Position numbers and translations under genes: made by a program. A stretch of DNA of 64,000 bases from Branchiostoma floridae (lineage: Eukaryota; Chordata; Leptocardii; Amphioxiformes; Branchiostomatidae), in assembly GCF_000003815.2 (NCBI RefSeq), contig NC_049979.1, positions 9,260,267 through 9,324,266 on the forward strand, read 5' to 3'. The notes beneath the pieces are model-generated. The model made no database searches. It was not told the DNA's origin and worked only from the letters and a program-made list of their open reading frames with translations. Below, piece by piece: positions 1 through 64,000 of the stretch. The stretch's first letter is position 1. Every line of letters starts with the position of its first letter.

Positions 1-12
1 TATTGTCCTCCA

Positions 13-36
13 GGACAGACAGACAGACAGACAGAC
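13..36. repeat. (CAGA)n microsatellite
   Basis: About six copies of the tetranucleotide CAGA lie at the left edge of the window. This is a simple tandem repeat with no coding implication. Confidence 0.9.
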
Positions 37-2989
37 TTGTCTGCATTACTCCTACAAAATTGGCTTAGAGTCAACTTGGACATGCTATTTCTTTCTAGAG
101 AATGGCAATTGATTGGATTTAACCATCTTCACATATCAGTTAACTTGCTGACAATGTTATATAATGTTCCAAAATTTAAAGACTGTACTTGAAAAGACTA
201 AATTGAGCATTGACTATGACTTGAACTTTTGACAGTGAAAAGCTCGTTATCAAAATTCATGTTTATAGACAAGTTATTCCTTTGGGACATTACGCAAGGT
301 TATGCCAAGTTTTAAGGCTCCACAGGCAAATAACCTATTGCTTACCCAAAGACGTCTTCTATGTTATTTCAAATCAATGTGATGTTATGTGTCCACATGA
401 TTATAAAACTTTGACAAATTATCACAATAGCCATTAGAAGTGATGGCTATAACATTTTCAGGAATCATAATAACAGTATGGATGTTGCCTTTAAAACCAT
501 TTAGATTTAGATTTATTGAAATTGCAGACAATGCAAACCCAGGCAGCTTAACTGATAGTTCACACTGAGACCCCATAAGAGCGCTATGTTAGGCAGATCA
601 CAATCCATGGCAGTAGACTGAGTTTAAAAGTCGAATAAGGCTCTAGGCAAGATGGCAGGTATCATCTCCCTAGCCACCTTGTCTGGCCCTGAGAAAGTAA
701 ATCTTCTGGCCTTACTCCCATGTTCAATTCTGCAGCTCTGCATGTAATCTGTCTCCCCCAAGATGAAAGTCATTTGGAGGCAGTAATGGAAGTGGCCTGT
801 TCGCTGCAGCAAGGGTAGACAGGACAACTCCCCTGCGCACCTGAGCCAGCAGCAAGGAGCAAAGATTACACAAATGTTGGTTTTTATGGTCTAAGTGCAA
901 TATTTCCATGGCATGATTTATAACCCTCATGTCCACAATACACAGGGTTAAAATATAAAGTACATTTGTACCTTTTACTCAATGAGGGAGAAAAGCATAC
1001 TTCTCTTTTGAAAAATCTTTATAGAATTCTAGAAGACCATAATCTGGTTGGCAGTGTGAGTTATTTCTTTCCCAGCAGTTGCTAGCCTTGAGCTCCTCTT
1101 TAAAATGTCATGATTGTGTAGTAAAAAGTAAGAGACTTATCCTGGGTGACAGCCTTTTCAGCCTTAGTCCGCTCTCTACGCAAGTTGTCCCGTGGATATG
1201 TGACCTGTGGAATTAACCTTTAAGGCTTTCACCCAGGCTAATAAAGACTATATCAAATGGTACATATATCTTATAACTTGGTATGTAATTTTGTCAGGAC
1301 ACTCTTCATCACTGTACAGAATCTGATGTGACAGACTACCTTTAAACACAGTTTTGTATAAGGTATGCCCAGGCCACCACAGGAAATCCCCCATTTCAGC
1401 AGTCATCAGGGAGAGGAAATCTATCTTTATTTACAAACTGTCTGGGAGAGTCTATAAACTAGAACATCAACACAGAAACACATTTTTTTGTGTATCAAAC
1501 CGTTTTCCTGACCCCAGCACATGGGGGTAGCTCCAAAACACTTTAGAAACAATTATCCTCCCCATCTCTCCGGAGACTAAACCATGAACAACCATGATGA
1601 AAACTGGCCTGCATGATGAGCTCCCCAAGGATGATTAAGCCAGGAGATGACAGGTCTGAACCACTAGGTCATGGCTGTGACATCAGCGCCCTGATGTTGA
1701 CCAGACCGTGCCCTGTGGCATGGGCCTCCCCAAACTCTGGCATCAGTAATCACACAGTGCTGTCCACATCACCTCTGGGATAGGACAAGGTGTGTTCCCT
1801 ATGGGAACAAACCAAACAAGGATACAGCTGTCCCCTTTGGTAGCACTATCTCAAGTACATTAACTTAAAGTGCAGCTAACTAAAGAAGCATTTTCCCTAA
1901 TGATACATTACGTTCTCAGACAGTGGCAAGCAGCAGTCCATTTCATATGTTTAAAACCCAATTTTCACTGTTGGTGTTAGCCAATGTAGCTATAATATAG
2001 GCATTAGATTTCTCCACCACTGATTTTTCTTTTATCCTCAGAAGGACTTCAATTATGTAATCAGGATAAGTCTTGGTTCAAAAGAACACAGGATTTCCAT
2101 GTTCCATGTGTAGCTGGTGGTCTGAACCACCCTTTGCTGTGCCCCTCTTTCTTCTCCATCCTCCTGATCAATCAGCCCATGTCCCTTCCTCCTGCATACA
2201 GATGAGGCTGAACAACAGACCTGGGCTGGGACTGTCCACATGCCTCACACAGCTGAACGAAACGGCCCTCCAGGAGAAAAGCAGCGTCTTGCACGAAAGA
2301 ATAGTCAGTGCTCTTAAGAATACATTTCTTTCACTGAACAGCAGATGAAGTATTCTTGTATGTAGATGAAATGAAATTTATGAAGGGAATCAAATGGCAC
2401 ATGAACTGGGTTAAGGGATATGTTACAGAAAGGCTACGCATGTCTCAGCCTTGATAAAGAAGGTGTTTTTTTTGCCACTATCATTCAACAGGCTACTACA
2501 TGATTATTTGACTAAACTTCATTTAATCTATACTTTCAAACTAAGAGAGAAGTTTCATATCATAGTCCAGTTACTGTAACAGTAATTCAAAGTACAACTG
2601 AAATTCCCTGGCTCTTAACATGCATTGGCATAATACCGGTCATAAGCCTTAAACCGGTCGATTAAAAATAGTGGAACTTAAAGAGATCTACACATGCAAC
2701 AATAGTTATTTCTGAGGTATGCACACTTCAGACATCTAGGTGTCCAATACATCATTTACAAAGCATCGATAACAATGCATTCGAAGACAACAAGGCCAAA
2801 AGTTTTCAGGTCATTTTCGGGGCAGGCGAGCTTGTCGTGGGACAAACACACTGTCACGTTCATCGCCAGATTTGTAGATAATAATCACATGTGCTCACGG
2901 CACAAGACGAGCATGATTCAACAGCAATCTTGAATTTCTTTTGGTGACCTAAAACTCGTGTAAAAGTGTGAGGAACCGTTGCATTATCG

Positions 2990-3340
2990 CCCAGATCTAC
3001 GGCTGAATGGGTCAAATTGAACGTACGCCGCCATTTTCCCGCCATTTTTAATGCTACGGCCAGCAGTAAAGTTTTACGTCATAGCGGTTGTGACGGACCA
3101 AAATTAAATGAAAATTCTTGTCAGTATACGCCCATTTTCTCATGACTTTTTGTATGCTCATGCAGATTTTTGTTTTGTGCAACTACTAACAGGAAAGAAA
3201 GGAACAACAGAGGATGTATAAAGGTACATAGCGGCAGTTAATTGTGCCGTGTTTCGTTCGGCCAGTATAGTGCATCCCCTTCCAACCACGCGCCCGTTCT
3301 CCGTGCAATTCCGTGGTGTGTTCCAATTACGATATTATGT
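2990..3340. promoter_or_regulatory. Possible bidirectional promoter inside the TRIM9-like intron
   Basis: CpG density rises here relative to the surrounding intron. Visible motifs are GCCGCCATTTT (YY1-like) directly followed by TTTCCCGCC (E2F-like) near 3028-3044, TTACGTCA (CRE-like) at 3074-3081, and a TATAAA-like box at about 3217-3222 in plus orientation. A minus-strand ATG lies at 3045. A plus-strand ATG at 3365 opens a nine-codon stretch that runs straight into the strong donor-like GTAAGC at 3392. Motif matches are by eye and no transcript supports activity. Confidence 0.35.
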
Positions 3341-3364
3341 TTTTAGCAGGACCAGAGAGACAAA

Positions 3365-3391
3365 ATGATTTACACAGAAGAAGTGGCAAAG
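3365..3391 (+). CDS. Candidate short first coding exon, unknown gene
   Basis: ATG at 3365 encodes MIYTEEVAK and is followed directly by GTAAGC, a good 5' splice site. A TATA-like box lies about 145 bp upstream. I do not recognise the peptide. Possible downstream plus-strand exons are open segments ending about 5052 (followed by GTATGT), 8029-8190 (pyrimidine-rich tract and TTAG before it, GTAAAT after it) and 9892-10050 (CACAG before it, in-frame stop), with an AATAAA at 10237-10242. The phases of the last two agree (0 to 0), but I cannot build a complete phased model from 3365. Open stretches of about 50 codons are expected by chance in 13 kb, so this stays speculative. Confidence 0.2.
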
Positions 3392-3543
3392 GTAAGCTGT
3401 AACAGCAACATGTAACTGGAGAAAATGATGCGTTGATCATTTGCCAAATTAGCATTGCTTGAGAAATTGCAGTAAACTGACCGGTATTATGCCAATGGAT
3501 GTTACATATAAGCAGAACATATATAATGCTAGTTCACCTTCAC

Positions 3544-3714
3544 ATATGTGGTAACCCGTATCCATTGTTTTTAACAACTGGGTATCTGGGGATATCAAGT
3601 TGACAGATATCAAACTTAACTATTTTCAAAATACTGCAGTTTGAAACCACTATCCATCGACTTGATATCCTTTTAATACTGTTTTTAACACAATGAATAT
3701 AGGTTACCACATAG
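3544..3714. repeat. Imperfect foldback (MITE-like) element
   Basis: The outer ends are an 11-bp perfect inverted repeat, ATGTGGTAACC on the left (3546-3556) and its complement on the right (3702-3712). Similarity continues inward with gaps through matching segments such as GGATATCAAG. The whole could fold into one long imperfect hairpin of about 170 nt. No transposase is present, so it would be a non-autonomous element. Confidence 0.5.
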
Positions 3715-6700
3715 ATAAACATGAACTAGAGTTATACGTAAGTTAAGCATCTGGCAGAATCGTCAATGTCTGCTGGCAGGATTCCTGATCCTTCAAGATT
3801 ACAATCTCTACCCAAACATGTACATGAGCTGAAGGGAACTAGACAAGTGGTGTGGACACAATCAAGATCACCTACTAGATATCCTACCTGAAGACCTATC
3901 TTAAAAGTCTTGATTAGTTGTTCTTGATGATGTTGAACAATCAAGATGGTTAACTAGTAGCTTAGTCTTCATTTCAATGAAGGTCTGTTATCAGACAGAA
4001 GGTGTGGTAAGTGACATTGAGGAGGAAAATTTCCCCATTTCATGGCTATCACTTCTGACCACAAATCTAATTAAGGAAGACCAATACTTAACTAATGACC
4101 AAGATTTAATCAGTAATGACCCAGACATTTGGACACTTCTGGTGATCAGTGTGGTCAGTGCAGACAGATGTGGCATTTCTCAATGGGCCTCATTACACTC
4201 AAATGGTGCATGAAGCATAAATAAATTATTCTAAAACTTTCTCCAATAATTGCTGTCCCCTGACATCTATTTTAGCCATAAACATGTCACAGAAGATTTG
4301 ATTATGTTGAGAATATGTAAATTTGTACCGACAGAGGATAAGAATAAGCAAAAATAAAAGTTGGACATTCTGTCATTTTCATTTTTCAAACCCTTCTTGA
4401 TAACAATCAACAAAAGAGTAGGACAAATTTGCCTCTCTTCTGAGTCTTCTTGACTGCTCAATTTCAGGTCTCTCAATGTCTACTTATCCTAGTTTCATAC
4501 ATCTTTCATGTTTTCAGTCATTTTCATTTTTTTAAATCAATTATACAAACTTTCTGGCTTCTTCAAATACAATGGCATGAACTGATCATTTCATCATTGG
4601 ATTATTTCCCTTATAAATCATTCATATCAGCTGTCAGCCTTAGCCTCATAAATTTAAGCAACTATGTACTCTCTCCCAAATTCACTTAACAAAAGGCTCA
4701 TAGTCATAACGTTCAAATGGCAACTTCTGGACTATCAGTAGAGAAACGGTATACCCATGATGTCTGTGATTGCTAGATATAACTCAGGATTCACTGTTAC
4801 CTGTACCATCTGTAGTCTATGATAGAATCTTTGTTAGCTTCCATAACATAATATAGGTGAAAGTACTGACTGTTATGTCAATATACTGACTATTGCTCTT
4901 TGAAATACAAAGTACACTGCACCAGTAGCAGCAAACCACCAGTACATTTTCCTCCAGACACAAATGTAAATGTAGTGAGTGGATCAAATAAATCTGTACT
5001 TCAGTACAAACCCAGTGTGAATACTATGATGCGCCATGAGGCGGTTTATCAGGTATGTAATACAAACAAAAATGTACATGTGCCCAGGTGGCCCCTCCAT
5101 CCCAGACTCATCTATCTGACGCATCCCTAACCACTTGTGTGTCTGTGTGGCGACAGGCTTGGTCGGCTCCAGTCATGCAGAAATCATGCCAATATTTGCT
5201 GATTAGATGGTGCAGGGCAACCACAGAGGAACATGATATATTCATGACCATGCAGCACACAAAATGCAATAATCTTTACACACATCTAAACGAAAAAAGA
5301 TCAATTGAATGACACAGGGCTTGTAACTCAGGGCTTGTGTTTCTAAATAAAAACACTCCTACATGAAGTGTAATATTATAGTATATCTATACTGGCATAC
5401 AAGTTGTTCATTGCCTCCTCTTATATATTTACATATATACAAATTCTATACATATTAGACTGTACATTTCTATGGATTTTTCCCTTTTCTCAATGTGAGA
5501 CTGCATAGACGGATAATAACAAATAATCATACATGAGACAGATGAACCTCAAGACTCTTCAAGCTTGGAAAATCATAGGGGATTTCTACCCCTGAGGCTT
5601 TGCTGGTTGAGGTGGAAAGGTAGTAACCTGATGCTGGAATTACTTTGTGCTGTATGATTTAGTTGGGCAAAGCTGGTGTAGATCAAAGGGAGATGGATGG
5701 CTGGTTTCCACGCCATGACTTCAAAGATGATAGACCTCTCACTGTGTTATCCTTGAACAGTAGTTGGAATGGCCTAATTCTATCCAAAACAACAAGATAC
5801 AAATATTTGATACACAAGAGGATAGCAAAATCTATTACTGTTGCTCAGTTAAGGCCATGGCCCAATGCCCCGCCAGGTGGCTGAATTACAGTCTCTCCTG
5901 TGGCTAGTTTACTTGAAGATGTCTGCTTTGATAGCCATGCTATTTATACCTGATCAGTCTTATCTCTGTTCCTTTGTTTCTGCTTCTGAGAAGGCCACAA
6001 AGATGCTCAAAGGTGTACACAATAGTGGGACAGGTAGACAGGTTGTTTGGGGTTTCACCGTTTACATAACATGTAGATTTATGTTGCAATAAGCCTTAAG
6101 TCGGAAGTATTGACTTAGAATACACAAAAAAGCATCTCTGAGTACAACATGGTTTCCAGAGTTGAAGATGAATGAGTTCCAAGCCTTTCCAAATGAATGG
6201 AAATCATTTCAGCTATGTTTATGATAACCTTGGGACACAAAACATGTCTGATGACACAACCCTCACTGATGTAATCTTAGGTTTACCTGATGAGTCATTG
6301 TGCATGCACCTATGTCCTAACGTCATTCCGATAATGTTGCAGGATTTTTCTATAAACAGAAAATCTTAAGTATTGCCAGAAGCAGACCTGGCATCCAACA
6401 AAGTGATTTTCAAGAAACCTTGGAAGTAACAAAACACTGCATTTATGACTAAAAATCTGACTAACATTGCCTGTCCAAACAGGTGACCACACCTCATGAT
6501 AGATGGTGTATTCAAGATGCCATGACCTTTAATTTTGAATCTGACCTTGAATCTATAATGGAAAACCTTGATTTATGACATCCAACGGTTATTTTTTTAA
6601 CATAATCCATACCACGTGTGAGAACAACATAGCCGTACAATGAGCTAAGGTACTCAATGACAGTTTTTTAATGGCCATGTGACTAGAAAAGCAATTCAGA

Positions 6701-8028
6701 TTTCATTTTTACTTTTATAATACTGTCACTCAAGTCATGCCTGGACTTGCTTGTGGAAGTATATCCACCCCATCCATGGACTTTTGGGAATGGCTATATT
6801 GACTTCTTGATTACGTGGAAATGTTGACATCAATATTTTGACTGTCTTTTGACTGACTCAGCAATTGAAACAAGAAGACAAGTGCTGGATGCAGGTCAAC
6901 ATGGTGTACTTTCTATTGGTTTTATTGATATAGTCTAGCTTGAACTGATATAAAAACTATCAGATTTCCTACACAAAAAGTATCCTTACATCTGTATAGT
7001 CATTTAAATTAAGGAGATTAATACTAATCTTCCCTTTAGGCATTATTTCATAATAATCATCTTGATCCTTCCAAAATATATGCAACTTGCAAAGTAAAGA
7101 AAATTACATAGGCTATATCTGATACCAAAGGGGTCAGACTCTGGCAGCCAAAAACAATGTGTTCCTTTGCATCATCCATTGTGTCTGTGCAATCTCTTTC
7201 TTCATATTCCCAGTGGGGATCCTACCTAATTTCCCCTAATCATAAGCTATTTATGCTGCATCATTTGACCCTTGACCCTAGGTTGCCTTTTGTCCCATTC
7301 TACTCTAAATGCACATCCTCAACAGAAATGTCTAGACCATATGTGACACACACACAATTCAGCCTCACAACAATAGTAATAATGATGATGAAGCCTAGTC
7401 ATTTACTTTCTGGGGCCTTATTTTGGCATTTTATCGGGTTTTCTATTTTGTCATGAAAATCATGATTGCTTTTTGTCTCAAAGCCAAACTCTGGTTGATA
7501 AAATTTCCTAAAAAATAGTGCCGAAACATGCCAAAGATGGTTGTTGAAAGGTCAGAAACCAACTATCTAATCAAATGTGCACAGATAAAGCTTTAGGACT
7601 AGCCTCACAAAGACTCACATCCTTTAATCCATCCTGATACTGTTCCCTGACTGTGCAGCCATTCCAACATTTTCCCATACTCCAGTTTCAGGGAAATCAC
7701 ATCAAACCTCTCATCACAGGGCTTATCCTGCTTTACTCTGTCAACATGGCCGACATTAAGATGTCTTACAAGAGAAACTCTGGCAATTGAGAGGATAATG
7801 CAGATTGGTCATGTGACATACATTTTGGCTCACCAGCCAATATTTCACCATCTAGTGCCTTCACATAATGACCATTTGCCTGGTCATGCTCCAATAAGCT
7901 AAAAGGAGAAAATTGACCATCGTTACTGGTCAACATCACACATAAGAGCCTTTCACCTACGCGGGGCATAAATTCTTATCCAGCCTTTTTTGAAGTTTGC
8001 CTTTTTCCTCCTGAACGCTTAACGTTAG

Positions 8029-8190
8029 ATGATCAATATGAACCCATCTACTTACCACAGAAAAGACACCAGAAACATGGACAGCTTGAATTGCAGAGTG
8101 GATGCACAACTCGGAAGAGTCAGCCTAATGACCACTGCTCGACGCATGGGTCAACTTCCACTGTAATCATCCACTACACACTGACACAGG
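8029..8190 (+). CDS. Candidate internal exon of an unrecognised plus-strand gene
   Basis: A pyrimidine-rich stretch and AACGTTAG precede position 8029, and CAG then GTAAAT marks a donor at 8190/8191. In one frame the segment is fully open for 54 codons, polar and Gln/His/Ser-rich, entering in phase 1 and leaving in phase 0. A second frame is open from an ATG at 8029 to a stop near 8167, so frame choice is uncertain. No domain is recognised. Confidence 0.2.
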
Positions 8191-9891
8191 TAAATTACAT
8201 TGTGTACTCCTCAAACTTCCATCCCCGTAGGACAACAGCCTACAGGCATCACCTGGAGAATTACCACACACACACAAACCGCTAACAAACGAAGACTGCT
8301 ACACATAGTATGAAGAGGCAAGTCAGGGAGTTGTATGTGGAAGAGCTTTTATGCAGACACCTTTAACTCAAAAGCCTTTATATGCTCCTATAACTATGTA
8401 GAAATACTAGAATGAACACCGACATGCATATCCTAAATGTGGGCCTCCAGAAGACAACATGTAATGATAACAGGACATGCAGACTACCACATCAGCAAAG
8501 ATTAGACAAAAAGATCCAAACAAATTGTTAGAAATAAAGTAACAATTGCCAAAGATGACAAATGTTATCCCAAGTAAAGAGTGTCCTGCTGACCCACTAT
8601 TGTGATGCACACAAAGAAAGGGACCTTTTGTCCTCCTGATTTTGTTTCTAATCGGGCTTGAGGACAACTTAACTGAAGAACAGGTTTTCATACCTTAACT
8701 AACAATTAGCGACAAATAATTAGCGGTGGTGTAAAAGCAGGTGAAGACATTATCTGCAACCTGGATGGTCCGCTGGGACAACATAACAAGATTTTTTTTC
8801 AGTCCTGAGGAAAACTTTCCATCAGAAGGGGAGGGAAGCACCTGCTGTTCAGGCTATAGCCTGGGTTTTGTCCAGCTGGGTGTCTCCCCCTAGATGTATT
8901 GTGTCTAGACTGGTCTCTTTTCTGTCATTCGGAAAAGCAAGAATAGAAAATTCTGAAGGGTTGAGTGAGGACAGCCCAGCTGTATTCAATAGAGGGTCTG
9001 AGCTAAAAAGAGGCAGTAGGAAGGAAAAGAGTGAATAATGCAGATTGGTCATGCTTGCAACAGAAGGTTTCCTATTCCCACAGCACTCATTGAACTGCAG
9101 TGTCTCCATCTGCCACAAGTCATGGCATCTCAGGTTGCAGCCTTTTCCTATGATATGGACTATAAATAGTTGCCGAAAATTGGCATCCCATCTGTACCAC
9201 AAATTTCTCAAAAGAAAAATTAGAGAAAAATTTGAAGTATTTAACTGACAAATCAAACTTAAAGGTTTTCTAGTAATAAGAAATCATGTGATCTCCCATA
9301 AGAAAACCTTTGACTTGTCTTCTTACTTGTCTCCTACTTTGAATTAATAAGTTTCAGCAAATTTAGAATTATAGAATGCTGAATAAAACAGCCATTCATA
9401 AGAAGCTTCCAACCTAATACAATGTTTAATAGTATAATCAGTATAACTGTATGTCAGTCCCCAAAGGTCAGGTAGTTAGCAAATGATAAATCCTGATGGT
9501 TTCATGCAGGGTTAATAGCATAATAATAACCGGAAACACCTAATTTTGTCATTAACAAGGGTGTAAAACCCTACCACCTGTCAGACTCGACACATAGTTT
9601 GGCAATAAAAGATTTTATATGGACTCTATCAAGCTTTATTTTCAAATCTCCAACACGACTTTGCACAAATCAATAAACTCATACATGGTTTTGCTAATCG
9701 TTCACTATCTGAGCCTTTCAATCAGAGTAAGTCTATCATATCGTCTTTACATTTGACGATTTGTTGGCTTCCTTGGATTACAACCACCCATGGTTCTGTG
9801 TTTTTCAACCAGGGATGACTCATAATGAATACAATTATGTATGCTAATCCTGATGTACATGTATCTCCATGCATGCTGTTTATCACAGGTA

Positions 9892-10050
9892 CAAAAGACT
9901 GCTTTGTCTGCAGATGTCTCAGGACCAGTCCAACTGCAGGGACGTTCTCAGACGGACTTTTCCAGGATTCAAATCTTTTCACCACACCCAAAGGAGGGAT
10001 TTCTACCTGAAATATGTCACCACACCTCCTCCGGCTTCAGTCATTGTCCC
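9892..10050 (+). CDS. Candidate terminal exon of an unrecognised plus-strand gene
   Basis: The acceptor TATCACAG ends at 9891. Phase 0 reading gives about 52 codons to a stop at about 10050, and an AATAAA follows at 10237-10242. A second frame is open to 10072. The phase fits the donor of the 8029-8190 candidate. The peptide has no recognised domain. Confidence 0.2.
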
Positions 10051-13000
10051 AGAAGCCATGGATGACAAATGACATCATTTGGGACAAACATCCCAGGATC
10101 TGTCTAGCACGGTATGAGACCAACAACAACAAACCTTGATTTGAAATCATTATTGAGCAGATGAGTCAGTGTTACCGAGGAACCTCCTTGGTGTAACAAA
10201 ACTAATTAAATCAGTTGGGTATTTGGACCACAAAGCAATAAATGTGTATAGTAAATGTGAAAAATACAACTTCAAGAAGCACATACTCATCCAACAGAGA
10301 CACCTGAACATCAGCACATTTATCATTGGCACATATTCAGGCACATAGTAAGTTGAAAGGTCACCTCAGGCTGACTAAATTATGTGTCATCTCACTCATC
10401 TGTATATTCCCATGGTAAGAACTAACATTACATCATGCATGCTATAGCTACCATCTCCGCTGATAACAGCTGTACCGAAATGAGGTCATCTGGAACAGAA
10501 AAGGACTGCCGCTGACCTCCGTGTCACAAATTTCTAGGTGTGCAGCGCACCATTCAGCCATGCTCCTTTCACAAGCACCAACACGGACAATATACTAGCC
10601 CTGTCATGGTAACTTCCAAACAGAGAGCACTGTCTGACTCTTTTATACATTGTACATATTTCTCCATCACAAACCAGTATACCAAATCTGATGCTTGTGT
10701 GAAAGGAAAAATTCTGTGGCAAGAAATTTTTATTGTTGACGATGCAAGCTCTGTTTAAACAGCAGCAATCACAACAGATTACAATATATACCCAACAGAC
10801 CGAGGTGTGAGTCTAACCTGGATACCTCAAACCCATTTACCATTGGTTGTAATAACTGCTGTTTCATCTATCGCATGCAAGGTCCATCAGATACCATCTC
10901 CTGTCCAAATAAAACAGTCTTCAACACAGACCGTCCCATGCAGTCATTTGTTAATTTCTGCCATGTTCTGAACTCTACTGCTACTGGAAGTAACGTTATT
11001 TGTTTTGTTTGGATGATCCAGAAAGAAGCCTTCTTCAAGTAATACTTGGGTGGATTAGCCTTCAAGCCAATTGATATGCTCTCAGTCTCAGCGCATTCTT
11101 TTTCAATGACAATTCATAAGACAATACATACCTATATGACCTTATACAAATGGAGGCTTTAGAGATTAAACGACAATGTCCTCTGAATAGATCTTCAGAC
11201 CTTAGGAATGTTTACACAGTCATTATGGAATTACCAGTATAGTATACTATGGTAGGAACATGGTAGAAAAAAGATAATCGTAACAATGCATCATGTCAAG
11301 ACAGTCAAGTTGTAAAAAGGCACTTTTGTCAGCGATACAAATGACTTGCAAAATTTATCAATAAGTTTTGAAAAACATAGAATTCTAAGAAATTGAAATG
11401 CAACCAAAACAGTTAGGTGTTGTCTATGTGAGCATTGTGAGGTCCTTGCTTGTTCACTCAATTCATCAAATGCCACGGCAGTATGTAACCGAGCTACTGT
11501 GTACAATACTGTTCTTCTTGTTTAGTAAAAACAATGCTGACATTATCTACATGTAAACCCAAACAAGAGACAGGAAACTGAAATCATGCATTAAGGTTAT
11601 TCACTACCATTGTATCACAATTGCCTGTACAGCATGCACAAATGAAAACTGACACAATAGAAAGCCTAATATCCAAAAAAGTCTTGGACTTGGGTTGGAG
11701 AGTTGTTTCCAATCAGATGACTCACAAGCTGACTGTCATGAGTTCTCAAATCTCCATGTAGTCCAACAGACTGGCAGGCTGTGAACCTACAACTTAGCAA
11801 GTAATACAACATCAAAGAAACCCTCATTCTTGCTTTGCAGCTTCTGCAAAACCAGATTAGTACAAGCCTTACTACAAGGGCTACTCAGGGATTAAAGCAC
11901 TCTGGACAATTTGTTCCCTGTGAAAGGGGAATCCTAAGTTCTTTATACCCGAAGGAGAAAGAAGCATTCATGAGGGATGTCAGAACTGGATGCAGTGAGA
12001 TATGTATGATCTAGAAGTCTAAGATGTACAAGAAGCTAGAACCAAGGGAATTCCATGAAGGAAGGAACGTCTATTGTTTTGTTGTGGTTGGTCCTGGGGT
12101 CACTTTGCATAACTGAACACATCTAATGAACAATAAACAATTAATAATCATTCCATTCATATGGAAACAAATTCAATCCAAAGTTTTTCCTTGGTTTTAT
12201 CTAAAGCCCAGTGATGACTAATTATCTGCTAATAATTTTGTGTAGTTGAAACCACAGCCTGAGGGAAGGAGGATGATGAAAGACGCACCCTGGGTCAACC
12301 TCCCAGCCTGACAGTTACCGGTACAATGTAGTGTAGTGGTAGTACTACTTGGGTTAATTTACCAGGGAAAACCTCTTGTGTGGGCTGAATTTTGCATATT
12401 GAGGAAGTACCAATACAAAAAATTGTCCTAGGGTTGCTCTACAAAAAGTACATGATGCATAGTGTGCATAGTTGGTCTAAATTCGTTTTTCTTACTGTAA
12501 AACAGAGGCCTGATGACTAAAAACGACTATGATTTGCCGAGTCAGCATTTCTGACAGTTTGACAGCATGAGCAGTTATACTAAAGCCTGATGCAGGGCCT
12601 TTTACAGCCATACCTTTGCCTGATCCCAGTAATGTATGAGGACCACTGATGGAAGCCGACTGCAAACTGCCTTCTTCCATACTAAACAGCCATAGACGTG
12701 AGAAAACTACCAGACAGAGTAATTTGCTTCACACATAAACTCCCAAACACCCTCAGACAAACTATCCGTTTATGCATCAACTTACCAATCAGGCAGAAGT
12801 ACCTCGAACAGCGGGTCGCAAAGACTGATGTAGCCCTACATTTAACAGCACAGCGCATCTAATGACTACCATCAGGAAGACTGTAACTCTACCGGGAGAT
12901 GACATAACAAAATGACAAGACATCCGTCTATAGCAATGGTATAGCTGGTGGATCAGTGGGGTTCTACTATGATTGAAGATCAAAAGTTACAAGTACTCTA

Positions 13001-13708
13001 ATGAGTCAGTAACTGAAAAGTTACAATCACGGTATCACTAGACATCACATCATACATATCTTTATTTTGGTACATTTTGTATACATGTATTACAATAAAA
13101 CATCCATTCAAACTTGAAGCAACAAAAGTAACGATCAGAATTATTCGAAAGCTATTGGAATACATGAAATAGATCCTTCATTCCTTGTCATAATTTCTGG
13201 TGCTAAATAGATAAATCTCCACAAAATATACTCATTTATATGCTTCCCTGAGATCAATGCAAGCCTAGCAATTGGCTGCCTGCAATGATGTCATCAGGTT
13301 ACCATGGTGATGTGCTGGTGCAGCTTCCTCCTGATGGAGACTGCATCAAGCGTAAATGGTTCCATTTCATTTTGAGACCGTAGAAAGGCTATAGACAATT
13401 TGCAGTGTCTCTCTCCTTTTCCTCTCAGAAAAAGGAAACAGAAAAGTTTGACCACACACATTAAGGCCTAGGCACGGGGAGATTAACAGTTATATTGATT
13501 AGAAGACTGGTCCTGATGCTGATTCTCCATCCAATTCCTGCATCACCAGTCTCTACCCAAACCCTCAGGAGAGAACTCCCCATCAGACTGTGTCACCATG
13601 TCAAGTCTTCATCTACACAGACTGGTGATATCGAGACGTGCTATCGCATAAATGAAAGGATAATGAAAATCAATGGACCGAAAATTCGCCTCCCAGGCTC
13701 CCACCTAC

Positions 13709-14527
13709 CTTATGCATCTTGCACATCGCCCCCAGTGCCTTGACATCGTGGTTCTGGTGCTTGCCATCCTCCAGGCACTGGTAGCAGACCGGGATCTTGC
13801 ACATGATGCAAAACATGGAGATGTTTTCGTCGGTATGGCGGATGCAAGTGGACACACCCTGAGACGTCTGGTTACGGGCCTTCATGGCGGCTTTCCCCAG
13901 GGCAGGGGACACAAGGGTGTGCTTGGCCAGGGGACCCCGGAGAGGGTGACAGTTCTCTCGGCACTTGTCACAGTAGTAGACGGAGCACTGCTCACACATG
14001 ACGGTGGCATCGTTCGGGGCTTGGCCGACGCAGAGCTGGCACTTGATGACGATATTCTTGGTTTCTTCATACTTCTCGACGATCGTCTGCAGCGCTTTGT
14101 TCCGCGGGAAGCCCTGGACGCCGAGGTCGTCCAGGTAGGTGGTGCGGCGGCACTGCGGGCAGCGTATGCACGAGGTGGTGGTGGAGATGGATGAGCTGGC
14201 GCTGACTGTGGAGAAGGCGGGCGAGCTGGGACAGGTCGCCGCGTAGCCGCTCAGGCTCGCCCCGTACCCGGAATCCGCCTCACTGTACAGGCTCAGCTTG
14301 TCGAACTTGTCGAGATCGGTGTAATCGTAGGCGGACGAGTAGTCCGAGCCCGGGGAGGAGATGGTGGAGTGGCGGTAGCTTAGCGCGTCCTCCTCCGTGG
14401 GCTTGAGCCCGTAGGTCTGAGTCACCTGGCTCGCCGCGCACGACAAGCAGATGCTGTGTTGGCACGGCAGGATGATGGGGACGTTGAAGAAGCATCGACA
14501 AACAGGGCACTTCAGTTCCTCCTCCAT
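13709..14527 (-). CDS. TRIM9: TRIM9/TRIM67-like E3 ubiquitin ligase, first coding exon
   Basis: This 273-codon exon encodes the N-terminal half of a C-I subfamily TRIM protein, an E3 ligase that in vertebrates acts in neurons and in axon guidance. Start: ATG at 14527, giving MEEELKCPVC, the family N-terminus; an in-frame ATG at 14563 would add 12 residues. RING ligands are C7, C10, C22, H24, C27, C30, C123 and C126. As in TRIM9/67 the RING is split by a long Ser/Tyr-rich insert containing the conserved LSLYSEADSGYG motif (about residues 79-89). B-box1 starts with C163/C166 and B-box2 with C228/H231, ending at H257/H260. The exon ends in GALGAM-x-K-x-HK followed by GTAGGT, phase 0, as in vertebrates. 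Coiled coil, COS, FN3 and SPRY must lie beyond the left edge. I read it as the pre-duplication counterpart of both vertebrate genes. Confidence 0.93.
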
Positions 14528-14639
14528 CCCGAACGACCCCCGATCTCCCGCCACGGAAAACATGCATGCACCCTCCGAAACGCGCCCGACAGAAACCCGG
14601 CTGATCGGCCCGCACACCTCTGTGTTGTGTTGATGTATT

Positions 14640-14760
14640 CAATTTGAATTAATTGACCACACAGAGCGCATGCCCAATGTGATTACTCATCGGCCAATGG
14701 GAAAGGAGGGCGTTTTGAAGTTATTACTCTGTATTCGTCACATTCCGACGAAAAAATGAC
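14640..14760 (-). promoter_or_regulatory. Likely promoter-proximal region of the TRIM9/67-like gene
   Basis: The GC- and CpG-rich first exon (about 13.85-14.63 kb) gives way here to a segment with a CCAAT motif at 14694-14698, reading ATTGG on the transcribed strand. It lies about 170 bp upstream of the chosen ATG. No TATA box is evident. This is inference from position and composition. Confidence 0.3.
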
Positions 14761-16060
14761 TGCAAAACAGAAAAGAAAATGTGAATATATTTTATGGCTA
14801 ATACAACAATGGAAATGTCTTGACACAGGGGAATGTGGTACTGTTAGAAATGTTAGCATTGACTGAGAAAACTTACTACTTTGTCACCCAAGTATCATCA
14901 CTTCTTTTGAATATCGAATCAAGGATCTAGGCCTGTACTTTTATTGTATCATACGGTTAAATGTATCGAAGTATTAAGGAATGTGTTTTGAATACACATA
15001 TTTGCCTCTCTACTTACTTTAACCTCACACAGTCACACCTGACATGTTCCAGCAGTACGTTTCTTAGTGTCAATATTAGAAACCTGGAAACCAACTTTCC
15101 ATTGATGCAACGTTAATTTTTTTCCATTAGAGTAAGACTCTGACAGGGGATGGAATCCGCATCTACGACTTTCAGAAAAGCGAGTACATCAATAAACAGA
15201 AACACAGATTATTCGTTGTCTGTGTCAGAACGCAAATCTTTCTGGTTCATCAGACTGTCAGACCGACTGAATAAATTTATCCCTTTTTATCCATGTACGT
15301 AGTACTAGTATGTGATATTCTTACGTAGGACCTTTGAGTTGTGTCAATTGGTTGTGTCCGTCCTTGTTCTGTTTTACAAATAGCCTTACTGGGCAACACT
15401 GAAAAGAGCGCATAACATCAACACAGGAGACATATCACTGGGGAAAAGCGCTTCCTAGTGGGTAGTTGGCAAACTGCAAATATACTATGCGTATCCTACT
15501 TGTGAAGAATTCCTGGTTCCAGTTCCGGATGTCAACATTTCCACAAGTCCAATGACGTTTAACGTATGAAAAATAACTTTGCATCTCTATGCATAAAAAT
15601 GCAATAGCAAGATGCAATTCGCACTCCGTAACCTTTTCAGACTCTTTTCAGTTATTCCAACATAACATCATGCAACAAGTAACAGTTTGAAATACCGATG
15701 GGGGTGATACAACTTTCACATACACTACAGAACTGTAACGTGGATGTTCCCCCTCCTAGCAACCCGAAAAGTATAGGTCAGGGAGGCTATAAATATATCT
15801 GAAGCTCTTTAAGTAGATACTTACGTTAGTACCCTTTTCAACATAGAAAGGACGCTTGTCCGAAACCCTCACCCGCGGACTGAATGGAACGTCCCCGACA
15901 GGTAATGTTACGTCAGCGACAGTACCAACCTGAGCATTTCGTTTACCGTTCACACCTTTGACCCTTCTTTATTCAACATCGTCGTCCTTAAATGATCTCA
16001 AATAACTTATTTTACGGGTCGGTTACAGTTTGGGCGTGAAAGCCAAACCGACAAACTGGA
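14761..16060. other. Intergenic spacer between divergent TRIM9/67-like and APMAP genes
   Basis: The two genes are transcribed away from each other with about 1.6 kb between their start codons. I see no ORF of interest, no RNA gene and no clear repeat in this stretch. Confidence 0.6.
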
Positions 16061-16120
16061 ACGGTCTATAAGTAACCACTGAAGTAGCTGCGGGCATGTC
16101 GTAGGTTTGACACGTGCAAC
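16061..16120 (+). promoter_or_regulatory. Probable APMAP core promoter elements
   Basis: A TATAAG box lies at 16067-16072 and a canonical E-box CACGTG at 16111-16116, about 100 and 55 bp upstream of the APMAP start codon at 16169. The spacing is compatible with a short 5' leader beginning near 16097. Identified by eye only. Confidence 0.35.
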
Positions 16121-16168
16121 TCAGGAGAAGTAACAACTTCTAGTTACGCAGCAGTGACGGAGGGAAGG

Positions 16169-19100
16169 ATGGAGCACCCCCGACAGAGAAAGAAGGGGAG
16201 GAAGGCTGAAGGTTCTAAAGAGAAAAGAAGCCCTGGGAAGCCACTGGACAGGAAACACCAAACGCAGCAGACAAGGTGTGTATTCCCCCCACAACAACCA
16301 GTCAGCACCGTGTTTCACTCGAGTCATATTTGTTTTCGGGCACTGTACAAATTTGTTCACAGTTGGTGAGTCCTAAGAGATCCTAAGAGCATAATCGATT
16401 GCCTGTTTACAGGTAATTCCAAGGCAAGTGACCGCCCGCCTTGTATGTCTTTGGTAAATCGGGTAGATCTAGAGATCTCTAAAGGCAAGCTCGTGGTGCT
16501 GACAGTACAGTGTCTACACAGAGCTGGAGGTGTCTAACGTGTTGGATAGATTTCATTTGAAGATAGTCCCAGAATAGATATTTAATCTCTGGGTATAATC
16601 TATTGTACATAGCGTACAGTTTTGGTTAGCTGTTCTTCCGTTTCCATTTTTTTTACCGCGTGATGCCAGCTATTGTCATGATTGTTGAAGCCAGGTCACT
16701 GGTTTTAATTAAGGAGTCTAGGGCAAAATGCGGGAGTTACCAGACTGTGATCTCTATCAGATAAGAATAGAAGCTATGTACGACATATAGAGAAACTTGA
16801 GATTCTCTGCTGTTTGTACTTCTTGTCACATACTTGTAACAAAGTGGGTGAACTACTTTGGGAACTGCACGGTACGAGGCACAAAGGTTCCATTGTTGAC
16901 AAGCCCGGGGCCTATGCTGCATGTCGCCCGCCATCGGTTCCACCTTGTCGAGCCTGTCTTACCGATTCGAATCTTGGTGTTACCATGTTGTTGACCCTAG
17001 TTACTTCGGTCTATGGCCACCAGTCAATTTTTATAAACAAGAAGCATTTGCCCTTATCAGTTGTATGTGTGACTTGAAGTTACCCTCTACAAAATATCAT
17101 ATCTCATGAAATTGCTCTTACGACTCCATATGTCCCTCCAGCAAAATACGTCATCATCTGACAGGAAAAATTGTTGCTATAAGTCAGTAGTATTACACAC
17201 CAGGCGAGGTAGCAAAACGCGTCGCTTGTTATCTCGTTAACACGATCTTAATTCGGCTTGACAAGCTTCTGGAATTTTAAGCTGTCATCAAACTACTAGT
17301 ATTCAAAGGGGGACCGTCGGGCATGCCCAGATCCTAAAAGGAAATCCGCTATGGACAAATGGGGACTAGACTAAGGGTGTAACAGGCCTTATAGTTGTAC
17401 GGAGGCATTACTCCTATTGCAACTAGCGTTAACTTTGTATTTGTTTATCTTTTGTCTCGGTGATATTGTAGCATCTAAAAACATTTTACTGATGCCTCCA
17501 ACAGAACGCCGTGCGTGCAGTGCCTGGTTGTGTTTTGTGCTTTTCTCGGTTTGCTGACCACAGTCCTAATGATCCTTCCCTGCCCTGCGGACCCACAGGA
17601 GTACAGGTATGCACAATCTGCCATCTACATCTCTGTCAAATTATTCACCTGTGAGTTCGAAAAGACACTTGGACTGTGACAAGTGCACAATGACCAAATG
17701 GTGTGCAAAACAAATTTGCGGCTTATCCCCAAGGGAAGACTGTCTGGAAGCCAAACGGTAGCTAGGGCCTCACGGGCCAGTTTGTCGGGTCTAGGACTGA
17801 TATGCCCTCGATGAAATTTTGCATTGACTTCCCCGAGGCAATGCCGTCTGGCTTCTATGTTGTTCGGCAGTGTACCGGATGACCAATACAAAACTCAACC
17901 TACAACCATCTTACAACCTTAAATCGTGTATCAAGGCTCATTTGATAGCGGCATGGTTTTCGATGATCCAAACGGTTTTTGTTTGTTTCTTAATTTGTTT
18001 ATAACATTACATTGTCTATAACGTTACATGCATTGCCTTTCCAGCGCAGAGTTGCGTTAGCTTGGCTAAATGATAGACAATGGATAATGGATAATAAATG
18101 AATAGATATCATGGTCAGTGATACCTTTCTACAGCTTCTCCGCCCCTCCCAAGCTCGAAGGACCGCTTGCACCAAACACCATTCTGAGTAGAGCTGAGCA
18201 TTTCGTGGAAGGCAAGGTCGCCGGGCCAGAGTCGCTCGTGACGTACAAAGGTACTGCACAGGAACCTGCACTGCACAGGACAGGTTCAGTCGTTCAGCCC
18301 CCGTCTGTAGGAAAAGTTTCGTCAAACTGACCAAATACCAGGAAATGTTCCAGTCGTTTAAAGTTTCCTGAAAAGGACAGGCTCTGTTTTTTGTTTGTTT
18401 GATTGTTTGGATTAACCCATGTTCTATACCTTGCCTTGATACGCAAATAGTTCTTAAAAAATCATAGGCCCTGTTCACATAATCATTTAACGTAATATAT
18501 ATATATGTATTCAGGGAGGGGAACCTTTAGTAATTCCATTTTACTTCAGATTTCTTTCAAGACAGTCGCGATACAATAATCTATCGATCATTCTGTATCT
18601 CCAATTTATTTCTTACATTCGGTTAATTGTATGACACGCAATTGTATGGAATGAATTGTATAGCATAGATATTCCATGTGTTTATTATTGTGTAGAAGGA
18701 TGTTGACTCTTCCTGCCTATACCACAGGTGACCTGTACACCGGTACAGCGGATGGAAGGGTGTTGAGGATACGTGGCGAGGAGGTGACACTTGTCGGCCG
18801 AACAGGGACGCCTCCTTGCGGTAACCTGCTATCCCTTTTTCTCGCCGGTCCATTCGACGGGACCTCTGTACTTCTGAACCAACGGTTGACCAAACGTCGC
18901 CCCTCCGTAGTTTCGTAGTCCACTTGTCATTGAGTGGTCTCATAAAAAGAGACTCAGTGACGGCCGTAGTCGTAGTTGTGTCTCTCCAAGCTGAGGTTGA
19001 ATCGCGCAGATGTAGTAGTACAGTCAAACCTGCCCAAGACGACCACCCGGGGGACCGGGAAAAAGCGGTCGATTTGGACAGGTGGTCGCTGAGAAGAATA

Positions 19101-22100
19101 TCGACTCAAAACATGCCTGGTGCAAAGTATAAATGGTTTCCGTTGTGTTTAATGGCAAATAGCAAGCACACTGCACGCACGCAAAGAAGCGAGGTCTTTT
19201 ATGTCAAATGCACACTGTAAATTGTAAATTCAACCCCAAGCTTTTATCGAGCTTTTATACGATACAGTGTTTTAAAGCACAATATTTGTACACGAACGTT
19301 TTAGACAGTAAGGGAACTTTGATGCTGTCAGTTACCACACAAGCCGATATGCGTCGCTGTGTTCTTGATCGCCGTATCTGAAATAACTACGGTGCACCTT
19401 TCGAATTCGATGTCCGGTACGTCCCGATAGCGTACCCACGGGTGAATGTACAGTACAGTTGGACAAAAGCACTCACACAGATCTTTCTTAAAAAGGTATG
19501 AGCTACACAGGTCTTTCTTAAAAAAGTATGAGGCTATATACGTTTCAGCATTCGTTCACTTTATAATGCCATAGATTTTTAAAAAAACTTCTGTAACAGC
19601 TAAATTCGGATTTTCTTACAACGGATTTTTCACTCATATTACAGTAGACTGCCCCATTGACCGCCGCCATCTTTATTCTAAACATAACATCATAATGGCA
19701 GTCAAAATCCGACGCAAACTGGCCGATTTCGGCAAAAAATCGCGCTAGTTATCATCAAAAAGTCGATGAAAACCCTCAATTTTGAAAACAATGCGGTCGT
19801 TAGGGGTCCTAATTTGGGCCGGTCGCGGTCGCGTTGGCCAGGTGGTCGTTGAGAAAAGGTCGCTTAATGCTTACGTCAATGGGAAAAAAAATCGGGACCG
19901 AGAAAAAGCGGTCGAAATGGCCAGGTGGTCGCTGAGAAGAGGTCGTACACGGGCGCTCTTCCTATCTGCGCGATTCAACCTCTGCTTGGAGAATATGTCT
20001 CAGGGACATTTTGCATGTATATATGAGGAAGAGCTTAGGAAAGTCGCTGCGCCTTTATTTCAATAAAGATTACCGTTACTAAAGCATTCTTTTCAGCCAT
20101 CAGCTGAACAAATAAACCAGTTCCAACAGCTACGAGAGCTAATCCCAAAGGCCTACCAAAGTAAACACTTAAGATAAGAATTTCAAAATGCTACAGCTTG
20201 ATACACATCACTGTATGGGTCGCATTCAACAGCTTTCGTCCAAGATGCGGGAAACTTTTATATGCATTTCTGCTAGAGTTACAGTACAAATATATTATAT
20301 TCATAAAACTTACGAAAACACATCCCAACGATGTAATGCATTTGGGGGGGGGGGGGGTCGGGGTCTGACGTGAACAAGCCCTTGAGATGAGAAAAATAGG
20401 CAAATAATTCGAGAGCGGTGGGTTATTTTCCGTTTAAGTGAGCGGAAAACGTCTTGAGTTGTACTAATGATTCATATTCATATTTTCCTTCTATAGGCAC
20501 CTATGAAACTGAGCCTACCTGCGGTCGCCCACTGGGCATGCGCGTGGACAGTCTGGGTAACCTGTACATAGCAGACGCGTACCTGGGACTGTTGAAGATG
20601 AACATCAGCACAGGTGAGCTGACGTGTCGTGAGGAGTCGTGTGAGGTGACAGAATTGGTGCGGGAGGCCATGGCATCTACGTCTTAGTAGCTAAGGGCAG
20701 AATTTCAAAACAAGAGTTCGAAGAATGCCGAAAGTACAGTTAATGTCATGAATAATTTCAGTGTGGCGTGGTTACTAAGAACGTTCAGCTAGCGGGACGA
20801 TTAGCTTTCATCTTTTGACAACGGATTTTTGATATAATGAACGGAAAGGCTGATCAAACGAGACAAGATCGCTACAAAAGCACAACCCTCATGGTTCTAG
20901 GCCCAAACACCCTGCAGTTACACCACATGATCCCAAACATAGTGCTGCAAACGTCGCTTCATAAGAAACAGCCCTAGCACTTAGAACTACGCCATAGCTC
21001 CAGTTTACACCACGATCCAACCATGCTATATTAACTCAGGAAAAGCGGAAGTAGTTGTCATTGGTGCTGAAGTTCCATCTCAGCGGTAAATGTGTGAAGC
21101 GGGCAGGGAAAGTACAGTCAAGCAGGTTTCCCACGTCAAGCTAGCGCGTCAGAGTTCCAAACTTGAATATATTGAACAACTAAATAAAAAGATAACGTTA
21201 CCCATGTGCATCTTTTGTGTGTTAGCACCGTGGATATCTGATTTCCATTGTCATTTGTTACAGGAGAGCATAAAACACTCATCCCGATGGACGTAGAGGT
21301 AGCGGGTCATAAGATGATGTTTCCGAACGATCTGGCGATGGACCAGGATGGAGTTATTTACCTCAGCGACTCTAGTCTGACGTGGCAGCGTCGTGACGTC
21401 TTCAGTCTTGTGTTGGAGATGAAGCCAGAAGGAAGGTCTGTTTGTTGTTTTTGTTTGTTTGTTTGTTTGTTTGTTTAGGTGCATCATTGTGTCTTCGGTG
21501 GTTAGTTTTAATCTTTCAATCCTGTTAACATTAAAAGTTGTTTTCCTCTTTTGTACCTCTGTGAAATAGAGGTAAGGGTGTTGTTTTCGGTCTGTTTGTT
21601 TGTTTGCCCTGGTTTATACACAAGTGTGTTCCCGCTGCCACGCTACTAGGCTGTTACGACCCTTTTACAGGATGTATACAAGATGTTAACGACATTACAA
21701 GGTCCTTCGTCGAAAAATTTACAACAGCTTTAAATATTTCACTTCGGTATGAGAAAATAAAGGTCTTGTTGAGCACGGTACTATCTTGTGCTCCAGAGTT
21801 TTGCGTTATGACACGAAGACCAAGCAGGTTCGGCAGATCATGGATGGCATCAATTTCGCTAACGGAGTGGAGCTGTCCCCGGACCAGTCGTACCTGGTGG
21901 TGGCCGAGACGTCAACGGCTCGCATCCTGAAGTAAGGGACATTGTCATTACTGTATCGTATCGCAAACATATATGGTGCACTACCCAATGTCGTACCCTT
22001 TGTGCATCATTAAAGAATCCGTTCTCATGATGAATGAAGAATTACTTTAGTATGATATCTAGTCATGTCTGTCTCGTTGTTCTTTGTGGAAGATCTTTTA

Positions 22101-23228
22101 AACACTTGACTCTGTCCGCGTTTTTTAGGAATAATGGCGTTTTGAACAAATGAGGGGACATTGGGTAGTGCTGCGTTAGTCAGAAAGTTTAAGTCATCCT
22201 CACAGGTTTCTAACTCTCCCGTCCGGGGAAATCGACGATGACTGCAACTGCGGTATCGCTACCATTCTCACTAGAGTATGCATCGTACACAACGTGGTGA
22301 ATCATTTTAACATTCTTTGATCAGTCTTCACACAACATATAACTCCATTTGGTGGATCATCACACAATAGATACGATAGAGACTTTATTAGAGAGGTGTT
22401 TATAAAGCAAAACGTCTGAATATTGTGTGTTTACCACGATGTAGCATATGTTACAGTTATATGTATTGCGTTTTTTTCCCGCAAATCTAATACAGACCCT
22501 TTATACAGGCTTTATCTAAGCTTTCGAACTTTCTTCCCAACTTCACATTTTTTCTAGACATCACCTCCGCGGAGACCATGCCGGTAGAACCGAGGTCCTG
22601 GCGGACAACCTCCCCGGACTGCCCGACAACATCCGCCGCAGCAGCCGGGGCGGGTACTGGGTGGCGCTGGCGGCCACCAGGGGGACCAAGGGACCCAATG
22701 TAATGGACGCTATACAGGCCAGGGCTTGGCTGAAAAGGTTAATATTTAAGGTAGGTACATTTTATAACAAGTAAAGTGTGCTTTTTCCGACCGGTAGACA
22801 AAAAAAAACAACCAAAATTTGGCTTGTCGAAATTGAGTCGCTATAAAGAATTCAAAGTTCTTAAAATGTTTCTTCGATTGACATGGCGAGTCTATATAGA
22901 AATTTAGTTGAAGATCACTTCCAAACATTTCTAGTGACATCCATCACTCTTCTCCAGCTTCACTAGAAATGACAACTACTAATACAAAAGTATATTCCTT
23001 TTGTTCCAGACAATACCCACGACTTTGCTCCTCCATGCTGCCCCGAAGTATGGACTGATATTAGAGATAGACGAGACAGGGACCATCGTCGCCAGCTATC
23101 ACGACCCTGACGCAGCAAGCATCGCCGGTGGAAGCGAGATTCACGAGCACGACGGGCACCTGTACATAGGGTCATACTTTGCAAGGTTTATCGGGAAACT
23201 AGCCATGGAAGAACTTGATCGACTATAA
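16169..23228 (+). CDS. APMAP: Adipocyte plasma membrane-associated protein (APMAP), complete nine-exon gene
   Basis: Single-pass type II membrane protein with a six-bladed strictosidine-synthase/paraoxonase-like beta-propeller. The human protein has arylesterase-type activity. Coding exons: 16169-16275, 17505-17606, 18135-18250, 18728-18820, 20497-20613, 21264-21435, 21797-21931, 22558-22750, 23010-23228. All junctions are GT/AG and phases agree, giving 1254 nt and 417 aa, against 416 for human APMAP. Residues 1-35 are strongly basic (cytosolic), and about 40-60 form the membrane anchor. The lumenal part then follows the family, including PNDLAMDQDG, a Ser/Trp-rich SSLTWQRRD stretch, NGVELSPD, GLPDNIR, GGYW and the C-terminal EIHEHDGHLY. 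Weakest point: exon 1, called from ATG context, basic composition and phase, because the N-terminus is poorly conserved. Confidence 0.93.
17505..17606 (+). CDS. APMAP: APMAP exon 2, transmembrane anchor
   Basis: This 102-nt exon encodes the hydrophobic segment of about 20 residues (CLVVFCAFLGLLTTVLMIL core). The segment is preceded by the basic exon-1 tail and followed by PCPADPQEY. Charge distribution (positive before, neutral or acidic after) predicts a cytosolic N-terminus. Acceptor CAACAG and donor GTATGC flank it. Confidence 0.88.
19051..19097 (+). repeat. Interspersed repeat, copy 1
   Basis: This 47-bp segment matches 19894-19940 with about four or five mismatches by eye. It is preceded by CAGTCAAACCTGCC, a terminus-like motif. 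Together with copy 2 it looks like part of a degraded dispersed element. Confidence 0.6.
19475..19534 (+). repeat. 30-bp tandem duplication
   Basis: Two adjacent near-identical 30-bp units each contain CTTTCTTAAAAA and GTATGAG. They differ at a few positions. The repeat is intronic. Confidence 0.8.
19894..19940 (+). repeat. Interspersed repeat, copy 2
   Basis: This is the second copy of the 47-bp repeat described at 19051-19097, in the same orientation and the same intron, about 840 bp downstream. Confidence 0.6.
21457..21477 (+). repeat. (GTTT)n microsatellite
   Basis: About five copies of GTTT lie just after the exon 6 donor of APMAP. A shorter related stretch lies near 21596-21605. Confidence 0.85.
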
Positions 23229-23434
23229 CTAACTGTTTTATCAGATTTTAGCCTGTAGTATATCAGCCCCAGTTAACAACTTTTAAGAAACAGTGTGTCC
23301 TTAGTTACAATGTATGTTGATTCGAGTGAAGAATCATCTGTGTTGGTAGAATCCATAGTTGAACAGTTTTAAGTATGTTGATATTATAGTTATATTAGTA
23401 GTTATAGGTTGTGGAAGAAATAGCATTTCAGTGG

Positions 23435-23440
23435 AATAAA
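23435..23440 (+). terminator. APMAP polyadenylation signal
   Basis: A canonical AATAAA lies 207 bp after the APMAP stop codon, giving a plausible short 3' UTR. Confidence 0.5.
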
Positions 23441-23583
23441 TTACGCGCGATTAGCTCTCATACTGTGGATAGTGAAATTAGTTCATTTGTTGTATGTTTT
23501 ATATTTGCTGGTGCTATTTTGTGTAAGTATCGTAATAAGTATATTTGTTAACTTGAAAGTTCATCTGTGTTGGTAGAAGTCAT

Positions 23584-23740
23584 TATTGGACTAGTTAAAC
23601 TGTAATATCCAACACAAAAATTGGACTCACACAAATTCTCGACTGAACAGCCGTTCCTTGACAAAGACTGGTGCTGTTCAGTTGAACAATTGGGTGAGTC
23701 CAATTTTTGTTTTGGATATTACAGTTTAACTAGTCCAATA
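23584..23740. repeat. Near-perfect long hairpin (MITE-like foldback)
   Basis: Arms 23584-23630 and 23694-23740 are inverted copies of 47 bp with a single mismatch. They begin TATTGGACTAG and end with a GAGTCC core. The 63-bp centre contains a further inverted pair (ACTGAACAG with CTGTTCAGT). No ORF is present. It is either a young non-autonomous foldback transposon or a structured RNA precursor, and lies about 145 bp beyond the APMAP AATAAA. Confidence 0.85.
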
Positions 23741-25866
23741 AGTATATTTGTTTGTGCCTTTATCTAGACTCGATATTGCTCCATTCGGCCATCATGGTCG
23801 CTTTTCATAGAGGTCGAGTTAGACTCACTGAATGTACACATCATAATCACAGCTGTGAGCACTTAATCAGTCAGTGACGTGTCCTCTTCCAGGATGCCAT
23901 GCGAATTGGGACATAATTTGTATGACTTATCAGAAAATACTGTAATAGCTTTCTTTTAAAAGATAGAATTGTCATGTTTGTGACGTGTGTGATTTGGGTA
24001 GACATCATGAGATATGAATTACGCACATCAGGTTATTGACTTCATAGCAATAATGATCGTGAATCTGGCTAAAACAGTTTAAAGATGGGGTTGCGATGAT
24101 TGGTTCAGCATATGGACGGCAATTAAATACAATGGCATGTTTACAGAAACGCAACCTATTTACAACTCGGTTTATTTATAAACAGAAGGCAAAGACAGAG
24201 AGATTCTTTGTATATTTTTTTGTGTTATAGCTAGCCGGTAAGCCTAGGGCAGTACGGAATATTTAACAAAGTTATGTTCCATGGTACAAACCGACAACAC
24301 AAGTACCGACATCCAGTGCCCTGTTTTCTCTACTTTTGTCTAGATTCTTCCTCATACAGCTTGGTTCAAACACTAAAGCTTCAGTTGTCGGTTTTACTGT
24401 AACTTCGCCCTTCCTCGCAACCATGTAGTCCATTAGTTGAAAGTCTTACCCCTGAGCTTATCACCCACTGAAAAAGTTGTCGTTATCATTACACCAGGAA
24501 AAATGACAAACTCGGTTATCTGAAATGAGAAGTTTATTTTTTTGACAGCAGTGATAGCAGATATCACCAAATGGTGATGCTTTTGATACAGATAGCTATG
24601 GGTACAGTTGTGGAAACTCACCAGTATCTAATTGACAGGCAGGCGCTGCATCTCCAGAACGATTTGTATCAGCAAATAGGTTCAGTAAGATTGGAAAAAT
24701 GTTGCTTTGTCACTGGATTTTGTTACTATTCATGAGCAGCGTCAGTGAAACATGATACTGGTCTGTCTGTCATTTCCATGTGGCGATGCGGCTACAATAA
24801 TAGTTATACATTGTTGTGATAGGTACTTCACCACAAACATAAGAAAAACGATATGTAGATATTTGAATGTATGCACGATCTCTACACAAAGTAGAAGTAA
24901 CTTCTAGATATTACTGAAGACTCCATCGATATGAATGTCTAAGTATGTCTATTTTACACACACAACTGATAATGGCGTCACATATCTGGTCTAGACCGGT
25001 CTTCCTTTTATATCGCCTTATTCACACTACAGGCTCTTTCCTATCTGCAACTTCTGGAATAGTTTGTCTTTATTTGGCACGTATTTCAGACAAAACTATT
25101 GCACTCTCATCTGCTTCGTGTGCTTCTCATAGTCTGCTTGCACGGTACAGTCAGGACACACACTGTGATAGAGTCAAGGTCAACGGCAAGTCAGACAACT
25201 ATGGCGGCCTGAACATGACGGGTTCGTGTGTTCGGTACTGCCATCTTCTTCTTCAATGATTAATCTCAGTTACTTCAACTAACGTTACATCAGTACACAC
25301 CTACGTTCGTAGTCGGTACATATCGTGAAAATAATTGCTATCATCATGAAAAAATACATCATTGTCTGAATTCTCCGTCACCCCCATCAAATGCAAGGGT
25401 TTGAGGATAGTTGTTTCTTGTTTCTTATTTTTTTTACATTGACGATTTTCTTAGATTGGTTAACGTTGCTTTATTTATGTTCTTTTTGTACATGCTTAAG
25501 AAAAGGCTAGTGGTTCACACAAAGTAATTTTCCTTCTTCTACTTTGAGAAGTAACATTACAGTTCTAGACTAAAGCAACGAGGCAGCTGCGTGGACCTAG
25601 ATATCACTTATTACTGAGGCTATCATGGTCTGGAGAATGATACCCCTATCTCATTGATCGCAAGTGAAATGCTTAAGGTTTGTTTCCTTTGCAGCATTGC
25701 CTACAGCATTTCTAGTCGAAAGCTGATGAAAACCTCAAGTGCCCAACTAAAAATCCAGACCCAATGCAACAGGGTGGTGTTTGGCATAAAATATCAATTA
25801 ATCTTTGTGTATAGCATATACAAAAAGGTGGTTTCTTTAGTTAATCAAGTAAAGTGTTTATCTGTG
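23741..25866. other. Convergent intergenic spacer, APMAP to TRIM-A
   Basis: The two genes point toward each other here. I found no conserved ORF. A TTTATT at 25470-25475 could serve as the minus-strand AATAAA for TRIM-A, about 390 bp after its stop codon. Otherwise it is unremarkable AT-rich sequence. Confidence 0.5.
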
Positions 25867-26411
25867 TTAATTCAGAAGGAAGTCTGGCCATGGACATCCG
25901 GAGACCACAGTGACGACACCGTCCCACAGAGAGAATGCCGGGCAAATCGGAGACACGAAGTGTGCTTTCAGCGTGTGCAGTCTCAGTCCGATATCTGCGT
26001 TGTAGAAGGCGAGCTCGCCTCTGTTGTAGTCTAAGAGAATTCCTATCTTGTCCAGGTCGTGCTGCATGGCCAGTCGGACGGGCGAGTTGACGTCGTGCCG
26101 GAGCGTGTACTCGCGAGCGTTGCGGCGCAGCACCCAGCCGTCCTCGGTGTTGCCGATGATGCTGTCCCGCTGCGCGTCTCGGGAGCACACACCGATGCGG
26201 TAGGTGCGGCTCTCGCTCACGTCAATCTCCCAGTAATGGCGACCGGACGAGATGGCCTTGTCGCCCAGCACGGCCACGCTGTACCCGAGAAATCGCTCCA
26301 CACTATCCTCTACGTCGATGTCGTAGTCCGGGTCCCACTCCACGGTAAGGTTGCCGTTCGTCAGCTTCAGGTCTCTGTGCGCCGTTTTGGGATCCAATCG
26401 GAATAGCAAAC
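25867..26411 (-). CDS. TRIM-A terminal exon: B30.2 (PRY-SPRY) domain
   Basis: The acceptor CTGGCCAG ends at 26412, entered in phase 1. The 545-nt exon holds a full PRY-SPRY: LDPKTAH, LGYSVAVLG, HYWEIDV, a GILLDYNRGELAFY strand pair and ICPAFSLWDG. The domain normally binds the substrate or target. Confidence 0.92.
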
Positions 26412-29400
26412 CTGGCCAGGAGTTGTCAACAAAAGACCCAGTCAGTCTTATTTCTTAGACAAGAACAAATAATCCCGGAGGTGGACACTATTCCGGTAAG
26501 GTCTCTGACGGTGCGACACTCTCCAAAGCTCCGGATGAAGAAAATTCACTTCAAGCTGCTCATCATTTCGTTCAGCCTCCATCTTTTCGGTTTGCGATCT
26601 GATAAAGAACATTGGCGTTAGTGTACTTAGATCTAACACCTACGACAAGAAAGCAGACAGACAGTTATGATTAGGACCTGCATGAAGACCATCTCTTCGC
26701 TAACGCAAGCAGACGAAAGATAGAGGGTGAACAGTTAGTATGTTGTCGCCTGATATTTGTGAAGTTCAGCTCCAATCTCACGGCCTATCAAAGCTATTTA
26801 GATGAGGTTAATGATATGTCAAGGTGTCACTGTAACGTCAAATGCTCTACCTATGAAGCATCTATGAGTAACGTTAGGTCTTCTTTCTGCTCACCCACTC
26901 GGACCTGCACAGCATGGATGAGGAACTCACAATCATCAACACATTTGCTCAATGGTCGAGAAGAGCGATACAGAGGACGACGTCCTAGAAACAATTGCCG
27001 TTAGGCCAGGAAAGTGTTACAAAATCTTTAAAAAGAAAACCTCAAATTTTCTAGGACTTCCTACTTTTCCTAGGTATTGTCCTTCAAGGGAGGCCTCCGA
27101 TAGAAGTAGAAATCGTCAAGGATCAATTAATGCCAAGTGGTGATGCAATTTGCCATATGTAAAATGTCCGACTAAAATCTTCTAAATAGTGATTGTGAGT
27201 TGGCTTCTATCGTCAGAAGCCTTCCTTGATCGTGCTAGATATTTCATAAACTTGGGTAGATATCAAGATACTAGAACTGATACTAACGATCTATATAACT
27301 GAAAGTCTATGTCTACAAGTTAGTTGATGCAGTAGTATGGTTTGTATTTACTACGAACGACATGAACCTTACTGCCTGTTACAAACAAAAAATCAAGAGA
27401 GAAATGAAGATTAAGTCTGGTTGAAGAAACCTACATGTAAGTGGAAAGGAATCTAGGATACATCCAAACACACACACACAAAACAACGACATTAGTTGAG
27501 GAATGTTACGGAGAGTGAGGGAGTGGAACACGTTGCAACCGCATACCTCGCTTTTCACTAGTACTGGATGGGACGTCACTTGGGGGGACAACTGCTGGAG
27601 TATCTGAAGTGGTCACGGGTCCTTCTGGGGCTTCTGGGGCTGTAACCGAACGTGTTATCAGAACATGGAAGGATACGGACGTGATCGGGGATTGGGAATG
27701 TCTAAGGATATGTGAGCGTGTAGACGGCGTATACTGGTATGGAGCGAAAACTAAATAAAATGTAATTTTGCCTTCTAACGTTGACCTACTGCCTGCAGCG
27801 CTAAAGATCTACGTAGACTTCTCTGCCCTCAGCAAAAGCTCCTTCTGAAGATTCTAACGCGTTCTAAAAGGAGAGAAAAGTGGTACTGTCAGCCTAAAAG
27901 CACTATTGGATAAGACGTCATACAGAAAGTTTTCAAAAATCCCTACCTGATCCTCCAGCTGCAGATCTGCTGCTTGCTTCGGACGATGTTGCCTCGGCGT
28001 CTGCTGTTTCCGATGAAGACTGTCGCGCCATTGCCGACCTCCTCAGCGCCGCACTCCGGCTCAACAGCGACATGGCAGACGTGTCGATATCGTCATGTCT
28101 AGAAGAAGTTGACAAGCTCTCATTTCTGTCTCTGTCTCTGTCTCTATCTCTTTCTGTTCCAAGAATGGCGGAGGCTCTCTCCGTTCTCTCGGCCCTTCTT
28201 CCCTCCAGTAGCGCCGACGTCCTTTCCAGGGCGGAAGAACCCCTTTCCAGTGCAGAGTTGGCTCTGTCCAGGGCTGAGGTTGTTCTGTACGAGCTCGGGC
28301 TTCGGTAGTCTGAAGCATCATCAAGCAATGCCGCAGTCGTTCTCTCGATTCTCTCTAACGCAGAGGCTGCGGCCGTTCGGCGCGCCCTGAGGGCGCTCCC
28401 AAAGTCGTCATCTGCCGGGGAGGAGGTCGTTGCTCTGTCGGCTCTATCTAGGGCCGACGAGCCTCGGTCCCTCAGAGAACTCCTGAAGTCGGAAGAATCG
28501 TCACGGTCAGCCTCACGTGCACGATCACGATCTAACGAATTCCTAATGTCACCGATAAGTCCTCTTACACTACTTCTATAATCTGAAAGATCTGCTGACG
28601 ATGTGTCTAAGGATGTGTGCGATCTTGTGTAGCGGCGGAGCTGCCTGCGAGCGGGGCGGGGAGACATGGACAGGTCGTCCGCAGCCGTGGTCCGGGTGGA
28701 CGACCGAGACAGGATAGAATTGTAGTCTCGAGAGGACGACCACCGAGACGAGGAGGACGTGGACAGGGAGTCAAGGAAAGAGCGACGGGCAGTGCGAGGG
28801 GTAGAGGAGTCATAGGAGAAGGTGGGAGAACGAGAGCGGGAATCATAGCGGGAAAGATAAGAGGAAGACGACAGAGAAGAATAATCAGAATCACGATCAG
28901 CAGACCGATAATCCCGTCTCCTCGGGGTGTCCAGCAGGGAAGACCGCCCGTCAGACGAGGACGACGATGTGGACGGAGACGGGGAGGCGTCGTCCTCTCG
29001 GTTGCCGGCGCAGCAGGCGTCGTCCTCGGTGTCGTTCGTCAGTGGAGTTTTGACGTACTTCGCCACCAAGTCTTGGAAAGGGACTTCCTCACCTACGGTG
29101 TACAAAAAGTGTCTTCGTTAGAGTTTCATTTCTTTCGAACGATCGTAATTTTTAAAACTGAATGATCAACATATTAATCATTAAAGGGGTCGTCCAGATA
29201 CGTAAGTGCATAGAACGTTGGCGTGATTCATTTTTTTGCTGAATTCAGCTTTGAAGGGTTTCAAGGGTATGTAGTTTGGTGGCTGGTTTTGGTTCGTTCC
29301 CATCTAGGACTGCGACTAATAATCTGTTTCACAATGTCTAGACCCTGCTCACTGTTAAACAGGCTGAGACCAGCCAGTCTGTATCCCCAACAGGACAATG

Positions 29401-32400
29401 ATGACAAGTGTTTTCCACACCATCTAGGTAAGCTATCCAGAATGGGCAGCACGCCAGGGTGTCAGTAATGAGGGGGATGTTTCTGTAAGCACCGCACCTT
29501 GGCAGAAGTCCATCTTGCCGATCAGCTCCCTCTCTGCTGAGAAGTTAACATCCCAGCGGATGATGGCTTCGGCTTCCTCCGACCTGGGCTCCACCTCCTG
29601 TGCGATCTCTTTACTTATTCTGCAACGCGTAGACATCATAGGTTAGCTTTGATCTACATTGTGGCCCATTTTATGAAAGACAAACAGTTCATGCAATTAA
29701 AGTTGTTGGTGGGACCCCGATAGTTGTACTTCTCGCATGTGTCATCATTTATCTTATCTTATTTTTCATTTTCAGTTGGATACATGATGTTGGTTTTCAT
29801 CAGTACGAAATGTATGGTCCCTGTGACATCGGAAAGTCAAACAACAGTATAAAGGAAAGGGGAAACAATGAAAGAGAAAGAAAGAGACCGGTGGACCACG
29901 AGAAGCCGGTCTTTCCGATGTCAAAGAAACCATTTACAATTTTCAATCTCAGCTAGTGGTCGAAAATATATTTTAACGACCATCAACCACTTTGGGCTAT
30001 TAGCATATTTATGCAGAGGAAGCAGAGGAACGAGAAGGGCATGTTATACACCCACACACCATCCCCCAAAGACGCACCCGTACACAGCATGGCTTACATC
30101 ACATCATTACAGATCATACCAGACAGGGCTAGAATCTTTAATGTCCAAGCAGAGGTAGGGCCCGGCTCAGTATTTCATGTGTTTTTTGAGGGCATTTCCC
30201 ATTCCCCTATGCAAACACAGGGACCACTAGAAAGAAGAATAAAAAGCAACGCCTGGATACTGAGACAGACCTTACTTCTGCTTCACGATGACAAATTTGC
30301 TTGTTCGCCGTTTGATCTCAATGACAAACTTGGTAATTGTCATACTAATGAACAGTGAATACCCTTTGACGCAAACTATGTGTGCTGTGAAATCATATGA
30401 ACAGCCTATTGTGAATTACGGACGGTTTCGAGCCCTGTGTGTATAATGAACCTATTTTCTAGTGTAAAGTAAGAAGCATGTTATCCATCTACTACGACAG
30501 CTTGGTGCCTCTCCAGCGGAAAATATTCCGGACTGGGGAGAAGGTCACCCATGCAGTAACTTAAGGCGCACAAGGTCACGCCATGCAGCTTTCAAACACA
30601 CTCTGTAACACAAATAAAGGACATGTGTGAGTAAAAAACACAAGACTAAATCTATCAATTTGTGCTAGGTCTAGGAAAAACTCCATGTTTAGCTACCGGG
30701 GCTGGGTTGGGACACGTCCAACCGCACATTCCAGGTTGTTATAGACGGTGGTTCATGCCGCAACAATGTCAACTACCACGTCATAGACTAAAACAACGTC
30801 ATAGCATAACACAGATAGATCACAGGTGGCTGACTTAAGGACAGCGTCAGAACTGAAGAAGAATCTTAAAAGGTCGTTTATCTCCCAGTGAGGAGAAAGT
30901 GAGAACGCCAGCTGTAATGTGTTGATGTCACTGTCACTCTATGATAGACTAGCTCAACCTTGTTTTTCAGCTGAGGGATGGGAGAGCTACATAGCGCCGC
31001 ATTCACCGAGCATCGTTTGCGCATGCTTGACAGTTGGAGGCTACGAGACAGCTACCGTCATGTGTATGGAATGTTGACGATGCGATAGACCTGACAAAAT
31101 TCATGACCTACACATACGTCAAATATGACAACAGTGGCGATGTTCCCTTTTCCATGACGCTTGTCTTGTTTGTTAAACGTCAATAGTTAAAATTTGTCAT
31201 GGCCACCAAGGTTAAAGGTTAAAGAGTCACTACACTCATCAACCAACGCACTTACTTCTCTTCAAGTTCTGGTACATTCTGCTCGGGTCAGGAACGATGT
31301 GAAAAGAGATAAGAACATTTAACATTATCATACAGAATTGTAACATAAGACTACCACCAGAAACACAATGTGTGTCATCATCAATATGTGTAGCAACGTT
31401 TGTACCAATATCTTATCTTCGAATGTTGTTGTTTTGAACTCTTGACATACTTTCGACTGTACCACCCCCTTGTCTGTGTCACATATTGATTCCACATGAT
31501 ATCGTACTGAGCATTTTCTCCGATATCAAGTGGTCTTGTCAACAATTCTTGTGCCAAGATGACACTGGGATTAAAAAAGAAATGCATCTATTATTGAAAC
31601 CTTGATTTGCGGTGAACAGATGTACTAATAGTCTCAACCGTCAGAAATTTCAGAAATATCGGGTTCGACCAAGAAATCCGTTTTAGAATCTGACTCTCAA
31701 TCAGTATCATTTCTGTGAAACATTGGCGTCATGTTCATGTGGACATTGCAGGCACATGTCTTATGTTTCGTTATTCACTGTGACTATTTCAAAACATAGA
31801 ACAGCGTCAACAAGCAAATATGGTCCTTTTGGAAAGGACTGAAAAGTACACAACTGTCTTTATTTTGTAAGTCGCCTCAGGTATGCCGTAATCCTATATG
31901 GAAGACATGGTCGGAACACAAACGACCAGTGTCTCGTCAGCCCCTCTCTCCACGCTACAGTGGGAGATTACTGCAGGGTGAGCGAGGCAGAAACACTCCA
32001 GGCGCAAAACAAGGCCATCCACGCCTTGCCCCCATTAGCAGCTACATGGACTACATTGCCGGACTACTTTTGGGAGGGGGTTAGTGTCCCACGACATGCA
32101 TGGTCGAGGTTCTCCATATAGCTTTGCCAAAATACGTTTTCAAGGTGGTAGTCAGTGTGGGTTACTGAGTTCTAGCATCCAGGACACATGCCTTAAATTT
32201 CCATCGCTTGGACGTTGAGGTGTTTGCTTATTTCGTGGTAGATGTTTAAAGTAAGTATATAGAGCGGAACCTGAGAGCCCGAACTCAATGATCACAGATT
32301 CACAGGTATCAACATTGTATCACTTTCTTTGAAGTTGTCATTTATGTGCCATATTGGATTGCAAGGTCCAAATGGGTCGACACTTCCGTTATCTCTGATC

Positions 32401-35400
32401 ATTTCTACCAGGTAGCATTGTACAACTCATGATCGAGAGCCAAACCACGACAACCAAACATTGTGATGTGCAAACAAGAAATCAACAACGTTTCATTCAC
32501 TATACTCATATATCAACATATATGATATTGCTTGCGAAATCGACTAATCCACATGGTAAGGTCTCTTTACTTTCACGTTTTTAACATGGTTTTGGTTGTC
32601 AAAAAGTCGAAATGTATGCATCATAAAATAACACGTTGCCTAATGATCCGTTACGCCATTTTATCTGTCATTCTCTGGCTCTAAAACATTCTGAAAATGG
32701 CAATCGATCCAAAATCTGATTTTCCAACCCACAGACTGAGTGGAACATCCCGCCAGCCTGTTATCCCGGACATGACGGCGGTGTTAGGGCTGAGACGCGA
32801 CCCTAGATACCAGACAGCCTTCACAGACACATTCCGACCTATCTTTCCTTAGACTGGGAATGTCTGCTCGGTTTTACATAGGGAAGAATTTTGCACAGTC
32901 TAACTTCTAAAACTCTGTTTAAACCACAGAGGAATCTAAATGATATGAGGGGTTTACTCATTGGACGAGCCTCTCCAATGTGGCAGATTTGACATCACAG
33001 AAGGATCACTGGGGTTTAACCCCCTCTCCCAAACGTATAGTACCAATGACAGTGGGTCTATGCAAAATAACCTGGGGAAAACATTTTACTGATCAGTCCC
33101 ACAGATCTGTCTGAGACCTGCCCTAAATCTCAGTATTCTAACTGGGATGCGTACTTTATTGGAGAATAAAATACAAGTACGCACCTGTATAAACTGCGCG
33201 ACGTCCTTTTTGCCCAGCATGTCCTCGACCCAGGCGGCCGTCTTCTTGGACTTGTCGAGCCGGGTCTGTCTGGAGGCTATCTGCTCCCTGAGCGTCCGGC
33301 TACTCTCGCGTTGTTCCTTCTCCAGCTTCTCCACCAGCGCGTCCTTCCGCTCGTTTATCAACGTGATCAGCGACTCGCACTCCGATAGCAACTTTGCCTT
33401 CGTGTCTTTACATTTACTCTGTGAGTAGCAAGGAGCAGAGGTTAGAATAATGGATGAAATGTATGACTCCTCATTACTACGTGTTCGCATCCACGACCTG
33501 ATGATCAATCTAGCTGAAAGAAAAGGATGTGTCATTCATCGGCTTCTGGGTCTGAAAAATAAGCAACTAAACAAATAGATACACAAATTGTAAACAGGAC
33601 CGATATTTTGAGTCTTCATTATATGTACTTATGTAATACAATTAGAGTTTCAACATTTAAGCCTGCAATATGAACAACTCTTCCCTGATTTTTTAATTAA
33701 ATATATCTATAATACAGCGGACAACAATTAAGACAAGTCAATATCAAATGAATACCTACATTTGTACATTTTACTACTTCATGAACGTCTTCAACAATAA
33801 AAGTCATAACATGTACACCTGAGGGGAAGAGGACCGATTTTGGAAATAAGGAAAATGTATTCGGTTTCCGAGGTCATGTTTGTTTGTTTGTCTGTTTGTC
33901 TATTACGACTCTGTGTACCTTGGATACATGTAGCTCGCCGCTACTTACTTCAACGTCTGCCCCGTCGTGCAGTCCGTAAATGGATCTGAATTTCCTTCGC
34001 GAGCCGGGATCACCCTTGAACGAGAGCAGTGGTGTCGCGGGGTGAGGGGGTGTCAGGGGATTCCCCACACCACGCGACGGCGGGTCTGCGGCACTACGTC
34101 TACATCTACGCCTCTACGCCTACCCCTCACTTGTCTAAATACTACGACATAACCATGCTTGCAAAAATCAGCCAAATATCTATAAGTGGTCCGTGCTGAA
34201 TGAGGCATTCAATGTATCTTTGATGACGATGTATATGGCGAACAGAAATTTCGCTATATGGGTAATTCATTGGAACTGAAAAAAAAGGAAAATGGTTGAG
34301 GCGTGATTTAATGTTGAGAAAGGCAGGAGCCGTTAATGACATGTGAGTGCGAAGTCGAAGCTGGAGGATCATCGCTGTTAGTCACAGTTCTGTAAGGAAA
34401 TGGAGGAGACGATGGCGTCATGGGTTGCTAGGATACCGAACGTTGGCATGTGTGACAGTAAGATATTACTGAAAGATAAAGATGCAAGTTTAGCAATGGA
34501 TATCCGATTGGACTTCTGGACAACATGGAGTGTGTTACAAAGTCAGATCATTCCTTCATATTTTGCGTTGATGTGACAGAGTACTGAGTAAACTTACCTC
34601 TATTATCCTTAAAGTTGCCTGTATGTCTGACATCTCCTTGGACATATCACTGTTCTTCTGTTGAAGTCTGTTCATTTCCGTTTCTATCTTTTCCTGTGAA
34701 AGTACAGAGTAAGCAAGACTTGAGAACTAAGACACTACCGTATACCGAACACTCATGAACGAAAGCACCAACATGATATGTGGTATGATATAATATGGAT
34801 TATCATATTAAACGATACAAAGTTAAGCCATGCCAGGTAACTATGCAAGATTAAGACTTACAGGAAACCTTTTAAAATTGATCATTACGACCACAGAGGT
34901 ATATTTCAAAGACTAGTGCTGTAAATTGTATCAGTTTACTTCCTTCGCCTGTATTATCGCGTCAACAGCGTTAGGTGGTAACAGCAGTATCAACATTGCC
35001 GTGTTGTACACATTTCTGCACTACAAGTCGGAGCATGGGCAGCATCAATCAACAGTTACAATAGATATGACGTCGCATTTCACATGTAAGTATCCAGTGC
35101 CTTTTCTACAGCTTGGGGATTGTGTGAGGATTTATTGGGCTATGTTTAGAGATAGGCCGTTTTCAGGAATTCAGCTGACCTTCTTTTCCTTGAAGATCGT
35201 CTGCAGCTCGATGATGTTGTGCTGGTTGTGTTGTCCGATGACACACAGCCCACATATCGGCCTCTCGTCCGTCACGCAGTACAGGTTCACCCTCTCGTCC
35301 TTGTGGTCCCTGCAGTACGCCCCGCCGCCGGGAGGGGCCGTCTTGATGCCCGCCGACTGCGCCACTCGGTAGCTTTCAATGATCGTCTCCACGAGAATGT

Positions 35401-35689
35401 TCCGTTTGAGACCGTCTAGTCCCTGGCGACCCAGGGTGATTTGATCCCGGCACGTCGGGCACTTGAAGGAGCCGCCGTAGCGCGCCCAGCCGCCCATGTT
35501 GGTGAGGATGTCCTCGGCGCAGTGTCGGCACAGGTTGTGCTGACAGGGTAGCAGCAGCACCGGCTTGTTGAACATCTCCAGGCACACGGGGCACGACAAG
35601 TCCCGCTCGAGGCTCTCCATGACGAGACCCAAGTCCGGCGCGCGAATCTCTCCCGACGAGTGACCGAAACTACTTCCGAGAGACGTCAT
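25867..35689 (-). CDS. TRIM-A: RING/B-box2/coiled-coil/COS-like/disordered/SPRY TRIM protein, complete
   Basis: Predicted RING E3 ubiquitin ligase. Coding exons in transcript order: 35689-35180, 34693-34598, 33418-33185, 31278-31256, 29619-29498, 29092-27947, 27639-27547, 26411-25867. All junctions are GT/AG and in phase, giving 2769 nt and 922 aa. RING: C33, C36, C49, H51, C54, C57, C77, C80. B-box2: C126, H129, C138, D141, C146, C149, H154, H157. Both resemble the MuRF group (TRIM54/55/63). Coiled coil spans about 171-288, a COS-like segment ending GKMDFCQ about 289-328, a Ser/Arg/Asp-rich disordered tract 329-710, a Pro/Thr linker 711-741, and SPRY with LDPKTAH and HYWEIDV 742-922. MuRFs themselves lack SPRY, so the combination is unusual. 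The ATG at 35689 follows an acceptor ending at 35700, implying an upstream noncoding exon. Confidence 0.88.
27947..29092 (-). CDS. TRIM-A exon 6: 382-residue low-complexity Ser/Arg/Asp exon
   Basis: A single 1146-nt exon, phase 1 at both ends. Composition is dominated by S, R, D, A and T, with patches such as SRYDSRSRSP, degenerate SAL-x-R motifs (SALDRANSALERGSSALERTSAL) and an acidic/basic run RDRDRDRDR coded by a TCTCTG-type hexanucleotide on the plus strand (about 28126-28160). No domain is recognised and it is predicted intrinsically disordered. Phase symmetry means that skipping it would keep the frame. Confidence 0.85.
29620..35179 (-). other. TRIM-A introns 1-4
   Basis: Introns are 34694-35179, 33419-34597, 31279-33184 and 29620-31255. 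Apart from coding exons 2-4, I see no conserved ORF, RNA gene or clear repeat, except a short GTTT-type run near 33878-33900. Confidence 0.6.
31256..31278 (-). CDS. TRIM-A 23-nt microexon
   Basis: CAG acceptor, 23 nt encoding NVPELEE plus two bases, then GTAAGT. It is required: the preceding exon ends in phase 0 (AQFIQ), and the next exon is open only if entered with two bases carried over. Joining them gives NVPELEEK-ISKEIAQ. A 23-nt exon at this point is a known hallmark of many vertebrate TRIM genes. Confidence 0.85.
35180..35689 (-). CDS. TRIM-A exon 1: RING and B-box2
   Basis: One 510-nt exon carries both zinc modules. In TRIM-B the same region is spread over three exons. An in-frame ATG at 35620 (MESLERDL) is an alternative start that matches the MuRF N-terminus more closely. 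The donor is AAGAAG then GTCAGC, phase 0. Confidence 0.9.
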
Positions 35690-37899
35690 CAATTGAAGCC
35701 TACGGAAAATCACAGACACAATATCACACAGGGGAATTCACAAAGATACTGATATACATGAAGACATGATACACTGTACACAGTGACATAAAGGCAGCAT
35801 GTTCTTATCAGATTTACAAGTAGATGACATGGCTCATAGACGAGCGCAAAACAAGCAACTCAACAAGTGAGAAAAGGCCCTAGCCACTAGACTAACCGCT
35901 GTGTTCTGTCACAGCTGAAAGTAGTAGGTCATGTTATCACTAACCTGTCAGAAGCACAGGAGCCGAAACATCTACAGTAAAAATCCAAGTTATTCTCATG
36001 GGCATTGCGTAGTCCTTTGCGCTTTTATACCGTGGTGACAGGGTAGGTTTGACCTCGAACCGATATAGTCCGGTAGGTCTGCGTCAACGCCAATATAGGC
36101 GTTGTTTACTTCCTGTTCGTCAGCCGCTTCACAAGATCATGACGTAATGGATTATATTTAGTTATCAGAACATTCTGGATGATAACAACTGGTTACAGTG
36201 ATATCAGAATCAAGAGTGTAACGTTTTCTCAAGCCTTTAGCATTGGGAACATATAGAGGTATCACCTGACATTCAATGCTTGAGTTCAATTTAATCATAC
36301 TACACATGTCCAGGCTTTCAGCATCTTTCTTAGCGAAAAATTGAAGTCTGCTTCTTAAACCATTATTAATGATTGATATTTGATACTACTACCCGTGTTT
36401 TTGTAGTTTTTGCATTTGATGCATCGTCACTCTTTTAAAACATACAGATTGATGCCGACGGGTATTGATGTGCACGGTTATATTATTTCTGCCTGTTTTT
36501 CCTTTTACAAAAAGTTTCCTTTTAACTTAAGGTGTGTCGCATCTAACTTTCTGTACTGTACACTTCTCACTCTCTATATTGTGTTTTATTGTGTAAGATA
36601 ATACAGATATCATGTTACATCCGTTACTGATTCTTATGACCCCCGCCAAATTTTCAGTTAGTGACAGCAGTCACAGTATTAACCTCCATGTGCCCACACA
36701 CCCTCTTCATGCCCCTGCCTGCGCACCTTTCGGACACGGTTGAAGGCAAGAGTGTCAGGTGAAGTAACTCGACGAGACAAAGATGTCCTTTGACTACCGA
36801 GCCAAACCGTTTACTCTGGTCTATTTGCTCTGACTTGGCCCTCTCCTCGTCACCGATTAGTCTCCTGTGACTGGGTGCGGATAAAATTCTACCGTCTATT
36901 TTTGTCGTCCGGTTCGTCGTGACACACAGCTGCAGTCCACACATGCTCGATGTCTCACCCAAAATAACACACGCACTATGACCGGCAAAACTACCGGCAA
37001 AACCCTCCCACCACCACAGACCATCTCTCTCACCAGCCAAAGTCTTTCCAGCCGAATTCCTGAAGTTAAAACAACAGAACGGACCCCTTCCCTGGTTGGC
37101 TCAGTCAGTATGGAGGATTTCAAGCTACACAAACCATCTTACGGCCTTACGGTCTTATATGGTAAATCCATGTCCCAAAACGAAACTTTCCGCAAACAAG
37201 TTTCATTTACTGTATAAGACAAACGACGTCTGCTTGCACTTAGTTTATTTTCCCAGTTTTATAATTTAGGAAGCCAGAAACTACGTGAGGTTAGGACATG
37301 GCGACGGATGAAACCGGAGACATTTAAGACGATGCGAGTGATCTACACTTGATATGAAAATACAATCGAACCTCCAATTTCAAGATGGGCCATAAATATC
37401 CAATGATTAACCCTAGGCGGTCGACATCGGAAATCAAGAGCCCCTAAATAAAGCCCTTTGTCGGCCATACAGCACTTGACACAGCGGTAAACAGTACCTG
37501 TACCTACCCAACAAGGGGCCGCCCAGCTTTTCGAGGCGCGATCTCCATGGTTGACTCTTCTAGTTAGTAAAGTCATGCTTGGTAGAGAGTGTATATAGCG
37601 GCTGTATTCCCCTGGTACAAAATCAAATCCGATTTTAGCGTAGAGTAACTGTGGCGGGATGCCTAGAATGTCGCACACTCAGATGCCTTTCCTTTCGCGT
37701 CCAGGCCCGCTCAGCCTTTCCCCTCTGCCCCCGGGCTACCCAAGGTTCTCTCTAAGTGAAAGCAGATCTGTGAAACTAGCGGAGATCACAATACACACAG
37801 AGATAATTCTCAGCACTTACCAAGGCTACAGCGGTCGCCATTTTTCCTCGCTAGGCACTGTAGAAACGAGGCCACGGCGACTGTGACTTGAAGCGAGGC

Positions 37900-38010
37900 A
37901 TCTGTTTGCCTTTCCTAATACGTAGCTGCCATTCTGGGCCGGGCCATGCATGGGCTGACGTCAGGCCGGGGCGGCGCGCGCACAGGAATCTCCGGAATCC
38001 CCACTTCTAA
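37900..38010. promoter_or_regulatory. GC-rich patch with a full palindromic CRE
   Basis: TGACGTCA at 37956-37963 is the full CREB/ATF palindrome. It is followed by a GGCCGGGGCGGCGCGCGC stretch, the highest local CpG density in this spacer. It could be the TRIM-A promoter, about 2.3 kb upstream of its coding start, but no exon links the two. Confidence 0.3.
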
Positions 38011-39254
38011 CCCTCAAGTAGTGAGGTTCCGACTTCGGTCGGGGACTGAGGCTGATTGGATTACTTACTTCAGGATCGTCTCAAGGAAGTCAGCTGGGAG
38101 AGGGTCTTTACTTGACGATGAGAGTTCCCATTTCCGCCTGAAGCACCCCTGATTCCGGCAAAACTTTGTCCGTAAACCGTCTCACTCCCAGGCTGCCCTG
38201 CCACACTTCTCACCTAACTTCTAACTGCTTCGGCAAACTTAGCTTTGGCAACACGCGTGCTAAACTTACCTCTCCAGTTGTGAGTGTAAAATTATCTGGA
38301 TATTTTTGAGAGCTCTGAGGTGACTCTGTTAATTTCCTTTCTCAACCGTCCTTGAAAGAATAAAATGTTCTTAAAATGTACGTGTCCCAGAGACCATACA
38401 TAAGTATGCAAAAAAAGTTTTTAAGAAGACCTAAACGTTCTTCTTCACAACATTTCGTTAAAGTAAACTGAAAGAGTTTTTTTCCAGCGGAACAAAAATT
38501 ATCAAAAGGATAGGCACTACTATTACATGGCTACGTGGGAAAACAGGAGATGTAGCTCGGTTTGGTGGCCATACAGTTACGATTTTGGTAAACAAATTAT
38601 CTGTACCCCCCTTTGACAAAATATTCCACCTATTTTGGCCAATTTCTACAATTTCTTTTCAGTGCACCAAGAGTTCTGGTACATGCTAATCGTCTATAAT
38701 GATTTGCTTATTTCTACAACTTGACAGCGGAGAACGGGTTTAGGTTTCTTCTGGTTTGTGCCCTCCTCGGTTCTCTGGTCTTATGTCTATAAAACATTGT
38801 GTGTAAGACGTGCCTGTCATAGACTGCTGGCTGGTTTGGCATTTGATATTTGCTTGAGTAAACTATTTACCCTGGTTAAATACCTGAGGCGAGTTGCCCG
38901 CGGCACAAACATGCCGTGTGACCGGAGGACAGACGTGGGGGAAATGTCGTCTATGAAACATACTAGACCCAGAGGTATCTTGTTAACGTGATAAACCACG
39001 AGAAAAGCTGAAAAGTCGGATAATGTTTCCGTGGTCGCCGACATAGGGTCTACATAAACCTATTCTTGTTTCCGATCTTGTTCGGCAAGACTGTAGAAGG
39101 CACCATGACTTTGACTAGAATCTCACCCAAGAAGAAGAGTATGTCCTGGCTGTATCAACAAAAGACATGCATGTGGTCACAATATGTGTATGAAAAGTCG
39201 GTGGCCTTGAACTTGGCGTTCATGAATATCGAGATCGCCACTAGAATTGTGAAG

Positions 39255-40000
39255 CAAGTTTACAAATCTTAACATTGCTCTATTTGTTTTATGGAAATCA
39301 AGTTCAAGGGGGGGGGGATCTTTCAGTGTAGTAACGGATCAAACCTAACTAACTAGCTTTAGACTAGAGTAAACACTGTGATATTGTGTTTTTACATGGT
39401 TTAAATCTCTCATGTTACCTGCAATTAGCTCACGGGCAAGAATTTGCATTTAACTTTATATTACTATCGTATAGTTAAATGTCTACATACTTGCTTATTT
39501 GCTACATACCGACGGGCTTAAAAGCTAATACCAGTTAAACCCTTGATCAAAATGACGACACCAGATGCTCATTTTCCACACCCGTCTAAATCCTGAACAA
39601 GAGACCTGTCACAATTTCCGAGGGGAATAAACGCCAAGTACAGACTACGATTGCCCGATTATATCAACACCGCCACTTGAGGGAAGTACATGAATCTTAA
39701 TATTGCTATACTTATCTTATGGTCATGTCTTTTTTGTTTTCGGTGTGTTCATGACAAGGGACGAAAATATATGTTAAACCTCTGTACAGCGGTTAGTTAA
39801 GTGTCTACATAGCCACTTCACAGTTAAACCCTTGACCTCAATAATGGCTGCTCACCTGGGGACTCACATACCCATCTCAATCCTCTCCCACGGGTAGCAC
39901 TAGCAGGGTCCACAGAACCGCCCAAGATATTACATAAACTTGTCCCCTGCCAAGAAAGGTCAAACATCCCGAGGGGGCGTTAAGCCATTCGCACGCGAGG
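39255..40000 (+). repeat. Diverged direct duplication, offset about 430 bp
   Basis: Segments starting near 39260 and 39690 share ordered blocks: TCTTAA(C/T)ATTGCT with TCTTATGG/TTTTATGG, then GTTAA(A/G)TGTCTACATA, then CAGTTAAACCCTTGA and CACACCCGTCT/CATACCCATCT followed by AATCCT. The order and spacing of the blocks support an old tandem duplication. The first copy also carries a G homopolymer run near 39309-39318. Confidence 0.55.
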
Positions 40001-40093
40001 CATGAGACGTGACATCCACGGACAGGACCACCTGGAAACAATCTTAGCCTAGCCTTCATACCAGGCTCCTGGCTCGGCCTTTTCCATAATCTT

Positions 40094-40239
40094 CAGGCAG
40101 ATATACCGGAGGTCAAGGAGAGTAGCCGGCCAAGGAGTGACCATTAGCCACTGGGAGCTAACGATCACTCCTTTGCAGGTTACACCGAGTCCTTTGTCAG
40201 TTTTTACCATCTCTAACATGCCACCAGTAAATCTGCCTG
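40094..40239. repeat. Foldback element with central hairpin
   Basis: The outer inverted pair is CAGGCAGAT (40094-40102) and ATCTGCCTG (40231-40239). The central hairpin is CAAGGAGTGACCATTAGC (40131-40148) against GCTAACGATCACTCC (about 40156-40170), with a short loop. Small, with no ORF. Confidence 0.45.
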
Positions 40240-41166
40240 GAGATTACATTTTCTATTGGAAGCATATATTGGATTGGGCCGTCTGATTTGCTTCGTTTAC
40301 TGACAGCCAACTATCCAACTCAAGGGCCTAGCAATCCAAAAAGGTCGCATCAAGTTGCCAAAGGCGTTAGTCGGTCATTGGAAGTGTCGAGAGGTCATTT
40401 TCAAGAAGATGCGGGGAGGAAAAAATGATACGATCGCCCCATCTTTTTATCACCTTTTTCGTCAACCTCGAATGAGAAAGTTGGAAACCGCAAACGAAAT
40501 CAGTGCATATGCCCCCTTTGATGTGCAGTCATATGCTAGGTAAGGAACTCCATAGCAATGCGTGTATGATGACGATATCTTCTTTATAAGAACACTAGCG
40601 GTCGGTCCCTGAGCTTATCGCTGCTGACAGGTACCTCATGTACAGTCTACGGAACTGAAGATATAAGGCATAAACAGGCGATGACCTCCTAAAAGGTTCG
40701 GTTGGAGCTAAACGACCTGCGAACATGTCGTCGCAGACGCGCTACAATAATGAAGAACCCAGTATCTGTTCTAGGCACTGTGTATCTGGTTCACTGGTTT
40801 ACTCTACAAACATTAGATGTACACTTTGTATTTCTAATTCTTGTCTGATGTATCTATCAGCATTTGCACATCAGATAATTAAGCATTATTTCCCGGATAA
40901 CCTATGCCTGCTTTTTACATTGAGTAATATAAGGCTATACGTAGAATCTGGACTTAATGATGACACAGGTAGTACATACTTTAGATAAAAAAATGTCAAA
41001 ACACTTCAGTTATCTTCAAGTCTTTAAGTCACGACGCCTACAACTTTCAGGTGATTAGAATAGTGGCCTAATATCAAAACAATGTCTTCCCGCATAGGTA
41101 GCCGATTGTAGAAGTTTGTATTGGTTACCAGGAAGTCGGGAGAAGGTTGAAAACGATGTAGTAGAT

Positions 41167-41653
41167 TTACTGGTATCCAACCATCCTCCCCATCAGGTTG
41201 ATGAAGTTGTAGATCACCTTCCCGGAGTGGTCAGACGAACTGTGGAACTCTGGCGCTGTCCTGCCCGTGTAAAGGACCAGGTGGCCCTCTCCGACTGAGA
41301 AAGCCGGGCAGATAGGGTCCTCTCCCTTTACGTCGAAAAATCTGTGCAGTACCACATAGTCTCGCATGGTGTCGAAGAACGTCAGAGTCCCATGCTCGCA
41401 GTCCAACAATACGCCGATCATCCTTGGGTACTCCTGAACAGACAACATGTATATCTGCACGTCGTGATGGGCGAAATAGTCTCCGCCTTCCCGGCTGATG
41501 CACCAGGCGTCGGCGGTGCACCCGAGCGACTTGTCCCGAGCAACCCGGCTGGATGCGACGCCCAGTCGGTAGGTGGTTGCTGCAGACACGTCCACTTCCC
41601 AGTAGTGTGTCCCGGTGCTGAGGAACACGCCGCCCAGCACACTATAGGAAAAT
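41167..41653 (-). CDS. TRIM-B terminal exon: SPRY core
   Basis: The acceptor TTTCATAG ends at 41654. The 487-nt exon, entered in phase 2, carries YSVLGGVFLSTGTHYWEVDV and the rest of SPRY. The PRY part (TRFTLDPQTAHREL) is in the preceding 169-nt exon together with a Cys/Ser-rich linker. TRIM-A has both parts in one exon. Confidence 0.9.
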
Positions 41654-44600
41654 CTATGAAAGAAGAACAAGAGGTTAGTGAATGTAAGTTGTTTCAACGT
41701 AAGAGTTACACTTGAACTACTGACGCCAAGTGTACGGCATTTAAAATATTACTGTCACACATTGCAGCTCTATTTTCTGTTCAGCAAGAAGACGACTTTC
41801 TCTTGTCCGTAGGACTAGTCTGACTGTGTGAGAAGAGCAAAGGAAATATCGACTTCCGACAACATTTTACCAATTGCTGACGTCACACTCGAAGAAAAGC
41901 ACAGACAGAAGGAAGCGTTCAGACAGATGAAGAAGAAGAGTGAGACCATTTTTTCTAGTTGGTTGGAGAACAGCTTAACTTTTCTGTTAAGTATCTCAAT
42001 TATGAGTATCTCGAGAACAATGAAGAGGTAACCTGGTAAAGCGTTCCGAGTTTTCACAGCTGTCGGCGCTGTTGGAACAAGACGAGTCGAGTGAAGCATG
42101 GCGGCAGGTTCTTCTCTCGGCGTCCATAGCGACCACTGTGTTGCCATGGCGCAGCACCAGCTCTCTGTGCGCCGTCTGCGGGTCCAGGGTGAACCGGGTA
42201 CCTGCTCACACGTAAGGACATCAGACATCTCAAAGATTGTTTCTTTACAGTATATGCTGGTGCGATTAGTATATAGCTCTAGTAACAATGTCTTGGGTTT
42301 AAAAGCGCAGCCAGGTATATACAACTGAGCCGTATCGGGCATCACAACTGATAAAATCCGGACGATTGCTGTTAAGCACCATACGCTAATATTGAAATAA
42401 ATGTTTACTATCGAAGGACACATAAATCTAAAAGCGTGGAACTTAAGGGGTGGATGTGTAACTAGCAAAGTTGAGTACGGATTAGAGCAAATAGAAAGAC
42501 TATATAGACTATAGTCATAAGAAATTACCTTCGTCCTGACTCAGCCTGATGACCATCTCCTTCTCCCTGTGTAAGTCTATCCCTGCGTGCAGGAAGTGGG
42601 AGTCGGCGGCAGGGAGACGCGCCATGCCTCTCACCACAGACACCGCCTGGTCTATCCTGGAGGCAAGATTTAAAAAAAAAATGAAATGACGAAAGGAATC
42701 ACTGAAAAGTCTTTAAATACTTTGAAACATGGCTGTGCGGCCACAAATATCCACAAACTCATAGCCATTAAAAACGTCAGCGAACGTTCAAAAGCGCTCA
42801 CAAGCATTCTCAAGCGTTCACAATCGTTCGCGGGCGTTTCCAAGCGTTCACAAGCGTTCAAAAACGTTCGGAGACGTCCGAGAACGTCCTTAAACGAACT
42901 TTTTAAAAACCATTCAAAAGTCTACCGGTATACCGTTGTTTTGTCTCTCCTGCAAGCACCACGAAAGCCCCCGGGTCGGTTTCCTCCAGCGCCAGCCGCG
43001 CCTGACCGCTGACCACCCGGCTGTTCACCAGCACGTCCCGGCACGTGTCGGCCTGCTCACCGAGCTCCTGCAGCTTCCCGCCGGCCTCCTCCTCCACCCG
43101 CGCCACCAGGCCCAGCTTCCGCTCCTCCAGCAGGGAGATCAGCTCGTCGTACGCGCTCGTCACCTTGATCTTTTCTTCCTCAGCTTTGTCCTGATAGGGG
43201 AAGGGAGAGGGTCTTTTGGTAATTTCATCACGAAAGCTGATGTTATTTTTGGGTGGTGAGATGGTCCGGTGTTTAGTTTCAAATATTCAATGAAACAACC
43301 ATTATACGAACAACTTGCTTTGTCTTTGTCAGCAGGGCTAGCTCTTTGTACAGGCTAGTTTGGTAGCCCTGTCAGTGTGTGCTGAACAGCCAAACCAATA
43401 AATAGATATATTAGCAACCATTATACTAGATATGTTAGATACTACCATAATCCCCGTTGTTAAAAACAAATCTGGTAATATTTCTAGTAGTGACAACTAT
43501 AGACCAATTGCCCTGGCATCAGCTTTATCCAAAGTCTTGGAGGCTGTTTTATTGAACAGGCTAGAGCCATATCTTCAAACCACTGCTCATCAATTTGGTT
43601 TTAAACGTGGACATGGACTCGACATGTGTGTATTTACTCTAAAACAGAGTACTACCGGGGTCTCGGCTCGCCAGTTTTTGCCTGTTTCTTAGACGCCTCA
43701 AAGGCTTTCGACAGGGTAAACCATTGGACTCTATTTAAAAAACTCCTTGACAGAAAGGTCCCGGTGTACTTGGTGAGGTTTCTGGTTTATTGGTACCATA
43801 ACCAAACAATGTGTATTAGATGGAACAATGTTTTGTCACCCTGCTTTTATGTATCAAATGGTGTAAGGCAAGGGAGTCTGCTATCCTCACTATTATTCAA
43901 TGTGTACATTGATGATTTAAGTTCGAGACTCAGTAGTACGAAAGTAGGCTGCTATATAGGAGGCTTTCTTGTGAATCATCTTTTTTACGCTGATGACATG
44001 TGTTTATTATGTCCCAGCCTCAAGGCTCTGCAAAAACTTGTAAGTACGTGTGAGGACTTTGGTTTTGAAAATGATTTGTTATTCAATGTAAACAAGACAT
44101 GCTGCATGTACTTTCCGAGTGCTAATCTGCCACTTCTACATCCGCTCCCGTCGATCAAACTGTATGGAGAGTGTTTGAGATTTGTGACTTCATTTGTATA
44201 TCTTGGGATTGCTATTAATGACAGACTGAGTGATGACGATTGTATACTCGCCCAGCTAAGGGGTCTCTATTGTCGCGCAAATACTATAAGGCGAAAATTT
44301 TGTATATGTTCTCCTTCTATTAAGAAAACGCTGTTTACAGCTCACTGCGCCCAACTTTTTGGTGCGCAGTTATGGAATTCTTTTAGTTCGAGTGTTCTGT
44401 CGAAATGTCGCATTGCTTACAACAATTGTTTCCGCATAATAATGAACTTGCCTAGATCTTGTAGTGCAAGTGATATGTTTGTGTGTAACTATACGGACAC
44501 CTTCGACGCCAGATGGCGTAAACAGTGCCATTCATTTGTAAATAGGCTTTCCAACTCAACAAATACCATTATACAGTCTGTGCTCAGGTCCGACTCTTTT

Positions 44601-47600
44601 TACCACAATTCTTTCTTCCCCAAGCTCTGGCGTCGCCTCTATACTTAGAATATTTTTTTATGATGGTCTAACATGGTGTACATATTTCATGTCTTTCATG
44701 TTTGTCCCTTAGTCTTATGGGCCAGTTAGAGCCTGAAATAAAGAATAAAGATTATACAACACCGGTGTATCAATAGATCCCTAATCCAGATTTCTTATCG
44801 ACTCTCTTCTACCATGTATGGACTGATTATATAAGTCGTGTACAATCAAGAAATACAAAACTTGTACTAACGGCGAATTCTTAAAAAATCTTAAAAGACC
44901 AAACATCTGTGTTAGCGATAAGTGTTGGCCTACCACAAATGCCACAGTAGCAGGTCCTACCTTGACCTCCATGATGACGGAGTTCAGCAGCTCTATGAAA
45001 CTCTCCAGTTCACCGTTCGTCTGGTCCAGCCGCTCCAAACTTGCCTCAAGGCGCGCCTGAAAAGTTAAAGCGATCAATCTCTGGCTGAGACGAAGCGTGG
45101 CGTTCTTTCTAGATAGCATACAGTGCTCGCATTTAAATTTGAGTCAATGACGTCGACACCTAGGCCTCGCCTGGCCACAGACTGCAAGATGCATAAGAGT
45201 CTGGAGTAGTTCAAGGGAGGGTTCCTCAGAGAGAGTCACAATGCCCTGGGGGCCATGAGAGACACAGGGTAACCCCTACTCTTGTCGAAAATTGAGTTGA
45301 AGTTCTGATTTTATGGCGTTTACGCCTGAAAGTTCCCCATACATGAAGCGCTGGCTTTACGTAGACACCCGAAAGGTTCAATACGCAACCAGGTTCCTGT
45401 CCATGATGCTACTTCTCCTTCACACGTCCCATACCTGTCTATGGTGCTGATCTATTGTATCCCATAGACTAGTGCTCCTTTACTCTCCGCTCTGAATCTA
45501 GTGAGGGCAACTGCCAAGGTGTCAATCATGATTTAGCTTGTGGCGTCACTGTCTCTTCTTGTCAGATGCAGGACGGATGCCTATTCTGACCACTATACAG
45601 CTTTTGCGTTGAAAAAGATAGAGTTCGATTTGATCCACCAATTTCACTCGGGCACAATTAACGAGTACTCTTTCTCGCCATCTTCACTCTGTGTTAAAAG
45701 GAAGCTGTACTCGAAGTTACTGTCTGTACCTTCTTCCATTGGAACACGCGGCCCAGTTCCGTGACGTCGTGGTGGCGATGTTGGGTGATGACGCACCGAG
45801 CACAGATGGTCCTGTCGTCTGTCTGACAGAACAGGTTCACTCTCTCGTCAGGATGGTCCGCACACATGGTGGTCTGGACGACAAAATGAGAACATTTGAC
45901 CGTGGAATTGACGTTTCGGGGTTTGAGAAATGTTTTTGTGTGTTAGTCCGTGGTAGCCTGGGTACCATCCTCCACTAGCTTGTTCTCCCCTTATGCAAGT
46001 TAGCTTACCACGGAGTAAAAAGGGAGAGTTATTGGAGATTACGTAAGATGGCACCCATTGGCCGTTAAAGACAGAGACCTCTTTCTGTTTGTTATGCTTT
46101 TTTCACGTAGCTAGACGTGTGTATTTCGTAGATTTTGTGTACTCGTGATACAGCATCAATGCATTGCTTCTTTGTCACATCCTGTGAAAGTATGATCAGC
46201 GCATGATGACAAGGCTAAACACCGAAGGCAAGAACCCGGATATCTGTAGGATGCCCCTGTCACACAGTTGGCTATCTTCAGCCGTATTTGTGGATAGCCA
46301 GAAAGTCCCCCTACTTAAAAATCGAGGATTCCGCGTTTCCTTCGCCTGAAATCTTCTCTGTCATATCTATCGGGGCTTGGTGACCTGCGAACATCGGCCG
46401 ACCCCTAAAGATTCAGGGAAATAGTACTGCCAAAAATGTCATTAGAGATCACAGTCTCGTCGACCTATCGATTTTCCTTTTTTTCCCCTCATAGTTCTAA
46501 CCAAAATGACGTGTATTTGTGATACCTTCGGCTTGGGTTTGGCCTGTTCCTCCTGCCATGTCTGCAGGACCTTCTCAGCCAGGCGGTTTCGCGCCACCCC
46601 GTCCACGCCGCGGGACAGCCAGAACTCCTCTCGGCACACGGGGCAGCGGATCCGCCGGGACCTGGCAGGGACCACAATCAATAGAGAGACAGGTTTATTC
46701 ATTCATCAATATGGTATGTAGTCTTTGTACAGTTTTCATGGATTTGTTAAAATTCGTATCGATCTTTTATCTACAAAATATGTACACTGATGGCAAGATC
46801 AGGATTTTACCCCCAAACTAGTACTTGGGTTGCAAGGGTTGCATTTCCAAACCGGGCCCCAGGCAGTCGGGCTGTTTGCAAGAACGAAAAATAAAGTGAA
46901 CATCAAGAAATAAACAAAAATTATGCTCATGACTATTTCTATAACGTTTCTTTTTACGTCTTATTTTGTCTTTTTAAAGATAATTTTCGTTCCTGCAAAC
47001 TACAAGGAGCTGGTGTGGAAATGAGACCCCAATAATAGCGGGATTGCTATGGACTGCATCACGGCATGCTATAAGGGTATTTTCAGTCATCTTGATCTGT
47101 CTATTAGCTCTTCAGAGCGACACGAAAGGCAAGAAAACAGACTAAAATATTTCACTCTACTTTTACTGACACAGACAAGTAGATGGATGTGCGGGAACGT
47201 GTCGAGCAAGCTAATAAAATTCTAAATTGTATGTAATTACGCCACCAAATTACTAATAACTAACTAGAACACTTGTTTATGGACTCTAGTCATGCTAATC
47301 TCAAAGACAGCGGAGGGAATTGCGATATCAAAACACGATGCATTATCTCCATAATAAAAGCTGACCGAGTTGTTACGTCTTCTTCCATTACAAGCACTAC
47401 CGTCCAAATCTTCATTTCAAGCGTTTGAAGTATTTTGCTGCAAGACTAGAGTGTAGTTGTAGCGGTCTATTCAAAACAATAAGGCATGTTTCCTGCCCTG
47501 GCAGACATTTGGAGGGCTGTCTTGCGAGACTGTTTAAAAGTCGGTAAAACTTTTACAAATTGCTATCGTTGCAGGCGACATATTAAGACATCGACATCGA

Positions 47601-47972
47601 TTCAATGATAAAATCTTACTTTTTTTGTAACATATATTTCCAAGACATGGTGGCAACCCACTCAAGTCGTAACTTATATCAATGCTTTCTGATTGAATAA
47701 GATATTTAAGAGTGGGTTTTAAATTCTTGACATGCATCTGTGTCTCACCTGTAGGGTCCCTGGAACATGTCCTGGAGGCACGCCTGGCAGAAGTTGTGTT
47801 GGCACGGCAGCATGAGCACGGGAACGGTCAGCAGGTCCAGGCAGATCGGACACTTCAGGTCGGACAGAACCGTCTCCATGACTGCCAGCGGGGTGGTGTC
47901 CACACAGGCTACAGGCAGGGAGCTCGGGGGAGGGGGGTCATCCAAGCAGTCTTTCCATGGGGCAGCCGCCAT
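41167..47972 (-). CDS. TRIM-B: RING/B-box2/coiled-coil/COS-like/SPRY TRIM protein, complete
   Basis: Predicted RING E3 ubiquitin ligase, tandem relative of TRIM-A. Coding exons in transcript order: 47972-47749, 46661-46526, 45873-45730, 45056-44961, 43190-42934, 42656-42529, 42201-42033, 41653-41167. All junctions are GT/AG and in phase, giving 1641 nt and 546 aa. RING: C41, C44, C57, H59, C62, C65, C81, C84. B-box2: C124, H127, C136, D139, C144, C147, H152, H155. Coiled coil spans about 169-286, a COS-like segment 287-328, and SPRY 329-546 with LDPQTAH, HYWEVDV, GVLLDCEHGTLTFF and ICPAFSVGEG. The ATG at 47972 lies in a GTTATG context shortly after an acceptor at 47986, so an upstream noncoding exon is likely. 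An in-frame ATG at codon 32 is an alternative. No B-box1 and no FN3 are seen. Confidence 0.88.
42657..42933 (-). other. TRIM-B intron 5
   Basis: A 277-bp intron, nearly half of which is the decamer repeat listed separately. Splice sites are GTATAC after exon 5 and TTGCCTCCAG before exon 6. Confidence 0.75.
42771..42890. repeat. 10-bp tandem repeat (12 degenerate copies) in a TRIM-B intron
   Basis: Consensus CAAGCGTTCA with exact 10-bp spacing for 120 bp. Copies diverge (for example CGAACGTTCA, CAAGCATTCT, GAGACGTCCG), but the AnCGTTC core stays in register. Confidence 0.85.
43335..43412 (+). mobile_element. LINE-like 3' tail fragment
   Basis: GGGCTAG and TAGCCC bracket a short hairpin, followed by AACCAATAAATA. 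The layout resembles the 3' end of a non-LTR retrotransposon. It abuts the reverse-transcriptase fragment on its right. Confidence 0.35.
43413..44757 (+). mobile_element. 5'-truncated, frameshifted CR1/L2-like non-LTR retrotransposon
   Basis: Reverse-transcriptase coding similarity runs from about 43432 to 44648 on the plus strand, antisense to the host gene TRIM-B and inside its intron 4. Visible RT hallmarks are NYRPIAL, LDASKAFDRV, the NGVRQGS-x-LSSLLFNVYIDDL block and the catalytic YADD at 43986-43997, followed by a CR1/L2-type thumb and C-terminal region. One frameshift near 43640-43665 breaks the ORF, and the 5' half (endonuclease) is missing, so the copy is dead. The 3' end is a short tail with AATAAAGAATAAAG near 44736-44751. 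Confidence 0.85.
43626..44648 (+). pseudogene. Reverse transcriptase remnant (main open segment)
   Basis: Open for 340 codons but without a genuine N-terminus. It holds the fingers-palm motifs and YADD of a LINE RT. The upstream part of the domain (43432 to about 43650) continues in another frame, so this is the larger half of a broken ORF. Confidence 0.85.
46662..47748 (-). other. TRIM-B intron 1
   Basis: A 1.09-kb intron interrupting the RING coding region. It contains the small foldback at 46874-47000. Nothing else recognisable. Confidence 0.7.
46874..47000. repeat. Small foldback (17-bp inverted ends)
   Basis: GTTTGCAAGAACGAAAA at 46874-46890 and its inverted copy at 46984-47000, one mismatch. 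The centre is AT-rich. MITE-like, inside TRIM-B intron 1. Confidence 0.55.
47749..47972 (-). CDS. TRIM-B exon 1: N-terminal half of the RING
   Basis: Encodes an Ala/Pro-rich leader and CPICLDLL-x-PVLMLPCQHNFCQAC, the first six zinc ligands. The donor TACAG then GTGAGA splits an Arg codon (phase 2). The rest of the RING (RCPVCREEF) is in exon 2, so an intron interrupts the zinc finger. Confidence 0.9.
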
Positions 47973-48431
47973 GTTATGTACGATCCTGGTGACAGAATTG
48001 AATATTATATGTGTGAAGAACACTTACTCGTCTGGAACAAGTTAATAGCCCCGGAGGAGCAATGATAATCAAGTAGCCACAGATAATCTTGCACAAGCCA
48101 GTTTGTAGCGACTAGCGTAATGAAACGTACGGTGTTTCTGTAAAAGCCTTTCAGCATGAAACAAAACATCCGGGTACAAGGTCTAGTGCACTGTTTCGTG
48201 CACCTGAGATACGCTAACTTCCATTGCTTCACCGCACGAGCCCTTGTAATCTGGGTAATATTAGCAGAAGGATGTCCATGCAGCTCAACTAGTAGCCCAG
48301 TCTAATCTCGGTTGGGACTGCATCTGTCTTTCGGAAGGGACGTAAAGTAGGAGAAGTGCCTTGGACACGTCCAACCAAACTCTACTTGTGCCTATACTCT
48401 GCCACTGAAACAGCATGGAATCTTGCTGTCC

Positions 48432-48769
48432 TTAAGCCCGGGGCACAACCCGCCGTACGTGCAATTTGTCCGTACGTTTTTTGTGGAGGCCACGTCCGCC
48501 ACGGATTCCTGAAAACGTTGAGGCTGTACATGGCAGGTGCGTCGCCCGTACTGGCACGTACGGAGGGTGAATCCGCAGCCCGAACGCAGAAAAAGTTCTG
48601 CATGCACTTAATTTTCTACGGCGTGTCTGCGTGCTCCCAAATCCGTCGAATTCGCGACGAGCGCGTACGGATACGGTACTTACCACTTACGGACACCAAA
48701 AGATTGGCCACGTTTTGGCACGTAGACAGCACGTATTTGCACGTACGGCGGGTTGTGCCCCAGCCTTAA
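48432..48769. mobile_element. TTAA-flanked non-autonomous TIR transposon, element 1
   Basis: A TTAA target duplication at 48432-48435 and 48766-48769 flanks a 330-bp element. The ends are inverted repeats of about 29 bp, GCCCGGGGCACAACCCGCCG on the left and GGCTGGGGCACAACCCGCCG read inward from the right. Multiple CGTACG/CGTAC motifs are spread through the interior. No transposase ORF. TTAA duplication is typical of piggyBac and Kolobok superfamilies. Confidence 0.85.
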
Positions 48770-50824
48770 GTGTCACTAGGTAGAACAAATTATAAGTGTC
48801 TGAACAAGCGAATGAACATTAGCAGTTGCTGTGTTCACAGACGGACGTGTATAATGTCCTTGGTTCAGACTACTGATGATTAAAAGACCCCCCCCCCCCA
48901 ACAAACAAGCAAGACTGAAAAACATTGAGGCGAAAATGGTAACTACGATGTTATCATATAGACCTCACTATCTACGGACTACCTACCTCCTCTTAAAACA
49001 GCAGACAGACTAGATTTTACCAGATGAGGGGTGCACACCCAGGTCTATGTTTACGCATTCCGAGAGAAACTAGTCGGGGCACAATGACGCTGTTCAAGAG
49101 CTCTTGACCATGTCTTTGCCTTTGGATTATGGCACTGAGCTGTCCTTGTGGGGGTAAACAGGTGTTTGGACAGGTGTGGCATTACCTCAGACGAGGCGTT
49201 TTTTCAGTCCTAAGTTTTAATCAGGACAAGAACGTGACATCTTACACGTTTGACATTTACTCAGGAGATAATGCGAAGAGCTACACCCTCACCTGCTGGG
49301 TGTGTATTCTCTCAGGTTCTAAAGATCTCTAAAGAACACCAGAGAGAAGAAGTGGTCTCATATTCCACTAGGGCAATGAGATGGGTTTGAACTTCTCATC
49401 GTTGTATTGGTTTTATCTTGATTTTGGACGTAATAAGTAGCTTTGTTGATAGAATACATCCATTGCGTGAGTAGAATGTGTGGCACTCTGGCATGACCGG
49501 TCTCGCCCTCTTGCTGAAAAAAAAGCTTGGCTGATTTCCGAAGGGTGACGACTTCTTCAAGGTTAAGGTCACCAGGCGATATCTACCGCACACCAACACG
49601 CTAAAGGAAGACTGATATGAATAATTCGTGGGAGAACCGTATGCCTGTCATGTCGAGAATTTCGTCTATTGTGTCCTTTGCTGTCAACCATTGCTCGTTG
49701 CATCGTGTAAGCTACAAATCGCCATACATGTAGTCACCAAATAATTACACTGTCAGGATGAATTCGTGTGACAAAACCTACCACAAAATCTTTGGTATTG
49801 TAATGTTAGATGAAGGTTACAGGATGATGGTGTTATGAGATGTAGGGTTCAGATTGCCAAGAAATCTCACCTGCCTTCTTCGTGTCCAGACCGTCCCAAC
49901 TGAGCCTGACGCCGTCCTTTGAACTACTTCAGGTTGGTCAGCCACAGGTGGGAAAACGGTAATTATCCCGGTGGCGACTGTAGCCCTCCAGGTATAGGTT
50001 ACGTTTTCGTGCAGCGGCTCAGACATGCAATCATGTGACCAGAAAAGGTCGTGCTACTTCAGGGGATCGCAACAATGGTGTATGGCGACTCCCCTTGGGC
50101 TGTGTTCAATTATTAACGGCATCATAACACACCGTGTCTTTTACAGGTTTTCACAAGAGATACATTGTCTGGTACTATCGGTGCACTTGAAACAATCTCC
50201 TGTCAGTATCACAGTGGGCAGCAATGACACGGGCCTAGATCATTCTACTATATCGTTCTCAGTTAAAACGGATATTTGACTGTCTGTAACATCTAACATT
50301 AGAGGGTGCCTTTTTGCCCTCGGCTCCAGGCGGCGTAGTCCTAAAATATAGTGTGCTTGTGAAATTAGAGAGTGGAATTCCGACACATGTCTAATCACGT
50401 GGAGCTACGTGTGCTGAATGCACAGGTGTATGCACGGAACGTTTTGATGTAAAATGTGTCTGGTAAAACGCCAGGACACGGCACATTGGTACTTTATATT
50501 TTTTTCTGGATGAACATCTCAGGATATGTCCCTTCATTTTTGCTTTTATCAGATTTGCAAGTTCTCTGTCAAAACAGTTTCTCAATGGTACAACCCAAAA
50601 TAGACATGCATATTTCTTTTATATGATGTGCTTGAATGTTTGTAGCACTTCTCAGGTAAAACGTCATTCAACGCTTATCACAGGATTGACCAAATATCGA
50701 GCATCAATATTGTTTGTTTAACGTTTTTGTTTATTTGTTTTGCACTTAACTACACAGCAATGAAATATAAAGGAACATAACAGTGCAAGGGAGGCCAAAA
50801 GCTTCTGCTTATACGAAGGCCCCT
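48770..50824. other. Spacer between the two TTAA elements
   Basis: No conserved ORF or RNA gene seen. A C homopolymer run lies near 48889-48899. Confidence 0.6.
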
Positions 50825-52099
50825 TTAAGCCCCGGTCACAAGAATCGTACGATTGACTGCGATGGAGATTTTATGCGCGGCATAAGCGCAGTACGTCGTA
50901 AGTCGGGGAAGAATCGGAAGCAATGGTTTAAATATATGAAGCCGTGGTCACAAGGATCGTAGTGCATCGTACGATGAGGTCATTAGAGCGTGTCTGCGTC
51001 AATCGCAGGTAAATCATAGTAAATCGGGGAGCCTCCTATGACAAAAATAGAGCTGAAATGGATTTTGAACACGTTCAAAATTTCGCTATCGTCGTAAGAT
51101 TTTATTTGCCCCCAAAGCAGACTTCATTACGGCAATTTTTGTCTACTGATGAGGTTTTAGATTTATGAATTTTTAGCATGTTGTGATGGTTTCAGTTTTC
51201 CCTGATATTGTCGATATTGACGAAAAGGGAAAATATATCAGTCGCAACTGCCACAATCGCAAGAGAACAGCGCGCCCCGCACAGGTGATGCAGACAATTG
51301 TTTGATCGCTTCATGCACGTGAGTTTATAATTAGATCAAATCTCAGCTCTCGTCGGTCTTGGGTCAGTTTACCATAATCGTAATAACCATGGGGAAAACT
51401 CAAACATAAAGGCAGGCTCTATGAGTCGGAAACATATATGATATAATGCTTATGATATGATTTTTGTATGATGGCATCTTTTTGTTGATAGCATATCATG
51501 ATACAATCTTCGAAAGAGCCTGACACGTATAGCCGGCAAGCAGGCCGAGATAACCATACCAGTACTCACGCTTGATTTGAACTTTTGCTTGTAATACTCT
51601 TGTTGTCATGGTCTTTTTAAATTTATTTTTACAGTTAAAGATATTATAGGAAGGTATTCAACAGCTATGTCCACATTTTGTTGGTTAAAGAAGCACAAAA
51701 ACGGTCAGACGGCTATACAGAAAAGACACAAGTGAATCATTTGACCTTATTACTCTCTCATTTTTTTAATGTATTTCTTTTAGTATTTGATGTCAGACTT
51801 GTCTTTCATTTATTGTTTTTATCTCAACTTTGTATATTTTCTGCGGGAGTCGGCCTCGTAGAGGAACTAGATTCCTGTTGCCGGCTCCCCTCAGATTGTA
51901 CGCAATCTGTGAAGTGAAATAAATAAATAAATAAAAATCGTACGACGCTGGAAAAATTTTGAACATCATCCGATGCTCTGCGATGCTCTGCGATGGCTGA
52001 TTTTGCTTACGATTTAGCTGCGATCCACTGTGATCATCGTGCGATAGGCGTAATATGCCATCGCAAGGACGTCGTACGATTCTTGTGACCGGGGCTTAA
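50825..52099. mobile_element. TTAA-flanked non-autonomous TIR transposon, element 2
   Basis: TTAA at 50825-50828 and 52096-52099 flanks a 1267-bp element with 24-bp perfect terminal inverted repeats beginning GCCCCGGTCACAAGAATCGT. A second, internal copy of the end (GGTCACAAGGATCGTA) lies near 50949. The terminal pattern is related to element 1 (GCCC-x-GG-x-CACAA). It carries a nested LINE tail and no transposase. Confidence 0.88.
51540..51937 (+). mobile_element. Nested LINE 3' end with two stem-loops and (AAAT)n tail
   Basis: Two hairpins precede the tail: GGGAGTCGGC (51845-51854) with GCCGGCTCCC (51880-51889), and CAGATTG (51892-51898) with CAATCTG (51903-51909). They are followed by AAAT repeats at about 51917-51935. 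This is typical of a non-LTR retrotransposon 3' terminus. The 5' boundary is approximate. It sits inside TTAA element 2, so it inserted later. Confidence 0.6.
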
Positions 52100-52419
52100 C
52101 TAACTCATTACAATTTATATACATTAACGGGCGGTGCCCTACGAATAGTAAGATGGTACCTGCCCATTTCCCGTGAAAGCGTCAAATCGATTGTGTTGGA
52201 TACACATGAGACGATATGTACATACAGTTACAATTTTATTGTCAAAAGAAAGCTAAAATATAATAAATTCTGTCTACGTAAATTCATCATTAACTTTCTG
52301 TTATTCAAAGTGACTTTCAGGTCCTGTCAGTAAGCCACTGTGAAGGTGGTGGCTGCTCTGGTGAACTAGCAACTGTTGACATGAGAAGAACCCGCACCCA
52401 TTGGCAAATAGAGTTCCAC
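52100..52419. other. Spacer between TTAA element 2 and KLHL unit 1
   Basis: No ORF or repeat recognised. Contains an AATTTTATTG stretch near 52230. Confidence 0.5.
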
Positions 52420-53332
52420 GATCTCATGCCTTTGCCAAGTAATTCAAGTTGTCTCATTCAATGTCATTATACGCAACTACTTAGTTTGGATGATACAAAA
52501 CTTAAAAACGATCACTTCTACTAAATTGCAAATGTCATAAAATATAAAATCTGTATCATTTGCCATTGAATTTGTACAGCCTTCGCTCATCATCAATATT
52601 ATCATAGATATCATGGCAAAAATCTTAGCATAATGTACAAGATTTCATTACTTCCCGTTTCCAAATCATATGTGTCGCACATATATCCTTCCTCAGCTAG
52701 GAAGCGAGTGCAGAATTTCGCAATAGATTCTGCAAATGATTAAAAAATACATTATGTGTCTGATGATAGTCAACATTATCTAACAAACGCCTGTCCCTTT
52801 CATAGATGTACCTAATCTACCACTACGTGTTTTCTCTGCATTGGTTTATTTTCCTGTGTTCCTCGGACTTTGAACAGTTAATGATTAATCTGGGAAGATC
52901 TCTAAACTTCTGAAAACACACAAGTTACGAAACAAGTAGTACTTTCATTAGTGAAAAAAAACTACGATAAAGAAAATTCAAATAATATCTTTCAGTTGAA
53001 TTTTTAGAATATCAACTATAGATTAATTGGGGGTGTCAGCATCCTGAAACTATTTACAGCCTTTATCACAATATACTAGCAGCATCTTATACTATACGCA
53101 TCACTTAAACCATTCTGGGCACACTTCAACATCAAAATGTCTGTAGCCGACTGGCCAATTCACATTGGTAAGCACATGAAAGAGGAGAAAATTGTCTTGC
53201 CATTATACGTAGATCTGGCGACGCGGTCGTTAAATTTGCACACATGTGTTACTGATGCGGAGGACACTCACACCTTGTACCCGTTGCTGTGAATCAAGCT
53301 TATAATCAGAGTTCGTGGCCAAGTTCATCCTC

Positions 53333-55375
53333 TTAATCCGACCCCTCTAACTCGACCTCCAGCCTCGCAAGGTCCCGACAGTACCAGCCGACGCGACTCT
53401 TCTTGGTTTCTAAGAAACTGTGGCCGAACAAGGCAAAGGGAAGGGGCGTCTGCCTTGCGGGGTAGTGGTCTCCCAAGTCGTGGTAGCTAATGGTATCCAC
53501 AATGCCCTTTTGTTCAGTGGAGTGGTAATTGTTTTTACTTTTTGCGTGAAGGACGTTCTCTCTGTCTTGCATATTTTCACTCTTATTTAGGGTCCCCTCT
53601 TCGGCATCGAAGATGTATAGGTCGGAATACCTTGCATGTCCGGTACGGATATGTAGCTTGTCGTTCACAGCAGTCGGGACAATGACAACGTCCTTCAGAG
53701 AGGTATCCACCGAGATATGGGTGTACGTCCAACCTTTTGTTTTCAAATCAAACGCATGAACACAGAGTTCGTGTCCGTTTCGCGGCTGGATTGTGGGTTC
53801 CATTGCGAAATGCATCGCAATACCGAGCTGTACATCAATATATGTGTGGCTATCGGCGCTCTCTGACATTTTGATGAATACGACCTTGTCCCAGAAGGCT
53901 GTTACCGTTAAGTCCGATGGAGAGTGTATTGTCGGTAGCAAAGGTACCTTTATCCAAGCCCCTTCTTCGGGATCGTAGCAATCCATGGTCTTCAAAGACG
54001 TGGCATCAGTGTCACCGCCGACCAGGAAGAGTTTCCCGTCAACAACCACCGACTGATGCTCTGCCCTGCCTGCAGGCATGTCGGGCAACCTCAACCAAGT
54101 GTCTGAGGAGAAATCGTACCGGAAGGCTTGCCTGGACGGGGCGGTGTGAGGACCATGGCCGACCAGAGGCTGGACACGCCCACCTGTCACGTACAGGTAT
54201 CCTTCCGCACTCGCCACGCTCATGTAGCCGTAGACAGGCGTCGGTATGTTACTGACGTGGTAGTAACGCTTACTGTCTGGATCTAGGCAAATTATGCTTT
54301 TCAGGGGCGTCGGCTGTACAATGATGCGGTACTGGCGGTAATATGGATGTTGTTTCGTGACCGCCTTCCAACCGCCGACAATGATAGCCAGGTTATCCGA
54401 TGTTCCGCGTCTAGGACTACTTGCATCTTCTCCCACTACCCGTGTACCGAGAAGATGTTTCTCCCGGGCTGCTGTGATTTTTGCCAGGCATTCTGCGGAC
54501 TCTCGTATCACAGGGTGTGACTCGAGCTTCTGTAGAACGCTGACCCTCACACGGGATAGACGGATCTCTGGCAAAATCTTCAAGATTGCCGTTTGACGAT
54601 TCTCAGGGACTTGGTCGAGCCATCTTATCACAGAAGTGACAACGTCGTCTTCATCCCTGACTTTCAGATCCTCGTCTCTGAGTAGATCTAACAACCCTTG
54701 CGGCGAAAGGCTAAGGAACTCCGCTGCCGTACTCCTTGCGCTCTTCTTCAGGGCAGAAAGATCATACATGTCGGCAAGACGCATCACTCCCAGACAGTTG
54801 GCCAGGCAGAGGTTGTCTTGGATGAACTCCCGGCAGTACTGTATAATCTTGTCAAACTGTAGCATGTGTGCCGTCTGCAGAATGTCCTGGACATCGTCTT
54901 CACCAATGCAGATTTCCCCGCTGTACAGGAAGTCCAGGATCTTGGAGAAGCTGGTGGAGTCAATCCCGCGGAGACGTACGACTTTTGAGGTGAGATTGGA
55001 CGACAGCATGGCTTTGAAGTACGGTGTGGTTGCCAACACGGCGCGATGGCAAGGGAACTCCCTACCCTCTACTTGTACTACCACATCAAGAAACTCCCCC
55101 GTCTTGCGCTGGATGGCAAGTTCAGCGAGAAGCTCGCGTCCTTGGGCGTAGTTTTCGAAGCGACGGGAGCCGTCTTCTGTAGACTCTCTGTCGCTCCTTC
55201 TGCTGACGTAGCAGTCCTCATAGTCGTCGTAGTCATAGTCATAATCCCCGTCGGACTCGCCGTAGTCGCGATCGTCGTACCCATAGCCATAGTCGTCGTC
55301 ATCATCAAAATCGGAACCGCCGTAGTCGTCGTAGCCATAGCCATAGTCATCATTAAAGTCAGAACCCCAGGACAT
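53333..55375 (-). CDS. Kelch-like BTB-BACK-kelch protein, copy 1
   Basis: Intronless, 680 aa. BTB-BACK-kelch proteins are substrate adaptors of CUL3 ubiquitin ligases. Start: ATG at 55375 in a perfect GCCGCC Kozak context. Residues 1-70 are an unusual acidic Tyr/Asp/Gly-rich tail (DDYGYGYDDYGG and similar). BTB spans about 80-185 (FLDVVVQVEGREFPCHRAVLA, YFKAMLSSN, LDFLYSGEI), BACK about 190-300 (DNLCLANCLGVMRLADMY, VTSVIRWL, RESAEC), and kelch propeller about 328-600 with GG-containing blades (IIVGGWKAV, YVTGGRVQ, FLVGGDTD). The C-terminus ends with the array-specific LFGHSFLETKKSRVGWYCRDLA. Substrate unknown and no one-to-one KLHL orthologue recognised. The stop TAA is at 53333-53335. Confidence 0.92.
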   Translation of the reverse strand: MSWGSDFNDDYGYGYDDYGGSDFDDDDDYGYGYDDRDYGESDGDYDYDYDDYEDCYVSRRSDRESTEDGSRRFENYAQGRELLAELAIQRKTGEFLDVVVQVEGREFPCHRAVLATTPYFKAMLSSNLTSKVVRLRGIDSTSFSKILDFLYSGEICIGEDDVQDILQTAHMLQFDKIIQYCREFIQDNLCLANCLGVMRLADMYDLSALKKSARSTAAEFLSLSPQGLLDLLRDEDLKVRDEDDVVTSVIRWLDQVPENRQTAILKILPEIRLSRVRVSVLQKLESHPVIRESAECLAKITAAREKHLLGTRVVGEDASSPRRGTSDNLAIIVGGWKAVTKQHPYYRQYRIIVQPTPLKSIICLDPDSKRYYHVSNIPTPVYGYMSVASAEGYLYVTGGRVQPLVGHGPHTAPSRQAFRYDFSSDTWLRLPDMPAGRAEHQSVVVDGKLFLVGGDTDATSLKTMDCYDPEEGAWIKVPLLPTIHSPSDLTVTAFWDKVVFIKMSESADSHTYIDVQLGIAMHFAMEPTIQPRNGHELCVHAFDLKTKGWTYTHISVDTSLKDVVIVPTAVNDKLHIRTGHARYSDLYIFDAEEGTLNKSENMQDRENVLHAKSKNNYHSTEQKGIVDTISYHDLGDHYPARQTPLPFALFGHSFLETKKSRVGWYCRDLARLEVELEGSD

Positions 55376-55940
55376 GGCGGCTGTTTCGACAAAATAATTC
55401 GGAACAATGTTATCATGGCTGTAGACACAATGTCCAAAGTACGCGAGCAAAGTACAACTGTTACATATACAATACCAAAGTTACCACCACTGATCACATG
55501 GCTTATGAAACTAGTCTACCAACCTGCAAGTGATTCCAATATTCAGTCCTAATTTCCACAGAGAACAGCAGTGTAATGTTTTCAACTGCTCGCGGACGTC
55601 CCAGTGTATAGAATGTTGTCAAAATACTCCGGACAAGAAGCCCCAACGGACACTTACGTTAACGTTACTTCGTGACGTTACTTCTAACGTTACAACTTTC
55701 GGTGCCAGTTTCGGTGCGCCAAGATTTATGGGTACATTTTTAATGGCAAATTAAAACATGGAGGAGCAGGTGTGCCGTTTTTCGTTTAGCACTTTTCAGT
55801 TCATTTGTCCTCCCGATGGAAAACTGATAATTTTGAAAAAAAAATACTTGGTGTTGCAGGAAATTTATTCTTTGTAATTCAGGCTAATTTCGGCAAACGG
55901 CGCTGTTTCACAGCTCCCACAATCCGTAAACTAACGTTCC
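55376..55940 (-). promoter_or_regulatory. Conserved upstream flank of KLHL copy 1
   Basis: This segment is shared with the region upstream of copy 2 (59414-60020), with blocks such as GCGGAACAATGTTATC, AAAGTACGC, TTTCGGTGCGC and CGGCAAACGGCGCTG. Conservation suggests that the promoter was duplicated with the gene. No TATA box is obvious. Confidence 0.4.
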
Positions 55941-56235
55941 AAACAAGTATGAACATTCAATCATCTACTTAAGGGACAACAATTTTCTCTCTAAATATGT
56001 AAATTAGGTCAGGACTTTCAGGATTTTCATTATTCATAACTATTAATGGTCTTTTCAAATCAACGTACATGCAATGAGTATAAAGTTTTTGTCATTGAAC
56101 AAATTGAAATACAGTGACTGTATATTGAAACATTGATTATGCAATTCAAGTCAAAATTTGTGAACTTAACATACCAGTTTGAAAATTGGGCTCAATCAAA
56201 GTTACATAACGTTACAGGCTAAAATGATGATAATT
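55941..56235. other. Gap between KLHL units 1 and 2
   Basis: About 300 bp of AT-rich sequence without recognised features. Confidence 0.5.
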
Positions 56236-59200
56236 CCACGATCTCATTTCCTCGCTAAGTATTTTTTTCATTACAATGTTATTAGCGACTCGTTTGGTTT
56301 GGATAATACATAACTTAAAATGCTCACTTCCGCATAAGTGTCACAAAATATGAAATCTTTTGACCATTTACCATTGGAGCATTTACCATTGAGTAAGTGC
56401 AGCCTTCGCTCATCACAGATATCACAGCAATTAGCAAAGAATCGTATTAGCATACTTAATGAGATTTCATTACCTCCTCTTTCCAATTAACATACATTTC
56501 CTTGTGAATTATACAAATGATTAAAAATTACATAAACTGTGTCTGGTGATATTCATCTCCAGTTTCTAACACACATCTATCACTAGATGAATATACCTTA
56601 ATTTACCACTAAGTGTTTTTCTGTATTGGTTTGTTTTTATGTTCCTCGGTCTTTTAAACAGTTAATCAATGATCTTCGAAGATCACTAAACCTGCGAAAA
56701 CACATAAGTTTTGATTTCCAAACAAAGAGTACTTTCATGAGCAGAAAAAACTAGGATTAAAAATACTAACAATATCTTTCAGTTGCCCTTTTCAATATCA
56801 ACTATAGATTGAGGTAACGAAATCTAAAAACTATTGAAAACGTCAATCACAATAGATTAGCAGCATCTTAGACTAGATATGTATCAAATTTACCATTTCT
56901 GGGCACACATCAGCCCCGAAATGTTTGTAGCCGACATGTCATGTCATGTTGGTGAGTACATGAAAGAGGAGAATATCACAATACCAAGATCTGGTGATGT
57001 AGATCGAGGTCAATATATGTAACTGTTGTCCATATATTTTACAAGCAAACGTTGGGGAGGAAAATTGCAACGGCACTGGTCGGATTGTTGACTGTCTCTA
57101 ACCCCATTTTGGGGTACGTAGTGGATGTCATCAGACGAGCACGGCCAGATCAGAAAAATTACGATTTTCTATTTCAACATCTGCTTGGAGATACCTGTTT
57201 GTACATCTCGACTTGAAAGGTCTAAGCTATTGCCCTGTTCAGGATATCAACAATATATGCAGAGAGAACCTATCAGATGCAATCTAATATGATTTGCCTA
57301 TACGATTTACAAGAGCTCGCTTGCTTTGTCATTTGTTCAAGTGATCCAAATTTCTATTTACTTGCATGGTGAGAAAATACAATATATCTCACAACACACA
57401 CTAATACACTCACAAACACAACTGACACACACAGCGCGTATCCATTGCTGTGAATCATGCTGACCCACAGTCCGTGTCTGAGTTCTCGTTCTGCAGGGTT
57501 GCAAGGTCCCGACAGTACCAGCCGACGCAACTCTTCTTGGTTTCTAAGAAACTGTGGCCGAACAAGGCAAAGGGAAGGGGCGTCGTCGTCAGTTTGGGAT
57601 TGTAGCGGTCTCCAAAATCGTAGTTGATAATGGTATCAACGATGCCTTTCTGTCCATTCATGTAGCGGTAACTGTTCTCACTTTTTGCGTGAAGGTAGTC
57701 TTTGAAATCTTGCATATTTTCACCCTCAGTTAGCGTCTCCTTTTCGGCATCGAAGATGTACAGGGCGGAGTACCGGCGCGGTGAGCGTCTGTTGCGGATA
57801 TGAAGCTTGTCGTCGACAGCAGTTGCAACGATGTCAACTTCCTCCGAAGTGGTATTCAGCGAGACATCGGCGTACGTCCAACCTTTTGTTTTCACATCAA
57901 ACGCATGAACACAGAGTTTGTGTCGGTTTCGCGTCGGGATCGTGTAGCCCATGCGCAGCCCGTAATGCATCGCAACACCGAGCTGTACATCAATGGGGTG
58001 GTCATCGGCGCTCTCTGATACCTGGATGAAGACAACCTTGTCCCGGAAGGCTGCTACCGTAAAGTCCGATGAAGAGTCTATTGTCGGCGACAAATGCACC
58101 TTTATCCAAGCCCCTTCTTCGGGATCATAGCAATCCATGGTCACCAAAGTGTCACCACCGACCAGGAAGAGTTTCCCGTCAACGACCACCGACTGATGGT
58201 CCGCCCTGCCAGCGGGCATGTCGGGCAACCTCAGCCAAGTGTCTGAGGAGAAATCGTACCGGAAGGCTTGCCTGGACGGGACGGTGTGAGGACCATGGCC
58301 GACCAAAGGCTGGACACGCCCACCTGTCACGTACAGGTATCCTTCCGTACTTGCCACACTCATGTAGCCGGAGACAGACGTCGGTAGAGTAGTGACGTGG
58401 TAGTACTGCTGACTGTCTGGATCTAAGCAAATTATGCTTTGCAGGGGCGCCGGCTGTACAATGATGGGATGCTCATCGTAAATTGGATGTGTTTTCTTGA
58501 ATGCCTTCCAACCGCCGATAATGATGGCCATGTTGTCTGATATTCCGAGAAGATGTTTGTCCCGGGCTGCTGTGATTTTTGCCAGGCATTCTGCGGACTC
58601 TCGTATCACAGGGTGTGACTTGAGCTTCTGTAGCACGCTTTGGATTGCCGTTTGACGATTCTCAGCTGGGACACAGTGGTCGAGCCATCTGATCACAGAA
58701 GTGACAACGTCGTCTCCATTCGTAACTTTCAGATCCTCGTCTCCCAGTAGATCTAAGAGCTCTTGCACCGAAAGCGTAAGGCTAAGGAACTCCTCACCTT
58801 GTGTGACGTCTGAGAAGTTTGACACTGCCATGTTCCTTGCGCTCTTCTTCAGGAGAGAAAGACCATACATGTCTGCAAGACGCATGACGCCAAGACAGTT
58901 GGCCGGGCACAGGTTGTCTTGGATGAACTCCCAACAGTACTGCAGAATCGTATCAAATTGTAGCATGCGTGCCGTCTGCAGAATGTCCTGGACATCGTCT
59001 TTACCGATACGGATTTTCCCGCTATATAGGAAGTCCAGGATCTTGGAAAAGCTGATGGAGTCAATCCCGCGCAGGTGAACGACTTTTGAGCTACTCTCGG
59101 TGAAATTGGACGACAACATGGCTTTGAAGTACGGCGTGGTTGCCAACACGGCACGGTGGCACGGGAACTCCCTACCCTCTACTTGTACTACCACATCAAG

Positions 59201-60020
59201 GAACTCCCCGGTCTTACGCTGGATGGCAAGTTCTGCAAGAAGTCCTTGGGCGTAGTGTTCGAAGCGACGAAAGCCGTCTTTTGTAGACTCTCTTCTTCTG
59301 CTGACGTAGCTGTCGCTCCTTCTGCTGACGTAGCAGTCATCATAGTCGTTGTGACCGTCGGACTCGACGTACCCATAGCCATAGGCATCAAAATCATAAC
59401 CCCAGCCGAACATGGCGGCTGTTTCTCAGGTATTACACGATCTGCTGGACACAAAATAATGCGGAACAATGTTATCGTGACTGTAGATAGCTAGATAGAC
59501 AGAGTGTCAGAATGGTGCAACGTCAAAAGTACGCAAGGCACACATAAAAAGTAATCACTGTTCAACATAGCTTATGAACCTGGCCTACCAACCTGCAAAT
59601 GAATCCAATGTTCAATCTTAATGTTCACACAGAACAACAGTAACTGTTATGGTGATATTCAACCGTTCGTGGACGTTCGGTGCATAGAATGCTTTCAAAA
59701 TTCCCCGACGGTGAAGCCAAAGTTTTACTTTTTTATGCTACACTTCCGGGTATAACAGTTTCGGTGCGCGCGGACTTATGGGTAACATTGCATTTTTTAC
59801 CGGAAAATAACAACCTGGTTTATTTAATAAGCCTTAAGGGAGCAGATGTGCCGTGTTTGTTTCATGACTTGCTGCTTTTCATATCATTTGTCCTGCCGAT
59901 GGAAAACTGTTCTTAAACATTTGTATGTCGTGTATTCAGGAAATCAGATTGCATATTTATTAATTTATGTAATTCATGCAAATCTCGGCAAACGGCGCTG
60001 CTGCATGGCTCCCATAGTAC
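56236..60020 (-). repeat. KLHL tandem unit 2
   Basis: Second copy of the duplicated block, holding KLHL copy 2 and homologous flanks on both sides. The 300-bp gap between units 1 and 2 (55941-56235) has no recognised content. Confidence 0.8.
57455..59413 (-). CDS. Kelch-like BTB-BACK-kelch protein, copy 2
   Basis: Intronless, 652 aa, ATG at 59413 again in GCCGCC context. Same domain order as copy 1, but the acidic Tyr-rich N-terminus is shorter and the YVSRR motif is duplicated (DCYVSRRSDSYVSRRRES). Against copy 1 it has a 4-residue insertion in BTB (FTESSSK for LTSK) and extra residues in BACK (around NFSDVTQGEEFLSLTLS). It lacks about 14 residues before SVLQKL and about 14 residues in the BACK-kelch linker, all in frame. 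The kelch repeats and the C-terminal LFGHSFLETKKSCVGWYCRDLA are retained. Probably functional. The lost BACK-end residues could change the adaptor geometry. Confidence 0.92.
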   Translation of the reverse strand: MFGWGYDFDAYGYGYVESDGHNDYDDCYVSRRSDSYVSRRRESTKDGFRRFEHYAQGLLAELAIQRKTGEFLDVVVQVEGREFPCHRAVLATTPYFKAMLSSNFTESSSKVVHLRGIDSISFSKILDFLYSGKIRIGKDDVQDILQTARMLQFDTILQYCWEFIQDNLCPANCLGVMRLADMYGLSLLKKSARNMAVSNFSDVTQGEEFLSLTLSVQELLDLLGDEDLKVTNGDDVVTSVIRWLDHCVPAENRQTAIQSVLQKLKSHPVIRESAECLAKITAARDKHLLGISDNMAIIIGGWKAFKKTHPIYDEHPIIVQPAPLQSIICLDPDSQQYYHVTTLPTSVSGYMSVASTEGYLYVTGGRVQPLVGHGPHTVPSRQAFRYDFSSDTWLRLPDMPAGRADHQSVVVDGKLFLVGGDTLVTMDCYDPEEGAWIKVHLSPTIDSSSDFTVAAFRDKVVFIQVSESADDHPIDVQLGVAMHYGLRMGYTIPTRNRHKLCVHAFDVKTKGWTYADVSLNTTSEEVDIVATAVDDKLHIRNRRSPRRYSALYIFDAEKETLTEGENMQDFKDYLHAKSENSYRYMNGQKGIVDTIINYDFGDRYNPKLTTTPLPFALFGHSFLETKKSCVGWYCRDLATLQNENSDTDCGSA

Positions 60021-60659
60021 CCTATCCTAACCAAGTATCCCTCCGCTCCAGTGTACGAGAAATCTCACATGTTAGTTATGGGGATTGATATCGGGTGTTA
60101 GTGGGACGTCCTCCACTTTCCTTCGCTATCTCTTCTTCCCAACTTACAACACCTCATTGCCTCCCAGCATCACACAACCACACCCAATCCCTATTCCATC
60201 CCCAAAACCTCATTTGATCCCCCGACCCTTATTTCATCAACCTCCCCAAATCTCAGTTCCTCTCCAATCCTCCAACTCCATTCAAAACTTTTCACATCCT
60301 TTGATCATTTTATCACGACGCTCATTCCAGTTATCTTTTCATCACATTTCCACACAGTGGTAGCTTATCATAAAACCCATAGTCTTTGAACAAAATCTTG
60401 AAAAGAACTTTATCCGGAAGTGGACCCCCGACGTAGTGCTGGTGGGTGCCCCTTCCCTAATTCGTGGTGTATCCCTTCTGGCTGACGTTTACTTGGTTCC
60501 ATTGAACAAAGATAGAAATAGCCAGAAGTTAAGCAGAGGAGAGGAAGACGCCCCGGGGTCCACAGGCTCAGCATGACCAGGGTAGCCCAAGGTACCGGCA
60601 CGCCCCTCAGGGCCAGAAAAGAGAAATGGGCAGAGACGAAGGAAGTTCCACTCTTCCAC
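59414..60659. other. Upstream flank of KLHL copy 2 and spacer to the minisatellite
   Basis: To about 60020 it is homologous to the copy 1 upstream flank. From 60100 to 60360 it is strongly C/T-rich, and an ORF there is low complexity and not credible. No gene seen up to 60659. Confidence 0.6.
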
Positions 60660-61145
60660 ATCTACACAATTCCGGGCAAGATACCGCCCATGTCCATTAC
60701 ACGATTCCGGGCCATATACCGCCCATGTCCATTACACGATTCCGGGCCATATACCGCCCATGTCCATTACACGATTCCGGGCCATATACCGCCCATGTCC
60801 ATTACACGATTCCGGGTCATATACCGCCCATGTCCATTACACGATTCCGGGCCATATACCGCCCATGTCCATTACACGATTCCGGGCCATATACCGCCCA
60901 TGTCCATTACACGATTCCGGGCCATATACCGCCCATGTCCATTACACGATTCCGGGCCATATACCGCCCATATATATTACACAATTCCGGGCCATATACC
61001 GCCCATGCCCATTACACAATTCCGGGCCATATACTGCCCATATCCATGATACAATTCCGGGTCATATACCGCCCATATACATTACACAATTCCGGGCCAT
61101 ATACCGCCCATGTCCATTACACGATTCCGGGCCATATACTGCTTA
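60660..61145 (+). repeat. 35-bp minisatellite, about 13-14 units
   Basis: The period is 35 bp exactly (for example CATTACACGATTCCGG at 60695 and 60730). Each unit contains ATTCCGGGCCATATACCGCCC. Proximal units are nearly identical, and distal ones (from about 60970) carry substitutions such as ACACAATT, TACTGCCC and CATATCC. Because 35 is not a multiple of three and the unit has no forward stop in any frame, all three plus frames stay open and translate to the same 35-residue periodic peptide. Confidence 0.95.
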
Positions 61146-63589
61146 GAATGCTAACTTCTACATAAATTGCAAATGTCACAAAATATGAAACCTGTATCTT
61201 TTACCATTGAGTTTGTGTAGCCTTCGCCCATCAGAGATATGCAAAGAATCGTATTAGCATACTTAACAAGATTTTATTGTCTTCTCTATCCAAATAACAT
61301 ACATGTATATTGCAAATATCATTCTTCAATGAGCGAATATAGAATTTCCTAATCAATTATGCAAATGACTAAAAAAGTACATAACCTGTGTCTGATGCTA
61401 TTCACTTTTTCTAACACACATCTATCACTAGTATTAATATGCCTTAATTTACCACTAAGTATTTTCTTTGTGTTGGTTTATTTCCATGTTCTTCTGTATT
61501 TAAACAGATTTTAAATTAAACAGTATTTATTAGTCAATGGTCTGGGAAGAAAGCTAAACATCTGAAAACACACAAGCTATGATTAACACATGTCGTATTT
61601 TCATCAGTGAAAAAAAATGGGATAGAAAATTACAAATAATATCTTTCAGTTACATTTTTTGAATATCAACTATAGTTTGGGGTAACGATATCCTGAAACT
61701 ATTGACAACGTTAATCACAACATGCTAGCAGCATCCTAGACTACATATGTATACCATTCTGGGCACATATGAACCCAAAGTTTTTGTAGCCAAGTTGTCA
61801 AGTCACGTTGGTGAGTACATGAAAGAGGAGAATAGACTTACTATCACAGTATCAAGATCTGGTGATGTAGATCGAGGTGAATATATGTAACTGTTGTCCG
61901 TATAGCTACAAGCAGACGTTGGGGCAGAAAATTGCAACGGCACTGACTGTCTCTAACCCCATTGTGGGGTACAAAGTGGATATCGTCAGAGGAGCACGGC
62001 CAGATCAGAAAAAGTACAATTTTCTATTCCAACATCTGCTTGGAGATACCTGTTTGTACACCTCTACTTGAAAGGTCTAAGCTGTTGCCCTGTTCAGAAT
62101 ATCAACAATATATGGAGAGAGAACCTATCAGATGCGATGTGATATAATTTGCCTATACGATTAACAAGATATCCTTAGCTTTGTCATTTGTCCAAGTAAT
62201 CCAGATTTCTATTCATTTGCATGGCGAGAAAATGCTACATGGCAACGTTTCAACTGAAGACAGAACTGACAAACACACACTCAAATACACTCACAAACGC
62301 CGCTGACACACACATCGTGTATTCATTGCCGTGAATCAAGCTGACTCAGAGTCCGTGTCTGAGTTCTCGTTCTCCAGGGCTGCAAGGTCCCGACAGTACC
62401 AGCCGACGCGACTCTTCTTGGTTTCTAGAAAACTGTGGCCGAATAAGGCAAAGGGAAGGGGCGTCCGCCTTTCGGGATTGTAGCGGTCTCCGAGCTCGTA
62501 GTTGGCAATGGTGTCAACGATGCCCCTCTGTCCATTCATGTAGCGGTAACTGTTGTCACTTTTTGTGCGAATGATGTTCTCTCTGTCTTTGAAATCTTGC
62601 ATATTTTCACCCTCAGTTAGGGTCTCCTTTTCGGCATCGAAGATGTATAGGGCGGAGTACCGTGAGCGTCTGGTGCGGACATGAAGCTTGTCGTCGACAG
62701 CAGTTGCAACGATGTCAACTTCATCCGAAGATATCGAGACATCGGCGTAAGTCCAACCTTTCGTTTTCACATCAAACGCATGGACACAGAGCCTGTGTGA
62801 GTTTCGCGGCCGGATTGTGTAGCCCATGCGCAGCCCGAGTAGCATCGCAACACCGAGCTGTACATCAATGGGGTGGTCATCGGCGCTCTCTGACACCTTG
62901 ATGAAGACAACCTTGTCCCGGAAGGCTGTTACCGTAAAGTCCGATGAAGACTGTATTGTCGGCGGCACATACACCTTTATCCAAGCCTCTTCTTCAGTAT
63001 CATAGCAGTCCATGGTCAGCAAAGACGTCGCCTCAGTGCCACCGCCAACCAGGAAGAGTTTCCCGTCAACGACCACCGACTGATGCTCTGCCCTGCCGAC
63101 AGGCATGTCGGGCAACCTCAGCCAAGTGTCTGAGGAGAAATCGTACCGGAAGGCTTGCCTGGATGGGGCGGTATGAGGACCATGGCCGACCAAAGGCTGG
63201 ACACGCCCACCTGTCACGTACAGGTATCCCTCCGCACTTGCCACACTCATGTAGCCGGAGACAGGCGTAGGTAGGTTAGTGACGTGGTAGTACTGCTGAC
63301 TGTCTGGATCTAGGCAAATTATGCTTTGCAGGGGCGCCGGCTGTACAATGATGGGATGCTCGTCGTGAATTGGATGTGTTTTCTTGACTGCCTTCCAACC
63401 ACCGACAATGATTGCCAGTTTATCTGATACTCCGCGTCTAGGACTACTTGCCTCTTCTCCCTCTACCCGTGCACCGAGAAGATGTTTGTCCCGGGCTGCT
63501 GTGATTTTTGCCACGCATTCTGCGGACTCTCGTATCACAGGATGTGACTCAAGCTTCTGCAGAACGCTGACCCTCACGCAGGATAGACG
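61141..63589 (-). repeat. KLHL tandem unit 3 (partial)
   Basis: Homology to units 1 and 2 begins right after the last minisatellite unit and runs through the downstream flank and the kelch half of copy 3. It stops abruptly at about 63589, where unrelated sequence begins. Confidence 0.8.
62336..63589 (-). pseudogene. Kelch-like copy 3, 5' part missing or displaced
   Basis: Intact similarity from the end of BACK (RLSCVRVSVLQKLESHPVIRESAEC) through all kelch blades to the C-terminal LFGHSFLETKKSRVGWYCRDLA. It keeps the EEASSPRRG linker that copy 2 lost. Homology ends at about 63589, where the reading frame passes into unrelated Gly/Cys/Phe-rich sequence of an inserted element. BTB, most of BACK and the acidic N-terminus are absent from the window and may lie beyond the right edge if this is an insertion rather than a truncation. 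An open frame continues to 63808 but has no family N-terminus. I call it a disrupted gene. Confidence 0.75.
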
Positions 63590-64000
63590 CATCCGCGGAT
63601 TTAGGGGGGGGGCGCACCCGGCGCGCGCCCCCCCTTTGGCTGGACCCAAAAAAAAATTTTGCTGGACCACACAAAAAAAAAGGAATTCCACAAAGAAATC
63701 CAGAAAATCAGCGAAGGTTGCAGTGGAGCGGCGACAATACAAAGCCGCTAACCAACAATGCCAAGGCGCACTCCTCTCGCTTTTACTTGCGTCGGTCTTT
63801 GCGGGCAAAGCCAGAGTGTTCCGTAACCAGGACGAAAATGAAAAAAAAAACGGCGATCTTTTCCACTACACATGTACGATATTTACACAAAATAAAATAA
63901 ATTAATGCTCTACTTGGAAGAGACTTGGGTACATTTTAGCAATATAGTGACGAAAACCGCTTCAATACTGCTGTAATCATTCCAAAACGGGACTTATTTC
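63590..64000. mobile_element. Unclassified mobile-element-like sequence interrupting KLHL copy 3
   Basis: Begins CATCCGCGGATTTAGGGG at the break, then GC-rich GCGCACCCGGCGCGCGCC, then TGGACC next to A homopolymer runs, twice. The abrupt junction inside a conserved coding block and the G-run/GCGC end suggest a transposon terminus. The other end is not in the window. Confidence 0.45.

Follow-up and report, generated by a model that had tools for sequence, protein, structure and literature searches.

Gene organization of TRIM-A

Does this locus of Branchiostoma floridae encode a single TRIM protein in which a MuRF-like N-terminal half is joined to a SPRY domain, and what occupies the space between the two? 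In the window, that is the whole stretch of 64,000 nucleotides that was analysed, the gene designated as TRIM-A was predicted as eight exons on the minus strand (35689–25867). The exon lengths (510, 96, 234, 23, 122, 1146, 93, and 545 nt) and incoming phases (0, 0, 0, 0, 2, 1, 1, and 1) give one open frame of 922 residues and a stop codon. The introns are of the GT–AG type, with AG preceding exons 2–8 and GT following exons 1–7. The eight phased exons proposed in the first-pass annotation are thus borne out by the splice sites, the consistent phases, and the single open frame. The encoded order is RING, B-box2, coiled coil, COS, a 382-residue exon rich in serine, arginine, and aspartate (S/R/D), a 31-residue exon, and PRY-SPRY. 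The features are as follows.

35180..35689, minus strand: exon 1, start codon, RING (residues 33–80), and B-box2 (residues 126–157), by Pfam and ligand pattern
34598..34693, minus strand: exon 2, 96 nt, coiled coil; a 96-nt exon is common to TRIM-B, TRIM-C, TRIM-D, and amphioxus MuRF
33185..33418, minus strand: exon 3, 234 nt, coiled coil, by Pfam TRIM_CC
31256..31278, minus strand: exon 4, 23 nt, start of the COS region; a 23-nt exon is also present in the TRIM-C, TRIM-D, and MuRF models
29498..29619, minus strand: exon 5, 122 nt, COS box (...DVNFSAERELIGKMDF), ending in phase 1; also 122 nt in TRIM-D and MuRF
27947..29092, minus strand: exon 6, 382 residues, rich in S, R, D, and A, phase 1 to 1
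27547..27639, minus strand: exon 7, 31 residues, rich in P, S, and T, phase 1 to 1
25867..26411, minus strand: exon 8, PRY-SPRY of the MID type and stop codon
25470..25475, minus strand: AATAAA, 392 nt beyond the TRIM-A stop codon

Exon 7, whose codon usage is atypical, is the weakest exon of the predicted model. It equals the exon lying between COS and SPRY in the sister gene TRIM-D in both length (93 nt) and phase; homology of the two sequences was rejected, as their alignment score was reached by 987 of 2000 shuffles. If exon 7 is wrong, exon 6 still joins exon 8 in frame. Because exons 6 and 7 are both symmetric (phase 1 to 1), either or both could be skipped without a frameshift, and a short isoform resembling TRIM-B is therefore possible.

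Domain composition and the COS region

Pfam detected the RING, a B-box (1.3e-10), and the SPRY domain (6.7e-14) in TRIM-A. The coiled coil (TRIM_CC) scored 30.0 bits, equal to the cut-off, and PRY scored 19.6 bits, under its cut-off of 27.5. Together with the zinc ligand patterns, these matches place RING, B-box, and coiled coil in the order of a TRIM (RBCC) protein. B-box1 was not detected: Pfam marked a single B-box stretch, and the alignment contained no B-box1. The RING and B-box2 aligned with human TRIM63 in one contiguous match of 145 bits, in agreement with the initial description of this part as MuRF-like. The SPRY domain assigned to the same protein is also present, but it is of the MID type; among solved structures it matched MID1 (2.4e-37) and MID2 (2.1e-33), followed by TRIM14 (2.3e-22). 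Among eight human reference proteins, the best matches to both the RBCC-COS part and SPRY were MID and MuRF, not TRIM21.

The COS region was compared with seven human references by shuffle tests. The scores with MID1, MID2, TRIM55, and TRIM36 were reached by none of 1000 shuffles and that with TRIM54 by 8, while those with TRIM63 (961/1000) and TRIM9 (83/1000) were not significant. Against amphioxus proteins, the corresponding counts were 0/1000 for MuRF and 4/1000 for MID. The score with the equivalent region of TRIM21 was reached by 413 of 1000 shuffles. At the level of sequence, the shuffle tests support a putative COS homologue in TRIM-A. The homology implied by the earlier term "COS-like box" therefore stands, with the qualification that the region is as close to MID as it is to MuRF. 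A profile search of the protein for COS and FN3, proposed at the same time, detected no FN3. The Pfam COS model (PF18568) did not match TRIM-A either, which is uninformative because the model also missed the COS of human MuRF1 while finding that of MID1 (8.5e-33).

The slot between COS and SPRY in sister genes

In the genome to which the window belongs, TRIM-A, TRIM-B, TRIM-C, and TRIM-D all have the arrangement RING-B2-CC-COS-SPRY with no detected FN3. The suggestion of an undescribed TRIM class therefore holds as regards the new arrangement but not as regards a class consisting of TRIM-A alone. In all four genes phase 1 marks both the end of the COS exon and the start of the PRY-SPRY exon, and the sister genes have an exon ledger of 96/234/23/119–128 nt in common. 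The counterpart of exon 3 is a 234-nt exon in TRIM-D, and is divided into 138 + 96 nt in TRIM-C and 132 + 102 nt in amphioxus MuRF. Two further features of the window bear on the comparison.

41167..47972, minus strand: TRIM-B, eight exons, RING-B2-CC-COS-PRY-SPRY, empty slot, COS–PRY intron in phase 1
13670..14638, minus strand: first-exon ORF of the TRIM9 orthologue, RING, B-box1, and B-box2

The predicted COS of TRIM-B is weak: its score was reached by 1 of 1000 shuffles for TRIM36, 24 for MID2, 51 for TRIM55, 60 for MID1, and at least 400 for the other references. The contents of the slot, by which we mean the space between the COS and SPRY exons, differ among the genes. The TRIM-C slot contains an A20 zinc finger (26.4 bits versus a cut-off of 21.6) encoded by 170 + 193 nt in phase 1-0-1, and that of TRIM-D a 93-nt exon in phase 1-1. 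In the Branchiostoma floridae TRIM9 gene the slot is filled by FN3, split over 140 + 139 nt in phase 1-0-1; its later exons, including FN3 and SPRY, are situated on that strand at positions below the window and presumably join the first-exon ORF. Phase-1 borders flank the two FN3 exons of amphioxus TRIM9 and, as in TRIM-A, its SPRY start. Amphioxus MID likewise resembles TRIM-A in having phase 1 at the COS exon end and the SPRY exon start, and its second FN3 exon also has a phase-1 border; its first FN3 exon was not found.

No Pfam FN3 match was obtained in the TRIM-A protein, in 10 ORFs of the TRIM-A and TRIM-B slot regions, or in 13 and 6 slot ORFs of TRIM-C and TRIM-D, respectively, scans that a half-domain exon could escape. 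Their sensitivity is imperfect, as the split FN3 of TRIM9 and the missing first FN3 exon of MID indicate. With FN3 not detected and with phase 1 on both sides as in the TRIM9 and MID slots, the low-complexity exon of TRIM-A does occupy the FN3 position, as had been proposed. The predicted domains and exon phases of TRIM-A, the ledger common to the sister genes, and the differing contents of their slots can be read directly from the DNA.

Marin Subfamily B reportedly comprises TRIM classes I and II, namely MID, TRIM9, TRIM36/46, and MuRF. In the reading that we favour, to which we assign a probability of roughly 0.6, TRIM-A is a coding gene for a RING-type E3 ligase of class I/II (Subfamily B) that combines COS with a SPRY of the MID type, is devoid of B-box1 and FN3, and has the S/R/D exon, probably together with the short exon, in the phase-1/phase-1 FN3 slot. 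It is a new architectural variant of the class I/II TRIMs. The insertion of an exon at this position has been published for zebrafish ftr06 (PMC3137616).

Relationship to MID and MuRF

TRIM-A resembles class C-I (MID1/TRIM18, MID2/TRIM1, TRIM9, TRIM36, TRIM46, and TRIM67) in its RING, B-box2, coiled coil, COS, and MID-type SPRY, and differs from it in having no detected B-box1 or FN3 and a 382-residue S/R/D exon in the FN3 slot. With class C-II (MuRF1/2/3, i.e., TRIM63/55/54) it shares a RING with a one-residue insertion (PVxxLPC) and the layout RING-B2-CC-COS with a single B-box2. Amphioxus MuRF (C17, ~7.22 Mb) also has the 96/234/23/122-nt ledger; its COS exon ends in phase 1 and is followed by a low-complexity terminal exon with a stop codon, and SPRY is absent within the stretch read. 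Thus, MuRF stops at the low-complexity tail whereas TRIM-A adds an intact, in-frame SPRY exon. Class C-IV (RING-B2-CC-SPRY, e.g., TRIM21) has RING, single B-box2, coiled coil, and SPRY in common with TRIM-A, but the SPRY of TRIM21 is more distant (63 bits versus 137 bits for MID1).

In the tree, amphioxus MuRF joined the three vertebrate MuRFs (100/99) and TRIM-A was placed outside that starred group. Trees with 10, 8, and 14 rows gave no decision between MuRF and MID as the nearer relative of TRIM-A, and did not unite TRIM-A to TRIM-D. The AU p values were 0.29 for grouping the four genes with MuRF, 0.18 for TRIM-A, TRIM-C, and MuRF, and 0.153 for TRIM-A/B/C/D as one clade, values that reject none of these groupings and establish none.

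TRIM-A might instead be mainly a MuRF-like protein, RING-B2-CC-COS with the S/R/D segment as a C-terminal tail, the SPRY exon being skipped or confined to a minor isoform. Amphioxus MuRF has exactly this layout, and translation continuing past the donor of exon 6 would terminate within a few codons (the ORF ends in GRDF). PMC3137616 describes a precedent in zebrafish ftr06, where a chromodomain exon is inserted between exons 5 and 6 and the transcript excludes the SPRY exon behind it, so that the SPRY of TRIM-A might likewise be skipped. As in TRIM-A, the new exon immediately precedes the one for SPRY in a TRIM gene, but ftr06 is a fintrim, its insert is a folded domain, and SPRY is left out of the transcript. 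We consider this explanation unlikely for TRIM-A: the GT of the exon 6 donor is in the right phase, introns 6 and 7 are devoid of A[AT]TAAA while AATAAA follows the SPRY stop, and SPRY is encoded by an intact exon of MID-like sequence.

The S/R/D-rich exon

The 382 residues of exon 6 include 87 Ser, 60 Arg, 46 Asp, and 44 Ala, as well as 17 Glu and only 2 Lys. The net charge per residue is −0.003 and the charged fraction is 0.33. RD and DR pairs number 22 versus a shuffle mean of 14.5, a count reached by 35 of 2000 shuffles, while RS and SR pairs are not enriched (22 observed, reached by 1797 of 2000) and the charge patterning is at the level of shuffled sequences (227/500). In AlphaFold2 prediction without an alignment, residues 27–164 had pLDDT values under 50, in keeping with the disorder ascribed to this exon, but much of 168–374 was predicted as helix, with 10-residue means of 78–91 in 171–190 and 271–320, which speaks against disorder throughout. 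Low pLDDT in this mode says little, because the real SPRY exon obtained a value of just 33. Exon 6 was also considered as a repeat or mobile element and as a Pfam family member; in the 513 Mb genome it matched only itself at E 0.01 or better (best 12 candidates, all scored), and Pfam gave no match.

This composition raises a second alternative, that exon 6 is a mixed-charge domain by which the ligase is targeted to condensates such as nuclear speckles, with COS no longer serving microtubules. The near-zero net charge, the R:K ratio of 60:2, and the excess of RD and DR agree with it, and R/D mixed-charge domains localise to nuclear speckles according to PMC9324279. The low charged fraction, the lack of RS and SR enrichment, and the unremarkable charge patterning argue against it, and we give it little weight. 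MuRFs, moreover, are sarcomere and cytoskeleton proteins. The binding of MID proteins to microtubules (PMC11359181) likewise argues against this alternative. TRIM69 binds microtubules without a detectable COS (PMC11359181), indicating that COS is not the sole route to them. In exons 6–7 of TRIM-A, neither the microtubule end-binding motif S-x-I-P nor the pattern K[KR].[KR] was found.

It is very improbable that exon 6, alone or together with exon 7, lies outside the gene and that COS is joined straight to SPRY as in TRIM-B with its empty slot: exon 5 would join exon 8 in frame without the two exons, and codon usage supports neither exon, failing to favour the predicted exon 6 frame over all others, but this frame has 382 stop-free codons (8 to 24 stops in each of the remaining five) with matching splice sites and phases, its 394-codon extent was reached in 0 of 300 Markov-1 resamplings (longest 329), and sister genes do hold exons in the COS–SPRY slot.

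Proposed function and origin

If TRIM-A is the COS- and SPRY-bearing ligase that we favour, its RING would ubiquitinate substrates chosen by SPRY, its coiled coil would dimerise, and the COS region might bring the dimer onto microtubules. Exon 6 would act as a long, net-neutral spacer giving a longer reach, and may self-associate.

The differing contents at one spot in sister genes suggest an exchange slot for new TRIM proteins. We tentatively extend this, at somewhat less than even odds, to the chordate Subfamily-B TRIMs: an exon-exchange slot would run from COS to SPRY with phase-1 introns on both sides, holding FN3, the S/R/D exon, A20, a short exon, or nothing, and in MuRF a tail that no SPRY follows. 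On this view, TRIM-A is closely related to MuRF but has SPRY, would illustrate that SPRY can persist where B-box1 and FN3 are missing, and would outline a possible origin of class II from class I. Both MID (Opitz syndrome) and the MuRF class (muscle wasting) have medical relevance in humans, and the two TRIM classes are considered relatives by loss of domains. The predicted COS-SPRY TRIM without FN3 and B-box1, beside MuRF in amphioxus, displays intermediate combinations predating the vertebrate duplications, and the slot, with phase 1 at either end, offers a specific rule, open to testing, for the origin of new TRIM architectures. Class II TRIM genes have been stated to be restricted to vertebrates (PMC3503706), which the amphioxus MuRF contradicts.

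As a separate observation, exon 6 of TRIM-A has a second counterpart, the low-complexity terminal exon of amphioxus MuRF, at the same phase-1 COS boundary.

Gene structure and domain composition of TRIM-A

The genome, 513,431,437 bases in 431 contigs, was searched for TRIM-A, the TRIM gene under study, and its relatives; the window corresponds to C1:9260267-9324266. A search with exon 1 of TRIM-A gave at least 151 matches (150 of 479 candidates scored), and many of the matches listed sit inside open frames of at least 600 codons. The best three after TRIM-A were analyzed in detail, the locus on contig C10 partly, and a cluster on C9 by tblastn alone. Exons of TRIM-C, TRIM-D, and MuRF were picked by visual inspection of open frames and splice sites; the TRIM-D model leaves out the exon 1 ends and the SPRY exons after the first.

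TRIM genes considered.
TRIM-A: window 35689..25867, minus strand; eight exons with AG acceptors and GT donors, 922 residues
TRIM9 orthologue: start at 13670-14638 in the window; FN3 and SPRY exons below the window
TRIM-C: C1 7,225,648-7,236,689 (L034, L035); RING-B-box2-coiled coil-COS, A20 exon, low-complexity exon, SPRY
MuRF: C17 about 7.209-7.22 Mb (L036, L037); RING-B-box2 with 65-70% identity to human TRIM54/55/63
TRIM-D: C11 about 20.453-20.459 Mb; RING-B-box2-coiled coil-COS, 93-nt exon, SPRY over several exons
MID orthologue: C10; has B-box1 and FN3

The eight phased exons of the first-pass annotation were retained, as splice sites and phases agree. Pfam identified RING, B-box, TRIM coiled coil, PRY (under the cut-off), and SPRY domains in the TRIM-A protein. 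In the proposed profile search for FN3 and COS, Pfam found no FN3, and its COS model reported no hit. In a control, the COS model scored human MID1 at 8.5e-33, yet missed COS in human MuRF1; the MID1 sequence and parts of the MuRF1 sequence were checked against solved chains.

COS homology was assessed by comparing local alignment scores with 1000 shuffles. The TRIM-A alignment to MID, MuRF, and TRIM36 is nearly gapless in the coiled coil, with one short gap in COS. None of the 1000 shuffles reached the score against MID1, MID2, TRIM55, TRIM36, or the MuRF of the same genome, upholding the COS-like box; the counts were 4 for the MID of the same genome, 8 for TRIM54, 83 for TRIM9, and 961 for TRIM63, and 413 for the class IV protein TRIM21. 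TRIM-C gave 0/1000 for eight of ten references (TRIM-A, MuRF, MID, MID1, MID2, TRIM54, TRIM36, and TRIM9), 4 for TRIM55, and 71 for TRIM63. TRIM-D gave 0 to 4/1000 for six of ten (TRIM-A, MuRF, MID, MID1, MID2, and TRIM54) and 22 to 63 for the remaining references. TRIM21 was matched by neither TRIM-C (467/1000) nor TRIM-D (910/1000). The COS of TRIM-B, another TRIM gene of the window, was weaker (TRIM36, 1/1000; MID2, 24; TRIM55, 51; MID1, 60; remaining references, at least 400).

The position between the COS and SPRY exons

The exons 5' of this position agree in TRIM-A, TRIM-B, TRIM-C, TRIM-D, and MuRF (96, 234 (whole or split), 23, and 119-128 nt), the 234- and 23-nt units being fused in TRIM-B; the 157-nt COS exon of MID appears to contain the 23-nt unit. 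These five genes and MID all have a phase-1 end to the COS exon; a phase-1 start is shared by the SPRY exons of TRIM-A, TRIM-C, TRIM-D, MID, and TRIM9 and the PRY exon of TRIM-B.

Exons between COS and SPRY.
TRIM9: FN3 split over exons of 140 and 139 nt, phase 1-0-1
MID: FN3, second exon 196 nt, phase 0-1 (first FN3 exon not found)
TRIM-A: 1146 + 93 nt, phase 1-1-1
TRIM-C: 170 + 193 nt, phase 1-0-1
TRIM-D: 93 nt, phase 1-1
TRIM-B: empty, COS joined straight to PRY-SPRY

Because the phase-1 borders are shared with those around FN3 exons, the earlier reading, with exon 6 in the place of FN3, is correct as far as intron phase goes. The low-complexity end of MuRF occupies the same place: its COS exon (122 nt, phase-1 end) is followed by an exon with a serine- and acid-rich tail and a stop, without SPRY. 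A less likely, rival reading is that the TRIM-A product is likewise MuRF-like and lacks SPRY.

Exon 6 (382 residues) is very probably coding, and phase 1 is kept at its two ends. The predicted frame is stop-free over 382 codons, vs 8 to 24 stops in the other five frames, and 0/300 composition-matched resamplings attained this length. Codon usage, scored after training on 2425 codons from other genes of the window, does not pick this frame out (0.086 per codon vs 0.080 and 0.115 in two other frames). Exon 6 matched no Pfam family, and a genome search for a second copy returned only the self-match among the candidates scored. Exon 7 (31 residues) is a likely but weak coding prediction; its frame scored -0.184, under background, and the TRIM-A reading frame stays open without it.

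Exon 6 carries 62 positive and 63 negative charges, with 60 arginines and 2 lysines. RD/DR pairs are mildly enriched (35/2000 shuffles) and RS/SR pairs are not (1797/2000). In alignment-free models, SAL[DE]R repeats in steps of about seven residues (residues 601-621) overlap a predicted helix; the description of a long disordered exon therefore fits the first half of exon 6 better than the second.

Relationships of TRIM-A

The MuRF-like character assigned earlier to the RING and B-box2 was supported by one contiguous match to human MuRFs (TRIM63, 145 bits). In MID1, B-box1 stands between RING and B-box2, so that the match is split in two (94 and 50 bits). A one-residue RING insertion (PVxxLPC) is common to TRIM-A, TRIM-B, TRIM-C, and all four MuRFs aligned, and is missing in MID, TRIM36, TRIM9, TRIM21, and TRIM-D. 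Against solved structures, the TRIM-A SPRY scored far higher with MID1 (2.4e-37) and MID2 than with the next family; its MID type rests on these and on comparison with TRIM9, TRIM21, and TRIM36. The trees rejected neither a grouping of TRIM-A with MuRF (AU p 0.176, 0.29, and 0.18) nor one with MID (0.334 and 0.081; SPRY tree, 0.452), and TRIM-A/B/C/D as one clade was neither recovered nor rejected (0.153).

The C17 gene groups with human TRIM54/55/63 at 100/99 and is, by sequence, a true MuRF orthologue. Marin (2012; PMC3503706) united classes I and II as Subfamily B and derived class II, described there as confined to vertebrates, from class I genes by truncation. The predicted C17 MuRF contradicts this restriction. 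The fourth exon of this gene is present in two tandem versions (59% and 50% to TRIM55) that may be mutually exclusive.

The A20 zinc finger of TRIM-C scored 26.4 bits (cut-off 21.6). A20 fingers of other proteins bind ubiquitin. One between COS and SPRY was not met in the portions of open-licence TRIM literature covered. An exon inserted ahead of the SPRY exon is described for zebrafish ftr06 (PMC3137616), and the part of a table of human TRIM architectures consulted has no COS-SPRY combination without FN3 (PMC2533329). Titles and abstract openings of open-licence literature on amphioxus TRIMs and COS/MuRF/SPRY combinations contained no description of the TRIM-A combination; the gene may well already be annotated in sequence databases of its species.

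Proposed function of TRIM-A

The gene model supplies the parts, and by analogy with their families TRIM-A would most likely be a dimeric E3 ligase. The COS region would hold it at microtubules and the MID-type SPRY would bind substrate, with exon 6 serving as a long spacer. Alternatively, the arginine-rich exon 6 may target the protein to condensates.

Additional observations

A piece of the first SPRY exon of TRIM-D is present three times in one open frame, with TG-rich simple repeats between (C11 about 20.4547-20.4553 Mb, L046). Two copies of the first ~45 bases of MID's COS exon lie at 10979 and 11134 of joined L040 and L041, a spacing of 155 bases; the second copy alone is open through to the donor. 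The C9 cluster (13,640,000-13,679,999; L042-L045) holds four tandem MID-like RING-B-box1-B-box2 genes, each with B-box2, coiled coil, and COS (and FN3 in three) within one large match, and two SPRY matches only across the 40 kb.

Other features of the window.
43605-44648, plus strand: 347-codon ORF within a TRIM-B intron, resembling a LINE-type reverse transcriptase
53333-55480, 57455-59425, and 62336-63865, minus strand: three long, mutually similar ORFs resembling BTB-Kelch (KLHL) proteins
60522-61165: repetitive, with three plus-strand frames open

The BTB-Kelch-like ORFs are probably tandem copies, and two begin D/Y/G-rich. GC skew is strong (-0.215) in the 2-kb bin 60001-62000 containing the repetitive stretch.
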